Shown here one piece after another: positions 1 to 64,000 of a DNA stretch of 64,000 nucleotides (its first letter is position 1; each line of letters opens with the position of its first letter). Under the pieces are notes generated by a model. The model had not been told where the DNA came from. It saw nothing but the letters and a program-made list of their open reading frames with translations, and did no database searches. The translations under genes were made by a program, and so were the position numbers. Source of the stretch: Basidiobolus meristosporus CBS 931.73 (Eukaryota; Basidiobolomycota; Basidiobolomycetes; Basidiobolales; Basidiobolaceae); NCBI GenBank assembly GCA_002104905.1, contig MCFE01000342.1, positions 1 through 64,000 of the forward strand, given 5' to 3'.

Positions 1-194
1 ATTGATGAACGACCAGACAATCATCCAGTAATAACCTGAGCACCTCGTCCGACAAATCTTTTAGTGACTTGAGATTGGAATCTTACAAACTAAGCCTGGA
101 GAATAGAGAAGCTTGTATCCAAATAATACTTTATTTTTGATGCAAATAAGTGTACAATGGTCTACCATCAGCAGCATGCAAGCGTTGTCTTTCA

Positions 195-1202
195 TCAGCA
201 GCATTTAAACGTTGCTTTAGAATGGATCTCGCCAGACTCTATAATATATTTGATCTCCTCCTCTAATGTCTCGTAGGCGTTGGGTCCATGTGGTTTCCAT
301 CCGATTTTTCTGGATCGGTTGGCCACTGCTCTACTATTACTTCCGTATGCAAAGGTCGAGTATTTACCCCCTAGGAACTCGTCCAGGTATTCTTGCTCAA
401 ATTCGGTGATATTCGTGTTCTTTACGAGCCCAAGGTTGTGCAATACAGACGCAAGGATTTCCGAGATCTTGTACCATGTGTGCTCACTGTTGGTACAAAA
501 GTACCAGCCGCCCTCTTTACCAGACTCGATCTTTCCAGCCAGGAGACCATCCAGAACAAGAATGTAGAGATCGCCCAGATCGTTGATGTTTACATCCCCC
601 CATATCACATCCTTACGCTTCCCAACGTAACCAACTTCCCCTCTTTTCACAGAAGCCTTGGCCAGGTTGATGACTTGTTGCGATGATTTTTTGAACGGGC
701 CGGTTCCAACCCCGTTGATGGTTGAGGGAGCAATAATGGCTGCAGTAATGTCATCTACATTGTCATAGATCCACGCATCGATTTCCTTATGCAAGGCCCT
801 CAATGGAATTGAATGGATTCTGGCCATGTCCTCGTCATCGTAAGGCTCCATGTTATCGTGATCCCAAGTCAGCACCCCCGTTCCTGATGTGTGGACCAGG
901 ACGGCTTTCTTATTATTCTTCGCCTTGAGGCCCTTGACAATTGCTTGAATTGATGGCAAGTCGTCCGCGTTGGCGGTGTTGATGACTGCATCAGCGGCTT
1001 TCGAAGCCTCAAAGAGAACATCCAAGTCCTGTAGACTGCCATAGATGGGAGTAACACCCAATTCTTCAAGTTTTTCACCTTGTTCTTTCTTTCTTACAAG
1101 TGCTGATATGGTGTACTTCTCGGGAGATTTCAGCAGATCTGTCAATACGGTTCCTCCGATATATCCAGTAGCGCCAGTGATGAAGACTTTGGTGGGAGCC
1201 AT
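195..1202 (-). CDS. NmrA-like / extended SDR NAD(P)-binding oxidoreductase
   Basis: A single-exon 335-residue protein. The N-terminus shows a beta-strand followed by TGATGYIGG (about residues 10-18), the glycine-rich dinucleotide loop of atypical extended short-chain dehydrogenases. HTSGTGVL (about 104-111) sits at the usual strand-4/5 position. Length and layout match the fungal family annotated as NAD-dependent epimerase/dehydratase or NmrA-like. These are cytosolic enzymes or redox sensors, usually of unknown substrate. No clear YxxxK catalytic pair is visible, so activity may be atypical or regulatory. The ATG at 1202-1200 is the first in frame. The gene stands alone and its neighbours do not suggest a pathway. 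Assignment to the fold is firm; substrate and pathway are not known. Confidence 0.85.
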   Translation of the reverse strand: MAPTKVFITGATGYIGGTVLTDLLKSPEKYTISALVRKKEQGEKLEELGVTPIYGSLQDLDVLFEASKAADAVINTANADDLPSIQAIVKGLKAKNNKKAVLVHTSGTGVLTWDHDNMEPYDDEDMARIHSIPLRALHKEIDAWIYDNVDDITAAIIAPSTINGVGTGPFKKSSQQVINLAKASVKRGEVGYVGKRKDVIWGDVNINDLGDLYILVLDGLLAGKIESGKEGGWYFCTNSEHTWYKISEILASVLHNLGLVKNTNITEFEQEYLDEFLGGKYSTFAYGSNSRAVANRSRKIGWKPHGPNAYETLEEEIKYIIESGEIHSKATFKCC

Positions 1203-1624
1203 AATGGAATATGCTATGACTCTTCAAGGCCCTCCCAAGACTCTTTATATTTCACTGGCTCATGGGGCTGATGACAAATCACCCAACTACTCCCAGCACG
1301 TCATACTCGGGCCATTAGTAATGACGCCGTTATTGTTGGCTGGAGGTTAGTTGATCAACTCGAGACTATACTGGAATAGCTGTGCTCCGGATTGGCTGAA
1401 CGTGCAATTAATTGATGGGATCGTGATCGTGATCAGTATATATATATACATAAAGCGCCAATCTCCGTTTTGGGTGAAGTTTGGCGTATATAGATTATTA
1501 GTTCAAGTTATTCTTCGTGAATGTGTGTAGATATGGATCCTAGAGATCGACAACCAGGCCTACAGGTAAGCTCAAACAACGGATTGAATGGCAAGCACAT
1601 TTTATATTGAAAGGATTTCTATTA
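1203..1624. other. Intergenic region with AT dinucleotide run
   Basis: This holds the promoter of the 195-1202 gene. Near 1421-1452 there is a short GATCGT repeat followed by an AT-dinucleotide tract. I see no convincing gene here. Confidence 0.5.
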
Positions 1625-1830
1625 AGCCATTGCATACATCTTGGCCCACATTTCCTGCCGCCTAGAGCGCTACTATTCATTCCACCTGGGGACATATTCG
1701 CCACACTCTTTCCCGCAGAGATTCTAGTTGTATGCGCTACCCATATGGGTTATGCTGGCCTTTTCATTGCTGCCCTCTTGTGAACTTCTGGTGAGAATAG
1801 ATTACAGTAATATATACCAAGTACTACTTA
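1625..1830 (-). pseudogene. Short remnant of S8 subtilisin-like protease (copy A side)
   Basis: Roughly 1630-1740 aligns by eye with 4898-4990, the segment of the second subtilisin remnant around its oxyanion-hole asparagine. The shared stretch starts with cattgcat and runs through tttcctgccgcc to catattcgccacac. A further block near 1750-1765 matches about 5748-5760. No reading frame survives. It is the copy-A counterpart of the 4640-5420 pseudogene, heavily deleted. Confidence 0.55.
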
Positions 1831-1911
1831 CTACTGATATGGAAAGCAATTGACTGGCTAATTTTATATGAGTAATGTGTGTTTTGTACCAGAAAAATGG
1901 TTATACAGCAC

Positions 1912-3623
1912 TTATTTCCTTTGTAGTAATCTCTTCAGGCTCCAAAAGTATCTGCTTGTAAAGTGGTCAGCAACTAGCTTTGGAACCAACAGCTCGCCCA
2001 ATGTGAGGATGTTATAGCTGGTCAAACTAGGAAAATCTCCAATGAGGCCTATTGGAAGAAAACCCTTAACGAAATGGTAGCAGCGGAGCCATAGTGGGAC
2101 ACCATCTCCGAGGTCCAGGTTCGCTACGTATAGAATGGATGAATATCGAGTAGGTTGGATGTCCGGGTTGCTTCCGTCAGTAAACAAGCGCAACGGCTGG
2201 CCGATATGAGCGTAATTCATCAGCGTCGACGAGCTAAAGAACCGCAGCGTATCTAGATCGTCGTTGCCTGGTGGTATGCGCGTGACGATATCCGCATCGT
2301 TGACCACCCTCCAGAGAGTAGAGTGGTTGGAATAGGGGAGGTTCGAGTAGGAAGCAAACTCACTGGCGAAGCGGCCATCACCTGTTTGCGCGGTTTCTAT
2401 TAGCACATCACTCGTGGGTATGTTAACCGAAGTATTACCTAATGCTGGACATCCGTACGTATAGCCGTCTTGTAGAACCAATCCGGTTGTTGCATAACCA
2501 AGATCGCCTATGCTCTTTATGAGTCTCGCATAAAACAAGCTCGCCAAAGCCCCTCCAAGAGAGTGGCCGGTGATCCAAAGGGGAATCGGCCTGATAGGCT
2601 CGCCTTCGGTCTGAAATTCCAATGCCTCGCGCTGTATGCAGTGCAAGATCTCCACATAAGGGTTGGACCGCTTCACCTTTCCCACACAGTTTTGTTGGGG
2701 GAAGAGCTTATTGAAGAAGCCTGAATGGACTTCGCCATAAACATAAGAGCTGGCTTCGGTACGTGTGATGGTTGCATCGCTTAGCCACTCGGCTGAGTCA
2801 AAGGGGCTGGTCCCTGAGGTGGATGCTGAGATTTCAGAGATACCAACTCAACTACTTGACTGAGGTAGTGACGTACCTTTGAAAGCGACAACTATGAACG
2901 GCCCAGGTCTCCGTCCAACAAACACGCCGCAATAAGGCCCGCCTCCTTTGACCTTCATTTCACTCGCCTTGACAAACTTCAGATTCCACTCTCTGGCATA
3001 TTTCAAGATGGTCAATTCTCGCTGGTTGGGGTCCTTTGGCCAAGAGCTTTCGTCTCTCTCATATACAAGGGCAGACAATAGGAGGGACCCCATAGCGACG
3101 TGTGGGTCGAATACGTTGGCTTGGATCTCTGCCGAGCCACCTAGTGTGCTGAAAGACCTGCTCTCCTTCCTTGTAACTTTACTGAAAGAAAGGGAGGCCG
3201 CTTTCATAAAGCTGGTCCCTTCGTCAAATATTTCGGATTTTGCCTTTCGAAAGAGAAAGCTTCATGGTTAACAGACGAGTGATTTCACCTGAGGAATAGA
3301 CTTACCCAGTTCATAGGACTCAGATCCTGGCCACAGCTACCACTAAGATGTTTGATAACTCTACGCATACTAAGAATATCCGTAACAATGGTCACCACAC
3401 TCATGGCACATATGAGGCTAAAGTAGACCGCTATAGTCAAGAAAAAATTGATAGGGTCGTAGAAAATCATAGTGGAGTTGTAGTAAAGTGTCTGAAGGAC
3501 TGAGGTGAGAGTACTCAAAAGAAATTCGACAAACGTGTAAGAAGAAGTGGCCGCATGATGAGCAGTTGGGAACTCGGTGCTGGAGAGCGGCTCCTGGTGA
3601 ATTGAGGTTGCTGGAAGCTTCAT
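1912..3623 (-). CDS. Class 3 lipase (fungal triacylglycerol lipase family), copy A
   Basis: Three exons, 3623-3306, 3243-2877 and 2813-1912, give 528 residues in continuous phase. The introns run GTAAGT...AAAG and GTACGT...CTCAG. Exon 1 has a hydrophobic segment near residues 60-80 (NFFLTIAVYFSLICAMSVV), a likely membrane anchor or signal-anchor. Exon 2 ends in VVAFKGT and exon 3 holds the nucleophile elbow GHSLGG, the hallmark of class 3 lipases. DADIVTRIPP supplies the likely catalytic Asp, and a His in WLRCYHF is the probable third residue. It should hydrolyse ester bonds of acylglycerols at a membrane or in the secretory path. It diverges from the small + strand gene at 3962, sharing about 340 bp of promoter. 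A near-identical paralogue lies at 5888-7601. Confidence 0.88.
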
Positions 3624-3961
3624 AACGAGTGCTGTGGCCGAGTTAACAATCTCATGACTTCCGAGCCTTTATATCTTGCAGGATTGGTGCTAGTCACAAG
3701 CGTCGAAAAAGGAAACAATATTGAGAATCTTGGACTCTGCCAACGTCACTCTGGGAATCATGTGAGTATTGTAAATTAAACCACTAAGCCATCCAACCGA
3801 TTACCTTTAGCTTAATCAATAAGCCATCCAGCCATGGCCACCACTGGATGAGCCATTATTGACCTTCCAACTCTGCTGTGATGCGATCATTCCAATATCG
3901 CGAAACTTTTCCAAATCACCAAAAACACGACTGGTTGGAACTGCTACATTAAACAAGGGGT
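3624..3961. promoter_or_regulatory. Shared divergent promoter, copy A
   Basis: This 338-bp spacer separates the lipase start (3623, minus) from the small gene start (3962, plus). It is largely conserved in the second copy at 7602-7944, including about 100 bp next to the lipase start and the block around 3840-3935. The promoter role is inferred from gene orientation and conservation. Confidence 0.5.
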
Positions 3962-4255
3962 GTGATGACCATGCCACAAAAGAATACACAATGCACCCGC
4001 ACCCCAGTAGCCATGGTTGCCGAGTCTCCAGTGATCCTTTCCCCTCCCCCGCTCCCTCCAGCTACCTTTGCCAGCGATGTGTCAAGGAAAATGGATTACC
4101 ACGACGATGTGTCAACTGTAGATGCGCAATGGGTTCCCAAGATGCCTCGCAAATACAAGAAAAGCCGAGTACGCTATTTCGCCAGCTCGAATCATCAGCC
4201 CACAGAAAAGGAAGTGTATAATGGCGAAGAACTTCCTTCCATCAACAATCATTGA
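3962..4255 (+). CDS. Uncharacterised small protein, copy A (probably truncated)
   Basis: A 97-residue reading frame, proline-rich near the N-terminus (SPPPLPPATFASDV) with a basic stretch PRKYKKSRVRYF around residues 60-72. The paralogue at 7945-8349 is 134 residues. It continues with a C-terminal tail ending in LLAALHRDRLERSR, which this copy lacks because the frame diverges and stops after about residue 88. I do not recognise the family. The frame is strongly conserved between copies, including the basic block, which supports it being a real gene. This copy may be a truncated or non-functional paralogue. It is transcribed away from the lipase. Confidence 0.5.
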   Translation: MMTMPQKNTQCTRTPVAMVAESPVILSPPPLPPATFASDVSRKMDYHDDVSTVDAQWVPKMPRKYKKSRVRYFASSNHQPTEKEVYNGEELPSINNH

Positions 4256-4640
4256 CTGTTTCCCAGACCTACGTCATCCTCCACCTTTCCATTTGGTTGT
4301 CTAGAGGACAAAATATACTATTGATTCCAACTGCTCATTATACGGAAGGCACTGACTACCCAGCTGTATGATCTGCTATCAGTTACTATTACCATATTAG
4401 ATTATCCATCGATATATTTGTTTGAGAGCTGGATATCGGTAGCACAATGCTCTGCAATTACTAAACTCATTTTCTGGCACCAACTGCACAGCAAGTGAAT
4501 TCACTCACAGAAGTAGTCAAGAAGGCTCAATCGTCTCCTAGTCAAGAAGGCTGAATCATTTCCCACCTTCCATTTCTTGATATCCAGGAAACATCAATCA
4601 GTACAATATTGAAGCTTGTAGTACTAAATATGTCAACAGG
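4256..4640. other. Gap without recognisable gene
   Basis: Between the truncated small gene and the subtilisin remnant I see short direct repeats near 4515 and 4540 (tagtcaagaaggct appears twice). I see no supported coding region. Confidence 0.4.
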
Positions 4641-5420
4641 ACTTGAGAAAATCCTGTTTGTAACCTCACTGAATGAGTTTGAAGCACTTTTTCATAAGCT
4701 GTTGATGACATTCTGAGTGGCACCTGGTGAGTGTGCGTTGTACACCGACTATAGTGAGTCTAATCCTTCTTGAAGCAGATTAAGTGCAGCGACTTCAATA
4801 TGAGGGCTGACGATACTAGTGTCTGAGAAGCTGGTCATAGTATCAGAGATGGTGGTGGCTGCCACTATGAATGCTCCTGCGGTGTTCGCTGGTAAGACAT
4901 TGCATGAATCTTGGGTCTCATTTCCTGCCGCCTTGAGGGCTTGGCTACTCCCACCACCTAGGGGCATATTTGCCACACTTTTTCTCCGAGAGCTTCTGGT
5001 TCTTTACGCCACTCAGTGGATCCCAACAATGATCCCCAAAGTACTCCCACTGCCTGACCCAATCAGTATCTTGATTCTGACCAGGCTCACCTTCTCAGCC
5101 ACACCATAGGTGCTGCCACCGACTGTATCAGCAACATGGGTTCAATGTCCGTTCAGGTCACCCACCGCTTCTCCGTGGATGGAGCTGATAGGGAAACCCA
5201 CTCTTCCCCCAAATAGTGTCTGACATTGATACCAGTGTCAATGATGTACACAACCGCTCCGGCATCCGCAGTGTCAGGGTAGATGCATGGAGCTTCCTGA
5301 TCTCTGTGAGACTCTTGGCAGTCCCCAGCTGAGCGGATTGTTCTGAGTGCCAGAGATGCTGAAGATTTGCTCAGCCTCCATGTACTCACTACCCCCCTGG
5401 GGCCTTGAAGACATTCACCA
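4640..5420 (-). pseudogene. Decayed S8 subtilisin (proteinase K-like) pseudogene
   Basis: Pieces of a subtilisin lie in order on the minus strand but in different frames. VYIIDTGI (about 5265) holds the catalytic Asp. An NGH-stop-TH segment near 5145 is the catalytic-His motif, with its glycine codon changed to TGA. YGVAEKV and then IVGIHWV (about 5020) and NMPLGGG (about 4970) follow. AAGNETQDSCN (about 4910) is the oxyanion-hole region and TTISDTM (about 4850) comes next. SPHI...VAALNLL (about 4790) is the tail after the catalytic Ser. Part of the domain between TTISDTM and SPHI is deleted. The intact family comprises secreted endopeptidases of about 380-400 residues with an I9 prodomain, which I could not place confidently. 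It is downstream of lipase copy B on the same strand, and copy A retains only a trace. Confidence 0.8.
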
Positions 5421-5805
5421 GTGTCTCACTGAACACCCCTGCGTAGGCACTGAAGTCGGCAAATGATCTCATTCATCAGTGTGTTGTTTCCATTGCAACC
5501 ACAATTGCACTGATCCAGCTTCATCTTCAATAGTTAATCCACTGGAGTTTTATTAGCCAATGATATCGACACTCAAGGGGAACTTGATCATTACCCTTTG
5601 TTAGGGTCGACGGCACTCTTGAACATATCTGTTGGCAATCTCTGGAGTCTGAGTATCCAAGACTGGGGCGCCAAAGATGATTATGACCGAGAGAGCATTC
5701 CAATTTCCCAAATCGCGACCATGTTCGGAATCCTAGCTTTTGCCCCAATGCTGGCCTTTTCATGGATTACGACGATTCATGAACGGGTTCTGACAGGTCT
5801 TGCTA
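5421..5805. other. Gap, possible 5' remains of the subtilisin pseudogene
   Basis: There is an open stretch of 78 codons on minus at 5763-5527, but I cannot assign it. It sits where a subtilisin prodomain would be expected. A short part (about 5748-5760) is shared with the copy-A trace. Confidence 0.3.
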
Positions 5806-8225
5806 CTGATATGGAAAGCAATTGACTGGCTAATTTTGCAGAAGTGAAGTGTGGTTCGTGTGTACTAAATAGATGGTCGCACAGTATTTATTTCCTTTGC
5901 TGTAATCTCTTCAAGCTCCAAAAGTATCTGCTTGTAAAGTGATCAGCAACTAGCTTTGGAACCAGCAGCTCGCCCAATGTGAGGATGTTGTAGCTGGTCA
6001 AACTAGGAAAATCTCCAATGAGGCCTATTGGAAGAAACCCCTTAACGAAATGGTAGCAGCGAAGCCATAGTGGGACACCATCTCCGAGGTCCAGGTTCGC
6101 TACGTATAGAATGGATGAATATCGAGTAGGTTGGATGTCCGGGTTGCTTCCGTCAGTAAACAAGCGTAACGACTGGCCGATATGAGCGTAATTCATCAGC
6201 GTCGACGAGCTAAAGAACCGCAGCGTATCTAGATCGTCGTTGCCTGGTGGTATGCGCGTGACGATATCCGCATCGTTGACCACCCTCCAGAGAGTAGAGT
6301 GGTTGGAATAGGGGAGGTTTGAGAAGGAAGCAAACTCACTGGCGAAGCGGCCATCACCTGTTTGCGCGGTTTCTATTAGCACATCACTCGTGGGTATGTT
6401 AACCGAGGTATTACCTAATGCTGGACATCCGTACGTATAGCCGTCTTGTAGAACCAATCCGGTTGTTGCATAACCAAGATCGCCTATGCTCTTTATGAGT
6501 CTCGCATAAAACAAGCTCGCCAAAGCCCCTCCAAGAGAGTGGCCAGTGATCCAAAGGGGAATCGGCCTGATAGGCTCGCCTTCGGTCTGAAACTCCAATG
6601 CCTCGCGCTGTATGCAGTGCAAGATCTCCACATAAGGGTTGGACCGCTTCACCTTTCCTACACAGTTTTGTTGGGGGAAGAGCTTATTGAAGAAGCCTGA
6701 ATGGACTTCGCCATAAACATAGGAGCTGGCTTCGGTACGTGTGATGGTTGCATCGCTTAGCCACTCGGCTGAGTCAAAGGGGCTGGTCCCTGAGGTGGAT
6801 GCTGAGATTTCAGAGATACCAACTCAACTACTTGACTGAGGTAGTGACGTACCTTTGAAAGCGACAACTATGAACGGCCCAGGTCTCCGTCCAACAAACA
6901 CGCCGCAATAAGGCCCGCCTCCTTTGACCTTCATTTCACTCGCCTTGACAAACTTCAGATTCCACTCTCTGGCATATTTCAAGATGGTCAATTCTCGCTG
7001 GTTGGGGTCCTTTGGCCAAGAGCTTTCGTCTCTCTCGTATACAAGGGCAGACAATAGGAGGGACCCCATAGCGACGTGTGGGTCGAATACGTTGGCTTGG
7101 ATCTCTGCCGAGCCACCTAGTGTGCTGAAAGACCTGCTCTCCTTCCTTGTAACTTTACTGAAAGAAAGAGAAGCCGCTTTCATAAAGCTGGTCCCTTCGT
7201 CAAACATTTCTGGGTTTGCCTTTCGAAAAAGAAAACGACACAGTCAACAGACAGGAGTGATTTCACCTGAGGAATAGACTTACCCAGTGCACAGGACTCA
7301 TGCCCTGGCCATAGTTATCACTCAGGTACTTGATAACTTTGCCCTTGCTAAGAATATCCGTAACAATGGTCACCACACTCATGGCACATATGAGGCTAAA
7401 GTAGACCGCTACGGTCAAGAAAAAATTGATAGGGTCGTAGAAAATCATAGTGTAATTGTAGTATAGTGTCTGAATGGCCGAGATGAGAGTACTCAAAAGA
7501 AATTCGGCAAAAGTGTAAGGAGAAGTGGCCGCATGATGAGCAGTTGGGAACTCGGTGCTGGAGAGCGGCTCCTGGTGAATTGAGGTTGCTGGAAGCTTCA
7601 TAACGAGTGCTGTGGCCGAGTTAACAATCTCATGACTTCCGAGCCTTTATATCTTGCAGGATTGGTGCTAGTCACAAGCGTCGAAAAAGGAAACAATATT
7701 GAGAATCTTGGACTCTGCCAACGTCACTCTGGGAATCATGTGAATATTGCAAATTTAACCATCAAGTCATCCAACCACGAGTACCACTAGTTAAACCATT
7801 AAGCCATCCAGCCATGGCCACCACTGGATGAGCCATTATTGACCTTCCAACTCTGCTGTGATGCGATCATTCCAATATCGCGAAACTTTTCCAAATCACC
7901 AAAAACACGACTGATTGGGACTGTTACATTAAACAAGGGGGGCCATGATCATGCCATATAAAAATGCACAACGCGCCCGGACTCCAGTAGCCATGGTTGC
8001 CGAGTCTCCAGTGATCCTTTCCCCTCCCCCGCTCCCTCCAGCTACCTTCGCCAGCGATGTGTCAAGAAAAAGGTGTTACGATAACGATACGTCAACTGTA
8101 GACGCGCAATGGGTTCCCAAGGTGCCTCGTAAATACAAGAAAAGCCGAGTACGCTATTTCGCCAATTCGAATCATCACTCAACAGAAGAAAAAGTGTACG
8201 AGGAAGCAGAACCTCTTCAAAAGCT
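5806..8225. repeat. Tandem segmental duplication, copy B
   Basis: Same unit as 1830-4240: lipase on minus (5888-7601), small gene on plus (7945-8349) and the spacer between. Similarity fades within the small gene after about 8200. Confidence 0.9.
5888..7601 (-). CDS. Class 3 lipase, copy B
   Basis: Exons 7601-7284, 7219-6853 and 6789-5888 have exactly the same lengths (318, 367, 902 nt) as copy A and give 528 residues. GHSLGG, DADIVTRIPP and the C-terminal CYHF are unchanged. Exons 2 and 3 differ from copy A by only a few residues (for example S-F-S for S-Y-S before NLPYS, and QSLRLF for QPLRLF). Exon 1 differs more, including SPYTFAEF for SSYTFVEF and a changed stretch just after the hydrophobic segment. 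That pattern suggests recent gene conversion or purifying selection acting on the catalytic part. The predicted role is the same as copy A: a membrane-associated or secreted acyl-ester hydrolase. It is followed downstream on the same strand by the subtilisin pseudogene. Confidence 0.88.
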
Positions 8226-8349
8226 TCAAATAACCACCAAAGCAGCCGCCCCTGTAAATACAACCAAGCTAAATAGATCGAGCTGCTATCATGAAATCAA
8301 CAGCTTATTAGCCGCCTTACATCGGGATAGGTTGGAACGTAGTCGTTAG
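7945..8349 (+). CDS. Uncharacterised small basic protein, copy B
   Basis: 134 residues. The N-terminal half is shared with 3962-4255: SPPPLPPATF, then WVPKVPRKYKKSRVRYF. The C-terminal part is unique to this copy and ends with a short amphipathic segment, EINSLLAALHRDRLERSR. I do not recognise a family. The layout is a low-complexity proline region, a basic block, then a leucine-rich C-terminal helix. That could suit a small nuclear or adaptor protein, but this is only a guess. It diverges from lipase copy B across about 340 bp. An AATAAA-like signal sits at about 8456. Confidence 0.55.
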   Translation: MIMPYKNAQRARTPVAMVAESPVILSPPPLPPATFASDVSRKRCYDNDTSTVDAQWVPKVPRKYKKSRVRYFANSNHHSTEEKVYEEAEPLQKLQITTKAAAPVNTTKLNRSSCYHEINSLLAALHRDRLERSR

Positions 8350-8644
8350 TGTAGAGTGTCCTTGTCGTAATATATTTGTAGAATAATATGTATGTTCCAT
8401 TTTATATGGTTTTTATGATAATTTTGGTTGGGGTTGGGTGTTGAATATAATCCCAAAATAAACTGGCATTCGCGTTGTCGAACTCGTTTTATTACTTTGA
8501 ACTCAAGAGTGTTTGAGCAACAGGAATTCCAACAGGTTTCATTAACATGCCTGAAAGCCGGTCACTTCCTTTGAGTGTCGTTAGCTCAAGCAACGATCGA
8601 CAGCGCTGCACGAATGCAGCGTGGACAGTAAGGAATTGAATCCT
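8350..8644. other. Convergent 3' region
   Basis: The 3' ends of the small gene (plus) and RPS30 (minus) face each other here. The sequence is AT-rich to about 8460. I see no other gene. Confidence 0.4.
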
Positions 8645-8894
8645 CTAATTGGTGGGAGCAGGGTTCATCTTTCTGCGACCGAGATCGGTGGTGTTTACAA
8701 AGCGACGATTGTATTGCTCTCTCTTCTTTGCTCTGCCAGTCGACTCCTTGGCCTTGTCCTGCTTTTCTACCTTCGGGGTTTGAGACTTAACTTTGCCAGC
8801 GCGCGCCAAAGAACCGTGTACTTTGCCCTGGAAAACGAGTTTAGAGTTGTGGTTCGGTTAGATGAAGCGCAAGGAAGGGTAGGAAACTTACCAT
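8645..8894 (-). CDS. RPS30: 40S ribosomal protein eS30
   Basis: Exon 1 is only the ATG (8894-8892). An intron (8891-8828, GTAAGT...TTTCCAG) follows, then exon 2 (8827-8645). The product is 61 residues, starting [15 protein letters not shown] and ending [10 protein letters not shown], which is diagnostic for eS30. The length matches the free fungal form (about 62), with no ubiquitin-like fusion. eS30 is a small basic protein of the 40S subunit near the decoding/A-site shoulder. An intron directly after the start codon is typical of fungal RPS30 genes. About 200 bp upstream lies a cluster of CCCTAA repeats, a plausible telobox for a Tbf1-type ribosomal protein gene regulator. It is divergent from UNC104. 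Confidence 0.95.
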
Positions 8895-9572
8895 AGTTGA
8901 GTAAAATGAATCGCTGGTCGTTGACCAGAATCCGTGTATATATTGGAAATTGGGAGTCGCAGCTTAGAAAAATGGCAATTTCGATTGCGGAATTGACAAT
9001 GGCCAATCGTTTTGATCAAGTGCTTCTATTCTAAATATATCCGACTTCCACTATCTACCGCCCACGCTACCTGGATACCAACTGAGGCCTAACCCTAAGT
9101 TACCATCCCTAACCCTAACCCTAACCCTAATCACAGTCCCAATGTGTAGATATGTGGATCAGCAATCAACAAAGCCCCCTTCATGTAGGTCGATTAGTGT
9201 AGGCTGCAGGGATCAACTGTAGATTGTAGTGCATTTGTCATATGTGTTGAAGGTTTTCGTGAAGTTAGGCAATTCCCCTCCTATCAATGTCATATATTCA
9301 CCACCGGTGTCTGCTGATATGACTCCCTCGACCCCTTACGCTATCCAAAAACCTGCTTAGCCCCCTCTTTCATCGGTTATCCACTTGAACCGTCAAACCA
9401 TCACAGATCCATTAGAGACTCATACTATTTCTCACTTGTCTGGATAGACGTTCCGTCTTTGTCGAAAAGATCGACAAGGGTTATCGCCAATCATAACACT
9501 TCCCCCATGTTCCTAATCCCATAGCGTTAGACTACGTCCAAATCTAAAGATAAACCCTAGTTTTTGAAAATC
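8895..9572. promoter_or_regulatory. Divergent promoter region RPS30 / UNC104
   Basis: A 678-bp spacer between the RPS30 start (minus) and the kinesin start (plus). It contains the CCCTAA cluster at 9088-9130. The rest holds no recognisable gene. Confidence 0.5.
9088..9130. repeat. Interstitial telomere-type CCCTAA repeats (telobox cluster)
   Basis: Two blocks are visible: cctaaccctaa at 9088-9098, then four tandem CCCTAA units at 9107-9130. The sequence is the TTAGGG telomere repeat on the other strand. Genes continue on both sides, so this is not a chromosome end. In several fungi and other eukaryotes such teloboxes sit upstream of ribosomal protein genes and bind Tbf1/Teb1-like Myb proteins. 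The position about 200 bp upstream of RPS30 fits that. Confidence 0.8.
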
Positions 9573-12500
9573 ATGAGTAACAACATCAAGGTGGTGGTGC
9601 GCTGTCGTCCTCTTAATGCTAGAGGTGCCTTTCCCAACTACCACATTACCTCGTCCCCGATACAGCCACTAATGCATTTATCCCAATAGAGAAAACCAGG
9701 GGGGCGACTTGTCTCATTCAAATGAAGGACAATCAAACCATCATTACCAAGCCTGACGACCAAACCACCAAGTCCTTCGCTTTTGACAAATCCTATTGGT
9801 CAGCCAACAAGGAAGACGACAATTACGCTTCACAAAGGGTACTGTACAACGATCTGGGTGAAGAGCTACTAAACCATGCTTTCGAAGGATACAACACGTG
9901 TATTTTCGCATGTAAGTCCTCCCTCGACGTTTTCCCCATGGCAAGAGTCCGCCCAAGCGAGCCATAGCTTAATGAAACACGTATTGACTCAGCGTCCCTT
10001 TTCCATTCCTCTAGATGGCCAAACGGGCTCCGGAAAATCATATTCCATGGTTTGTTGCCAGCTTTGATTTGTTTGAGGTGCGGGGCAGCGACTAAGTTAA
10101 CCTTGTAGATGGGCTATGGTGAGGACAAAGGCATTATCCCACTGACTTGCAACGAGCTGTTCAACCGGATCAATGCCAACAACGAACCTAACCTGAAGAT
10201 CAACGTGCAGGTCTCCTACATGGAGATTTACTGCGAGAGAGTCCGGGATCTGTTGAATCCCAAGGCCAAAGGAAACATGAAGGTCCGCGAGCATCCTAGC
10301 ATGGGGCCTTATGTCGAGGACCTATCCAAGCTGATGGTCACCTCCTTTGCAGATATCGAGGCTCTGATGGACGCTGGTAACAAGGTCACCCATAGCTCCA
10401 AGTAGAATCACCCCCACAGCATGTCGTTTAATCTTTTGACAACGCAACAGTCTCGTACAGTGGCCGCAACCAACATGAACGAAACGTCCAGCCGGTCCCA
10501 CGCGGTGTTCACGCTGATCCTCACTCAGGTCAGGAGCGACGCGGAGACCAAAATGTCGACGGAAAAAGTCTCCAAAATCAGGTAAGCCAGCCCCAGTTGC
10601 TTACCACCCTTGTAGCCAAGCTTCTAAGCTCGTGTTGCTGGCATGGCTAGTCTGGTAGATCTTGCTGGTAGCGAGCGAGCCGACTCCACCGGGGCCACGG
10701 GAACCCGGCTGAAAGAAGGGGCCAACATCAATAAATCGCTCACCACCCTCGGCAAAGTAATCTCAGCGTTGGCTGAACAATCCACCAAGCGCGGCAAAAA
10801 GAAGGACGAGTTTGTGCCGTACAGAGATTCGGTAATTACTGCCTAGCCCATAGCAACCACACACCTGTCCATTCTAACCTGCCGGGAGTAGATATTGACA
10901 TGGCTGCTCAAAGACTCCCTTGGTGGGAACTCAAAGACTGCCATGATCGCAGCCATCTCCCCCGCCGATTACGACGAAACCCTGAGTACTCTACGCTATG
11001 CCGACCGGGCCAAGAAGATCCAGAACAAGGCGGTCGTCAACGAAGACCCCAACGCCCGAATGATCCGCGAATTAAAGGAAGAGCTCCAGCAGCTCCGCAC
11101 CAAGCTGTCCTCGTACGATCCTAACGAGTCCGGGGCCCCCTCTAGCCCCGCACTCAAGATCCGCGACCAATTGCAGGCTTCCGAGAAGCTTATGGCTGAG
11201 CTTAACGAGTCGTGGGAGGACAAGCTGAAGAAGACCCAGTCGATCCAGGAGGAGAGAGAGAGGACACTGGAGGAGCTCGGCATAGCGATCGAGAAAAACC
11301 AGGTTGGCTTGTATTCCCCCAAGCGAGTGCCACATCTGGTCAACCTGAACGAGGATCCGCTGATGTCAGAGTGTCTCGTGTACAATCTCAAGCCCGGTGT
11401 TACCCGAGTCGGTAAGCTGGACTCAGACCAGCCGGCGGATATACGACTGAGTGGGTCTGGCATCTTGGATCAGCACTGCGAGTTCAACAACAACAAAGGG
11501 GTGGTCACGCTGACCGCCACCGAGGGGAGCACAACCATGGTGAACGGACGAAGGGTGACAAGTCCCAAGCGATTGAAGTCCGGCTTCCGGATCATTCTGG
11601 GGGGCAATCACGTGTTTCGATTCAACAATCCCGAGGAGGTCCGGAAGGAGCGCGATCTACAGAAGTGCGCCCTGAACAACGCCATTTCCCCTGACGAAGA
11701 GTATCGTCCGGAGTCACCCACCTCCTCCGTTTCCATGGCATCGGAGGTGATTGACTGGAGCTATGCGTGGAAGGAGGTGGCAGGGTACACGCAAAACAGC
11801 ACCATGACGCCGGTGCCTCTGTCGCTGGGTGAAGTCAGCCCCGAAGAGCTCGCTACCATCACCAGTCCTGGGCCAGCCCGGATGGAGTTCGAGGTGAAGC
11901 TTCACCTAGCCCGAAGCGAGATGCAGCAACAGCTGGAGAACCAAAAGAGAGGCTACGAGGAGAAGCTGCAGAAGCTGGCGTCTTCGTCCTCAGGCGAGGC
12001 GGTGTTGCAGAAGGAGACCCTGGAGGAGAAGCTCAGGGAGACTCAGGAGAAGATGGAGAAGATGCTGACCACGCAAAAGGAGGAGTACGAAAGGAAGATC
12101 AAGCGGCTGTCCTCCACTGCAGCCATCACCAACCTATTCAAACCCCCAATCATCTACACGGAGCGAGAGAAGCAGCTGATCCACTGGGTGCTGGGCAAAA
12201 TGCGGGCGCGAAGAACGGTCAACATGGCGGAGACGATCCTCTCGAACGCAGTGTTTCTTAAAGAGGCCAACGTCATAAGCAGGGAGCTCGACAAGCATGT
12301 GATCTATCAGTTCACCGTGGTGGAGGATTATCCGTTCATTCAGCCCATTTCATTCTGGGAAAGCATGTCTGCCTTGAACCAGTACAGCAATCAGGAGGAC
12401 GCGGATCTGTTCGCCTCGAAGAAGCCGTGCATCGGGGTCAAGGTCGTTGACATGAAGCATGAGGTGATCTACACTTGGTCCGTAGAGAAGCTCAAGGCCC

Positions 12501-14866
12501 GTCTACAGCGCATGCGACAACTCTATAACTACATCGATCAACCAACCTACCGCAAGCACTTCAACTTCGAGGAGCCCTTCTACGAAAATCCCCCCACCGG
12601 GTTTACCTTTATCGGCAGCGCTGCGGTCCACATGAAAAACCTTCTTTGGCGCATTCCGCAGCAGCATCACATATCCGTGCTGTGCCGCTCCACTGGACGC
12701 ACGTTGGGATCCTGTCGGGTGGCACTAACCCCGAAGCCCACCAGAGACTCTGGCTATTCCAGCACAATGTACAGCAGTGGAAGCCTGACGGGCAACCAGA
12801 GCATCGACGCCACTGAGGCACCAGGCGGGAGCCAACGGGTGAGGATTGGGGATCAGATTCTCTTCGAGGTGACCATCATCGAGGTCTCTGGACTATCCGA
12901 GGAGGAGTTCACCCAGGTCCACTGTCAGTTTAGACTCGCTAGCTTTGGTGGCGTGGAGTGGCTCTCTGAAAACGACAAGATCTTCGCGACCGATCCGGTG
13001 AGTGACTTCGAAGACTCGCCCATCTACTTTGGCTATCACCAAACCATCGGCCTGACCGTGACGGAGAAGGTCCAAGACCAGCTGAACAACCAGCTCCTCG
13101 TTTTCGAGGTGTTTGGCCGCGCGAAGGTGAAGGTTCTTTCGAGCATAGAGCAGTGGGATGTTCAGCGTGAAGAGGCTAAGCAGTCGAGTGCCGACTCTTC
13201 GGGGGGCCCTACTCCGGATCAGTCAAAGCCGTTGGAGAGAAGGTCTGACGAGGAGCTGTTTGCTGAAGAACTCCACGATGTCCTGAGCTGGGTCCAGGTG
13301 TGTGAGTTGGGCTCTACTGGGGACTATGCGCCAGTGCCAGTTCAGACGGAGAACTCCAAGGACTCTGGGGTGTTTCTATTGAAGCAAGGGATCCAGCGGC
13401 GAATTATGCTGACGCTTGCTCACAACAGTGGCCATCTATTCGAATGGACCAAGGTGAAGCGAATGTCAGTTGGCCAAGTAAGGCTTCTCGAGAATCGGGC
13501 TCGCATTGTAGAGTCGAACGCTCGGAAGGATATTGAGCTGAGCTTGGTCCCATCGCAAACCGTGGTGTTCAAGCAAGATGGAACCAGCAATATCATCGTG
13601 CAGGCGTCGTGGGATAGCTCGCTCCACGACTCAATCTTTCTCAATCGAACCACAGCATCGAACCATCGAGTGCTTCTGACTCTGAATTGGGAAGTGGAGG
13701 CGCTAAGAGTGAGTGAGCCCATCTGCTTTAGCATGGATATCGCGGTTCAAATTCAGGGACGCGAGTCACGCACCTTAACGAAAGGCCTGATGGGCTTCCT
13801 TAGTTCAAGCAAACAGCTCGGAAAGGTCAGCGGGATTTTCCAAGTGACCCTCAAGCCTCCAATGACCAGGAAGCATACCGAGTTGTGGCGTATGAATACG
13901 GCCTCCACGTACGTTCGAGGGGAGGAGTTCTTGGGGAGCTGGAAGCCTCGCGGGGTATCCATGGTGTCCGAATACAGAGCGACAAGCGAGCGAATTCGAA
14001 AAATCGAACTCTCGGAAGCTACTCGTCAGCACCTTCAGCTGTTGGAGAAATGGGACAGTAAGAGCACCTACTCCACTGACATCTCTTCGGAGGAGCTTTG
14101 CAGAAAAGTGATCGATCTATGGATGCGACCCACACGAAATCCTGACGAGGTAGGGCGGCTCCCTTTCTCATTGCCTACCGGATAAACTAACCATTGCTCC
14201 ACCCCCTTCCAGATCGTAATCGATCCCAATCCGCCTGTACCCGAGGATTTGGATATCGGCGAGATGGCCGAATCACCAGAAGGAGAGGACGAAACGAAGC
14301 AGCAACTCGTCATTCCTTCAACCTCGATCAAAGATCAAGTGAAGTTGACAGCCCATGTGCGACTGGTTAACAAGTGGTATGTTAGCCAAGCCTCTTTTAC
14401 GTGACAGGTAGTCAGCATTGACCTGCTTCCATTAGCGATACGATAGCGAAGAAAGGTTATCTGTTCTATCCCGAGAACTCCCAGGACACCTGGCTAAAGA
14501 AGTGGTTTGTCATTCGCCGGTAACCGATCCTCAGCTACACCCCGGTAGACGGACCAGGCTAACCGAGTTTCATCGATCTAGACCTTACATGTTCATGTAC
14601 AGCAGCAACTCTGAGAATGACGAACAAGCAGTAATCAACCTGACCGCCGTTCGTGTCGACTACAAGAAGGACCTTGAAAACATGCTACAGGTGAGCAGTG
14701 CTCTTTATCGTTCCGACCCTGGCGCATCACTCACCATCTTCCTTAGCGCAAGCATGTCTTTGCTATCTACACCGCTCATAATTCATACCTGCTCCAAGCC
14801 TCCTCGCAGGCTGAAATGGACGATTGGATAGGTCAGATTGATCAATGGTATCATGCGCTGACCTGA
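9573..14866 (+). CDS. unc104: Kinesin-3 motor protein (Unc104/KIF1 type)
   Basis: Eleven exons: 9573-9624, 9690-9911, 10015-10049, 10109-10384, 10451-10581, 10651-10831, 10892-14149, 14213-14376, 14436-14519, 14582-14690, 14747-14866. Together they give 1543 residues with all phases consistent. Motor domain: [12 protein letters not shown] at the start, P-loop GQTGSGKS (about 93-100), SSRSHAVF (switch I) and DLAGSERA (switch II). The neck carries the family signature [15 protein letters not shown]. An FHA domain follows (about 460-560, with RVG and GS..LDQHCEF). Coiled-coil lies at about 635-710, then the KIF1B-type stalk, a DUF3694-like region and a C-terminal PH domain (about 1430-1540, KKGYLFYP...MDDWIGQI). 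The protein transports vesicles or endosomes towards microtubule plus ends. Its PH domain binds phosphoinositides. Fungal Unc104 proteins are about 1,600 residues, so it is full length. Confidence 0.96.
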
Positions 14867-15029
14867 TCGTCTAGCCTTATCCCCATGTATTCCTCCATAA
14901 CCCTCATTCCCACACCCACAACCCTACCCCTACCAACTCAACTAATTAGAGTCAAGTGGCCAGGTGCAAATGCCGGATACTCGACGAGCCAATTTTCTAA
15001 TAAATCTCTGGTACTTTATTGATGACTGC

Positions 15030-18000
15030 TTATACGGCCATCTTGGCGATTCGGGATTCCAGGGCCTCGATTTTCCCACAGGTGTCGGTGATGAGCTTGG
15101 TCCTACGGATGAGATGGCGTGAGGGATTGTTACCAACAGTGAACATACGTCGCATACTAACTCTTGCGCAAGCGCGTGGTGGACCTTGCTGAGTTGCGCC
15201 TCGCTCAGGTGCTTGGGCGCGGCTGCGGGGCGGTATGGGTTTGGTTTGGACGTCTTGGCCTCCAACTCCTGCTTGAGTTGGTTCAGCTGTGTGGTGATCT
15301 GGGCGGGAACAAATGTGAGTAACGCTGTGGGCGAATATTCACCAGCTGTGTTGGGCTACCTTGTGCATTCTGCTCTGGTAGCCAGAAGGTCCGCGCAATT
15401 TGTGTTCGATCGTCTTGAGCTCCTTGAAGTATTTCGTCTCGTACTCGCTCAACGTGGGCTCGTGCTGGTCGATCAAGGTCTGCAGCAGGCTGTCCATCCG
15501 CAGCGTGAGCTTCTTCTGGTTCTCTCTTAGTTTATCCACCTTCTGGCCCACCTCCGTCTCCTTTTCCCTCAGGTCCCCGTGGACGATCTTCGACACTTCC
15601 GAGAGCTTGGTCAGCTGCCGGTGGAACTCCTTGATCTGTAGGTTGATCCTAGGAAAGGGATGAGTCGATTGTTCAGCGTGGCGCAAGTCTATCTGTCTAT
15701 GGCCTACCTTTGACAGATGGAGTTGTGTGCATTCACCACCACGTGGGCATCGTCTCTTAGCCTCTCCACCATCTGTCCCAAAAATCTCAGGCTTTCCTCG
15801 TCCATCTTGAGCTGCTTCCCCTTGTGGTTGGGGGGCAGCACAATGCGTGGCTGGCGAGTGAGTCCCTGGAAATTACCCAATGCCTCCGGTGGCGTGTACG
15901 TGGGGAGGGGGAGGAGTGGGATGTATGATGTCTCCGAGGATTCCTCGCTTTCTTTCAGGTGAGATGAGGCTGTCGGGATCTGTACTCGGAGGGCCAATTC
16001 CATTCCAACGAATTGGAAGGATGACGTCATGATCAGCAGCGAATAGGTCAGATAGACGTCACTAACAACTGCCAAACCGACGATAGGTGCGGGTTGACTG
16101 AACGAATGCTGGTGAGCAATTGGGCTTCACCGGGGCCGGGGGGATGCACTTACCTTGATTTCAGCGGACGAGTATTGACAATCCAGTAGACTTCGGATGG
16201 GATGTTCTTCTTCAGGAAGTGGGAAAGGTCGTCAGTTTGGCTTGCTTTTTGGAGCTCCTCTTGCCAGGCTTTGGTAACGATGCTATGGGCCCCGGCTTCG
16301 TGGAAGCAATAGAAGGTGTCCGGATAAACCGGGTCCAATACCAGCGATGGGTGGTTCTGGATAGACATGCTGCTTTGCTCACTGGGGTCCTTCTCGCCAA
16401 ATGTGTCAATCAGCCCCAAGTTGATGGATTCGTATACCGCAAGCACGGGCAGCTCTTCGTCTTCTATCAGCTAGACAATCTGATTCAGTACTTGGATACA
16501 TGGGAATGTCCATGACCACACTTACGTCTTGCCCCACATCCCACTGAGCAGTGACTGGCTCTACTTCTAAACATATATCGATCTTGCCATCGCCAAAAGC
16601 AATGGCCAAGATTCCAACGGGATCCGCATCGACGTACAACAGGTCCGACGCTTCGATGTCGTCGTCGGAGATTTCGACCGGTGCCGGTTGCAGCAAATAA
16701 GGCCCTTGGACGAGAGGCTGTGCGCGCACGGATTTCGGCTTAATGATATGTACAAGTTCCTCTTCTGACTCTTGCCCCTCCGCGCCAAACGCCAGGATGT
16801 CGGTGTTTAGCAATCTTGCGTTGTCGACGACCTCGTTGATCCAGTAACTCTGCAGTGATTCCTGGGTGATCTCTATGTCATCGGTGAAAACGCTTCGATT
16901 CAAGAACTGGGGGATTTGTTGGCTTTGGACCAATGCCGATAGATTCGACAGAAGTCCCTTGGAGCAAACGCTAAACCGCTTCGTGAGTCGCTTTCTCCAC
17001 TGGAACCTTGACAAGCAGTTGAGACACTTACCTAGCTTTGGGCATCAGTGGACACAACGAGTAAACATCCCCATTTCTCATCAGAACGTAGGCAGTAAAT
17101 GGTCCCCAATCCTTCTTCGCCGATCCGAAGCAAAAGGAGACTGCCTCTTTGCCATCGCTCTCTGCGCTGTATGTGTTTCTTCCTGAGAATCCGGAAGCAA
17201 GATCATTTCGGGCAAAGTCGAAGCTCTGCTCAGGCTCCTCAATGTCGCTAGCAATGTCGTACATCCTGATGTTGACGAGAAGAAAGGGGTAAACGGCTGG
17301 CCTCTTCTTGGGACGAATCCAGGGTGGGCTTACCTTAGGATTCCGTCTTTGGTTAGTATCACGAGTTCCGAGCTTCCCTCGCTTAGTGGATGCCACAAAG
17401 CCTTCACTATGGGTGAGGAGGTTGTGTCTCGGTGGTAGTAGCTACCAATGCTCATCAATCTGTGGAATAGGTTAGCACCTCCAACTCCACCTCCATTCGC
17501 ATCCAGCAAACCAGTACCTGCAAGGGATTCTCTGACTCTTCATCCGGTAATATCCAGGTCTTGGTAAAGTCAAGACCATCACGTTATGTGAGCCGACCAC
17601 AGCCATCAGCTTGCCGTTGCCGTTGATAACGAGCTTCTGGATAGGGAAGGGAATGGCCTCCACGTCAAGGATCTAGGTCTATCGGGTCAGCCGTGTTCTC
17701 GATTAGGGGAATAGGTCGGGAGGCACCTACTTTGTACGAAGGTTCCACTAGCTTCGAACCTTTCGTTTGACTCGTCAGTTTTAGGAAATAATCTTTGCAT
17801 TCTTTGAGATTCAGCACACGAATGGTGTTGTCCACTGCTACGAATAGGTCGCTCTCTCTAACTACAATGCGTGCTTGGCTCGTTCGCCCCGAAACCTTTT
17901 CCTGTAACCTAGTTGAAAGTGGGTATGGCGAGTTATTATCCGCTGAGAGTAACCGCGTGACATCCATAAATAGCCCTCACTTTTTTTGCTCCTTCTCCCA

Positions 18001-18173
18001 TACCTTCAGCTCTTGATTGTTCAGGGAGAATATTGGATGATCACCGAGCGAGGTCAACCAATCCTCAGGTGCGTGTGTTTTGGCTTGGTGGGGGAAGGGA
18101 GGAAGCAAGGTTCGTTAGCACAGTGCGGGCGAGAAGTGATCCTAGATCTCTGTCGAAAGGGAGACTTACACAT
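15030..18173 (-). CDS. NUP82: Nucleoporin of the Nup82/Nup88 family
   Basis: Twelve exons on minus: 18173-18170, 18083-17981, 17908-17731, 17672-17518, 17459-17334, 17265-17032, 16970-16526, 16470-16154, 16097-15708, 15648-15360, 15298-15162, 15102-15030. They give 816 residues with every phase consistent. The first coding exon is four bases (ATGT). The start reads MSKTHAPEDWLTSLGDHPIF, the conserved N-terminal blade of this family. A seven-blade propeller follows, including KDWGPFTAYVLMRNGDVYSL and the blade with DPVYPDTFYCFHEAGAH. The C-terminal third (about 640-816) is coiled-coil. Nup82/Nup88 sits on the cytoplasmic face of the nuclear pore with Nup159/Nup214 and Nsp1 and supports mRNA export. 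It is tail-to-tail with UNC104 and head-to-head with the uL1m gene. Confidence 0.92.
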
Positions 18174-18307
18174 GACTTCACTGGTGCAACAAGTTGGTTC
18201 AACAGTATAGTAGGCACACAACAGTACCTTGGCTATGTTTATTTCGACTGGTATTTTGATATGTATCTCCACCCATTCCGCATATCTCCAAACCATCCTG
18301 TCTTATG

Positions 18308-18315
18308 TCACGTGA
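18308..18315. promoter_or_regulatory. Palindromic E-box TCACGTGA in a divergent promoter
   Basis: An eight-base palindrome containing CACGTG lies between NUP82 (start 18173, minus) and MRPL1 (start 18547, plus). CACGTG is bound by Cbf1/USF-class bHLH factors. A CACGTG-type bHLH gene lies 4 kb away at 22314, but any link is inference. Confidence 0.45.
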
Positions 18316-18546
18316 CAAACCGGAAAAAATCATGGGCAATAAGGAAGTAGCGGAGGGAAAATACGGGGAAAGGGGACGGAATCCGAGGATTTCGGGCGCA
18401 TGGCCAGAAATCTTTTTCAATTTTTTCCCTGGACTCCAGATTTACCTGTGAGACTGACAAAAAGTTTTTTCCTCCAGCGCATAGTGGTGTGAGATATTTG
18501 GTGAAGTCCAACCAGCCCCGTTGAAACTGGTATTCTCGTGTCCAAC

Positions 18547-19656
18547 ATGTTAGGAAGAACTCTGCTCAGTCGTGCCGCCCTCCCCGCCCTTCAGTTACCC
18601 GCGCTTGCCCCGAGGGCAGTCGCTGCTCCAGTATTCGCTCAGGTATTTGAGTTGGTTGTTGGTCCAGTGGAAGGCTTCGTGAATCCTTTGCTGACTTTTC
18701 CCCTCTTCCTGTCCCCGAACCCAAGGTTTCCACCCGTGAGTATCATATCAAGAAGAAGAAGAACAAGAAGGCCGGCGAAAACCCCAACGCCCTTCCCCTC
18801 GCAAAGGCCATTCCCATAATTAAGGTAGCGTTTCCAACGAAGTGGGGTTGTTGTCATGGAGGCTAAACCTCCCCACGTATCTAGGCCTTCGCAGTAGGCA
18901 AGCCAAACCACTCCCTGGAATTGCATGTGAAGTGCCTTAAAGACAAGACCATTTCTCACATCAAGGGTTCCCTCCAACTCCCCAAGGGTTTGAGAAAGGA
19001 AACCGTCATCCTTGTGTTTGCCGAAGTAAGTTCACCACGAACCCCGGACTGAATCCCCGTCTAACCAAATCCCCCACTTTCCAAGGGTAAGGCTGCTCAA
19101 GAAGCCATCGCTGCCGGAGCTCAAATCGTCGGTGGCGCCGAGCTGATCCCCCAGGTAAGCGTGGAATGCGTGACAGACGACAGGAGAGCCGCAGCTAACC
19201 CGCCCGGCCATCCATCTAGATCCAAGAAGGAAAACTGCAATTCGACAAATGTATCTCCACCCCCGCCCTGTTCCCACAGGTCACCAAGATCGCTCGTATC
19301 CTTGGTCCGAAGGGTTTAATGCCTACCGTGAAGAAGGGCACGGTCACCGACGAGGTTGGCAACGCCATCAGGGGATCCAAGGATGTCTTTGACTTCATGG
19401 CCGACAGCCGTGGTGTGATTCACACCGCCATCGGTAGAGTAAGTAGCGAATGAAGAGATGCTGATGCCCTCACTGCGCACCATTCTAACCAGCCCCCTTT
19501 CTCCAGGTCGGATGGTCAGACGACGAGGTCGAGAGCAACATCCGCGCGTTCATGAAAGAAGTTCGCCAAGTGGGCAAGACCGTCAAGAAAGGGTTCATCC
19601 AAAGAGTGCACGTATGCTCCAGCGTCGGGCCCGGCGTGCTCTTGTCGGACGTCTAA
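18547..19656 (+). CDS. MRPL1: Mitochondrial large-subunit ribosomal protein uL1m
   Basis: Six exons, 18547-18642, 18726-18824, 18885-19025, 19086-19154, 19220-19438 and 19507-19656, give 257 residues. The first 32 residues are rich in Arg, Ala and Leu with no acidic residue (MLGRTLLSRAALPAL...), a typical mitochondrial presequence. The L1 signature region is visible as KIARILGPKGLMPTVKKGTV (about 165-184). FAEGKAAQEAIAAGAQIVGG comes before it and GWSDDEV after. uL1 forms the mobile L1 stalk that guides deacylated tRNA out of the E site. Bacterial L1 is about 230 residues, so with the presequence this is full length. It is divergent from NUP82. Confidence 0.93.
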
Positions 19657-19856
19657 TCCCGCATCTTCATAATCATCTCTTATTGCATCATCAACACAAC
19701 CATTGATTGCCACTGATTGTTAGAATTCCTTCTCTTTATCTCCTCTTAAATAAATCAAGTTGTTACCCAAATCAATCCCGACCCTCAAAAATTCTATCCC
19801 TCATTTCCCACCCTATAAGTGGTGACGGGTCTCACTGTTGCGAGCTGCACTTTAGA

Positions 19857-21267
19857 ATGCTGAACTTGGAGGAATGCATCGAGCGGCTGTTCAAACGTCA
19901 GCTGCTGGCAGAGCCCGTGGTCAAAGAGTTGTGTGAAAAGACCAAGGAGCTGCTGTTACAAGAAAGTAACGTGGTCCACATCAAAACCCCAGTGACCGTG
20001 GTGGGGGACATTCACGGGTAAGACTCGCTTCCTACTGTGTTCCAGTGCTTCGTCCTCTTTTCGTAGCTGCGAGCCTCCACGCCATCCAACTTCTAAGATC
20101 CCCCACTTACCCAGCCTCTTCTCCCTCCCCATGCAACAGACAGTTTGACGACCTGCTGGAGATCTTCCGAATCGGAGGCTACTGCCCAGACACTAACTAC
20201 CTCTTTCTTGGTAAACCGCCCCTCTTTACGCCTGCTTTATGTGCTTGTTTTGACCGCTGACTTCAGGAGACTACGTCGATCGTGGGTATTACAGCGTCGA
20301 GACCATCTCCCTCTTGACCTGCCTAAAATTGCGCTATCCAAGTCGAGTCCATCTGATTCGAGGCAACCACGAATCAAGAGCCGTCACCCAGGTACACCCG
20401 TGAAGAGATTGGGCGTTCGCTGGTCACCCCTACTAACGTTGAGCTGCAACCCACCCGAAACCAGACCTACGGTTTCTATTCCGAATGTGTACGAAAATAC
20501 GGGACCGTGTCGGTCTGGCAGCACTTCACGGATATGTTCGATTTCCTCACTCTGTCCGTGGTGATAGACAACAGCATCTTTTGTGTCCACGGAGGTAATC
20601 TTGGTACCCAGTAAGGTGGGCGGAACGAACGTACTCACTCCCCACCCCTCCTCACCGTAGGCCTCTCCCCATCCATCCACACCATCGACCAGATCAAGGT
20701 GATCGACAGATACCGCGGTAGGTGGCACTGTTCAGACCCAATTCCATCGATTCCCTTTCTTACCGTCTCGTGGAAGAAATCCCGCATGAAGGCCCTATGG
20801 CTGACCTGATGTGGTCCGATCCGGACGCCGACAAGGAGGATTTCTCGCTGTCCCCTCGGTAGGTCACGAGAACCCCGTTTCTCTGATAGCGTGATTAACG
20901 GTATGTTCCTAGTGGAGCTGGGTACACCTTTGGTGCGGACGTAGTCAAGCGGTTCCTCCACCTGAACGACATGACACATATACTGCGCGCACATCAGTTG
21001 TGTATGGAGGGATACCAAGTAGGTTCAGTCGCTGCCTCGCGAAACAGCCAAGCCACTAACCTGTCACACCGCTAGGTGCTTTACGACGATCGATTATCCA
21101 CCGTGTGGTCGGCCCCTAATTATTGCTATAGATGCGGCAACATGGCCAGCATCCTGGAGGTTGGGTGCAACCTTGAGCGGTACTTCAACATCTTTGCCGC
21201 CGCGCCAGACAACGAATGGCCCAAGCATTATCAGGAGAAACCAAACACCACTGATTATTTCCTTTGA
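19857..21267 (+). CDS. PPG1: PP2A-like serine/threonine phosphatase catalytic subunit, Ppg1 type
   Basis: Eight exons, 19857-20017, 20140-20210, 20267-20391, 20465-20594, 20661-20717, 20777-20858, 20913-21018 and 21076-21267, give 307 residues. Metal-binding PPP motifs GDIHG, GDYVDRG and GNHESR are intact, with CVHGG and [11 protein letters not shown]. The C-terminus is DYFL, the methylated PP2A-type tail. Several stretches match yeast Ppg1 better than PP2A, PP4 or PP6: [47 protein letters not shown] and [16 protein letters not shown]. Yeast Ppg1 acts with the Far complex to restrain mitophagy and also affects glycogen storage. This protein lacks the acidic insertion of yeast Ppg1 and is close to the minimal 300-residue core. 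The gene follows MRPL1 by about 200 bp on the same strand. Confidence 0.92.
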
Positions 21268-22313
21268 TGCATCACTCTCCATTCACCGAAACCATGCCTG
21301 CACCTTCTACACCGTAATCAATCGGCTCCCACTTCCCCACAATGTCCAACGTTCGAAATCCATTGGAGTGCTTCGTGAGCGCACCAGCAAACTCCTACAT
21401 ATCGTCCTCCCTTCCCAGTTTCATGAACAAAGATTATGCAACCTGTCGCCACCCATTTTTAGAATAGGCTGAAACACCCTCGCTTACTCATAGTGATGAT
21501 TCTGTCCCTACCGAGTTTTCCCACATCTTCGCCTTTATTAGGCTTTGGTCAAGAGAATTGTTGCGAGTCAACGTTCCGACGATACAACACCACATCCAAA
21601 TCGGGAGCAGCCCCTTAATTCTATCCCAGCCCCAACCTCACTCTGACCCTGACCCTCGTCCGGGACCCTCTAGTAGATTCGGTTCGATCTGGGTCAGACC
21701 CAACCCCATCACTGGCATGCACCCTACTCTCCCACGTATTTACATCTGGTGTGTGCGCGAGCTTGAAGTTGATGACCTACATGGCGGGTCCAAGTTCATT
21801 TTATAAATCCAGTTTTACTTGAATGAGTGATTCCAGGTTCAACCCACTTGAGTTATCCGGGTGTGTGTACATAACAGGTTAGAGTGAGGCATGTGATCCG
21901 AGACACCCATCCAATCACGGTGATAGAGACGCCACAAGTGGATCCCGTTTGGAAACACAGCCAACGGGAAAGCCACTTAAAGTGGAACAGATGTCCACCC
22001 TTTAGAGAGAGATAGGTAAATGAGAATCAAGCGTAGGACTCGATACACTTGGGAGGAATCCGTACGCGAATCAGCTGAATGCTTGAAACACAATGATCAG
22101 ACAACCAAGGAGATGAACCGTTCCACGTGGTGAGCCCGTGCAGTAATCGAGCGCCCATAAATATTCACGGCACCACCGCTGATTTGGACCTTGCTTTATC
22201 ACCCGCAGGAATTCATGCGGATTTGTTACGACCAAAACCCATTCAACCTCACTCCCCACATCCCACCGCTTAGTCTTCCACCACACGCCCCGTTAGTCGA
22301 TATCCACTTCTTC
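21268..22313. other. About 1 kb intergenic region between PPG1 and the bHLH gene
   Basis: I see no supported gene. The last 200 bp include a CACGTG E-box (22134-22139) and an AT-rich element (cataaatattcac, about 22157), suiting a promoter for the bHLH gene. Confidence 0.45.
22134..22139. promoter_or_regulatory. CACGTG E-box upstream of the bHLH gene
   Basis: It lies 175 bp upstream of the bHLH start codon (22314). The encoded basic region has the His-Glu-Arg pattern that reads CACGTG, so autoregulation is possible. Confidence 0.4.
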
Positions 22314-23826
22314 ATGTCCACCATCCTGAATGCTGCCCACGCGTCCTCTTCCAAATCCCCCACCAATTCCAGTGAACTCGACCCTTCGAAATCCTCCTCT
22401 TCGGACTTCGGTAAGTATTCTCGTTGGCTATACGGAACCCCTCTCACCCTCTTCACCCTCTTCACCCTTCGTATTCACCACTCCTAACCAAACCGCCCAC
22501 TGCGCGGCTTCCCTCTGCTTATGCCCCTTAGTTCGATGCTCACGCCCGTTTCACCTAGGTTCCATCGGCTTTGATTCCAGTAATCTCTACCTGACCAAGC
22601 CCTACCCAAGCCACGAGCCCAAAGTGGCGAACGGCCCACGCGAGAAAGCACTGCCTGGGGTGTTCAGTCTGACCAAGCCCCCAGGGTCGACCATTTATCC
22701 GGGCCCGCAGACTGGCTTCTCGCGAGACCCGGCTGAGTATCGTGAACACGACACCAGCTCAAGGTACGCTGAAAGTCGACCCGGATATGATCCCTTAAGG
22801 GGCGTCCCGCATTTGAGGGCCCATCTACATCCCGAAAGCAGTATACCTTATCGCAGACACTCGGTTGCAGGGTTACCCGGTGGCTCCCAACCGCTTCCCC
22901 TTCCTCATGGTGGCCGTCGCGAGCAACGGTCCCCATCGACTCTGGCGAAATCTTTGGTCGGGGGCGGAGGTGCCGACCCGCAGGAAGAGACCGATACCTC
23001 GCCCCATGAGAACCGGTATCCCATGCGCCCCCTCGAGGTCAAGACACCAAGGGGATCCCAGTCCTATGCCCTCATCTGCACATCGACGACGTGCATCCCT
23101 GTGCGCCGGCTTTCCCACACCGCCCAAGCTGATCTCCGGGTTTCCACGGGACCCTCATTCGACCAATGAGGCTATCGGCCCCAGCTCCACCCCGTTGAAT
23201 CTCCCCAAGATACAAGTGATCGAAGGATTCACCAATGGGTATCCTAACAAGACCTCATCCTCGACCTCTAGCTACCCAAACCCAAACCCGAGCTCGAACC
23301 CAGGCCAAAGTCCATCCCACAAGGGGCTCCTAGACCGACCAGCCTTTCGACAGGAAGGTTGGATGGGTCGACGAGCTTCCCTACCGGTGATCAGCCATCC
23401 ACTACCCGCAGACCCCGACCTCCGCGAGTACACCTTCCCGGGGGTATCGGAGGAGGAGAGGTCCGGGCCGTACTCGCGTACCCCTGCCCTCAAGGTCTCC
23501 CACAAGCTGGCGGAGAGGAAACGCCGTAAGGAGATGAAGGAACTTTTCGACGAGCTGCGGGAGCACCTCCCAGTGGAGAAACGTGTCAAGCTGAGCAAAT
23601 GGGAGATCCTGAGTAAATGTAAGCCCACCAGCATCACCACCAAACCTACCCGTTTGGTAAATTCTCCCCCCCCCAACCCGGGCTAATCCATCTTTGCCAT
23701 CTTTCTCATCTAGCCTTCGAGTACATCCAGCAGCTCCACACCAACCAGGAGAAGCTGTCCCGGGAGGCGTCCGACCTTCGTCACCAGGTGGCCGTGTTGA
23801 AGCAGGCCCGTCGGTCCTCTTCGTGA
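22314..23826 (+). CDS. Basic helix-loop-helix transcription factor
   Basis: Best model: exons 22314-22410, 22559-23037, 23129-23618 and 23714-23826, 392 residues. The second intron (23038-23128, GTCAAG...CCCAAG) is uncertain. A frame change is required somewhere between about 22760 and 23130, and another donor at 22764 exists. The C-terminus is clear. [13 protein letters not shown] is the basic region with H, E and R spaced for CACGTG. Helix 1 follows ([10 protein letters not shown]), then a loop, helix 2 ([10 protein letters not shown]...FEYIQQL) and a short zipper-like tail. The N-terminal two thirds is low-complexity, rich in Pro, Ser and Arg, with possible PKA-type sites (RRHSV, and RRAS just before helix 1). 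It should act as a nuclear homo- or heterodimer. It resembles fungal Esc1-like factors in the helix region, but I do not assign an orthologue. Confidence 0.8.
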
Positions 23827-24435
23827 GGGACCCTTCCTCCAATCTCATGGCTCGGTGGGTGGGCAGGAAGACATCGCTGCGGATGGAGGGACCCCCAAAT
23901 GCCGCCTTGGCGATCATCCCTTGATGTGTACACTGCCCCTGAATCCATCCCAACCTACATGCCCACCCCTCTTTCACCCCACCCCCACTTTCACCCCTTC
24001 CCACCACCACTATGACTTGCTTATCCCTACACTTCCAGTTCTCTCCACCACACCACATCACACCAACTGAAGCCCGACCCATCACTTCATGGGATCAGTC
24101 CCCCTAACCCCGAACCGCCCTTCCCGGGCTGGGTCGCGTGGCCCGTACACGTACACTTCTACGTGTCCACTCCATTCCACTCAACCCCACACCACAAATG
24201 TACTCGTGTGCGCAGGTATTTCCAACAGCCAATATACTGGCGGGCGTCTGGATTGGCCCTCACCACTGAAATCCCACCCCCCTTGCATGCTCTCCCCCTG
24301 GGACTGCATTGTATACCCATTGATCTGACTCGTACCTCTACCCATCAGAGATGCTATTCTGGGTCCTCCCTTTTGCACCGGTCCTTGCTGATCCACGGGT
24401 TGGTGGAGGTTCCAACACTTCCCAAAATCTCTCTG
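23827..24435. other. Pyrimidine-rich 3' region before the transposon domain
   Basis: The stretch at 23930-24080 is dominated by C and T on the plus strand (runs of CCCACCCC type). No gene is recognisable. The sequence remains GC-rich up to about 24430, then changes abruptly. Confidence 0.45.
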
Positions 24436-24664
24436 CGCAAATAGCCGCAGCTGTCAACAGCTGTTGTCTTCTTGGGTAAATCTTGGCCATGACAGAATTC
24501 AGACTGCTCTGGGCTATGGTGTTAATTGGTGTGAACTTCTGCCTTTTTCTCATGCTCTCCTCTCCCTGGCTTAGGTAGACTTTGTTCCCTTGACCTTTTC
24601 CTTTATCACTGCCAGGTGTTTCACCACTACTTTGTCCAAGTGCTCTTTTACTGTGCATCAACAT
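24436..24664 (-). pseudogene. Fragment of the unclassified TE-borne gene (copy of 33840-34000)
   Basis: On minus, the frame reads ETPGSDKGKGQGNKV and then MRKRQKFTPINTIAQSS. It aligns with KPGSDKGKGKGKTV and MQKKLQFLPINAASQEQ at 33840-33960. Only this internal part is present. It marks the left edge of the transposon domain. Confidence 0.7.
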
Positions 24665-24786
24665 TCAAAAGTTGGTCAACTTTACTCAGTTAGAAAATCT
24701 GGTATCCTAACTGATTTTCCCTCACCCAAACATAACTAATCCCAATTGTGGCTTATTTTACCCTATCTCAGAATCCATCTTTAGCA

Positions 24787-25345
24787 GTGACACCAGATCA
24801 ATTGTCACATGCTTGTTATGTTACCAACTGATCTGCCAAGCCTTTCCAGGTGATTAGTCATCTGAGATCTGCTTGACCACTGAGCAGTTGCTAACACATC
24901 AGCTGATTGATGATGCAGTTTTCATATATTTTATGCACCTATCAGCACACAAGTTGGTTTTGATCAATCTGTCTCTTGGTGTTTACAAATTTAGCTTGAT
25001 CACTAAAGTATCAATAAAGTTTACTGAACCTTTTGGTCTAGCATGTGTCTCAATATAATCAAGATTGGGACTCAGCAAAAATATGAATGTCAGCAATTTT
25101 GTTCTAGTTTCTATCCAAGCACTAGGACATCTAGCTCCCCCAAGAACATCAAGCCTAGCCTGCATAGCAAATCAACTCCATTACCTTTGTAGCCAGGACT
25201 AACTATATCCAAGACCAATATTAGACCACAATCTCTCAGCTGATAGTTCTGCCACCCTCTGACAATTCTAAGATTCTGCACTTGGTTGTACCTTTGATTC
25301 AATCAAATTATTCAAGAGTTTCAATAAGCTTTTCACTTGGATACA
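24787..25345 (+). repeat. Probable LTR of gypsy-B family (plus orientation)
   Basis: This block matches the reverse complement of 40878-41405, which follows the integrase of gypsy-B. The shared stretch runs from about ctgatctgccaagcc through AATAAAGTTTACTGAACC to ggatacattattc. Boundaries are approximate. An AATAAA motif inside fits an LTR R region. It is followed by a gag start. Confidence 0.6.
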
Positions 25346-25421
25346 TTATTCTTTTGTTGGATTCCATCTACATCCAACCACTTTACAAAAGTCCTCAACA
25401 GCAAGCAATCCCAATCTTTCC

Positions 25422-25637
25422 ATGTTGGAAGAAGCCCAAAGAAGTCAGGAAGAACTGACTGGACAGCTTGAAAACATCATGCTGGAAAGTAACACCATAT
25501 TGCCAGAGCACTCCAAGCTTGCCAAGCCAAGAAATGATGTTCACCATATAGATGAACTCCTTGAACTTATATCTGATTACCAAGATGAAATTGATATAAT
25601 CAACAGAAGATCTGGATGTTGTTGTCATTGTAACTGA
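25422..25637 (+). pseudogene. Truncated gag N-terminus after the LTR at 24787
   Basis: 71 codons beginning MLEEAQRSQEELTGQLENI, acidic and coiled-coil-like, about 80 bp downstream of the LTR, as expected for a Gag start. It stops where copia sequence begins near 25640, so the element is cut off. Confidence 0.45.
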
Positions 25638-25718
25638 TGGCATTGAATATCTTGCATGCCTTGCTCTGCATCAGTCATCAAGAAGTCATGCATTTGGATT
25701 CTCCAGATTTACATTGCT

Positions 25719-25897
25719 GTAAGAGTCTTGGAGAGATTGGAAGTAATTGGGAGAACAAGTAGATTATGTGGTTTTCACTTAATGATTTATTGAATGTAAA
25801 AGTAGTATTTATACTTTCACCTGGTCTTGGCATTACAAGCACATAGAATAGGTTAAGGAAGGTCCCAAGAACATGTGTGCAAAGTTTGGGGCTTCTT
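25719..25897 (-). repeat. 3' part of a copia LTR (minus)
   Basis: Matches the reverse complement of the 3' half of the LTR at 43989-44338, from ccccaaactttgcacacatg to caagactcttaca. On minus it is joined directly to the RNase H domain, so the LTR start and element end are missing. Confidence 0.75.
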
Positions 25898-27456
25898 CTG
25901 TCTTCTAATTTTGTCCCCAATCTGCATCAGAGTATCCCACAAGATCTTGTTCTGAATCCTTATAAGTGTATCTTAAGCTGATATCAGCAGTTCCTTTTAG
26001 GTAGCTAAATATCTGCTTAACTGCTGCAATATGATCAGATCCATAGTTCTGATTATGTTGGCTGACAACTCCCACTGAATATGAGATATCTGGACGTGTC
26101 CCAAGCATGATATACATCAGACTGCCAACCATGGATTGATAAGGAAAGTCAGGGCTTTCAGATGGCACCAAGCACTCTTAATTTGGTTGAGTTTTGACCA
26201 AGTTAAGGTTTGTCTCCATTGAGGTAGCTGCTGGTTTACAGTCTTCCATTTTGTACTTCTTTAGTATATCTTGAATATACTTGGATTGGCTTAGGGTAAT
26301 AGTCTGGGTACTTCTGTCTATGGAGAACTTAATCCCTAAGTAGTAACTAAGTTCTCCTAGATCAGACATCTTGAACTCCTTAGATAGGCTGGATTTAGTC
26401 TCTTCCAATGTTTCTAGGTTATTGGCGGCTATAATAAGATCATCCACATATAGAGCTAATAGAACTGGATTTGCTCTATCTGGCTTATAGTATATACTAT
26501 AGTCAGCATTACTTCTTTTGAAACTCAAAGATTCCAAATAAGAATCTATCTTGCAATTCCTGGCTCTTGGTGATTATTTGAGACCATAAAGAGACTTTTT
26601 AAGCTTGCAGACCAAATGGGGGTTATCCTTGTCAACAGATCCATCAGGCTGATCCATATACATGTCCTGATCATGTTCTCCATTCAAAAATGCAGCTTTA
26701 CATTAATTTGATGAATAAAAAACTTATATTTGGCTGCAATAGCCAGTATTAATTTGATTGAATTAAACTTGGCTACTGATGCAAAGGTCTCAATATAGTC
26801 AAGTCCTTTTGTTTAAGAGTATCCTTTGGCCACAGGTCTTGCTTTATATCCTACAATTGTACCATCAGCCTTGTATTTTATCTTGAAGACCCATCTGCTT
26901 CCAATAGATTTTTGGTTGATTGGTAATATGACCATGTCCAAATTCAATTTTCCACTAGGGGCTGATATTCTTCAGTCATTGCATATCTCAATATTGTCTG
27001 AGGACCTTTTAGGGCCACTTTTACAGTCTGGGGCTCATCAATATGGACTGAATAGGCATAGGATAAGCTTGTACCCTCATTGATATAGTTCTTTGGGCTA
27101 TTTCTTGTCAGGTTGGATCTCTGGGCATTTGATACTGCAATGATCACTTCTGGGATATTCCTGGGCACTGTTTCAGGCTGAACCACGGTTGTAGAGTCCT
27201 CTGGAGTGAAAAAAAATTCATTGTTTTGCTCTGATTCAATTCTGACAATTGGTGGACTTGAGATCAGATTTTTGTCATCATCTGATGTCATCTTTTGCAA
27301 AAATTTAGAATTTTCATCAAACAACATATCCCTGGACTTGATAAGCTTCTTTGCTTTGGTATTGTCAAGTGTGTATACTTTACTCACTTTGCAGTAGTTC
27401 AAAAATATGCATTTTCACATTTTGGCTCAAATTTTGACTGATTTTTGGGCAGTTCT
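25898..27456 (-). pseudogene. Ty1/copia remnant: integrase C-terminus, RT and start of RNase H
   Basis: On minus, 27402-26944 is the region after the integrase core (KKLIKSRDMLFDENSKF...). 26537-26178 holds the RT motif LLALYVDDLIIAANN, with the YVDD box of Ty1/copia. 26171-25905 continues with MVGSLMYIMLGTRPDISYSV and ends in GYSDADWG, the first RNase H motif. Stops and frameshifts separate these pieces. RNase H is fused to mid-LTR, a deletion of several hundred bases. The 5' part is cut at 27456 by another copia LTR. Confidence 0.85.
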
Positions 27457-27805
27457 TGTTGTAAGAGTCTTGGAGATTTTGGAAGTGACTTGGGAGGACA
27501 AGTAGAATATGTGGCTTCCACTTAATGATTTACTAAATGTAAAGTAGTATTTATACTTTTACATGGTCTTAGCACTACAAATATGTAGAATAGGTGAAGG
27601 AAGGACCCAAGAACATTTGTGCAGAGTTTGAGGCTGTTTGGACAACTTTGAGAATGTTGATGTTTGGGATACTGGATATTTTGGTGAAAATATTCTAAGT
27701 AAATCCTAACAAGGAATTTGGTTAGTATTCCCTAGGATTTGAAGGTAATGATCTCAGCAACTAAGTTGGGTGAAAATTTAAGTAGAATTACAAAGTTTTA
27801 CAACA
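27457..27805 (-). repeat. Copia 3' LTR (minus), 349 bp
   Basis: Begins TGTTGTAAAACTTTG on minus (27805) and ends CTCTTACAACA (27457), the copia LTR of this window. The RNase H end and the purine tract (gagtgggagtg) lie just upstream. It interrupts the integrase region of the copia remnant at 25898-27456. Confidence 0.85.
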
Positions 27806-28166
27806 CTCCCACTCAGCTAAATTTTCATACTGACTAGTCCTAATTTTGACCTAAGATATTCAAACTTTGTCTAGCTAATGGCTTGGTAAATATGTCTGCA
27901 ATCATTTCATCTGTAGGACAGTAAGCTAAGCTAACTAAGTTATTCTCTATAGCTTCACATATGAACTGATGTCAGAGATCTATGTGCTTGGTTCTAGCAT
28001 GAGAAGTTGGATTCCTACCTAATTGTATACATCTTTGGTTATCTTGAAAAAAGGTAATAAGTGTTTTTTGACATAGTCCTAAATCTGTAAAAAGCTTTCT
28101 TAACCACATTGCTTCTTTTGTAGCTTCACAGGCTGCCATATATTCTGCCTCTGTGGTAGAAAGTGT
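27806..28166 (-). pseudogene. Copia RNase H C-terminus (minus)
   Basis: The minus frame reads TLSTTEAEYMAACEATKEAM and RTKHIDL, then diverges by stops. It matches the intact C-terminus at 43626-43974. It is cut at 28166 by a plus-strand copia LTR, so the rest of this element is not adjacent. Confidence 0.85.
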
Positions 28167-28516
28167 TGTAGAATTTGTTATTCCACCTGAAATATTCACC
28201 TAACTTAGTCACTTAGATCATTACCTTCCAATCCTAGCATATACTGACCAGATTTCCTGTTGTGATATACTGAGAATAATATCACCAAAATACCAGGTAC
28301 TCAGAGCATGAAAATTCTCAAAGTTGTCCAAGCAGACCCAAACTTTGCACACATGCTCTTTGGACCTTCCTTAATCCACTCTATGTCTTTGTTATGCCAA
28401 GACTATGTAAAAGCATAAACACTACTTTTACATTCAATAAATCATTAAGTGAAAACCACATAATCTACTTGTTCTCCCTATCACTTCCAATATTTTCAAG
28501 ACTCTTACAGCAGATT
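28167..28516 (+). repeat. Copia 5' LTR (plus)
   Basis: Starts TGTTGTAGAATTTG and ends AAGACTCTTACAGCA. It contains the AATAAATCATTAAGTG motif near its R region. It is followed by attatgagccctgagctg, the primer-binding site type described in the findings. Confidence 0.85.
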
Positions 28517-31507
28517 ATGAGCCCTGAGCTGTCCCTCTCTGCAGTGTTTACTACTGCTATTACTGGAATTTTTCCCTCTGCTGAAAAGTTGGAAGGATCT
28601 AACCACCAAGTGCGGATGGTGAAGATGAAGATGCTGCTACAAGAAAGAGGCCTTTGGGATATTGTCATGGGAGAAGAATGCCCTCCTAAAGATGTGGGAG
28701 AGGAAGCCCTAAAGTACCAGAAGTAACGAACAAAGTGCCTTTCACTGCATTTGCCTTAATGTTAAGGACAAACTGCTAATTCAATACTCAGGAGTAAAAA
28801 CAGCAAAGAATGCCTGAAAGGTATTAGAAGACACCTACCAGTCATGTTCAGCTGCTAAAAAAATGTATCTGAGGTGAAAACTCATTACTACAAAGATGCT
28901 TCCAGGAGTAGAAATGAAAAATCTAATTAACTGAATTACCCTGCTGGTATATGAGATGGAATCTGTGGGTGTACCAACAACTGATAAGGATGTGATTGTC
29001 ACCATCCTGAATAGCCTGACAGACAGGTTTCAGGGCCTTGTATCAGCCCTATAGTCCAGAACTGAAGATTTGACCTTAAATTACATTTATGGAAGGCTCC
29101 TGGATGAAGAATTAAGAAAACAAGTGCCAACAAAGAAGAAGAAGAAAATGCTTTAATAAGCAATGATAACCCACAAAGGAGGTGTCCAAGACCTTTTAGA
29201 GGCAATAGCAACCTGTTTTGCAACTACTGCAAAAGGAAAGGACACACATCAGACTTGTGCTTCCAAAAGAGAGATAGTCAGCAGAAAAAGCCTGAATATG
29301 GAAAAGCTGCAACAACTCACAATAGTCTAATCATATCTGCACTAAGTATGACCACAAACAAGAGTTCTCAGACTGGGTATATTGACTCTGGAGCATCTCA
29401 ACACTTTACACACTAATAAGAACTTTTTACCCACTATTGAGAAATTTCAATTAAGAAGGTTTTCATGGGTGACAATAGAACACTTGATGCAGTCAGGAGA
29501 AGGACCTATCAAAGTAAGCCTAAGAAGCAGTGAAGGAAGCCACACACTGACCTTTAAAGAAATACTTTCTGTACCAGAAATAGTCAAGAACCTACTATCT
29601 GTGAGCAAGGCCACAGCAGAAGGACTCAGTTTCAGCTTTGACAATTCAGGATGCAAGATCACTGATCAAAATAGTGCCCATATTACTTTGGGTATCAGAG
29701 ATTGCATTCTATACAAGTTGACTTATATTCCATCATATCTGGAAGCCAATATAAGTAACTTAAATGAAGAAACCCCAAAGCTTTGGCATAGGAGATTTGG
29801 GCACATCAATTTTGATTATTTGTGCAAAATGATATAAGATCAACTAGTTTCTGGAGTAAAAGTTTATCCCCCAGCTAACTTGGAGCACTGTGAAGCCTGC
29901 ATATATGGGAAACAAGCCAGACAGCTGTTCAAGAGCTCTGGGTCAAGCAAAAGTAAGAAAAAGTTGGATCTAATTCACTCAGATCTGTGTGGACCAATGC
30001 AAATTTATCCTTAGGCAGGATGAAGTTTTTAATCACTTTTATTGATGATTGTACAAGATACATGTGGATTTACTTCATGGAGAGAAAGGCAGAAGCTCTG
30101 TCTAAGCTCAGGGAGTTCAAAGCCATGGTGAATAGAGAAACTGGTGAAAAAATCAAGAAAATATGCTCTCACAATGGTGGAGAATATGCCTCAAAACTGT
30201 TTATCCACGTTTGCAAATTTCATGGGATAAAGCAAGAGACTACTGTAACATACTCCCCACAGCACAATGAAGTAGCAGAATGTGCAAAAAGATTAATAAT
30301 TGATATGGCAAGATCTATGATCCATGATCAAAAATTATCCTATGATTTATGGGCAGAATCAGTTGCCACAGCTATATACCTTGAGAATAGAAGCTATAAC
30401 AGAATACTTTGTGATTCTACTCCATTTGAAAGCATGGTGTGGATACAGAGCAAGAGTAGAACATCTAAGTATATTTTTTTGCTGTACAGCATATGCCAAG
30501 AAACTACCCAGAAATCAGTCAAAATTTGAACCAAAAAGTGTAAAATGCATATTTTTGGGCTACTGCAATGAGGGTAAAGCATACAGACTCTACAATACCA
30601 AAGCAAAGATGCTAATCAAGTCCAGGGATGTGCTGTTTGATGAAAACTCAAAATTTTCTCAAAAAATAACATCAGATGATGACAAAATCTAATATCAAGT
30701 CCCCCAATTGTGAGGATTGAATCAGAGCAAAACAATGAATGTTTTTCTACTCCAGAGGACTCTACAACTGTGGTTCAGCCTGAAACAGTGCCCAGGAAAA
30801 TCCCAGAAGTGATCATTTCAGTATCAAATGGCCAGAGATCCAATTGGACAAGAAACAGCCCAAATTACTATATCAATGAGGGTACATTCTTAGCCTATGC
30901 CTATTCAGTCCATATTGATGAACCCCAGCCTGTAAAGAGGCCCTAAATAGCCCGCAGACAAAGTTTTGGAGATCTGCAATGACTGAGGAATATCAGGCCC
31001 TGATGGAAAATCAAACTTGGGACTTAGTCAAATTACCAATCATCTAAAAATCAATTGGATGCATATGAGTTTTCAAGACAAAATACAAGGCTGATGGTAC
31101 AATTGAAAGATTCAGAGCAAGGCTTGTGGCCAAAGGATACTCTCAAACAAAAGGACTTGATTAAAGTGGGACCTTTGCACTGGTAGCCAAGTTTAATTCC
31201 ATCAGATTGATATTAGCTATTGCAGCCAAATATAGTTTTTTATTCATCAAATGGATGTAAAAGCTGCACTTCTGAATGATGGGCTTGATGAGGACATACA
31301 TATGAGCCAGCCTGATGAGTTTTTTTACCAAGATAATGTCTATATGGTCTGCAAGCTCAAAATGCTTCTATATGGTCTCAAACAATCACCAAGAGCCTGT
31401 AGTTGCAAGATAGATTCTTATTTGGAATCTCTGAGTTTCAAAAGAGGTAATGCTGACTATAGTATAAACTATAAACCAGATAGAGCAAATCCAGCTCTAT
31501 TAGCTAT
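28517..31507 (+). pseudogene. Ty1/copia element, truncated in RT
   Basis: In order on plus: gag pieces (28600-29210) and a zinc knuckle CNYCKRKGHTSDLC near 29218. Next is an aspartic protease start, YIDSGASQHF (29378). The GAG-pre-integrase segment is LWHRRFGHINFDYLCKMI (29785), and the integrase core is FLITFIDDCTRYMWIYFM (30025) with NGGEY and a degenerate third motif. RT follows with MDVKAALLNDGLDEDI (31251) and LYGLKQSPRA. Stops (for example at 29835) and frameshifts inactivate it. The RT stops abruptly at about 31507, before the YVDD box, where CACTA sequence begins. Confidence 0.88.
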
Positions 31508-32265
31508 CTGGAGTGTGAACAATGTTTTCCCTCAATGGTGGTGGATTCCTGACAATTTGGACATGTTGCAATGGTAGCATTTTTGGATGTGAATGCCATG
31601 CAACTGTTAACACATGCTGGAATCAGGACAGTCTCTGGATCATATGTTGCCAGCCACATGACGGTTGTCCACTTGTACCATGTACATGGTAAGTTGCATC
31701 CTGGTATGATTTTGGCAAGAAGTAGTAATAAATCCTCAAAACCCCCATTACTGATATTAGTGGAAACTCACCACTTCTCTAGCCACAACATCTCATCATT
31801 CACCAGTAGATGGATTACTGGGCTCACTAGGCTCCATAAAGTATCCTTGGCATTTGTCTCATTGCATATAGGGATTTGACTGGGCTCATAAGTGGTACTG
31901 TTGTTAGGGGAGATAGGCTCAAAATCCATCAGTGAACCTTCTTTGTCAGAGCTATCACTCTGTGTGCCATATTCAGAAGGCTGAGGTGAGCCTAAAGGTG
32001 TCACAAACTCACCTGACTGAGTTTGCGCAAGGTGACAAAGACGGCCAGGTGCCAATATAGAAGTATCAACTGGCCAGCAAGATAATGTTGGTACAGTAGT
32101 GACCAATGAATGGTCAAATATGACTTGGGTGGCAAAACACTGGCAGTGATCCTTGTAATACTTCCTATGCTGTCTGTGTGCTTCATGGCTGAGAGGCATG
32201 CCACAATAGCCACATGGTCTTTTTTCTCTTCTCTTACAGTGTTGAGTCAAAGTAGTCTTGTCCAT
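31508..32265 (-). pseudogene. N-terminal fragment of a Tnp2-type (CACTA) transposase
   Basis: On minus the frame opens at 32265 with KRREKRPCGYCGMPLSHEAH, a Cys/His segment like those at the start of fungal Tnp2 proteins. An acidic, Ser-rich linker follows. After a stop near 31768 the homology continues with ACVNSCMAF and CPNCQES (about 31550-31620). This is the conserved Cys pattern of the Transposase_21/Tnp2 family. Truncated at 31508, it lacks the catalytic core. A probable C-terminal fragment of the same family is at 61022-61502. Assignment is by motif pattern only. Confidence 0.6.
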
Positions 32266-32487
32266 GGGGCAAACAGTTTGACCTTCAACAACATAACACT
32301 ATTATATCACTTTTTGGTCAATACTCATGTGAACTTAAGACAGTCTTGTATTTGAGACATTGCACCTACATGAATGTAAGATTCAATGATGACCCACCAT
32401 AGTAAGCATTATAAATAAAGTTGTGGCACCACATACACACGTATATGTAACACTATTTCCCCTTTGGTTTTACTCACTTCCATATAT

Positions 32488-34440
32488 ATGCCGCCAAAAA
32501 ATAAAGCAAAGTTGTCTGGTTCTCAATCAAACCCCACCGCTGATGGCAACAGAAGAACGGTTGGACAACAGCTTGCTTTGACATTCAGTGCAACAAGCAG
32601 GGCTACATCCAAAAAAGGCCCTGTGGACAGTGTGCCCATTGAAGGTAATAATGCAGACTCCTCAGGCTCTCAGTCAAGTAGGCAATTGAGAACCTCTGCG
32701 GAGCCACAAGCTGACTGTTATGCTCAGGCAGATGAGAATGTAGCAAACACAGTACCCTCTGTTGAAGATCAGCAAGTGGCCATAATAACATCACCACCAC
32801 CCATATTAGCAAGTATGTTGTCAGCTCATACCAAAGCATTAATGAAGCATTTAGGTGCAGTGGCTGATAGGATAAATGCAATGGCCCAGAAAAATCAGGA
32901 AGTAGTCCAGAAACAGGATGAGCAGATATTACGTGTAGAGCAATCAATGTCCCAGGTAGAGAAAGCAGTATCTTTGCTGCAAAGAAGGAACTCAAGTAGC
33001 TCAATGTCACAACCAAGAATTGAGCCATTTCCTGATGTAACAGCAGAGGAACATTGTACAGTCTTTGAAGCACAACAACAGTGCCCAAAGATAAAGCCCA
33101 CAGAAAAACCTATCACAGCATGGCAGGGAGACAATGTGGTGTTTATACCAAAGCCTAAAAGTCAAAAGACATTGAAGATCTGTGAAGCCGTTGAGTGCAA
33201 TAATGAAGAGTGGGCTAATATACAACAGGCCGTCAGAAGTCTAGCATGCCATCACCTTAAGGCCAGCATACCATGGGACCATCAGGAACTCAAGGCAAAG
33301 CAGAATGCACTTGACTTGTTCCATGAGCATTATCCTGGATTCAAACAGGCAAACAGATTTTGGGCTAGCATAGGTATGCTAAGAAAGTATCTTAAGAATA
33401 GCAGAAACTATCAAAGGCAGAAGAACAAGGGTGCCATGGCTAAAAACCAGCAGCTTCCTCAAGAGCCCATTACAAGCAGGGTTGAAAGCTCCAGACAAGC
33501 ATCAAAGAGATGTCAGGCAGCTGGAAGAGTGCCAATTAAGGACAAGCAGGCAGACATGGATGCACCAGCACAACATTTATCAAGGAAAAAGCGTAGTACC
33601 ACTCAAGAAGCACCCAGTCAAAGTAGCAGTGAAGGACCTGGTAGTGATAAAAACCAGCCGCTTTTACGGGAGCCTGTCACAACTACAGTTGAGAGCTCAA
33701 AACAAGCTGAAAAGAAACGTCAGGTTGCCAGAAGAGTGCCAGCAAGGGACAAGCAGGCCAAAGCAGATGCGTCAGAGCAGAATTTATCCAGGAGAAAACA
33801 TAGTTCTTTATAAGAAGCACTCAGACAAAGTAGCAGTGAAAAACCTGGCAGTGATAAAGGAAAAGGCAAAGGGAAAACTGTCTACCCAAGCCTGAGACAG
33901 GGAGGCATGCAAAAAAAACTGCAGTTCTTGCCAATTAATGCCGCAAGCCAGGAACAGACTGAAACCCATCATAGCCAAGAAGAATTACCAACAAGAAAAC
34001 AGCTGTTCTCACAAGAGTTGGAAGCGCAGCCAGTTGAGCTACACTCCAGCAAGGTAGATGAGTTTGCTGAAAAAGGCAATTTGTCTTCCACAGCCTCCAC
34101 AGCCTCCACAGCCTCCATTGTTGACAGAGTGGAGATCCCACTGACAGACAAGGCTACAATGTCAAGAGCTCAAAAGACTATCACAATGCTTTCAGTGGAG
34201 TTTTGGAACATTAATAGGCACACCAAGAGGTTGCAGCACTTCTTCAAGAGCAGTGCTCAAGAAAACGCACTGGAATATTGCAAGGATTTATTGCAAAGAC
34301 TGGCAGATGAGGAGCTAGACCTTGCAGTGCTAGCTGAAGACCAGGACATATGGGAACCAGTGAATGAACAGTGGCATAAAGCCGTTGGGTTCCCGCCAAA
34401 GTTCGTGGAACCAGAGCATTACAGCAGAAATACTTATTGA
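32488..34440 (+). pseudogene. Unclassified TE-borne protein, one internal stop
   Basis: Starting at ATG 32488 (MPPKNKAKLSGSQSN), the frame runs about 650 codons to 34440 with one in-frame TAA at 33811-33813. It has no zinc knuckle. Parts are: a Ser/Gln-rich start; a possible coiled coil (residues about 120-165); and a folded-looking segment with EWANIQQAVRSLACHHL and GFKQANRFWASIGMLRKYL, which could be DNA-binding. Two 207-bp repeats and a C-terminal helical region (LEYCKDLLQRLADEELDL) follow. It is divergent from the Tnp2 fragment, 220 bp apart, which suggests the accessory (TNPA-like) gene of a CACTA element. It could instead be a gag. Partial copies lie at 24436-24664 and 63758-64000. Confidence 0.6.
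33442..33855 (+). repeat. Two in-frame 207-bp coding repeats
   Basis: The motif GSDKNQ/GSDKGK recurs with its AAA codon at 33442, 33649 and 33856, exactly 207 bp (69 codons) apart. Both units carry VESS(R/K)QA, GRVP/RRVP, KDKQA/RDKQA and SSSE(G/K)PGSD. They are diverged at the residue level, so the duplication is not recent. Confidence 0.85.
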
Positions 34441-35237
34441 GTGGTGGATTTTAATGGAGTTACTTGTTGAGTATGGGCTTAGGCTTAACGTTAGTGTAGG
34501 GTATAGAGACTTGTATAGGTCAATACAATTGGCAATTGAGGTACAACTGAAGTTTCAACGGAAATAAATCAATTTGTACGCATGAAAAGTAAGAGAAATG
34601 ACTGAGTCAGGAAGTAAGAAGTGTGAAAAAGAGGCAATAGCCAATCAATTCACACAAACGTAGGAGGCAATAGAGTGTCCGGGATCAGAAAGTGAGCAAA
34701 TTGGCAGGGAACCAATCAAAAGCCACTTATACATTGTTGTGATGAAAAATTTTGACAAAGTTTTTTGTGAAATCTGGGGTGCAATTATTTTTCAACGGTC
34801 TCTGGATGGAGTCCTGACAAGATCAGTGCCTCTCAGTCTTGGGACATTAACTTTGTGACGGCCTTTTGATGGGATCATCTCAATAATTTTTCATAGGGTA
34901 AGCTTAGCTGTTTCTCCAACAAGTTCAATGTCTCCCAAAGGACAAGATCACCAAACAACAGCTCATGAGGTGTTACATCATGGGCTTAGATGAAGCAAGA
35001 TGTAGGGCATCTGAAAAACTACAGGCATGTAAAACGTTACAAGAGTTGGTCAAATGAGTACAAGGGGTTGTCTTGCTATCAAGGCTACTCTATAGTGATA
35101 CAAATGATCAAAGGACAGGGATCCTCTGTAAGAAAGGAAAAATTGCTTCCCCAAAAGACTGGGAGTTAGAGGAATTATGGCAAGCTGTTGCAGCCAACAA
35201 CTTACTCATTGGCAAGAGTTGGTTTATTTAACATAAT
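34441..35237. other. Non-coding TE sequence
   Basis: I see only short broken frames. This probably holds the junction between the unclassified gene and the gypsy-C pol remnant. No LTR is recognisable. Confidence 0.35.
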
Positions 35238-38200
35238 ATGGACATACTCTACAGTGCATCTGAACTCAGGTGGGATACCAAGAGTATCCCACTGATTCAT
35301 ATCACTGATGAGAGTGAGGTGCATAGCAACAGTGTGGCAATCAAAGAGGTGAAACTGTTGCAGTCTCCATTCATCACACGTAAGGTGATAGAAATACCAC
35401 CCGCCAGTGAGACAGTGATCTCACTAGAGACACCAATGGCTTATTTGACAAGTGGAAGAATCATAACCACAACAAAGGCATCCAAACAACTGGAAGGAAT
35501 TTTGATCCCAAGAGTATGGATACCACTGAAACTTAAAGCACAAAGTCTGAAGTGCTTAGTGGTTAACAACAGGTAACACACAGTGACATTGCCTAGAGGA
35601 CTACCATTGTTAAACCTAGAGGAAGTTGACAGAAACAACCAAGGACCACCTGCAAACAAGGAACCAGAAGAAGAACCCCCCAAACTAGATGTGGACCCTG
35701 GTCTACCACCTGCATTATGAGACAAATACCTAGAAGGAATACACCTGCTTGCCCAAGTATTCTCTAAAAACCAAGTAATTGGTCATATACCTGGGGTATA
35801 TCACCAAGTCTACCTTGCCAACAAATACCCCATCAAGTAAAAGCCTATAGGAACTCAAAAATTGACACAGACTACATCAAAGAGATAATTGAAACTTTAT
35901 TAAACGGCAACATCATTACAGAGAGCCAGTCTCTGTGGGCCTCCCCTGTAGTGATAGTCCCAGAGAAAATGGAAAGTAACGTTTTTGCATTAACTACCAA
36001 AAATTGAACACTGTCACCCAGAAGGACGTGTATCTACTACCACAAATAGACAACCTCTTGGACAGATTAAATGGAGCTAAATATCTTAGCTATCTTGACT
36101 TAATCTCTGGGTATTGGCAAGTAGAAGTAGCCCTGGAAGATCAACCCAAAACCACTTTTATAACATTGTTTGGATTGTACCAATGGAACCAACTACCCTT
36201 TGGCTTGTGCAATGCTCCCGCTACATTCCAAAGAATGATTGACAAGGTGCTAAGAAATTTACAATGGGAATGTGCTGTTATGTATCTGGACAACATCACA
36301 ATATATTCCCCCAATGTAGAAGAACATATACACAATGTGCAATGTATCCTGACAGCCCTCCTCAAGAACCAACTCAAACTACATCCCAAGAAGTGCCATT
36401 TCCTGTATACAAAATGGTTGTTCTTGGGCAACAAGATCCTGGCAGATGGGATATACCCATCTACTTCACTCCTAAAAGCCATTCACGATACACCTGTACC
36501 AAAGGATATCAATGCAGTGTTGGGATTCCTAGAACTAGCTGGCTACTATTGCTGTGTTGTCTAAGACTTTGCAACAATAGCGGCCCCACTGTACAAATAG
36601 ATGCAAACAGACCGGTGTTTTGTGAGGTTGGAGCCTCAAAAGCAAGTATGCAATCAGCTGAAACATTCCCTGACGTCACTGCCAGTGTTATGTTTTCCCA
36701 ATTGGGATGTGAGATTTTTTATTAACTGTAATGGAAGTCTCACTGGTATAGGTGCCATACTGGGACAATACCACCAACCCAGCAAATTACACCCAATTGG
36801 TTTTGTGGGCTGTTTGCTAAACAAACACAAATGTCACTACCCCATTACCAAGATAGAATGTCTGGCTGTTGTTTATTCATTTAAACAACTCCATACATAC
36901 ATATATGGCCACCAATTCACCATAATGATAGACCATGGCACACTGGTCTGGCTGAAGAAAACTAAAGACTTTCCTGGTTGACTAGCATGTTGGGCCCTCC
37001 AACTACAAGAATACAACTACAACATAATTTATTGAGCTGGCAAGAAACACATGGATGCAGACTTCCTCAGTTGCTATCCTGTTTGCCAAGTACGTGTCAG
37101 CAATGACTACAAGGATGTAATCTGCTATAGAAGAAGTGGGAAGTACCCCATACAATTATTACAAACAAGCAGAAAAGAGACTTTCAAAGTAAATGGTGTC
37201 AGTACAAAGTACAAGAAAACCAATTATGGCTCCTTCAAGGACAGTTCAGAGTCAAGGTACCCCCAGCAACTGCCTGCAAAGAAATCATACAAGAAAGACA
37301 TATGTCATTAGGACACACTAACCCCCTAACAGCATATAAAATGTTAAGAAAGACATTTTATGGAAAAAAAGTGATTAACAACTTCATGGATACATTACAA
37401 AGATGCTCCACCTGTGAAAGATTTAACCAGAGTCAGAAGATAGGGACAACCACACCAATACCGCTTGACCTACCCTTCTACTGGGTAGGGATTGACTTTG
37501 TTGGCCCCTTTATGAAAACAAAGAAAGGAGAAAAATACATAATAGTTGCTACCAGTTATTTCTCAAAGTGGGTGGTAGCCCAAGCCATCCAAAATACAGA
37601 TCAGAAGACAACCACCCAATTTATTCTAGAGCACCTCATCTGCTGGCACCAATATCCTCAGATACTCCTGTCCAACAATGGTAGTTCCTTCCTGAACAAC
37701 ACCATGGCCCATTTGTGCAAAATGATGGGTGAGAAACAGGTCTTCACAGCTGCATATCACCTGCAGACCAAGGGATTAACCAAGAGGATGAGCCAGATGT
37801 GTTGCCACATACTAGAGAAGCTCCACTGGCAACTTCCCCAGTCATGTGCCAAGCTACTCCCACTGACACTCCTAGCAATGTGTAAAATACCAAGTAAAAC
37901 AACAGGTTTCTCCCCATACAAAGTTCTGTATGGACAAAGGCCCAAATGGTGTAAAGAAGCTGGATTGACAATGGAAGGTGTCCCCTTGACAGCACATAAC
38001 AACTATGTAGAAAGGTTGATACACCACATTGGCCACCTATACATAAAAGTATTTGAAAATGTTGACAAGCACCTTCCGCCTCCACCTAAAAATGAGAAAC
38101 TAACGGGACAAAAGTGGAAACCAGGCAATAAAGTGTGGTACAACCAAACTGTAGCAGGCCTCACGTTTTGCCCACAGTTTGCACCCCAATGGATTGGCCC

Positions 38201-38336
38201 TTGCACTGTTACTAGCTCAGACCACAAGACAAAGTACACCATCACCCTGAGCAATAAGACAATCAGCAATGTTGCACCAGTCCATCTGAAACTGTTACAT
38301 GACAGACCACCACTAATCACTGAAACCAAAGTGTGA
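35238..38336 (+). pseudogene. Ty3/gypsy pol remnant (gypsy-C)
   Basis: 35238-35576 is a pre-RT domain, probably after the protease. RT runs from about 35750 with GHIPGVYH and LNTVTQKDVYLLPQID, then YLDLISGYW and PFGLCNAPATFQRMID. The catalytic box is MYLDN instead of YLDD. RNase H at 36690-36980 includes a degenerate INCNGSLTGIGAIL. Integrase (37302-38336) has GIDFVGPF, but the second acidic site reads LLSNNGSSF (Asp to Asn) and the third reads LTKRMSQ where ERxN-like is expected (Glu to Lys). Each loss fits a G-to-A change. Several stops are also present, so the element is dead. It is followed by extra reading frames. Confidence 0.85.
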
Positions 38337-38341
38337 TTAAA

Positions 38342-38527
38342 CAATTAACAGGACAAGGATAGTGGAAGACACAAGATACATACAAAGCCTATTAGAGGAG
38401 ATTTTAGTTGGTATAGGTACAAATGATATGCGCAAGGAAGTTTGCCTAAAGGGAGAGCAAAAGAATGCATATGGAAAGCGCAGAAGAAAACAGTTCACCC
38501 AAACTGGTGATACCCCTCCCACCAGCA
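38342..38527 (+). pseudogene. Short frame after the gypsy-C integrase
   Basis: About 61 open codons (INRTRIVEDTRYIQSLLEEI... to KRRRKQF) in a frame different from integrase. It has a basic patch near its end. No family is recognised, and it may be part of the post-integrase gene that continues at 38587. Confidence 0.3.
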
Positions 38528-38586
38528 AGCACTAAGATGATATCAAAAACAAGACCAACCTGCAAGGGTTGAGAGATATGGTATGA

Positions 38587-39139
38587 GTGTTACATGCAAC
38601 AAGAACCACCTATGAAGAGTCATGTACTGGAGTAGTCATCTTGATACAAGACACTATCAGAGAGGGACAAGGCAAACTACTCATGCCAATACAAAGTATG
38701 GAGATACTTCCCAAGAAGACAATGTATCACCTGAGAGGAGGTCCCTTGAGCATTAAGGAGAAGGTGACTGCACTGATTCCTGTATGCATACTGGACACAG
38801 TCAGACAGTAGACACAAGGAATCAACTGTTGTGCCCTCATAAGGCCTCAAGAGCCCCCTGGTTCTGTTACATACTTGCCATTAATAGGTACCATGGTTGT
38901 TGACGTATATGCAAACCTGGTACAATCCTCAAGAGCACCAGAAATAGAGCTTCCAATCAAAGGACTCCTCCAAGAAATTTGCAAACATCTTGAACCGCAT
39001 TTCCTAGAAGGAGCCATCCTAGAGAAGATATGCAAACAGATTAAATATACTGGCCAGTTAACCCATGCAATCCACCAAGTTGCTGCATTACAACTATTAC
39101 AATGGTTTACCATAGGACAACTCAGGAACCAGTACAAAA
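38587..39139 (+). pseudogene. Post-integrase gene of gypsy-C, unknown function
   Basis: One frame from 38587 to the Harbinger junction at 39139, interrupted only by TAG at 38809-38811. It reads GVVILIQDTIREGQGKLLMP, then LPLIGTMVVDVYANLVQ and LLQEICKHLEPHFLEG. It is on the same strand as pol, about 250 bp after the integrase stop, where some gypsy elements carry an extra gene. No signal peptide or membrane segment is obvious, so an envelope gene is not supported. The 3' end is lost to the Harbinger fragment. Confidence 0.4.
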
Positions 39140-39645
39140 GAATTGTTTCACTGTACTGTGCCAGGGCACGCAGCGCAATCCAAGGTCTTTAAGAACAACT
39201 GAGTGCAATATTTTAGCTACCAGTAGGCAGGATTGCTCTTAGACAATTTTGCATCATATGGGACAATCTTGCACACTATGGCACAATCTGACACAATGAG
39301 GTTGGCACAAATGATTGTGCCCACTTGTAATGTATGCATCACCTGCGCAATTGGATACCGCTATTATGGTAGGTAAAATCCGGTATTTGGATATGTTTCT
39401 TTAATGTAAGTGGATATAAATGAGTATCACACTATAAACTACACTGATACCTACCATTTTGGTTGCAATCACTCCAATTGGATAGTATCTCAGTGGTTGA
39501 TTGATCCAAAAGTATCCTGAAGCTTTCAGCCCCCAATTGGCTTTTTGACCAATACACAGGCTACCTGATTTGCAATCAAATATCCCATTTTGCCCATTAA
39601 GCAAGTAAATCCCTGATCCTAGTGATTGGACAAGGTGTCATAGCA
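39140..39645 (-). mobile_element. PIF/Harbinger right-end fragment (copy 3)
   Basis: Reverse complement matches the last 500 bp of the Harbinger at 51860-52363 and of copy 2 at 55840-56343. Its terminus AGAATTGTTTCACTGTACTG at 39140 corresponds to the terminal repeat AGACTTGTTCCATTGTACCG. It has lost many CpG sites. It is truncated internally at about 39645. Confidence 0.85.
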
Positions 39646-39649
39646 GCAC

Positions 39650-40877
39650 ACTGTGGTGGTGTATAGGTCCAAGTAAGAGATACATCCAACACTTCTCAAG
39701 TGTTTTGTGTGCAGGGTGTTCACTGGGTGAGATAACCTCTGGCAAAAGCTTGCTAGGAATACTGGATGAAGAGTTTTGAGGTATATTCTCCACCATTGTT
39801 AGAGCAAATTTTCTTGATTTTTTCACCAGTTTCTCTCTTCAACATGTTGTTAAACTCCCTGAGTTTAAACAGAAAGTCTTCCTTTCTATACATGAAGTAG
39901 ACCCATGTGTATCTTGTACAATCATAAATAAAATTGATTAAATACTTCTTCTGTTTAAGGATAATTCTTGCATAGATCCACACCAATCTGAGTTAATTAG
40001 ATCTAGTTTGATTAACATAGAGCTCTTGAGCAGCTGTATGGCTTGTTTCCCATATATCCATGCTTCACAGTGCTCCAGATTAGCTGGGGGATCAGTTTTT
40101 ACTCCCAAAACTAGCTGATCTTTGATCATTTTGTACAAATAATCAAAATAGATGTGTCCAAATCTGCTGTGCCAAAGCATTGGTGTTATGTCTTTTAAGT
40201 TATTTACATTGGCTTCATGATATGATGGAATATAAGTAGTTTCTGCATATTCTGATCTTGGATACCAAAAGCAATATGAGAACCATTTTGATTAGTGAAC
40301 CTACATCCGGAATTGTTGTAGCTGAAAGTGAGTCCTTCTGCTGTCACCTTACTTAAAGATAGTAGGCTCTTGGCTATTTATGGTACCTAGGGTACATCTT
40401 TAAAGGTTGGTGTATGGCTTCCTTCACTTCTTCTAAGGCTTACTTGGATAGTTCCTGCTCCCACTGCATCAAGTGTTCTATTGTCACCCATGAAAACCTT
40501 CCTGATTGCAATTTCTTGGTATTGGGTAAAAAGATCTTTTTAGTATGTGCAGTGTTGAGATGCTCTAGAGTCAATATACCATATCTGAGAATCCTTATTT
40601 GTGGTCATATTTAGTGCAGATATGAATAGTCTATATTCAGGTGTGGCAGTATTTCCATATTCAGGCTTTTTCTGCTAAGTATCTTTCATTTTGAAGTACA
40701 GGTCTAATGTGTGTCCTTTCCTTTTGAAGGAGTTGCAAAACAGGCTGAAACTGCCTTTGAAAGTTTGGGTATCATTCTTGTTGGTCATCATTGCTTATCA
40801 AAGCATTTTCTTCTTCCTTCTTATTGGTGCTTGATTTTCTTAATACTTCATCCAGGAGCCTTCCATACAGATTATTG
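39650..40877 (-). pseudogene. Ty1/copia gag-protease-integrase remnant (minus)
   Basis: On minus: a degenerate zinc-knuckle region near 40720 and a protease site reading IDSRASQH (Gly to Arg) near 40580. MLWHSRFGHIYFDYLYKMI (40180) and YLINFIYDCTRYTWVYFM (39945) follow, with NNGGEYTSKLF near 39775. Several stops are present. It is the same family as 28517-31507. At its 5' side it abuts the gypsy-B LTR, and sequence after about 39770 diverges. Confidence 0.8.
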
Positions 40878-41405
40878 TATCCCAGAGAAAAGTTTAATAA
40901 AACTCATGAATGAGTTAACTGAACCTAAGTGACAACTAAGTGCAGTATCTTATAATTATCAAGAGTGACAGAAATATTAGCAAAGAGGTTATGGTCTAAT
41001 ATTGGTCTTATATATAGCTGAGTTGGCCTATAAAGGCAACAGAGTAGGTTTGCTATGTGGGCTAAGCTTGGTAGTCCTGAGAGTGCTAGATATGCTAAGT
41101 TTGGGTAGAAACTAGAATAGATTTGTTGAATTCTTAATTTTGTTGAGACACAAATTAAACCAAAAGGTTCAGTAAACTTTATGTATACTTTTGTGAATGA
41201 GTTGCACTGGTAAGCGCCAAGAGGCTGGACTAGTTGAAATCTGTTGGGGTGTTGATAGGTGCATAAGATAAGTGAAAAATTGCATCATTAATCAGTTTAT
41301 GTCTTGGCAACTGCTAAGTGGTTGGATAAATCTCAGTTGACTAATCACTTGGAAAGGCTTAGCAGATCAGCTGAGGATGTAATAATATCTGGGGACAAGT
41401 TTAGA
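40878..41405 (-). repeat. 3' LTR of gypsy-B (approximate limits)
   Basis: It directly follows the gypsy-B integrase end on minus and matches 24787-25345 in reverse. It contains the AATAAAGTTTACTGAACC-like segment. At 40877 copia sequence resumes (ctgtatggaaggctcctgg), so gypsy-B inserted into a copia element. Confidence 0.65.
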
Positions 41406-42309
41406 TTGTCAGATTGCATCTAGTGTCATAACATATGACCCATCTGGAAATCTGCTGTTTCTGTGTCTTGAGGCGTATGTTGAAGTCATCTTTTGCTGTG
41501 TGGTCTTACTTCTGTCACTGATAGCAGGGTAGACAATGTTTGTAAGGTACTCAAGCCGGTTCTTTAGCTTGTCTGTATTCAAACTTGCTAGCTCTGTACT
41601 CTGGTAGTCCCCAAAGTGGTTGTATCTTCTTCCAAACATCAAAGAAAATGGTGTTCATCCATGTAGAGCAGCAATCTTGGTATTGATAGCATACTGCACA
41701 GTGGGAATGTACTTGTCCCAATTCTTCTTTATACTTTTGATCAATTTTCCAATGATGTTCACTGAGGTCTGAGCATGTCTTTCAGCAAGTCCATTAGCTT
41801 TTGGATGATGTGGAGTGATCAGATGGTGATCAATAGTGCTATTGTGGCAGAGGGCCTTGATCACGTGATTTACAAATTCTTTTCCATTATCCAATTGAAT
41901 GACCTTAAGGAACCCAAAAAGGCAGAAGAGCTTGAATAGTGCTTGCGCAATAGTGGCACCATACTTGTCTGGGATAGCCTTGAGGAAGACAAAAGATGTG
42001 CAGAGATCCACAATTACAAAGCGGTAGTGATTACCTTCATCACTGGTGGTCAAAGGTCCAGCTAGATCAATTGCAATATGATCCATAGGAAGAGTTGCAT
42101 GGAGGGGACTCAAAGGGTGAAATCCATGGAGGCTGATATGGTAAAGTTGGAATTCTTTGCAAGACTTGACAAGTTCTAGGCAGTCAGCTTTGATATTTGG
42201 CAAGTAATATCCATCAGAGTGTAGCTTCTTCATAAATGTGTTGGCTCCAAAGTGTCCAGGCAGATGACTCCCCTGTATCAACATTTTCCTTTCATTGGTA
42301 TGTGGGATT
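41406..42309 (-). pseudogene. Gypsy-B integrase
   Basis: On minus from 42309: HLPGHFGANTF and CLELVKSC form the HHCC zinc site. The catalytic residues remain: MDHIAIDLAGP (first Asp), IQLDNGKEF (second Asp) and NGLAERHAQ (Glu). After one stop near 41652 the frame resumes with MMFGRRYNHFGDYQ and ends at 41409. Only that stop clearly breaks it. The preceding RNase H is separated from it by the copia insertion at 42310-44338. Confidence 0.85.
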
Positions 42310-42658
42310 TGTTGTAATTATTGAATTGTCACCTAAATATTCATGCTAACTTAGTCACATAGATCTTATTCTGTGATTAGCATTCTGTCCTGACTAGATT
42401 TCTTGTCGGGATTTACTTAGAATATTTTCACCAAATTGTCAGGTACCCAGATTATTATTTTTCTCAAAGTCGTCCAAAAGACCCCAAACTTTGCACACAT
42501 ATTCTTGGGACCTTCCTTAACAAACTCTACACGTTTGTTTCCTCTACTTTATCAAAAGTATAAATACTATACTTTTGATCAATAAATCTACAAGTGAATA
42601 ACATGTAAATCATCTAGTTCTCCACATCACTTCCAATACTCCTCAGAATATTGCAACA
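42310..42658 (+). repeat. Copia 5' LTR, divergent subfamily
   Basis: Ends cagaatattgcaaca and is followed by ggttatgagccccgagc. It is more similar to the minus LTR at 61503-61768 than to its partner at 43989. Confidence 0.8.
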
Positions 42659-43446
42659 GGTTATGAGCCCCGAGCTTGCTGTCCTCTTGGTGTCTACTAT
42701 GCTTTGGATCCTTTTCTGCTAGTCTGGAGAAAGACTTTCCGCACTATTGCTCTGCTAAGGTTAAAGAAGACTACCGCTGCTAAAGGACTATGTTTATGAG
42801 GATATTGCTGTGGAGAAGAAGGCCTTGCCTTTAAAAGATGCTTTCAGTAACTATCCAAGTTAGTTATGGAGAAGAGTCAATCAAACTGGCATGTAATTGT
42901 GTCAAGAAATATAGTATGTTGGTGCTCTACCACTACTGAAGAAAATTGCGTAATTCCAGCAATTGAGGGTCCAGATCTACAATGAAATATACTGCAATAT
43001 GTATTCATATGACCCCAATTGACTGTTAGACGAGCTCTTGGATAGGATATTATCCTGAATTGCAAAAAAAAAAAAAAATAGATCATTATTAAATGATTGC
43101 CGGAGGAGGATTTTACCAAAAATCTGTTGCCACTCAAAATACAGCTGAGAATGCAAATACTGGAGCTGTTAGCCGCCATTCTGGACTATCTACTGATGGA
43201 AAAAGATCTCAGAAACAAGCTTCCTGAATTGTAAGGATCCCAATGATATATAATACATATATATCCACCTGGAGTACGGATATGTACTACACAATCCATT
43301 AGAAGAATGCTATAATTGTATCAAGTGTTTTGATACTGAAACCAGTGTACCAGGAGCTAAATATGGAGCTGTTAGACGTGCTACCACTCTGTTTAAGTCT
43401 CAAAACAGTGGGAGAAAGTATTATACAAATTTAGCAAAATCAACTC
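42659..43446 (+). other. Non-coding interior of the copia element
   Basis: Primer-binding site, then broken sequence without gag or RT. It contains a run of 15 A at 43064-43078. Confidence 0.45.
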
Positions 43447-43977
43447 ATGAAGATTCTACCGCCAGCCAAAGGAGTGAAGCATATAATTGCAAGCCTGATT
43501 AGAGTATACAACCAAGCAACAGTTGGTCAGTACACAGCTAAGAGCCACTCAGAAGATACCACAGTATACACCTTTCTTTACTGTAAAGGAGCAATTTCAT
43601 GGAATTCAAGAAAGCAACCAACCGTAGCACTTTCTACTACAGAGGCAGAATATATGGCAGCCTGTGAGGCTACAAAGGAAGCAATGTGGTTAAGAAAGCT
43701 GTTTACAGATTTAGGCCTATGTCAAAAAACGCCTATTACTTTATTTCAAGATAATCAAGGATGTATACAATTAGGTAGAAATCCAACTTTTCATGCTAGA
43801 ACCAAGCACATAGATATTAGACATCATTTCATACGTGAAGCTATAGAGAGTAACTTAGTTAGATTAGTTTACTGTCCTACAGATGAAATGATTGCAGACA
43901 TATTTACCAAACCATTAGCTAGAGACAAGTTTGAATATCTTAGGTCAAAATTAGGACTAGTCAGTATGAACATTTAG
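43447..43977 (+). pseudogene. Copia RNase H C-terminus
   Basis: An open frame of 176 codons ending at the normal stop. ALSTTEAEYMAACEATKEAM, LFQDNQGCIQL, RTKHIDIRHHF and DEMIADIFTKPLA are the classic copia RNase H/tail motifs. The N-terminal part of pol is missing, so it cannot be functional on its own. The purine tract gagtgggag precedes the LTR. Confidence 0.85.
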
Positions 43978-43988
43978 CTGAGTGGGAG

Positions 43989-44338
43989 TGTTGTAAAAAA
44001 TTCGTATTTCCACCTAAATATTCACCTAACTTAGTCACTTAGATCATTACCTTCAAATCCTAGAAAATACTGACCAAATTCCTTGTCGGGATTTACTTAG
44101 AATATTTTCACCAAAATACCAGGTACCCAGAACATGAAAATTCTCAAAGTTGTCCAAACAGCCCCAAACTTTGCACACATGTTCTTGGGACCTTCCTTAA
44201 CCTATTCTACGTGTTTGTAATGCCAAGACCAGGTAAAAGTATAAATACCACTTTTACATTCAATAAATCATTAAGTGAAAACCACATAATCTACTTGTTC
44301 TCCCAATCACTTCCAATATCTCCAAGACTCTTACAACA
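43989..44338 (+). repeat. Copia 3' LTR
   Basis: 350 bp, TGTTGTAAAA...CTCTTACAACA. It is the reference for the other copia LTR copies at 25719, 27457 and 28167. Confidence 0.85.
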
Positions 44339-44343
44339 GGATT

Positions 44344-45260
44344 TTCCAGGATGCTGAATCCAGTTCAGGAACTTTATTGGAAGTTGTAGTGAGCTCACGG
44401 ATTATGTCAGTAATCACATGCCCCTCCCAAAATGAAGTTGGAAAAGTCTTGAAAGGTGGTCAGGTAGGATGCTGAGGATTCCTGGGCAATGTATAACTAT
44501 ATATTCATAATCAAGTAGAGTATCAAGCCAGTTGGTAAGCATTGGAGTCAGAGTCTTTTGAGTGTGGATATAGACAAGGGCTTGGTGGTTGGTATACAAG
44601 GTAACAGGGCTACCCCATAAGTACTGATGAAACTTCTTCAAGGCAAAGATTATGGCAAGTAGCTCCTTCTTGATGACAGAGTAGTTTCTCTCAGCAGGTT
44701 TTAGAGATCTGGCTTGAAAAGAGATCCAGTGAGGTGGATATTGGTCTTCATCCTGGTATAGGACAGCCCCTAACCCAACATTAGATGCATCCATTGCAAC
44801 AAAAAGGTCTTAGTAAAGCCTTGGTAGGATAGGGTGGGTGCCCGTGGGAGCAACTGGCAGAGTGACTCAAATGCTTGGTCATGAACCTTGTTCCAGGCTG
44901 AGGGAAGATCAGGACTATGGTGTAATGCATCCAAAGGGGCACTCAATGAGTACGTGAGAGGAATGTGTTCCCTGGAATAGTTGAATATTCCAAGATAATG
45001 TTGGAGCTGCTTAGCACTATTGGGTTTTGGCCATTCAGGAATATTGACCAGTTTGAAAGGATCAAGCTGGTGGCCATCTGGAGTGACAATGAATCCAAGT
45101 AGATTGATTTTGAGGCTGGCAAAGCTGCACTTTTCCGCATTAAGAATCAGGTCAGCAGCTGTCAGTCTATTTATTACATCAGTGACATGGGTTGCATGAT
45201 TGTCATGATTTGTGGAAAATATGATGACATCATCAACAAATACCAAAGCATATGGTGTGT
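44344..45260 (-). pseudogene. Gypsy-B RT C-terminal half and RNase H
   Basis: The minus frame 45246-44770 begins at the catalytic box (FVDDVIIFS, intact VDD) and runs through NLLGFIVTPDG. 44794-44414 is RNase H, with MDASNVGLGAVLYQDEDQ and SVIKKELLAIIFALKKFHQYL; a frameshift near 44780 joins them. It continues the RT N-terminal half that lies at 53099-53395, 8 kb away, beyond the nested insertions. Confidence 0.88.
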
Positions 45261-45332
45261 TGTGGTGGTGTAGAGGTACTCCTGGGAGAAGCTACACAAC
45301 TCAAGGTGTGTGAGGTGTCTGATGGGTGCAAT
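45261..45332 (-). repeat. Solo LTR, 3' part (split by Harbinger)
   Basis: Exact reverse complement of the last about 70 bp of the LTR at 49935-50738, ending CACCACCACA on minus. Together with 52364-53098 it makes 804 bp if the duplicated AAT is counted once, the same as the intact LTRs. Confidence 0.92.
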
Positions 45333-45515
45333 AGACTTGTTCCGTTGGATAGTGCCACATAGTGCCAGCCGGTTTATAGTGCCGGATCAATCTGGCACTC
45401 TACGGCACTATCTGGCACTATAATTTCTACCATGATGCCAGTGGTATGATACAGTTACTGGTAATTTTACTCAATCTTACTTATGTTGCTCAGAATAGTG
45501 CTTTCCTTGCTTTAT

Positions 45516-46400
45516 TTACTCTTCATAATGCTCCAGACACATTTCTCTCAGTGGATGTCTTCTTGTATGAACATACTGTGCATTGATAAGTATCTTAACT
45601 ATTTTACCTATTCTGCTGTTTTCTCCTATATATGACTTTCCTCTGTATTTACCTGCCAATATGCTGAATCTCTTCAGATATCCAAATGTGTGCTCTACCC
45701 TTACTCTGAAATGATTAAATATCTCATTGTAGAGCTTCTGCTTCCTGCTAAGCACACCATTCCTTGGCTTCCTATAAGCTGTAATACATCCTAATCTCTG
45801 ACAATCCTCTCCTATATAGGCCAAGTCTGCCATACATTTCTCCCCTCTACTGAATTCAGGATGATTCTCTACCCAGAGTGCATTGTCAAGCCTACTTCCA
45901 GCAAATGGCCCACTAAACCAGATGATGTTACCCTCAATGTCAGACAGTGCTTGAAACTTCACACAGTGTGCCTTGTACTTGCCAGAATAAAAGTGCCTCT
46001 GCCCTCTAGAAGATCTGTTAATCCTCACTGGGAAGGTATCCAAAATACTCCTGATATGGAACCTGTTGCTGAACACTCTGGGATATGGAAGTCTATTGGA
46101 GCTTCTGAACCTAGTATTCCAAGCTTGCTCTAAGTCATTCATACCCTCTGCAAGGTGGTTCTCCATTGCTGTCAGCTGGGAATGAAAGCTTCTAGGACTT
46201 TTGTTGCCATGGATGGTGGGATGAAACCTTGTAGGGCAATAGTTCTTGTAATAGCAGAGAAGCTTAACAAGGGATCTCCTTGAGTAGATTGGGGTTGATG
46301 GTCCACAGTACTTGGAATAGATCTCCTCCAGTGTGTCAAAAGGAAATCCAGTGGTAGTGATGGGATTGATGAGAAAAGACCATTCAGATGAGTAAGTCAT
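45516..46400 (-). CDS. PIF/Harbinger transposase (DDE_Tnp_4)
   Basis: An uninterrupted 294-residue frame. The RNase H-like core is visible. SILDTFPVRI (about 130) holds the first Asp. FYSGKYKAHCVKFQALSD and GPFAGSRLDNALW follow. MADLAYIG (about 207) holds the second Asp and VRVEHTFGYLKR (about 243) the Glu. This is the HARBI1-like order. Family members are usually 330-450 residues, so an upstream exon may be missing. It acts with the Myb-like or DNA-binding partner encoded by the divergent second gene. It is likely a functional or nearly functional transposase. Copy 2 at 54312 keeps only its N-terminal third. Confidence 0.85.
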   Translation of the reverse strand: MTYSSEWSFLINPITTTGFPFDTLEEIYSKYCGPSTPIYSRRSLVKLLCYYKNYCPTRFHPTIHGNKSPRSFHSQLTAMENHLAEGMNDLEQAWNTRFRSSNRLPYPRVFSNRFHIRSILDTFPVRINRSSRGQRHFYSGKYKAHCVKFQALSDIEGNIIWFSGPFAGSRLDNALWVENHPEFSRGEKCMADLAYIGEDCQRLGCITAYRKPRNGVLSRKQKLYNEIFNHFRVRVEHTFGYLKRFSILAGKYRGKSYIGENSRIGKIVKILINAQYVHTRRHPLREMCLEHYEE

Positions 46401-46852
46401 ATTAAAATTGATGGATGATCATATGGAGGCGGTTTGAATTGATTCGGCGCGATCTGCGTTATTTATCTGATTTTTAACACATTATGGTTAAATCTCCATC
46501 AATTGCCATGTATCCCATCATTGTGTTGCAAAAATCATCCGCAAACAATGCCTTGGTACTTTTATTGATGCTTTAATCATAGGTCTATAATCAAATAGGA
46601 AATCTGCAATTGATGTGATCTGATCCATGTCAACGCGATCCAAGATGCATCATGCATAATATATGGAAAATTCAACAATCACTTTAGTTTTCATATATAT
46701 TTCATATAAGACCAGGTTGATGCCAATATACTGCTGTATAAGTATCCAAATCCGTTGCTATGGTCCCCATACCAAGCCTCAACTCATCTTTAGTACAACC
46801 CAGACAAAACCCATCCCCCAGCTCACAAGCGCGGTCCGGACCGGAAAAGTCA
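46401..46852. promoter_or_regulatory. Divergent spacer between the two Harbinger genes
   Basis: About 450 bp, AT-rich, conserved at 54654-55105 in copy 2, including ctccatcaattgccatg and ggaaatctgcaattgatg. A bidirectional promoter is the likely role. Confidence 0.45.
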
Positions 46853-49800
46853 ATGTCGGATCCGTTTGAGTTCTTGCCAAATGATTTTAGTATGGCCCAA
46901 GTGTCTATGATGAGCCTTCATACAGATATTTGGGCACTACTGATTAATTTAGCAGAACTAGATACCTCAGAGAGTCGACAAAGATGGAAGAATTTGAGTA
47001 GAAAGCTGTGGCATGAGTTCTACATCAAGATGCCAGCCAATGTATGTAAAAAGATATATAACAAGACAAGTATTGAAATCAAGAATGAGCTGAGAGTGAG
47101 GGGATTTGACAAGGAAGCCGCTGTGGTAGGGTAAACATACCTCCCACAGACAAGTTTATTCATATAGTCATTATGATATACTTATCCATATTTTATCTTA
47201 TCAGTATTATCCCATTCTTCTTTTGCCCATATTATCAGTATTATCCCCATATGATGTTTACCCTGATTAGTTATTAGCATTAGTTATCCCAGATGTTATT
47301 CAGCTTTGTGATCAGTAGATGTATCTATATAAGGCAAGTACCCGCGTCAGTACCCGTGACACATGACCTAGGTCTGTGTTACCATCTCTACCATTTCAAT
47401 ACCATATATGGTATTTCTATGTTGCACAGGTTTCAGACTACTGATTCCTGATTGGTTGAGAGTGCTGTGCCTTTTAGAACCTTCCAGGACATTCTTGGCA
47501 TATTTTTAGCTCATAGTGATGTCATCAAGAATTCCACTGATACCTAGAATCTTCTAGAACCTTGTCATTAGTAATCACTTGGCAATCAGGAAAAGTATTT
47601 AAGGGAAAGCAATCCCTCATCAATAAATCATCCCTTCTATCAGTAACACTTCTACCTTATTGATTAGCAGTTGATCACTGCACCTGCCTTCAACAGTACA
47701 TCTAAGACCTGCCATCAAGGAGCTTTTCAGGGTAGTGCACAAGACACACAGAGGCCTTTGGAGACACTTGGAGCACCTAGGGAGCTAAAGAAGCAGGAGC
47801 TTTTACCATAGTGACATATTGACAAAGACACCAGCAGTTTAGACACAGAGGTTATTGCACCCATCAGACACCTCACACACCTTGAGTTGTGTAGCTTCTC
47901 CCAGGAGTACCTCTACACCACCACATATTTGGCACCCAACGTGGGGGGTTTGACTGAACTGCCCCTAGAAGACTTAAGAAAGAACAAATTATCAAGACCA
48001 TGGATCTACCTTTACCAGGAATGCAAGGAACTCCTTTCTTTGATGGAACCAAAGTTAAAGCTTTCATCAAGAGGTGGGAGCTTTTCTGCAGAGCCCACAA
48101 AATACCTGAGGCCATTATGGCTGAAGAGATGCCCCCCTACAGCACTGATGAGATCATGCTCTCATTATATGAAAGAAATGATCTGCTGACAAATTGGACC
48201 CTCTTGAAGAGCTACTTGATTGATGAATATGGAGAGAGACAAGTTGACTACACACTTCAAGACTTGGAGAACTTTGCTTATAGCAAGTTTAAGCTGCTAC
48301 CATTGAAAGAATACTTGAGTGGCCTTGAGCAAATTGGAGAGTCACTGAAAGCCCAAGGCATTATCACTGATCTGACTTTATCTGCCTATCTGCTCAGAGC
48401 ACTACCAGAAGGCCTGGTGAGAAGGATTGAAAACAATCCTACTGTGAAAGCTATGAGTTCACTGCCTGCATTTCAGTTAGCTAAGCAGATTCTACTTGCC
48501 CCTGAAGAAACCTCACCCATCAGAAAGCTTCTTTCAAGCCCAGAACAAAACCAAGATAGCCAAGACATACTTAATCCCAGCAATCAAAGCACTCAAATTC
48601 AGGAGCTGACACAGCAACTAGAGAAACTCTCTTTGCTACTTGCCAGCAAAGCATATGGTCAGGAGCCAGTAGAGAAAGAAGTCAAATATACATGCATGTG
48701 GTGTGACTCTGCCAACCATTCCAAGAGAAATTGCCAAGAGCTTCAGTCATTACTATCCACAGGTGATGTCCTATATAATCCTCAGGGATACATAGTCAGT
48801 AAGCATGGTGACAAATTATCCACAGCATTTGGACAAGGAGGAATGAGAGTTCACTACAAGCAAGTCACCTCTCATACAAGAAAGGTTCACCTCCATGAAG
48901 AAGAAGATCCTGACTACTTTGATCCAGCTGAAGTTCTGAACTTTGACTATGAGGACCCCAGAGAGGCCCAAGATCATATAGCTTCAATTTATGCTTCAAA
49001 GAGACACCATCCTGAAAAAATGGCTAATCTAGGCCCAGCAACAAAAGTACCAAGATGTGAGCCAGAAGTTGTGATTGAGAAGAAAGCATCACCCCCATTA
49101 ATTCTACAAGAGTCTGCCAAGACCAACAACTACCACATGCAGCCTAAAGTCAAGCAAAATGGTACCCCAGAGGCTCTGACAAGTCATATACTAGGAAGCA
49201 ACATATCAATCAAGGTTGGAGAGCTACTCAGTGTATCACCATCTGTAAGAAAGACTCTGGATGAGCATATCAGAATAAGAAAGCATCCAATTGAAGCAAC
49301 TCAAGGCAACCAGGTCAGGACAGTTCAAGGAAGCCAAGATATCAGTAAGCTGCATCAAAGCCAGAAACACTACTACTCAGAGGCAACTGCAACAACTACA
49401 GGAACTGTGCATAATCAAGAAATCCTATGTCATATAGACAGTGGATCTGAGATATGTGTGATGCCTTTGGAGGCTTGGAAACAACTACCATGCAAAGACC
49501 TATTGCCCATAGACACCAATATCAATTGGAGCATGAAGGATGCCAACTCAGGGCAATCAAAGCTTTTAGGAATTATTCACAGCTTCCCTCTCATCATTGA
49601 AGGAATACCCCATGAGATCCCAGTATTCATTTGTGCAAAGGCTAACTTTGAATTACTTCTTGGAAGACCATGGGAGGTAAAAGCAAGAGCAACTGCAGTG
49701 AACTACCCAGATGGTTCAGCATGGTATACTATATACTCAGAGAGCCCAGGACTAACAGCAACCTTCTGTGGTGTGGACTCAAACAATATCCGATCAATGA

Positions 49801-51620
49801 CATCATGTAGATTTCTATCTCAAGAAAGGACAGGTGGCTTCATTGAGGAAGACTGAGAGAGCACTTTGTTCTCCAAACTTACAGTGGTTAGCTAAAAAGT
49901 TCCCTGAAACTTTTTAGCTCAAGTGGGGGGTGGATGTGGTAGGGTAAACATACCTCCCACAGACAAGTTTATTCATATAGTCATTATGATATACTTATCC
50001 ATATTTTATCTTATCAGTATTATCCCATTCTTCTTTTGCCCATATTATCAGTATTATCCCCATATGATGTTTACCCTGATTAGTTATTAGCATTAGTTAT
50101 CCCAGATGTTATTCAGCTTTGTGATCAGTAGATGTATCTATATAAGGCAAGTACCCGCGTCAGTACCCGTGACACATGACCTAGGTCTGTGTTACCATCT
50201 CTACCATTTCAATACCATATATGGTATTTCTATGTTGCACAGGTTTCAGACTACTGATTCCTGATTGGTTGAGAGTGCTGTGCCTTTTAGAACCTTCCAG
50301 GACATTCTTGGCATATTTTTAGCTCATAGTGATGTCATCAAGAATTCCACTGATACCTAGAATCTTCTAGAACCTTGTCATTAGTAATCACTTGGCAATC
50401 AGGAAAAGTATTTAAGGGAAAGCAATCCCTCATCAATAAATCATCCCTTCTATCAGTAACACTTCTACCTTATTGATTAGCAGTTGATCACTGCACCTGC
50501 CTTCAACAGTACATCTAAGACCTGCCATCAAGGAGCTTTTCAGGGTAGTGCACAAGACACACAGAGGCCTTTGGAGACACTTGGAGCACCTAGGGAGCTA
50601 AAGAAGCAGGAGCTTTTACCATAGTGACATATTGACAAAGACACCAGCAGTTTAGACACAGAGGTTATTGCACCCATCAGACACCTCACACACCTTGAGT
50701 TGTGTAGCTTCTCCCAGGAGTACCTCTACACCACCACACCGCGCGGGAACAATTTTGCGCGCAATTTGCACAGTACAGGCCGGACGCGTCCGTTCGTGCC
50801 TCAACTTTGGGAACTAAAGAGATTTTGAATGAGTTTTTGCCTCAAATGACTAATGTACTACGTGATATATTAGTAGAGCTAAGTGGCTTCCGAGAGCAAT
50901 ATACACAGGACTCATCCAGGCAACAGCTCCAAAGTATCAGACAGAGGGTAAGTGAATACCTTGAGGAATCAGATGGAGCTTCAGGAGGAAGAATACAGAC
51001 CGTGAGCAACATCGTCCAGATTGCACCAGCACGCCTTGCTGGATTCCCTACCATCTCTTGCAACCACAGCGCACCGGCGCACGTCAGTCCAGACCACGCC
51101 AACACCCTTTACCAGAACGCCCCGCGTCAAGTCAACGCGCGCGCTTCAGAGCAAAACTACCAGAACTCGCCAAACTGCTCATTTAGACACAAGTCCATTG
51201 GAGCGGACCGAGTTGTGTCAACATGCGGCATCACATCAAACTCAGCCAAGGGCCATCTCAACACGTCTAGGCACGCCTGCGCGTGCAGTTTTGCCTGACC
51301 ATCAGCGAGTTACTTCTGGTGAACTGACTGATGATGACCAACATGAAGTGACTCAACCACCGGAGCCCTTGGCAAGTAAAAGAACGCGTCAGCGTGTGGC
51401 ACTACAGGCCGGTACAGTTGGTTCAGTTGGTTCAGTCGGAGCAATTCAGCGCGGCCAAGCTGCAGCATTGCACTCATCAACTAGGAGGCAAAATACTGAC
51501 TACAAATACACAAGTAGCCAAGATGATAGTCAGCCAGGAAGTAGTATAGGTGTGCAAAGTGAGTCACTACCAAATGCTTCAGTAGTAATCCCTGTGAGAA
51601 AAAAACCTAGGAGAAGATGA
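46853..51620 (+). CDS. Harbinger second gene, split by the nested retrotransposon
   Basis: Exon parts 46853-47121, then (after the LTR element and one TSD copy) from about 50743 to 50947, then 51030-51620. An 82-bp intron with GTAAGT and CACCAG is proposed. Reading is continuous across the excised element. It starts MSDPFEFLPNDFSM, with a helical W/L-rich region typical of Harbinger partner proteins (RQRWKNLSRKLWHEF). Next is a coiled segment, LQSIRQRVSEYLEES. The C-terminal part is Thr/Gln/Arg-rich with a terminal RKKPRRR, a plausible nuclear signal. An upstream in-frame ATG at 46760 is possible. It is broken by the insertion, so non-functional in this copy. A decayed paralogue is at 55105-55800. 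Confidence 0.6.
47122..47925 (+). repeat. 5' LTR of the Gag-PR element
   Basis: 804 bp. It contains a tatataagg-like TATA box at about 47330 and AATAAATCATCC near 47625. Ends ACACCACCACA. Confidence 0.93.
47930..47946 (+). other. Primer-binding site, tRNA-Lys type
   Basis: TGGCACCCAACGTGGGG sits four bases after the LTR. It differs by one base from the TGGCGCCCAACGTGGGG site that pairs with the 3' end of a tRNA-Lys. The tRNA identity is inferred. Confidence 0.65.
48000..49856 (+). CDS. Gag-protease polyprotein of the non-autonomous LTR element
   Basis: 618 residues, no interruption. Residues about 10-170 are a Retrotrans_gag-like capsid region (FFDGTKVKAFIKRWELFC, then YSKFKLLPLKEYLSGLEQI). 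A zinc knuckle CMWCDSANHSKRNC (CX2CX4HX4C) lies at about 231-244. A retropepsin follows: ILCHIDSGSEICVMP at about 477-491, with its DSG active site, and the C-terminal FELLLGRPW at about 547. The frame stops about 65 residues after that, with no RT. Within the 1,857 bases I count one CpG. The start at 48000 is the first ATG after the PBS in this frame. Expected role: package the element's RNA and cleave Gag, with reverse transcription and integration supplied in trans. Confidence 0.9.
   Translation: MDLPLPGMQGTPFFDGTKVKAFIKRWELFCRAHKIPEAIMAEEMPPYSTDEIMLSLYERNDLLTNWTLLKSYLIDEYGERQVDYTLQDLENFAYSKFKLLPLKEYLSGLEQIGESLKAQGIITDLTLSAYLLRALPEGLVRRIENNPTVKAMSSLPAFQLAKQILLAPEETSPIRKLLSSPEQNQDSQDILNPSNQSTQIQELTQQLEKLSLLLASKAYGQEPVEKEVKYTCMWCDSANHSKRNCQELQSLLSTGDVLYNPQGYIVSKHGDKLSTAFGQGGMRVHYKQVTSHTRKVHLHEEEDPDYFDPAEVLNFDYEDPREAQDHIASIYASKRHHPEKMANLGPATKVPRCEPEVVIEKKASPPLILQESAKTNNYHMQPKVKQNGTPEALTSHILGSNISIKVGELLSVSPSVRKTLDEHIRIRKHPIEATQGNQVRTVQGSQDISKLHQSQKHYYSEATATTTGTVHNQEILCHIDSGSEICVMPLEAWKQLPCKDLLPIDTNINWSMKDANSGQSKLLGIIHSFPLIIEGIPHEIPVFICAKANFELLLGRPWEVKARATAVNYPDGSAWYTIYSESPGLTATFCGVDSNNIRSMTSCRFLSQERTGGFIEED
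49921..49934 (+). other. Polypurine tract before the 3' LTR
   Basis: aagtggggggtgga lies immediately before the right LTR, where plus-strand synthesis would be primed. Confidence 0.7.
49935..50738 (+). repeat. 3' LTR of the Gag-PR element
   Basis: 804 bp, matching 47122-47925 throughout by eye. Confidence 0.93.
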
Positions 51621-52363
51621 TGCGATCGCTTTGAATCGCTCACATTTGTAATGATCCCGACAACCCTTTTTTTTTGCGATCCAAATTGAGCCATTGCAAA
51701 TCAGTGATCATCAAATTTTTGATATAAGTAATATCAAGGTTGTCTCACATTTGAGACAGAACCCCTATAAATAAACATCCTGCATATATATACGTCATCT
51801 GTAATACCAGTGCAGCTATTGGATCTTTTTTGCACCTACACGATTGCTTGCGTGCTAGCTATGACACCTTGCCCAATCACTAGGATCAGGGATTTACTTG
51901 CTCAATGGGCAAAATGGGATATTTGATGGCAAATCAGGTAGCTTTTTCAGTAGTCAATGAGCCAATTGGGGGCTGCCAGCTTCAGGATACTTTTGGACCA
52001 ATTAACCACTAAGATACCGTCCAATTGGAGTGAGGGTAACCAAAATGGTAAGTATCAGTGTAGTTTATAGTGTGATACACATTTATTTCCATTTACATTA
52101 AAGAAACATATCCAAATACCGGATTTTACCTGCCATTATAGCGGTATCTGATCGCGCACATGATGCAAGCATTACGAGTTGGCGCGATCATCCGCGCCAA
52201 CCTCATCGTGTCAGACTGTGCCATAGTGTGCAAGATTGTCCCGCATAGTGCAAAATTGTCCAAGAACAATCCTGCCTTCTGGTAGCTATAATATCGCGCC
52301 CGATTGTTCTTTGCAACCGCAGATCGCGCCGCACACCCTGGCACGGTACAATGGAACAAGTCT
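51621..52363. repeat. Harbinger right-end region with terminal inverted repeat
   Basis: Non-coding. It includes an AATAAA (51768) downstream of the second gene and ends ggaacaagtct at 52363. Homologous ends are at 55830-56343 (same strand) and 39140-39645 (reverse). Confidence 0.85.
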
Positions 52364-53098
52364 AATAACCTCTGTGTCCAAACTGCTGGTGTCTTTGTCA
52401 ATATGTCACTATGGTAAAAGCTCCTGCTTCTCTAGCTTCCTAGGTGCTCCAAGTGTCTCCAAAGGCCTCTGTTTGTCTTGTGCACTACCCTGAAAAGCTC
52501 CTTGATGGCAGGTCTGAGATGTACTGTTGAAGACAGGTGCAGTGATCAACTGCTAATCAATAAGGGAGAAGTGTTACTGATAGAAGGGATGATTTATTGA
52601 TGAGGGATTGCCTTCCCTTAAATACTTTTCCTGATTGCCAAGTGATTACTAATGACAAGGCTCTAGAATATTCTAGGCATCAGTGGATATTCTTGATGAC
52701 ATCACTATGAGCTAAAATATGCCAAGAATGTCCTGGAAGGTTCTAAAAGGCACAGCACATCCAACCAATCAGGAATCAGTAGTCTGAGACCTGTGCAACA
52801 TAGAAATACCATATATGGTATTGAAATATTAGGGATGGTAACACAGAACTAGGTCATGTGTCACAGGTACTGACGCGGGTACCTGTCTTATGTAGATTCA
52901 TATACTGATCACAAAGCTGAATAACATCTGGGATAACTAATGCTAATAACTAATCAGGGTAAACATCATATGGGGATAATACTGATAATATGGGCAAAAG
53001 AAGAATGGGATAATACTGATAAGATAAAATATGGATAAGTATATCTTAATGACTATATGAATAAACTTGTCTGTGGGAGGTATGTTAACCCTACCACA
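52364..53098 (-). repeat. Solo LTR, 5' part (same family as the Gag-PR element)
   Basis: On minus it starts TGTGGTAGGGTTAACATACC at 53098 and runs 735 bp to the Harbinger junction. It differs from the 47122 LTR at scattered positions, so it is older. The flanks on both sides are RT halves of gypsy-B. Confidence 0.92.
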
Positions 53099-54311
53099 GC
53101 ATTCTTGAGTATTATAGTCATGACCCTCTGGAACTTGCTGGTCAGTGTCTTTAGGCCAAAGGGAGCTCCCTGAAGCATCCATTGCATATTATTAAAAGTA
53201 AAGGCAGCCTTATGCTGATGATCAGGATGGATCTGGAATTGGTGATACGCATCCTTCCAGTCCAATTTGGTAAGTACTTTTGCACCTGATAGTGAGGAAA
53301 ATATATCCTGGATTCTTGGAATTTGAAATTTATCATCTTGGAGAAGCTTGTTCAGAGGTCTAGGGTCCAAACAGGGTCTCTTCAGAGTAAGATTTCCATC
53401 AGCATCTTTCTTAGGTGCAAGTGCAAAGGGCTGTTAAATGTTGTGTTGACAGGGGCTTGAGTGATAATTCCATTGTCAGCCCACTTTTGGACTATTTCAT
53501 CAACCAAGTGTTGACAAGAATGCGGAATTTGGTATTGCCTCCTCCATGTTGACTCACCAGGTGGGGCTTCTATTGTAACAATGGATTCTGGAGTAGTGCA
53601 GAAACAATTCCTGGGAATGGCTTGGTTTCTTTCTATGGCCAGCTGAATTTCCAATTTGATTGATTGAGAATACGCTTGAAAAGCTGGGGTTGACTCCTCT
53701 GCTTCCAGATGGGGAGAGTTAATCTGTGGAATGTGATTCATTCTGGGTGTCTGAGACTTTGTGATTCCAGGATATAAAACTGGTAGTCCACCTATGTGAA
53801 AGACAAGTTTGGTAAAGGTGTCTAGACCAATGACTACCTGAGGTCCATCTGGAATGTCAATAAATTCCATCTGATGGATTTTAGTTAATGAACCACAGTG
53901 TATGCTGATTGGGTTGGTGATACCAATTCTTGGGGCTGAGAGGTCCTCAGCCACAAGCATGATTTTTCCTGATTGCTTTTCCATTGCCAATCTGAGTTCT
54001 TTGACCATATTAGGTGATACAATAGAGTTGGATGATCCAGTATCCAGTAGTGCTAGATATGATTAGCCATTGAGTTTGAGTAGCACCTCTATAGCTTTTA
54101 GCTGCGCAATTGGTTGCTACTTTTCTTGAACAGTTGCAATTTTAGCCGGAATTTCAAAGAGGTTGTGATAATCTTGAACTGTAAGTTTTTCATATGCTTC
54201 CTCATACCCAGTCATATCATTAGTTGAATGATCAGCTAGAATCTGAGCAAATTTTGCCAATGGCGTAGAGTTCTTCTCAGGATAGGCAGGTGATCTATGT
54301 CCCATCTTTCT
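53099..54311 (-). pseudogene. Gypsy-B protease and RT N-terminal half
   Basis: On minus: a zinc-knuckle-like segment with GCRKMGHRSPAYPEK near 54300. Next is a retropepsin, LALLDTGSSNSIVSP (about 54040), and GPQVVIGLDTFTKLVF (about 53835). RT follows with QWADNG-like and FNSPLHLHLRK. 53370-53100 carries MDPRPLNKLLQDDKFQIPRI, KLDWKDAYHQFQIHP and QGAPFGL. The RT stops before its catalytic box at the solo LTR and resumes at 45260. A few stops are present. The Gag part is mostly missing, cut at about 54311 by Harbinger copy 2. Confidence 0.85.
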
Positions 54312-54329
54312 GCAACCTGTAGCTGAACA

Positions 54330-54653
54330 CACTGGGATATGGAAGTCTATTGGAGCTACTAAACCTAGTACTCCAAGCTTGCTCTAAGTCATTCATACCC
54401 TCTGCAAGGTGGTTCTCCATTGCTGTCAGCTGCAAATGAAGCTTCTAGGACTTTTGTTGCCATGGATGGTGGGATGAAGCCTTGTAGGGCAATAGTTCTT
54501 GTAATAGCAGAGAAGCTTAACAAGGGATCTCCTTGAGGAGATTGGGGTAGATGGACCACAGTACTTGGTATAGATCTCCTCTAGTGTCTGAACAGGAAAT
54601 CCAGTGGTAGTGATTTGATTAATGAGAACAGACAATTTAGATGAGTAAGTCAT
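54330..54653 (-). pseudogene. Harbinger transposase N-terminal fragment
   Basis: The frame from 54653 reads MTYSSKLSVLINQITTTGFP and GPSTPISSRRSLVKLLCYYK, then a frameshift. Homology continues to about 54330. The catalytic core is absent. Confidence 0.85.
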
Positions 54654-55104
54654 TTTGAATTGGAAAGGATTGGGCTGAGTTTCTTTGATTCAATTTAGCA
54701 CAATCAGCTTTATTTATTTAATTTTCCATGCATTATGATTGAATCTCCATCAATTGCCATGTTTCCCATCATTATGTTGCAAAAATCATCCTCAAACAAT
54801 GACTTAGTATTTTTATTGATGTTTTACTCACAGGTCTATAATCAAATAGGAAATCTGCAATTGATGTGATTTGATCCGTGTCAATGCAATCCAAGATGCA
54901 TCATGCATAATATATGGAAAATTCAACAATCACATTAGTTTTCATATATATTTCATAAAAGACCAGGTTGATGCCAATACACCACTGTATAAGTATTCAA
55001 ATCCATCACTATGGTCACTATACCAAGTCTCAACTCAGCTTTAGTTCAGCCCAGACAAAACCCATCCCCCAGCTCACAAGCACAGTCTGGACCGGAAAGG
55101 CAAT

Positions 55105-55800
55105 GTTGTATCCATTTGAGTTCTTGCCAAATGATTTTAGTATGGCCCAAACGTCTACAATGAGCATTCATACAGATATTTGGGCACTACACATTAATCT
55201 AGCGGAACTAGATACCTAGGAGAGTCAACAGAGATGAAAGAATCTGAGTAGAAAGCTGTGGCATGAGTTCTACATCAAGATGTCAGTGATGCATATAAGA
55301 AGATATATAATAGAACAAGTATTCAAGTCAAGAATGAGCTGAGAGTGAGGGGACTTGATGAGGAAGCCATGCAGGAACAATTTTGCGCGCAATTTGTACA
55401 GTATGGGCTGGACATGTCTGTTTGTGCCTTGACTTTGGGAACCTAAGAGATTTTGAATGAGTTTTTGCCTCAAATGACTTATGTATTATGTGATATATTA
55501 GTAGAACTAAGTGGCTTCTGCAAGCAATATACACAGCACTCATACAGGCAACAGTTGCAAAGTATTAGACGGAGGGTAAGTAAATACCTTGAGGAATCAA
55601 ATGGTGGCTTCAAGAGGAGGAATACAGACTGCAAGCAACATTCTCTAGATAGCACCAGCATGCCTTGCTTGATTCCTTACAATCCCTTGCAACTTCAGTG
55701 TGCCAGCGCATGTTAGTCCACACTATGCCAAGACCCTTCACAATAGCACCTTAAACACCCTGCATATGTATACATCATCTGTGGCACCAGTGCAGCCATT
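55105..55800 (+). pseudogene. Decayed Harbinger second gene
   Basis: Pieces FEFLPNDFSMAQ (55117) and MNEFLPQMTYVLCDILVELS (55453) match copy 1. They are separated by stops such as TAG at 55217-55219. Many CpG positions of copy 1 read TG or CA here. Confidence 0.8.
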
Positions 55801-56343
55801 GGATTTGATTTGCACCCAAACAAATGGTAGCATGATAGCATTGACACCTTGTCCAATCACTAGGATCAAGGATTTACTTGCTAAATGGGCAAAATGGGAT
55901 ATTTGATGGCAAATCAGGTAGCTTGTGTATTGGTCAAAGAGCCAATTGGGGGCTGAAGGCTCCAGGATACTTTTGGACCAATTAACCACTGAGATACCAT
56001 CCAATTGGAGTGATAGTAACCAAAATGGTAAGTATCAGTGTATTTTGTAGTGTGATAAGCATTTATTTCCATTTCCATTAAAGAAACATATCCAAATACC
56101 AGATTTTACCTACCATAATAGCGGTATCCAATTGCACATGTGATGTAAACATTACAAGTGGGCACAATTGTTTGTGCCAACCTCATTGTGTCAGATTGTG
56201 TCATAATGTGCAAGATTGTCCCACATGGTGCAAAATTGTCCAAGAGCAATTCTGCCTACTAGTAGCTACAATATTACACCCAATTGTTCTTAGAGACTGT
56301 GGATTATGCCACATCCCCTGGCATGGTACAATGGAACAAGTCT

Positions 56344-56627
56344 AATATATTCCTTCTCCCTGATGGATTCTAGCCCACTTATAGGTGCACTATAGCTCTT
56401 GTTTGGGTGAATTCTATATTAAATGGTGTAGAAATTGGCTCATGACTAAGAGAAATCTGGCATACCTTAGTAGTGCTTTGCAGATCAAAATTAGTTGCTT
56501 GTTGTACCTAACCCAACTTTGCATTATCAATTACCCACACACTGGGACTGCTTAGCTTCTTAATGCCATAGGCATAGGTGTCCCATGTGCACATCTGTCC
56601 TCAGTATTTTCAAACTCATCCTGGCTG
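56344..56627 (-). other. Probable 3' flank of the CACTA fragment
   Basis: Sequence left of the gypsy-A insertion that would be contiguous with 60941-61021. No clear coding region is seen. Confidence 0.35.
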
Positions 56628-56996
56628 TGTTACAAGTCTTGGTATAAGAGTTGTAGAGGAATAGGGAGTTTAGCTAGTATTGTATTTACTAAAACTTGAA
56701 CCAATTTTTATTGAGGTTCCAGCAGCTCCTTAAATACATTTTGCCAGATCAATTGCAGACTAATTGTATTTCCTAATGTAGGTTGTGGCTGATGACTCAT
56801 TTGATTGCATCAACATCACCCAATAAGATCCTACTTAATAAATCTATTTCTGTCTGATAAGGATCAGCTGATTCATTTGCTGACTAATGCTACTGACTTC
56901 ATAGATAATACTGATACACTGATAACCTAAACATATACTAATTGATTTTGACTAAATACTGATCTAACATAAACCTTCAAGCGGCAGATCATAACA
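56628..56996 (-). repeat. Gypsy-A 3' LTR
   Basis: On minus it begins TGTTATGATCTGCCGCTTG and ends GACTTGTAACA. Confidence 0.88.
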
Positions 56997-57006
56997 TTCT
57001 CCCCTA

Positions 57007-57790
57007 CTAAAGTTGAGAGGGTTCTCCTGAGTCTCTTTTCTTGTGATACCAATATCTTGATGGTTCAGTATTATCAGCAAGTCTTGCAAGCTTGAGTCTG
57101 TCCCTATGCACTAAGTCTTCCTGGATATTGCCTTGTTTGTCCACCAGTTGGTAAGTTGCAAATGGACATTCTCTGATGATCTTGAATGGACCTGTCCATT
57201 GTGGCTCAAACTTCTTCCAAGTGTTGTTTCTTGGCAATACAAAGTTCCCAACTGTCAATGCTTCTGGTGCTATAGTCTTATCAAATCTCTGCTTCATTTT
57301 TTCTGCACTTTGAGATACTTTGGTCCGTGCCTCTTGACGTCTTTGTTCCAGTTGCTGGTGACTACTTGGCTGACTAAGTTCATCTTCTAAGGCATCTGTA
57401 AGCTTGGGTTGTGTGAGATCTCCTGGAATCCTTGGTTCACATCCATACACTAAGTAAAATGGTAATTGCTGGGTGGTGTTGTGTACTCTGACTCTGCATG
57501 CAAAGAGTACTTGGTCTATATACTCATCCCATCTACTGACAACTCCATTTGCATACTTGGTCAGCATTTTTCCAAATAATCCATTAAACCGCTCAGTTAC
57601 TCCATTAGTTCTGGGATGAAATGCCAAGGTTTTCAAGTGTCTGATCTACTGCATTTCCAGGTAAGCCTCTAATGTCTTTGCCATGAGGTTTGCTCCTCTA
57701 TCAGATAAGATCTCCACAGGGCATCCAAACTTCATCAGGATCTCATGGTAAATGAAACTTGCAACTTTTTGTTCACTGGCTATTGGTACA
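57007..57790 (-). pseudogene. Gypsy-A integrase C-terminal half
   Basis: The frame 57636-57007 starts near the third catalytic motif, TNGVTERFNGLFGKML (Glu intact), and continues with QLPFYLVYGCEP. It ends with a GPFKIIRECPFATYQLVD segment and a C-terminal tail. The integrase core upstream (to 57790) is broken by stops. Confidence 0.85.
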
Positions 57791-57792
57791 GC

Positions 57793-58341
57793 TTAAGCAA
57801 CTGGCCATTTAGTGGCATGGTCAATTGCTACTAGGATCCAATGGTTGCATTTCCTGGTAGCTGGCAGTCTTCCAATAAAATCAATTTGCCATCTTTCAAA
57901 TGGTCTTACAGGCTCCAAGGGAAAGAGTTTGGCAATTCTCTGTGATTGTTCTGCTGAGTTCAGTTTCTTGGATTCAAAGGCAACAGGGTAGTCCTTCCCC
58001 TTGTGTTCTTGGCTCAGCACTCCACCAATTGCATAATCTGAAGCATCTGTGCACAGAGTGAACTCTTTTCTGAAGTCTGGTATTCTTAAGCTTGGCAGCT
58101 TAGCAAGCTCATTCTTGAGCGTCTGGAAGGCGGTCTCACAAGCTATGCCCCACTGGTAGGTATTGTCTTTCTTGAGGATATCAGTTAAAGGGGCTGCAAT
58201 ACTTGCAAGTGACTTGACAAATCTGCAACAATAGGAAACCATTCCAAGAAACGATCTGAGCTCTGATATGCTATGGGGCTGCTTCAACTTCTTGATTACT
58301 TCCACCTTCTTGGGGTCTAAGGTTACTCCTGTGCTAGTCAC
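57793..58341 (-). pseudogene. Gypsy-A RT tail / RNase H fused in frame to integrase core
   Basis: 182 codons read through from the RT thumb (SFLGMVSYCCRFVKSLASI) into RNase H (FTLCTDASDYAIGGVLSQEH, then FESKKLNSAEQ). The frame then jumps to integrase (RPFERWQIDFIGRLPATRKC). The plus-strand relative at 61769-63757 still has about 650 bp between these points. So this is an internal deletion that kept the frame. Confidence 0.85.
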
Positions 58342-58404
58342 TATGTGTCCCAGATATTCTACATGTTCCTTGAGGAATTCACACTTGGGTAGCTTGCCAT
58401 AAAG

Positions 58405-59025
58405 CTAGTTCTCTCTTAGCTTCTTCAAGACCTTTGCAATGTGCACTAAGTGATCCTCTTCTGTCTTGCTGTATATCAGTATATCATCTAGGTGGATTAT
58501 GACAAACTTGTCTAAGTACTCCTGGAGGACAGTCTGCATCAGGGTCATGAAAGTTGCAAGGGCATTGGTGAGACCAAACCACATGACTAAGTACTTGTAA
58601 TGTCCATATCTGGTCCTAAATGCTGTCTTAGGAATATCTTTTGGTTTCACCCTAATTTGGTTGTATCCTGACATGAGGTCAATCTTGCTGAAAATGGTGG
58701 CTCCATTAAGTTGGTCCAAAAGCTCATCTATCCAAGGTATGGGGTACTTATTCTTGACGGTAACTGAGTTCCGGGCTCTGTAGTCAATGCACATCCTAAG
58801 TGTTCCATCCTTCTTTTTCACAAAAAGCACTGGTACTCCCCAGGGTGACTTGCTGGGCCAGATGTATCCTTGCTCCAATAGCTGATCAATTTGTCTCTTC
58901 ATTTCCTCTAATTCCAATGGACTCATTCTGTAAGATGTCTTGCTCACTGGAGGGCTATCTCCTGTGTCAATGGCATGATCCACCTCTCTGACTGGTGGTA
59001 GGCTTACAAGCTCATCTGGAAACAC
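58405..59025 (-). pseudogene. Gypsy-A reverse transcriptase
   Basis: 207 open codons. [52 protein letters not shown] and the catalytic [10 protein letters not shown] box (Asp-Asp intact) are visible. The conserved FGLTNAP motif reads [11 protein letters not shown] stop after KKLREN (TAG at about 58406) separates it from the thumb region. Much of this domain looks intact compared with other copies. Confidence 0.88.
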
Positions 59026-59028
59026 GTC

Positions 59029-59820
59029 CTAATATTTCTTCAAGAGAGTCTGGACCTGCTGGGGTGCTGGGGTAGAGGAATCCTCCTGTAAAACCGCCAT
59101 GAGGAACATCTGAGTACCTTTTCTAGGTACTCTACAGAACTGGGTCTTGCTAAGTTCACTTGTCTCACACATACTGGAATTGACCAAGTTAAAATCCAGC
59201 CTGGCAGGTAATTGCTCATAGGACTTGTTGTCTTTTTGGATCTGCGTAGCATGGGTTCTCCAGTTGATTGATGGATTACAACAAAATAGCCAGGTTTTTC
59301 CATGTACAAGGTCAAACTTGCAGTTCCCAAATATATAAGCCTGTAGGTCTTCTTCATAGTCATTGATCTTCATTCTTACTGGCTGGGTAATACGGTTGAT
59401 TATGTGGGAGTTCCCATCAGCTGTGGAGACTGAAGTTGATTTGGTAGGTTCTGAGTTGATTCCAGCTTTCAAAGCATATTGCTCTGACATGTACTCATGC
59501 AATGCTCCTGAGTCAATCATGATCTTGGCAGGTACTCCATTGATTACTCCATTCAAGTACAATAACTTCCCTGAGTTTGAAGTCATTTGGGACAAGTACT
59601 CTTCCATCACATAAAAGGTGAGTTCTGAGTCTTCTTCAAGCTCATCTTCCACATTACTGTGTTCATGGGACTCAATATGGTTGAAGGTTCTTGTTGGCTG
59701 GTGTCCATTTCTTTTCTGAGGGCAGTACTTTGCAATATGTCCCTGCTGGTGGCAATTGAAGCAAAGTCCTCTCTTCTTGCATTCTTCTGCATAGCATCTA
59801 TTTCCGTTGGTACTGCTTCT
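59029..59820 (-). pseudogene. Gypsy-A zinc knuckle and protease
   Basis: A zinc knuckle CFNCHQQGHIAKYC is readable at about 59720-59765, in a frame different from Gag's last part. 59652-59029 is open, with a retropepsin site, KIMIDSGALHEYMS (DSG). Confidence 0.82.
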
Positions 59821-59950
59821 GATTATCTTCTTTCATAATGATTATAGCCTTTCTGATTAGTCACTGTAGGCTTAGCAACTCCAAACATAGCTGAATCATA
59901 GTCAATGGTAATCTTGATGGCTTCTTCAATAGTCTGAGGTCTTTGGTAAT

Positions 59951-60514
59951 TCACTTCCTTTGGGTTCTTTCTTTCAACCCATCAATAAAGTATTCAACTT
60001 GATCCAAAGGGTCCATTCTTTCAATTTGTCCAAGTAGATATCTGTACTCATAGATGTATTCTTGCACCATTCCTGTCTGTCTGAGTGTCTTTAACTTCCT
60101 TCTTAGTAGTGTTTGCTGGTGTGCAGGTTCAGAAGCATCCTGAATTTCCAACACAAACTCATCCCAGGTAGAGATTGTAGAGCATCCCATCATAGTAGCT
60201 GACCTGATCTTGTTGTGGTACCACTGTAAAGCTGCATCTGCCAGGTAAGAGGCTGCATAATGCAACTTGCTCTCTGGAGCAATTCCTTTAACTTTAAAAG
60301 CTTCTTCAATCTGAAAGTGCCAAGTTCCCAGGTTTTCATTGACTCTGCCATGGTACTGGTTGACCCTCACCCTAAAGTTGCTCTTGACAGGGCTTTGCTG
60401 GCTCTGAGCCATGGTAGTCATTCCTTGTTGCTGTTGGCTGAGGATCTGGAGTAATTGTTGCTGTTGGGCCAGGATTTGCTGCATGGCATTCTTCCATTCT
60501 TGATTGTCCAACAT
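59951..60514 (-). pseudogene. Gypsy-A Gag N-terminal region
   Basis: 187 open codons: a Gln-rich start (MLDNQEWKNAMQQILAQQQQ), then a Retrotrans_gag capsid-type domain (WHFQIEEAFKVKGI, ASYLADAALQWYHN, EFVLEIQDASEP). It runs to a stop at 59951, before the zinc knuckle. Confidence 0.85.
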
Positions 60515-60573
60515 CTTGAGGGTGGTTTCTTCTTTCTTCAGGAGGGAGGTTTCTGGTTATCGCTGCTACAAAT

Positions 60574-60940
60574 GTTACAAGTCTTGGTATAAGAGTTGTA
60601 GAGGAATAGGGAGTTTAGATAGTATTGTATTCACTAAAACTTGAACTGATTTTTATTGAGGTTCTAGCAGCTCCTTATATACATTTTGCCAGATCAATTG
60701 CTGACTGATTGTATTTCCTAATGTAGGTTGTGGCTGATGACTCATTTGATTGCATCAACATCACCCAATAAGATCCTACTTAATAAATCTATTTCTGTCT
60801 GATAAGGATCTGCTGATTCATTTGCTGACTAATGCCACTGATTTATAGATAATACTGATATACTGATAACCTCAACATATACTAATTGATTTTGACTAAG
60901 AACTGATCTAACTTAAACATTCAAGCGGCAAATTATAACA
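60574..60940 (-). repeat. Gypsy-A 5' LTR
   Basis: On minus it begins TGTTATAATTTGCCGCTTG and ends GACTTGTAACA, followed by TTTGTAGCAGCGATAACC as a possible primer site. Confidence 0.88.
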
Positions 60941-61021
60941 GCTGTGCTCTGTGTGCCAACTCATTACATCCATGAAAGACTTGAAAGTAATATTCATAAC
61001 GAGAATGGAATATGAGAGTAC

Positions 61022-61502
61022 CTATGACTTCATCTGTTTTCCCATCTCATCACACATCTGCTCCATAGGAAGCTCCCAAAAGGTGAAGCAAGGTCCAATA
61101 TTCTCAATGCACCAAGTAAGATGAAGTAGCAAATGGCTACAGTAGCAGATGAGATCTATGCATTCAGCTTTATGGCGGTAGTATAACCACTCCAATTCTG
61201 TCACAAACTCTTTGCACAAAACCTGTGGATACATCAAGTTGGCATTGGTGATCCACTTGTGAATAAATACTTCTAAAATTTCCACATATAACTCCTGTTG
61301 CTTCCAATATATTCTTGGTAGTAATGGCTTCCAAAGACCATTTGAATAAATGCACATCCAGTCCATTGGGTCCATGCACTTGCGTTGTTGCATATGCATA
61401 CAAATGCTGATTGGAGTCCTTGTGAAGTACTTAGAGTAACAGATATTTTGTAGTATCTTGCTAATTCTTTCAAGTCTCTCCAGTATCTCCAAGGGCTCAT
61501 TT
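61022..61502 (-). pseudogene. Probable C-terminal fragment of a Tnp2-type (CACTA) transposase
   Basis: A frame from 61510 reads RLERISKILQNICYSKYFTR near its start. HLLLHLTWCIENIGPCFTFW and ELPMEQMCDEMGK come near the end. The second part resembles the H-x-LLHL...GP...FPMER signature near the C-terminus of fungal Tnp2 transposases. The DDE core is absent. The gypsy-A element inserted just downstream, at 60940. Confidence 0.55.
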
Positions 61503-61768
61503 TGTTGCAATACTCTGAGGAGTATTGGAAGTGATGTGGAGAACTAGAGGACTTACATGTTATTCACTAGTAGATTTATTGATCAAAGTATGGTATTTAT
61601 ACTTTTGATAAAGTAGAGCAAACAAATTTGTAGAGTTTGTTAAGGAATGTCCCAAGAATATGTGTGCAAAGTTTTGGGGCTTTTGGACAACGCTAAGAAA
61701 TATCATAATCTGGGTACCTAATAATTTGTTAGCATGAAAGTTTAGGTGACAACTTAATAATTACAACA
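61503..61768 (-). repeat. Copia LTR, divergent subfamily, internally deleted
   Basis: Reverse complement matches 42310-42658 but lacks about 83 bp after catgctaac. Both ends (TGTTGTAATTA, ATTGCAACA) are present. No target duplication is seen. Confidence 0.82.
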
Positions 61769-63757
61769 ATATCTTGAATTGATGGGTTTTGAACCAACTC
61801 AATGGAGACACCATACTCAGTAATATTGACCTCAAACCAGGATATATCCAGATTATGATGAAACCAGCAGATATCCCCAATACAATGTCCAGGATCAGAT
61901 ATGGATATAATGAATACTTAGTTGTAAGTTTTGGCCTCACCAATGACATTCATGACCTTGATGCAAACAGTCTTCCAGGAGCACTTAGACAAGCTTGTTG
62001 TAATCTACTTAGATGTGATACTGATTTAAACCAAGACAGAAGAGGACCACTTGAGGCAGATTGATAAGGTCCACAAGAAGCTAACAGAGTGCAAACTATA
62101 CGGCAAGCTAGGAAAGTGTGAGCTCTTCAAGGAACACATTGAGTGTCTGGGACTGATAGTAACTAGTACAGGAGTGATCTTAGACCCAAAGAAAGTGGAA
62201 GTTATCAAGAATCCAAGGCAGCCCTACAGTAATTTGGAGCTCAGCTCATTTCTTGGAAAGGCTTACTATAGCTTGAGACTTGTCAAGTCCATTGCAAGTG
62301 TTACAGCCCTTTGACTGATATTCTCCAGAAAGACAACACCTTTAAGTGGGATATAGCCTATCAGTTTGCCTTTTAGATGCACAAGAATGAGCTGACCAAG
62401 CTGCCAAGCTAAAAATACCTGACTTCAGGAAAGAGTTTACCCTCTGCACAGATGCCTCAGATTATGTAATTGGTGGACAACTGGGCTAATAACATGAAGG
62501 AAAGGAATACCCAGCTGTTTTTGAATCCAAGAGGTTGAACTCTGCAGAACAAAACTATCCAGTGCTTGGGAAGGAGATGCTTGCCTTAATATAGGGCTTA
62601 AAGACATAGAGATGCTACATTAAGGGAGTCAAGTGCGCTGTGAAGACTGATCATACCTCACTCAAGTATTTATTTACTCAGAGGGTACTATCTCAAAGAA
62701 TGACAAGATGGAGTGAATATACTCAGCAATTAGGCCTGGAAATTGTCTACTGCCTTGGGAAAGATAATACATTGCTGACACCTTGTCAAGACTGGAGCAA
62801 GTTGCTCAACCCAACCAGGTGCATGAGACAGATTGGCCTAGCCAATTATCAAGGCACTTAGGTGACCATGTCATTCTTGATGAGCTGGATGAAAATATAT
62901 AGAAACTATCTTGGATGAAGCTAGCAAATTTGTAACACAGGATGAAACACTCCACTAAGTTGATGATGGAAGCCCTATTACCTATTGCCCCATATTGCTT
63001 GCCTGGATTAAATATACAATCTAAACAATGGATATGGACAACTTGGAATTGAAGGAATCTATAGCCCTATAAAAGCTAGAGCATAGTGGCCCCAAATGAA
63101 GCAAGATATTAAAGCTAGTGAAAACATGCCCAAGTTGCAAAATCCACCAAGGTTAACCACAAAGTAAGCTGAAATCTTTCACTTTGAGCTTCCAAGACCA
63201 TATGAGAGATGCATTATTGACTTGACTGGAACACTGCCAACTACTAGGAAATGCAATTGGTGAGCTCTAGTAGTAAGTGACCATGCTACCAAATTAGCAG
63301 TGGTCAGAGCTTTACCAGTTACCTGTGAACAAGAAGCTGCAAGCTTCATCTGCCATGAGATCCTGATAAATCTTGTATGCCCTGTGAAGATCCTGTCTGA
63401 TAGAGGAGCAAACTTTATGGCAAGAACATTTGAAGACTGCCTGTATATGCAGCAGATCCAAAATTTGAGAATTTTGACATATCACCCTCTAACCAATGGT
63501 GTCACTTAGAGGTTAAATGCACTGCTTGGAAAAATACTGACCAAGTATGCGAATGAAGCTGCAAATGGGTGGGTCAGTCATATCAGTCAAGTACTGTGTG
63601 CCTGCACAGTCAGGATGCACAACACTACCTAACAATTGCCATTTTACTTAGTGTATAGATGTGAGCCATGGACTCCAGGAGACCTCACACAGACAACATT
63701 CAACAACAACTTGAACAACAAACTCACTCAGCCTAGTAGATTCCAGCAATTGGAGCA
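61769..63757 (+). pseudogene. Gypsy-A family remnant (RT, RNase H, integrase), plus strand
   Basis: Starts inside RT with LNQLNGDTILSNIDLKPGY and continues through RT thumb and RNase H (KTDHTSLKYLFTQR, 62640). Integrase follows (63300-63509, with ILSDRGANFMARTF and HPLTNGVT). The frame is interrupted at many points. It shows the RNase H end and integrase zinc region that gypsy-A has lost. Truncated at 63757. Confidence 0.85.
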
Positions 63758-64000
63758 ATAGTGCTCTTGCTGGTTCCCAACCTAACCCCACCACTGACAG
63801 CAGCAGAAGAACAGTTTGACAACAGCTTGCTTTGACATTCAGTGCAACAAGTGGGGCTACAACCAAAGAAAGTCCCTGTGGACAATGTGCCCACTGAAGT
63901 AAGTAATGCAGACTCCTCATGCTCTCAGTCAAGTAGGCTACTGGAATCTCTGTGGAGCCGCAAGCTGCCCATGTTGCTGAGGCATATTAAGTGTTGCAGA
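63758..64000 (+). pseudogene. Partial copy of the 32488-34440 gene, running off the window
   Basis: From ggttcccaacctaaccccacc the sequence follows 32518 onward (for example acaacagcttgctttgacattcagtgcaacaa). Small differences and a frameshift-type change at cagcagcag are present. The start codon region is replaced by gypsy sequence. Confidence 0.8.

What the first reader, a model, noticed from the sequence alone, without database searches (positions are those of the whole stretch)
44339..54311. Four-level transposon nest that can be unfolded base by base
Gypsy-B RT (53099-54311 and 44344-45260) is split by a solo LTR (45261-45332 plus 52364-53098). The LTR is split by a Harbinger (45333-52363), and that by a complete LTR element (47122-50738). 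The two LTR halves sum to 735+69=804 bp, exactly the intact LTR length. RT reads straight from before the catalytic box to the box once the insert is removed. This gives a relative order of activity for four families, and the LTR family was active both before and after the Harbinger.
Basis: seen in the sequence. Interest (0 to 1): 0.9.

Follow-up and report, generated by a model that had tools for sequence, protein, structure and literature searches.

The report
Transposon nest with CpG-seeking layer
In a gut fungus, transposons have jumped into transposons four layers deep, two of the insertions are missing from a second copy of the locus, and the family that jumped in twice appears to land only where DNA has a C followed by a G, which is rarely reported for this kind of element.

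Summary
Gypsy relatives run unbroken across the solo-LTR site in 28 of 28 loci held. The Harbinger has 11-bp TIRs and an AAT duplication; the inner LTR element has identical 804-bp LTRs and a CCGC duplication. A second contig, C297, is collinear over its whole 11.7 kb (18 differences).

Corrections: three families, not four; the inner element lacks reverse transcriptase and integrase; 4 extra bases sit at the gypsy/LTR junction.

Beyond the claim: the 804-bp LTR family lands on CpG. Of 36 insertions read at both ends, 32 have identical 4-bp duplications, all NCGN; three differ by C/T at the CpG, and one (C424) is probably a tandem whose right end is internal. Flanks are CpG-poor; a control LTR family shows 0 of 20. 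The nest is ordinary; near-absolute CpG targeting by a fungal LTR element is the interesting part.

The parts
53099..54311 (-). gypsy-B, protease and first part of RT
   Evidence: Pfam Asp_protease_2 and RVT_1 profile positions 2-140; abuts a truncated second Harbinger at 54311
44339..45260 (-). gypsy-B, rest of RT (from the catalytic box) and RNase H
   Evidence: RVT_1 positions 148-205 and RT_RNaseH; abuts 53099 in 28 of 28 other loci held
41655..42309 (-). gypsy-B integrase part, beyond the 2,029-bp insert
   Evidence: Pfam rve and Integrase_H2C2; contiguous with 44339 in C297. In 28 other loci: 3 overlap by exactly 5 bases, 20 have a 12-base gap where the integrase-side match stops 17 bases short (again 5 bases less), 5 had no integrase-side match in the stretch held
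45257..45260 (.). left copy of the solo-LTR target duplication, GTGT
   Evidence: right copy is GCAT
53099..53102 (.). right copy of the solo-LTR target duplication, GCAT
45261..45332 (-). solo LTR, one end (72 bp)
   Evidence: 100% to the inner LTRs
52364..53098 (-). solo LTR, remainder (735 bp)
   Evidence: 96.2% to the inner LTRs, 24 mismatches and 4 gap openings
45333..52363 (.). PIF/Harbinger-type DNA transposon (3,410 bp without the inner element); TIRs 45333-45343 and 52353-52363 (AGACTTGTTCC); AAT duplication at 45330-45332 and 52364-52366
   Evidence: 40 scored matches to each end in the genome, window included (capped lists)
45516..46418 (-). Harbinger transposase reading frame (300 aa)
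   Evidence: Pfam DDE_Tnp_4, E 1.9e-21
46742..51298 (+). second Harbinger reading frame, split by the inner element in this copy; a 311-aa stop-to-stop frame in the C297 copy
   Evidence: no Pfam match
47122..50738 (+). inner non-autonomous LTR retrotransposon; LTRs 47122-47925 and 49935-50738; duplication CCGC at 47118-47121 and 50739-50742
   Evidence: 0 of 804 LTR differences; single CCGC and no element in C297
47958..49856 (+). gag-protease-like frame (632 aa) of the inner element; no RT, RNase H or integrase found
   Evidence: only sub-threshold Pfam matches, DUF4100 and Asp_protease
42310..44338 (+). fifth insertion into gypsy-B: chimera of two copia-like families, 42310-43566 from one and 43567-44338 from the other; GGATT duplication at 42305-42309 and 44339-44343
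   Evidence: absent from C297

Best explanation
A gypsy element (gypsy-B) was hit, inside its RT gene, by a member of an 804-bp-LTR family that is now a solo LTR. A PIF/Harbinger transposon inserted into that LTR by cut-and-paste with a 3-bp duplication. After two haplotypes of the fungus had separated, a young copy of the same LTR family inserted into the Harbinger's second gene on one haplotype only. On that haplotype a chimeric copia-like element also inserted into gypsy-B, in unknown order. The LTR family's integration machinery selects a CpG as the centre of its 4-bp target, so each insertion duplicates NCGN. CpG is hypermutable here, which would explain why the old solo LTR now shows GTGT/GCAT: an original GCGT decayed to TG on one side and to CA on the other. 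Shown: the junctions, the empty sites, the difference between the two copies of the locus, and the CpG at the targets read. Inferred: that the two copies are haplotypes, that the specificity lies in the integrase complex supplied by an unidentified autonomous partner, and that the solo-LTR target was GCGT.
For: Junctions and LTR identity. C297 is collinear from end to end, carries solo LTR plus Harbinger, and lacks the inner element and the 2,029-bp insert. Gypsy relatives contiguous, 28 of 28 held. Harbinger ends and 3-bp duplications, 10 of 12 copies; in the scripted tally of 11 copies without C397, 9 of 11 paired ends match against 25 of 110 mismatched pairs. CpG: 26 full-length insertions with both ends read, 23 identical duplications, 23 of 23 with central CG; mismatched pairs agree in 65 of 650. 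10 solo-LTR candidates, 9 identical, 9 of 9 with CG; 4 further copies with one readable end, 4 of 4 CG. Flanks outside the duplication: CpG 20 of 2,463 dinucleotides in 35 insertions. Control LTR family: 0 of 20 flanks with CG at those positions. C297 carries one CCGC, so the CpG was there before insertion. Hypermutability: 10 of 18 differences between the two copies lie in a CpG that one copy has and the other has as TpG or CpA.
Against: The nest's own solo LTR has CG on neither side, and its GCGT origin is inferred; of 28 gypsy relatives none shows GCGT there (26 GCAT, one ACAT, one GCCT). Four of 36 duplications are not identical. Three (C617, C429, C357) differ by C/T at the CpG; the fourth, C424 (GCGT/TCCA), has on its right the sequence that precedes an LTR inside this element (compare), so it is probably a tandem copy without a true right end. 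C2, C431 and C58 share flanking sequence, so they may be hits in copies of one repeated site and are not fully independent. The sample was drawn from capped lists ranked by similarity to the inner copy: 29 of the 39 other internal regions scored and 10 solo candidates; older copies were not surveyed. Only one empty site of this family was seen. C297 could be a recent duplication rather than an allele.
Confidence: 0.9

Rival explanations
1. The nest is an assembly artefact: repeats of the same families were joined wrongly.
For: The pieces are high-copy repeats; no reads were available.
Against: The junctions carry the duplications their families leave elsewhere, and an independent contig shows the same four solo-LTR and Harbinger junctions plus two exact empty sites.
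Confidence: 0.03
2. C297 is a recent duplicate of the nest elsewhere in the genome, not the other allele.
For: Nothing unique anchors C297: it is 11,735 bp of sequence that matches the window's transposon part only. A unique gene stretch of the window (12001-14000) has no second near-identical copy (next best 68-72%), so there the assembly holds one haplotype.
Against: C297 is collinear with the window from end to end, with no foreign flank. Basidiobolus ranarum is reported as at least diploid from allelic variation (PMC3281927, abstract and passages).
Confidence: 0.2
3. The CG is not a target choice: either it belongs to the element's ends, or insertions survive only at CpG.
For: CG occurs on both sides in 32 of 36 insertions and on at least one side in 36 of 36.
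Against: The outer two bases of the duplication vary (8 different oriented duplications among 23) and match between the two sides; the one empty site seen already has CCGC; selection would have to remove nearly every insertion outside the roughly 1% of dinucleotides that are CpG.
Confidence: 0.05
4. The solo LTR was never a simple insertion in gypsy-B but a product of ectopic recombination, which is why its duplication does not match.
For: GTGT and GCAT match at only 2 of 4 bases.
Against: The gypsy flanks are collinear with uninterrupted relatives and exceed them by 4 bases, the family's duplication length; both mismatches are of the CpG-decay kind.
Confidence: 0.07

Closest known systems
Errantivirus-type sequence-specific integration in Drosophila (gypsy, ZAM, Idefix subgroups: TATA, CGCG, ATAT)
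   Same: A 4-bp target with a strong, near-palindromic core; CGCG contains CpG (PMC5408687, abstract and passages)
   Different: Fungal host; an element without RT; the invariant core is only CG, the outer bases are free although mostly G or C. The review calls such specificity exclusive to errantiviruses and their derivatives. Shared ancestry was not tested.
PIF/Harbinger DNA transposons
   Same: DDE_Tnp_4 transposase, terminal inverted repeats, 3-bp duplication, second open frame (family description in PMC9179366, passages)
   Different: Duplications are ATT/AAT/AGT/AAA rather than the TWA usually quoted (recalled); the second protein has no recognisable Myb-like domain
Nested LTR retrotransposons of plants
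   Same: Young elements inside older ones; nesting is common (PMC6911290, abstract)
   Different: A DNA transposon forms a middle layer, and two insertions are resolved against an empty second copy of the locus
Tandem LTR elements entering as one insertion, discussed with cDNA recombination
   Same: A complex LTR structure with a single target duplication, polymorphic between genomes (PMC11899658, passages)
   Different: Here two families with LTRs 77% identical are joined, at a junction found once

Membership tests
PIF/Harbinger | DDE_Tnp_4 transposase | tested here: met
   PF13359 E 1.9e-21
PIF/Harbinger | terminal inverted repeats with a 3-bp target duplication | tested here: met
   11-bp TIR; 10 of 12 copies with identical 3-bp duplications
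PIF/Harbinger | second gene coding for a Myb-like protein | tested here: inconclusive
   311-aa frame present in C297; no Pfam match; structure model of part of it uninformative, mean pLDDT 52
Ty3/gypsy (gypsy-B) | order protease, RT, RNase H, integrase | tested here: met
   pieces searched apart, in that order on the minus strand
LTR retrotransposon (804-bp family) | TG...CA LTRs flanked by a short target duplication | tested here: met
LTR retrotransposon (804-bp family) | own reverse transcriptase and integrase (autonomy) | tested here: not met
   the only large frame between the LTRs matches no RT, RNase H or integrase model
Errantivirus-type site-specific elements | sequence-specific 4-bp target | tested here: met
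   NCGN in 32 of 32 identical duplications, out of 36 insertions read at both ends
Errantivirus-type site-specific elements | errantivirus-like RT/integrase, with env or the derived two-ORF layout | tested here: not met
   one gag-protease frame, no pol match and no room for env; works like, not filed as a member
Ty1/copia (insert 42310-44338) | copia RT/RNase H and LTRs with a 5-bp duplication | tested here: inconclusive
   GGATT duplication and LTR ends; copia motifs recognised by eye in a relative (recalled motifs); no Pfam RNase H match to 43435-43977

The most novel reading that the evidence does not exclude
The 804-bp LTR family uses CpG, perhaps methylated CpG, as its landing mark. In a genome where transposon DNA has lost most CpG, surviving CpGs there would lie mainly in young repeats, so the family would home onto recently arrived transposons and bury itself in them. 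That would be a safe-haven strategy written at dinucleotide level, and the same CpG decay would erase the evidence over time.
Probability: 0.25. Interest if true: 0.8.

Novelty: new variant of a known kind. Interest (0 to 1): 0.5.

Why it matters
The nest by itself is ordinary. Its value is that two of its insertions are absent from a second copy of the locus, so their targets can be read before and after. That led to a near-absolute CpG requirement in a fungal LTR family, whereas a review describes sequence-specific integration as exclusive to errantiviruses and their derivatives (PMC5408687, abstract and passages). If the CpG is read in its methylated form, it would tie transposon targeting to DNA methylation in a lineage usually described as low in 5mC (PMC8298701, abstract and passages).

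Tried and rejected
Rejected: the TA or TTA reading of the Harbinger duplication (first tried on the flanks; paired flanks show that the TIR begins AGACTTG and the duplication is 3 bp). L006 was not used as a pair because its two end matches lie on opposite strands. Rejected: a rust fungus as host (my first guess from genome size; one search gave Basidiobolus meristosporus at 99%). Rejected: that 42310-44338 is a normal copia copy; its two LTRs are 77% identical although its insertion is absent from C297.

Led nowhere: protein search with the gag-protease frame (no hit at 1e-3 among 7,998 scored candidates); transposase search (two proteins without names); structure of part of the second Harbinger protein. 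The autonomous partner of the 804-bp family was not found: a DNA search of the internal region gave 40 scored copies of that region, window included, and no further search for the partner was made. Literature: ten searches. One search (retrotransposon, integration site preference, CpG dinucleotide, target site duplication; at least 3 terms) found 57 papers; none of the 12 listed titles is about CpG-directed LTR integration. That is not proof of absence. Papers opened: passages or outline only.
Full report
Where it is. A dehydrogenase-like protein of the window (195-1199, minus strand) is 99% identical to one of Basidiobolus meristosporus CBS 931.73, and the genome held is 89.0 Mb in 1,311 contigs. 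The finding lies in the transposon-rich right part of the window; the left 24.4 kb is gene-like (GC 50%, CpG 4.9% of dinucleotides, against GC 41% and CpG 0.6% on the right).

Layer 1, gypsy-B. On the minus strand, protease and the first part of RT (53099-54311) are followed across the insert by the rest of RT and RNase H (44339-45260). Searched apart, the two RT pieces match RVT_1 positions 2-140 and 148-205. In all 28 other gypsy loci held (of 38 other places matched) the two flanks abut. The window has 4 bases more than its relatives at this point.

Layer 2, solo LTR. 45261-45332 and 52364-53098 match the inner element's LTR end to end (100% on the short side; 96.2% over the rest, 24 mismatches and 4 gap openings). 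The flanks are GTGT and GCAT, in the window and in C297 alike.

Layer 3, Harbinger. 45333-52363 begins AGACTTGTTCC and ends GGAACAAGTCT, flanked by AAT on both sides. Among 12 copies (window included) 10 have identical 3-bp duplications, C397 being read by eye; C708 (ACT/AAT) and C668 (AGT/AAT) do not match. In the scripted tally of 11 copies without C397, 9 matched, against 25 of 110 mismatched pairs. The transposase frame matches DDE_Tnp_4. A second, truncated Harbinger at 54311-56347 also runs through the inner insertion point without the element.

Layer 4, inner LTR element. 47122-50738 has 804-bp LTRs without a single difference and a CCGC duplication. Its one large frame (632 aa) gives only weak matches to DUF4100 and an aspartyl protease, and no RT or integrase, so it must be moved by another element's enzymes (inference). 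39 other places with this internal region, at 98-100% identity, were scored (40 with the window, of 124 candidates).

The empty copy. Contig C297 (11,735 bp) matches the window from 42252 to 59641 throughout, except that it lacks 47122-50738 plus one CCGC, and 42310-44338 plus one GGATT. Outside these there are 18 differences in about 11.7 kb. It contains the solo LTR and the Harbinger with the same flanks. So those two predate the split of the two copies, and the other two insertions most simply follow it. In C297 the second Harbinger frame is open for 311 aa; in the window the inner element splits it. On the left C297 reaches only 53 bases past the GGATT site. That C297 is an allele rather than a duplicate is likely but not proven. 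Allelic variation in Basidiobolus ranarum has been read as at least diploid (PMC3281927, abstract and passages).

A fifth insertion. 42310-44338 sits in gypsy-B between RNase H and integrase, with GGATT on both sides. Its first 1,257 bases match 39 other scored places, at 98-99% and to the same end point except C17 (stops at 1,039), C1141 (1,252) and C635 (92%) (40 of 4,582 candidates were scored). Bases 43575-44338 match another family at up to about 100% (40 of 3,794 scored). The junction between the two occurs once in the genome with up to 3 mismatches allowed. Its 5' and 3' LTRs are 77% identical. Ordinary reverse transcription makes two identical LTRs (established knowledge). The simplest reading is that two different cDNAs recombined before or during integration, or that each supplied one end; this is inference. 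Conversion after insertion cannot be excluded.

The CpG target. The duplications of nine other full-length copies suggested a pattern, so 20 further full-length candidates and 10 solo-LTR candidates were read. Ten other internal regions, among them the tandem pair of C235, were not read. Of the 20, 16 had both ends by the script and 4 only one. With the nine and the window copy that makes 26 full-length insertions with both ends: 23 identical duplications, all with CG in the middle, and three not identical: TTGG/TCGG (C617), CTGT/CCGT (C429) and GCGT/TCCA (C424). The right-hand sequence of C424 is the reverse complement of the stretch that precedes the 3' LTR inside this element (compare), so C424 is probably a tandem and has no true right end there. 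The 10 solo candidates gave 9 identical, all with CG, and one CTGT/CCGT (C357). The four one-ended copies all show CG. Mismatched pairs agree in 65 of 650. The outer bases vary, mostly G or C. The flanks outside the duplication are CpG-poor, 20 of 2,463 dinucleotides in 35 insertions (C424 included, window copy not), unlike the gene-like part of the window and like its transposon part. As control, 0 of 20 flanks of the second copia-like family have CG at the same positions, and 0 of 20 have any CG in the first five bases; one of these 20 (L187) seems to run into element sequence and may not be a true flank. C297 had CCGC before insertion. Three copies (C2, C431, C58) share flanks and may not be independent.

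Why the old solo LTR looks odd. Of the 18 differences between the two copies of the locus, 16 are transitions and 10 fall in a CpG that the other copy has as TpG or CpA, the usual sign of methylated CpG decay (established knowledge; methylation was not measured). The three non-identical duplications with two true ends all differ by C/T at the CpG. GTGT/GCAT is what GCGT gives when one side decays on one strand and the other side on the other. This is inference; of the 28 gypsy relatives 26 read GCAT there, one ACAT and one GCCT.

How it compares. Nesting itself is common (PMC6911290, abstract). Sequence-specific LTR integration is described as exclusive to errantiviruses and their derivatives, with TATA, CGCG and ATAT targets (PMC5408687, abstract and passages). 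Early-diverging fungi are described as low in 5mC (PMC8298701 and PMC13297926, passages), although Phycomyces is said to mark repeats with 5mC. The CpG depletion and CpG-type changes seen here suggest that Basidiobolus transposons are or were methylated (inference).

Verdict. Observation confirmed; interpretation partly supported. The nest is a good example of a known kind. The CpG-directed LTR family is the part worth following.

Noticed in passing
window 42310-44338: Insert with a perfect GGATT duplication, absent from C297, whose two LTRs are only 77% identical; it joins two copia-like families at a junction found once in the genome.
   Followed up: partly
L044 (C297:1-10000) and L096 (C297:9900-11735) against window 42252-59641: Second copy of the locus lacking two insertions; 18 differences, 10 of them between CpG and TpG/CpA.
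   Followed up: yes
window 24401-64000 compared with 1-24400: CpG is strongly depleted in the transposon part (0.6% of dinucleotides, observed/expected 0.14) and much less in the gene part (4.9%, 0.78).
   Followed up: partly
window 54311-56347: A second Harbinger, lacking its transposase-side end, abuts gypsy-B at 54311; the junction was not analysed.
   Followed up: no
L093 (C535:246400-250960); C235:3607-9232; C424:147620-151276: Two LTR families, including the 804-bp one, show tandem LTR-internal-LTR-internal arrangements sharing an LTR (C424 inferred from its right-hand sequence).
   Followed up: no
Harbinger family, e.g. C1, C515, C577, C203, C358, C1148: Target duplications are ATT/AAT/AGT/AAA, not the TWA usually quoted for PIF/Harbinger (recalled).
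   Followed up: partly
window 1827-4218 and 5799-8198: Tandem duplicate of a class 3 lipase gene region, 94.5% identical over 2.4 kb.
   Followed up: no
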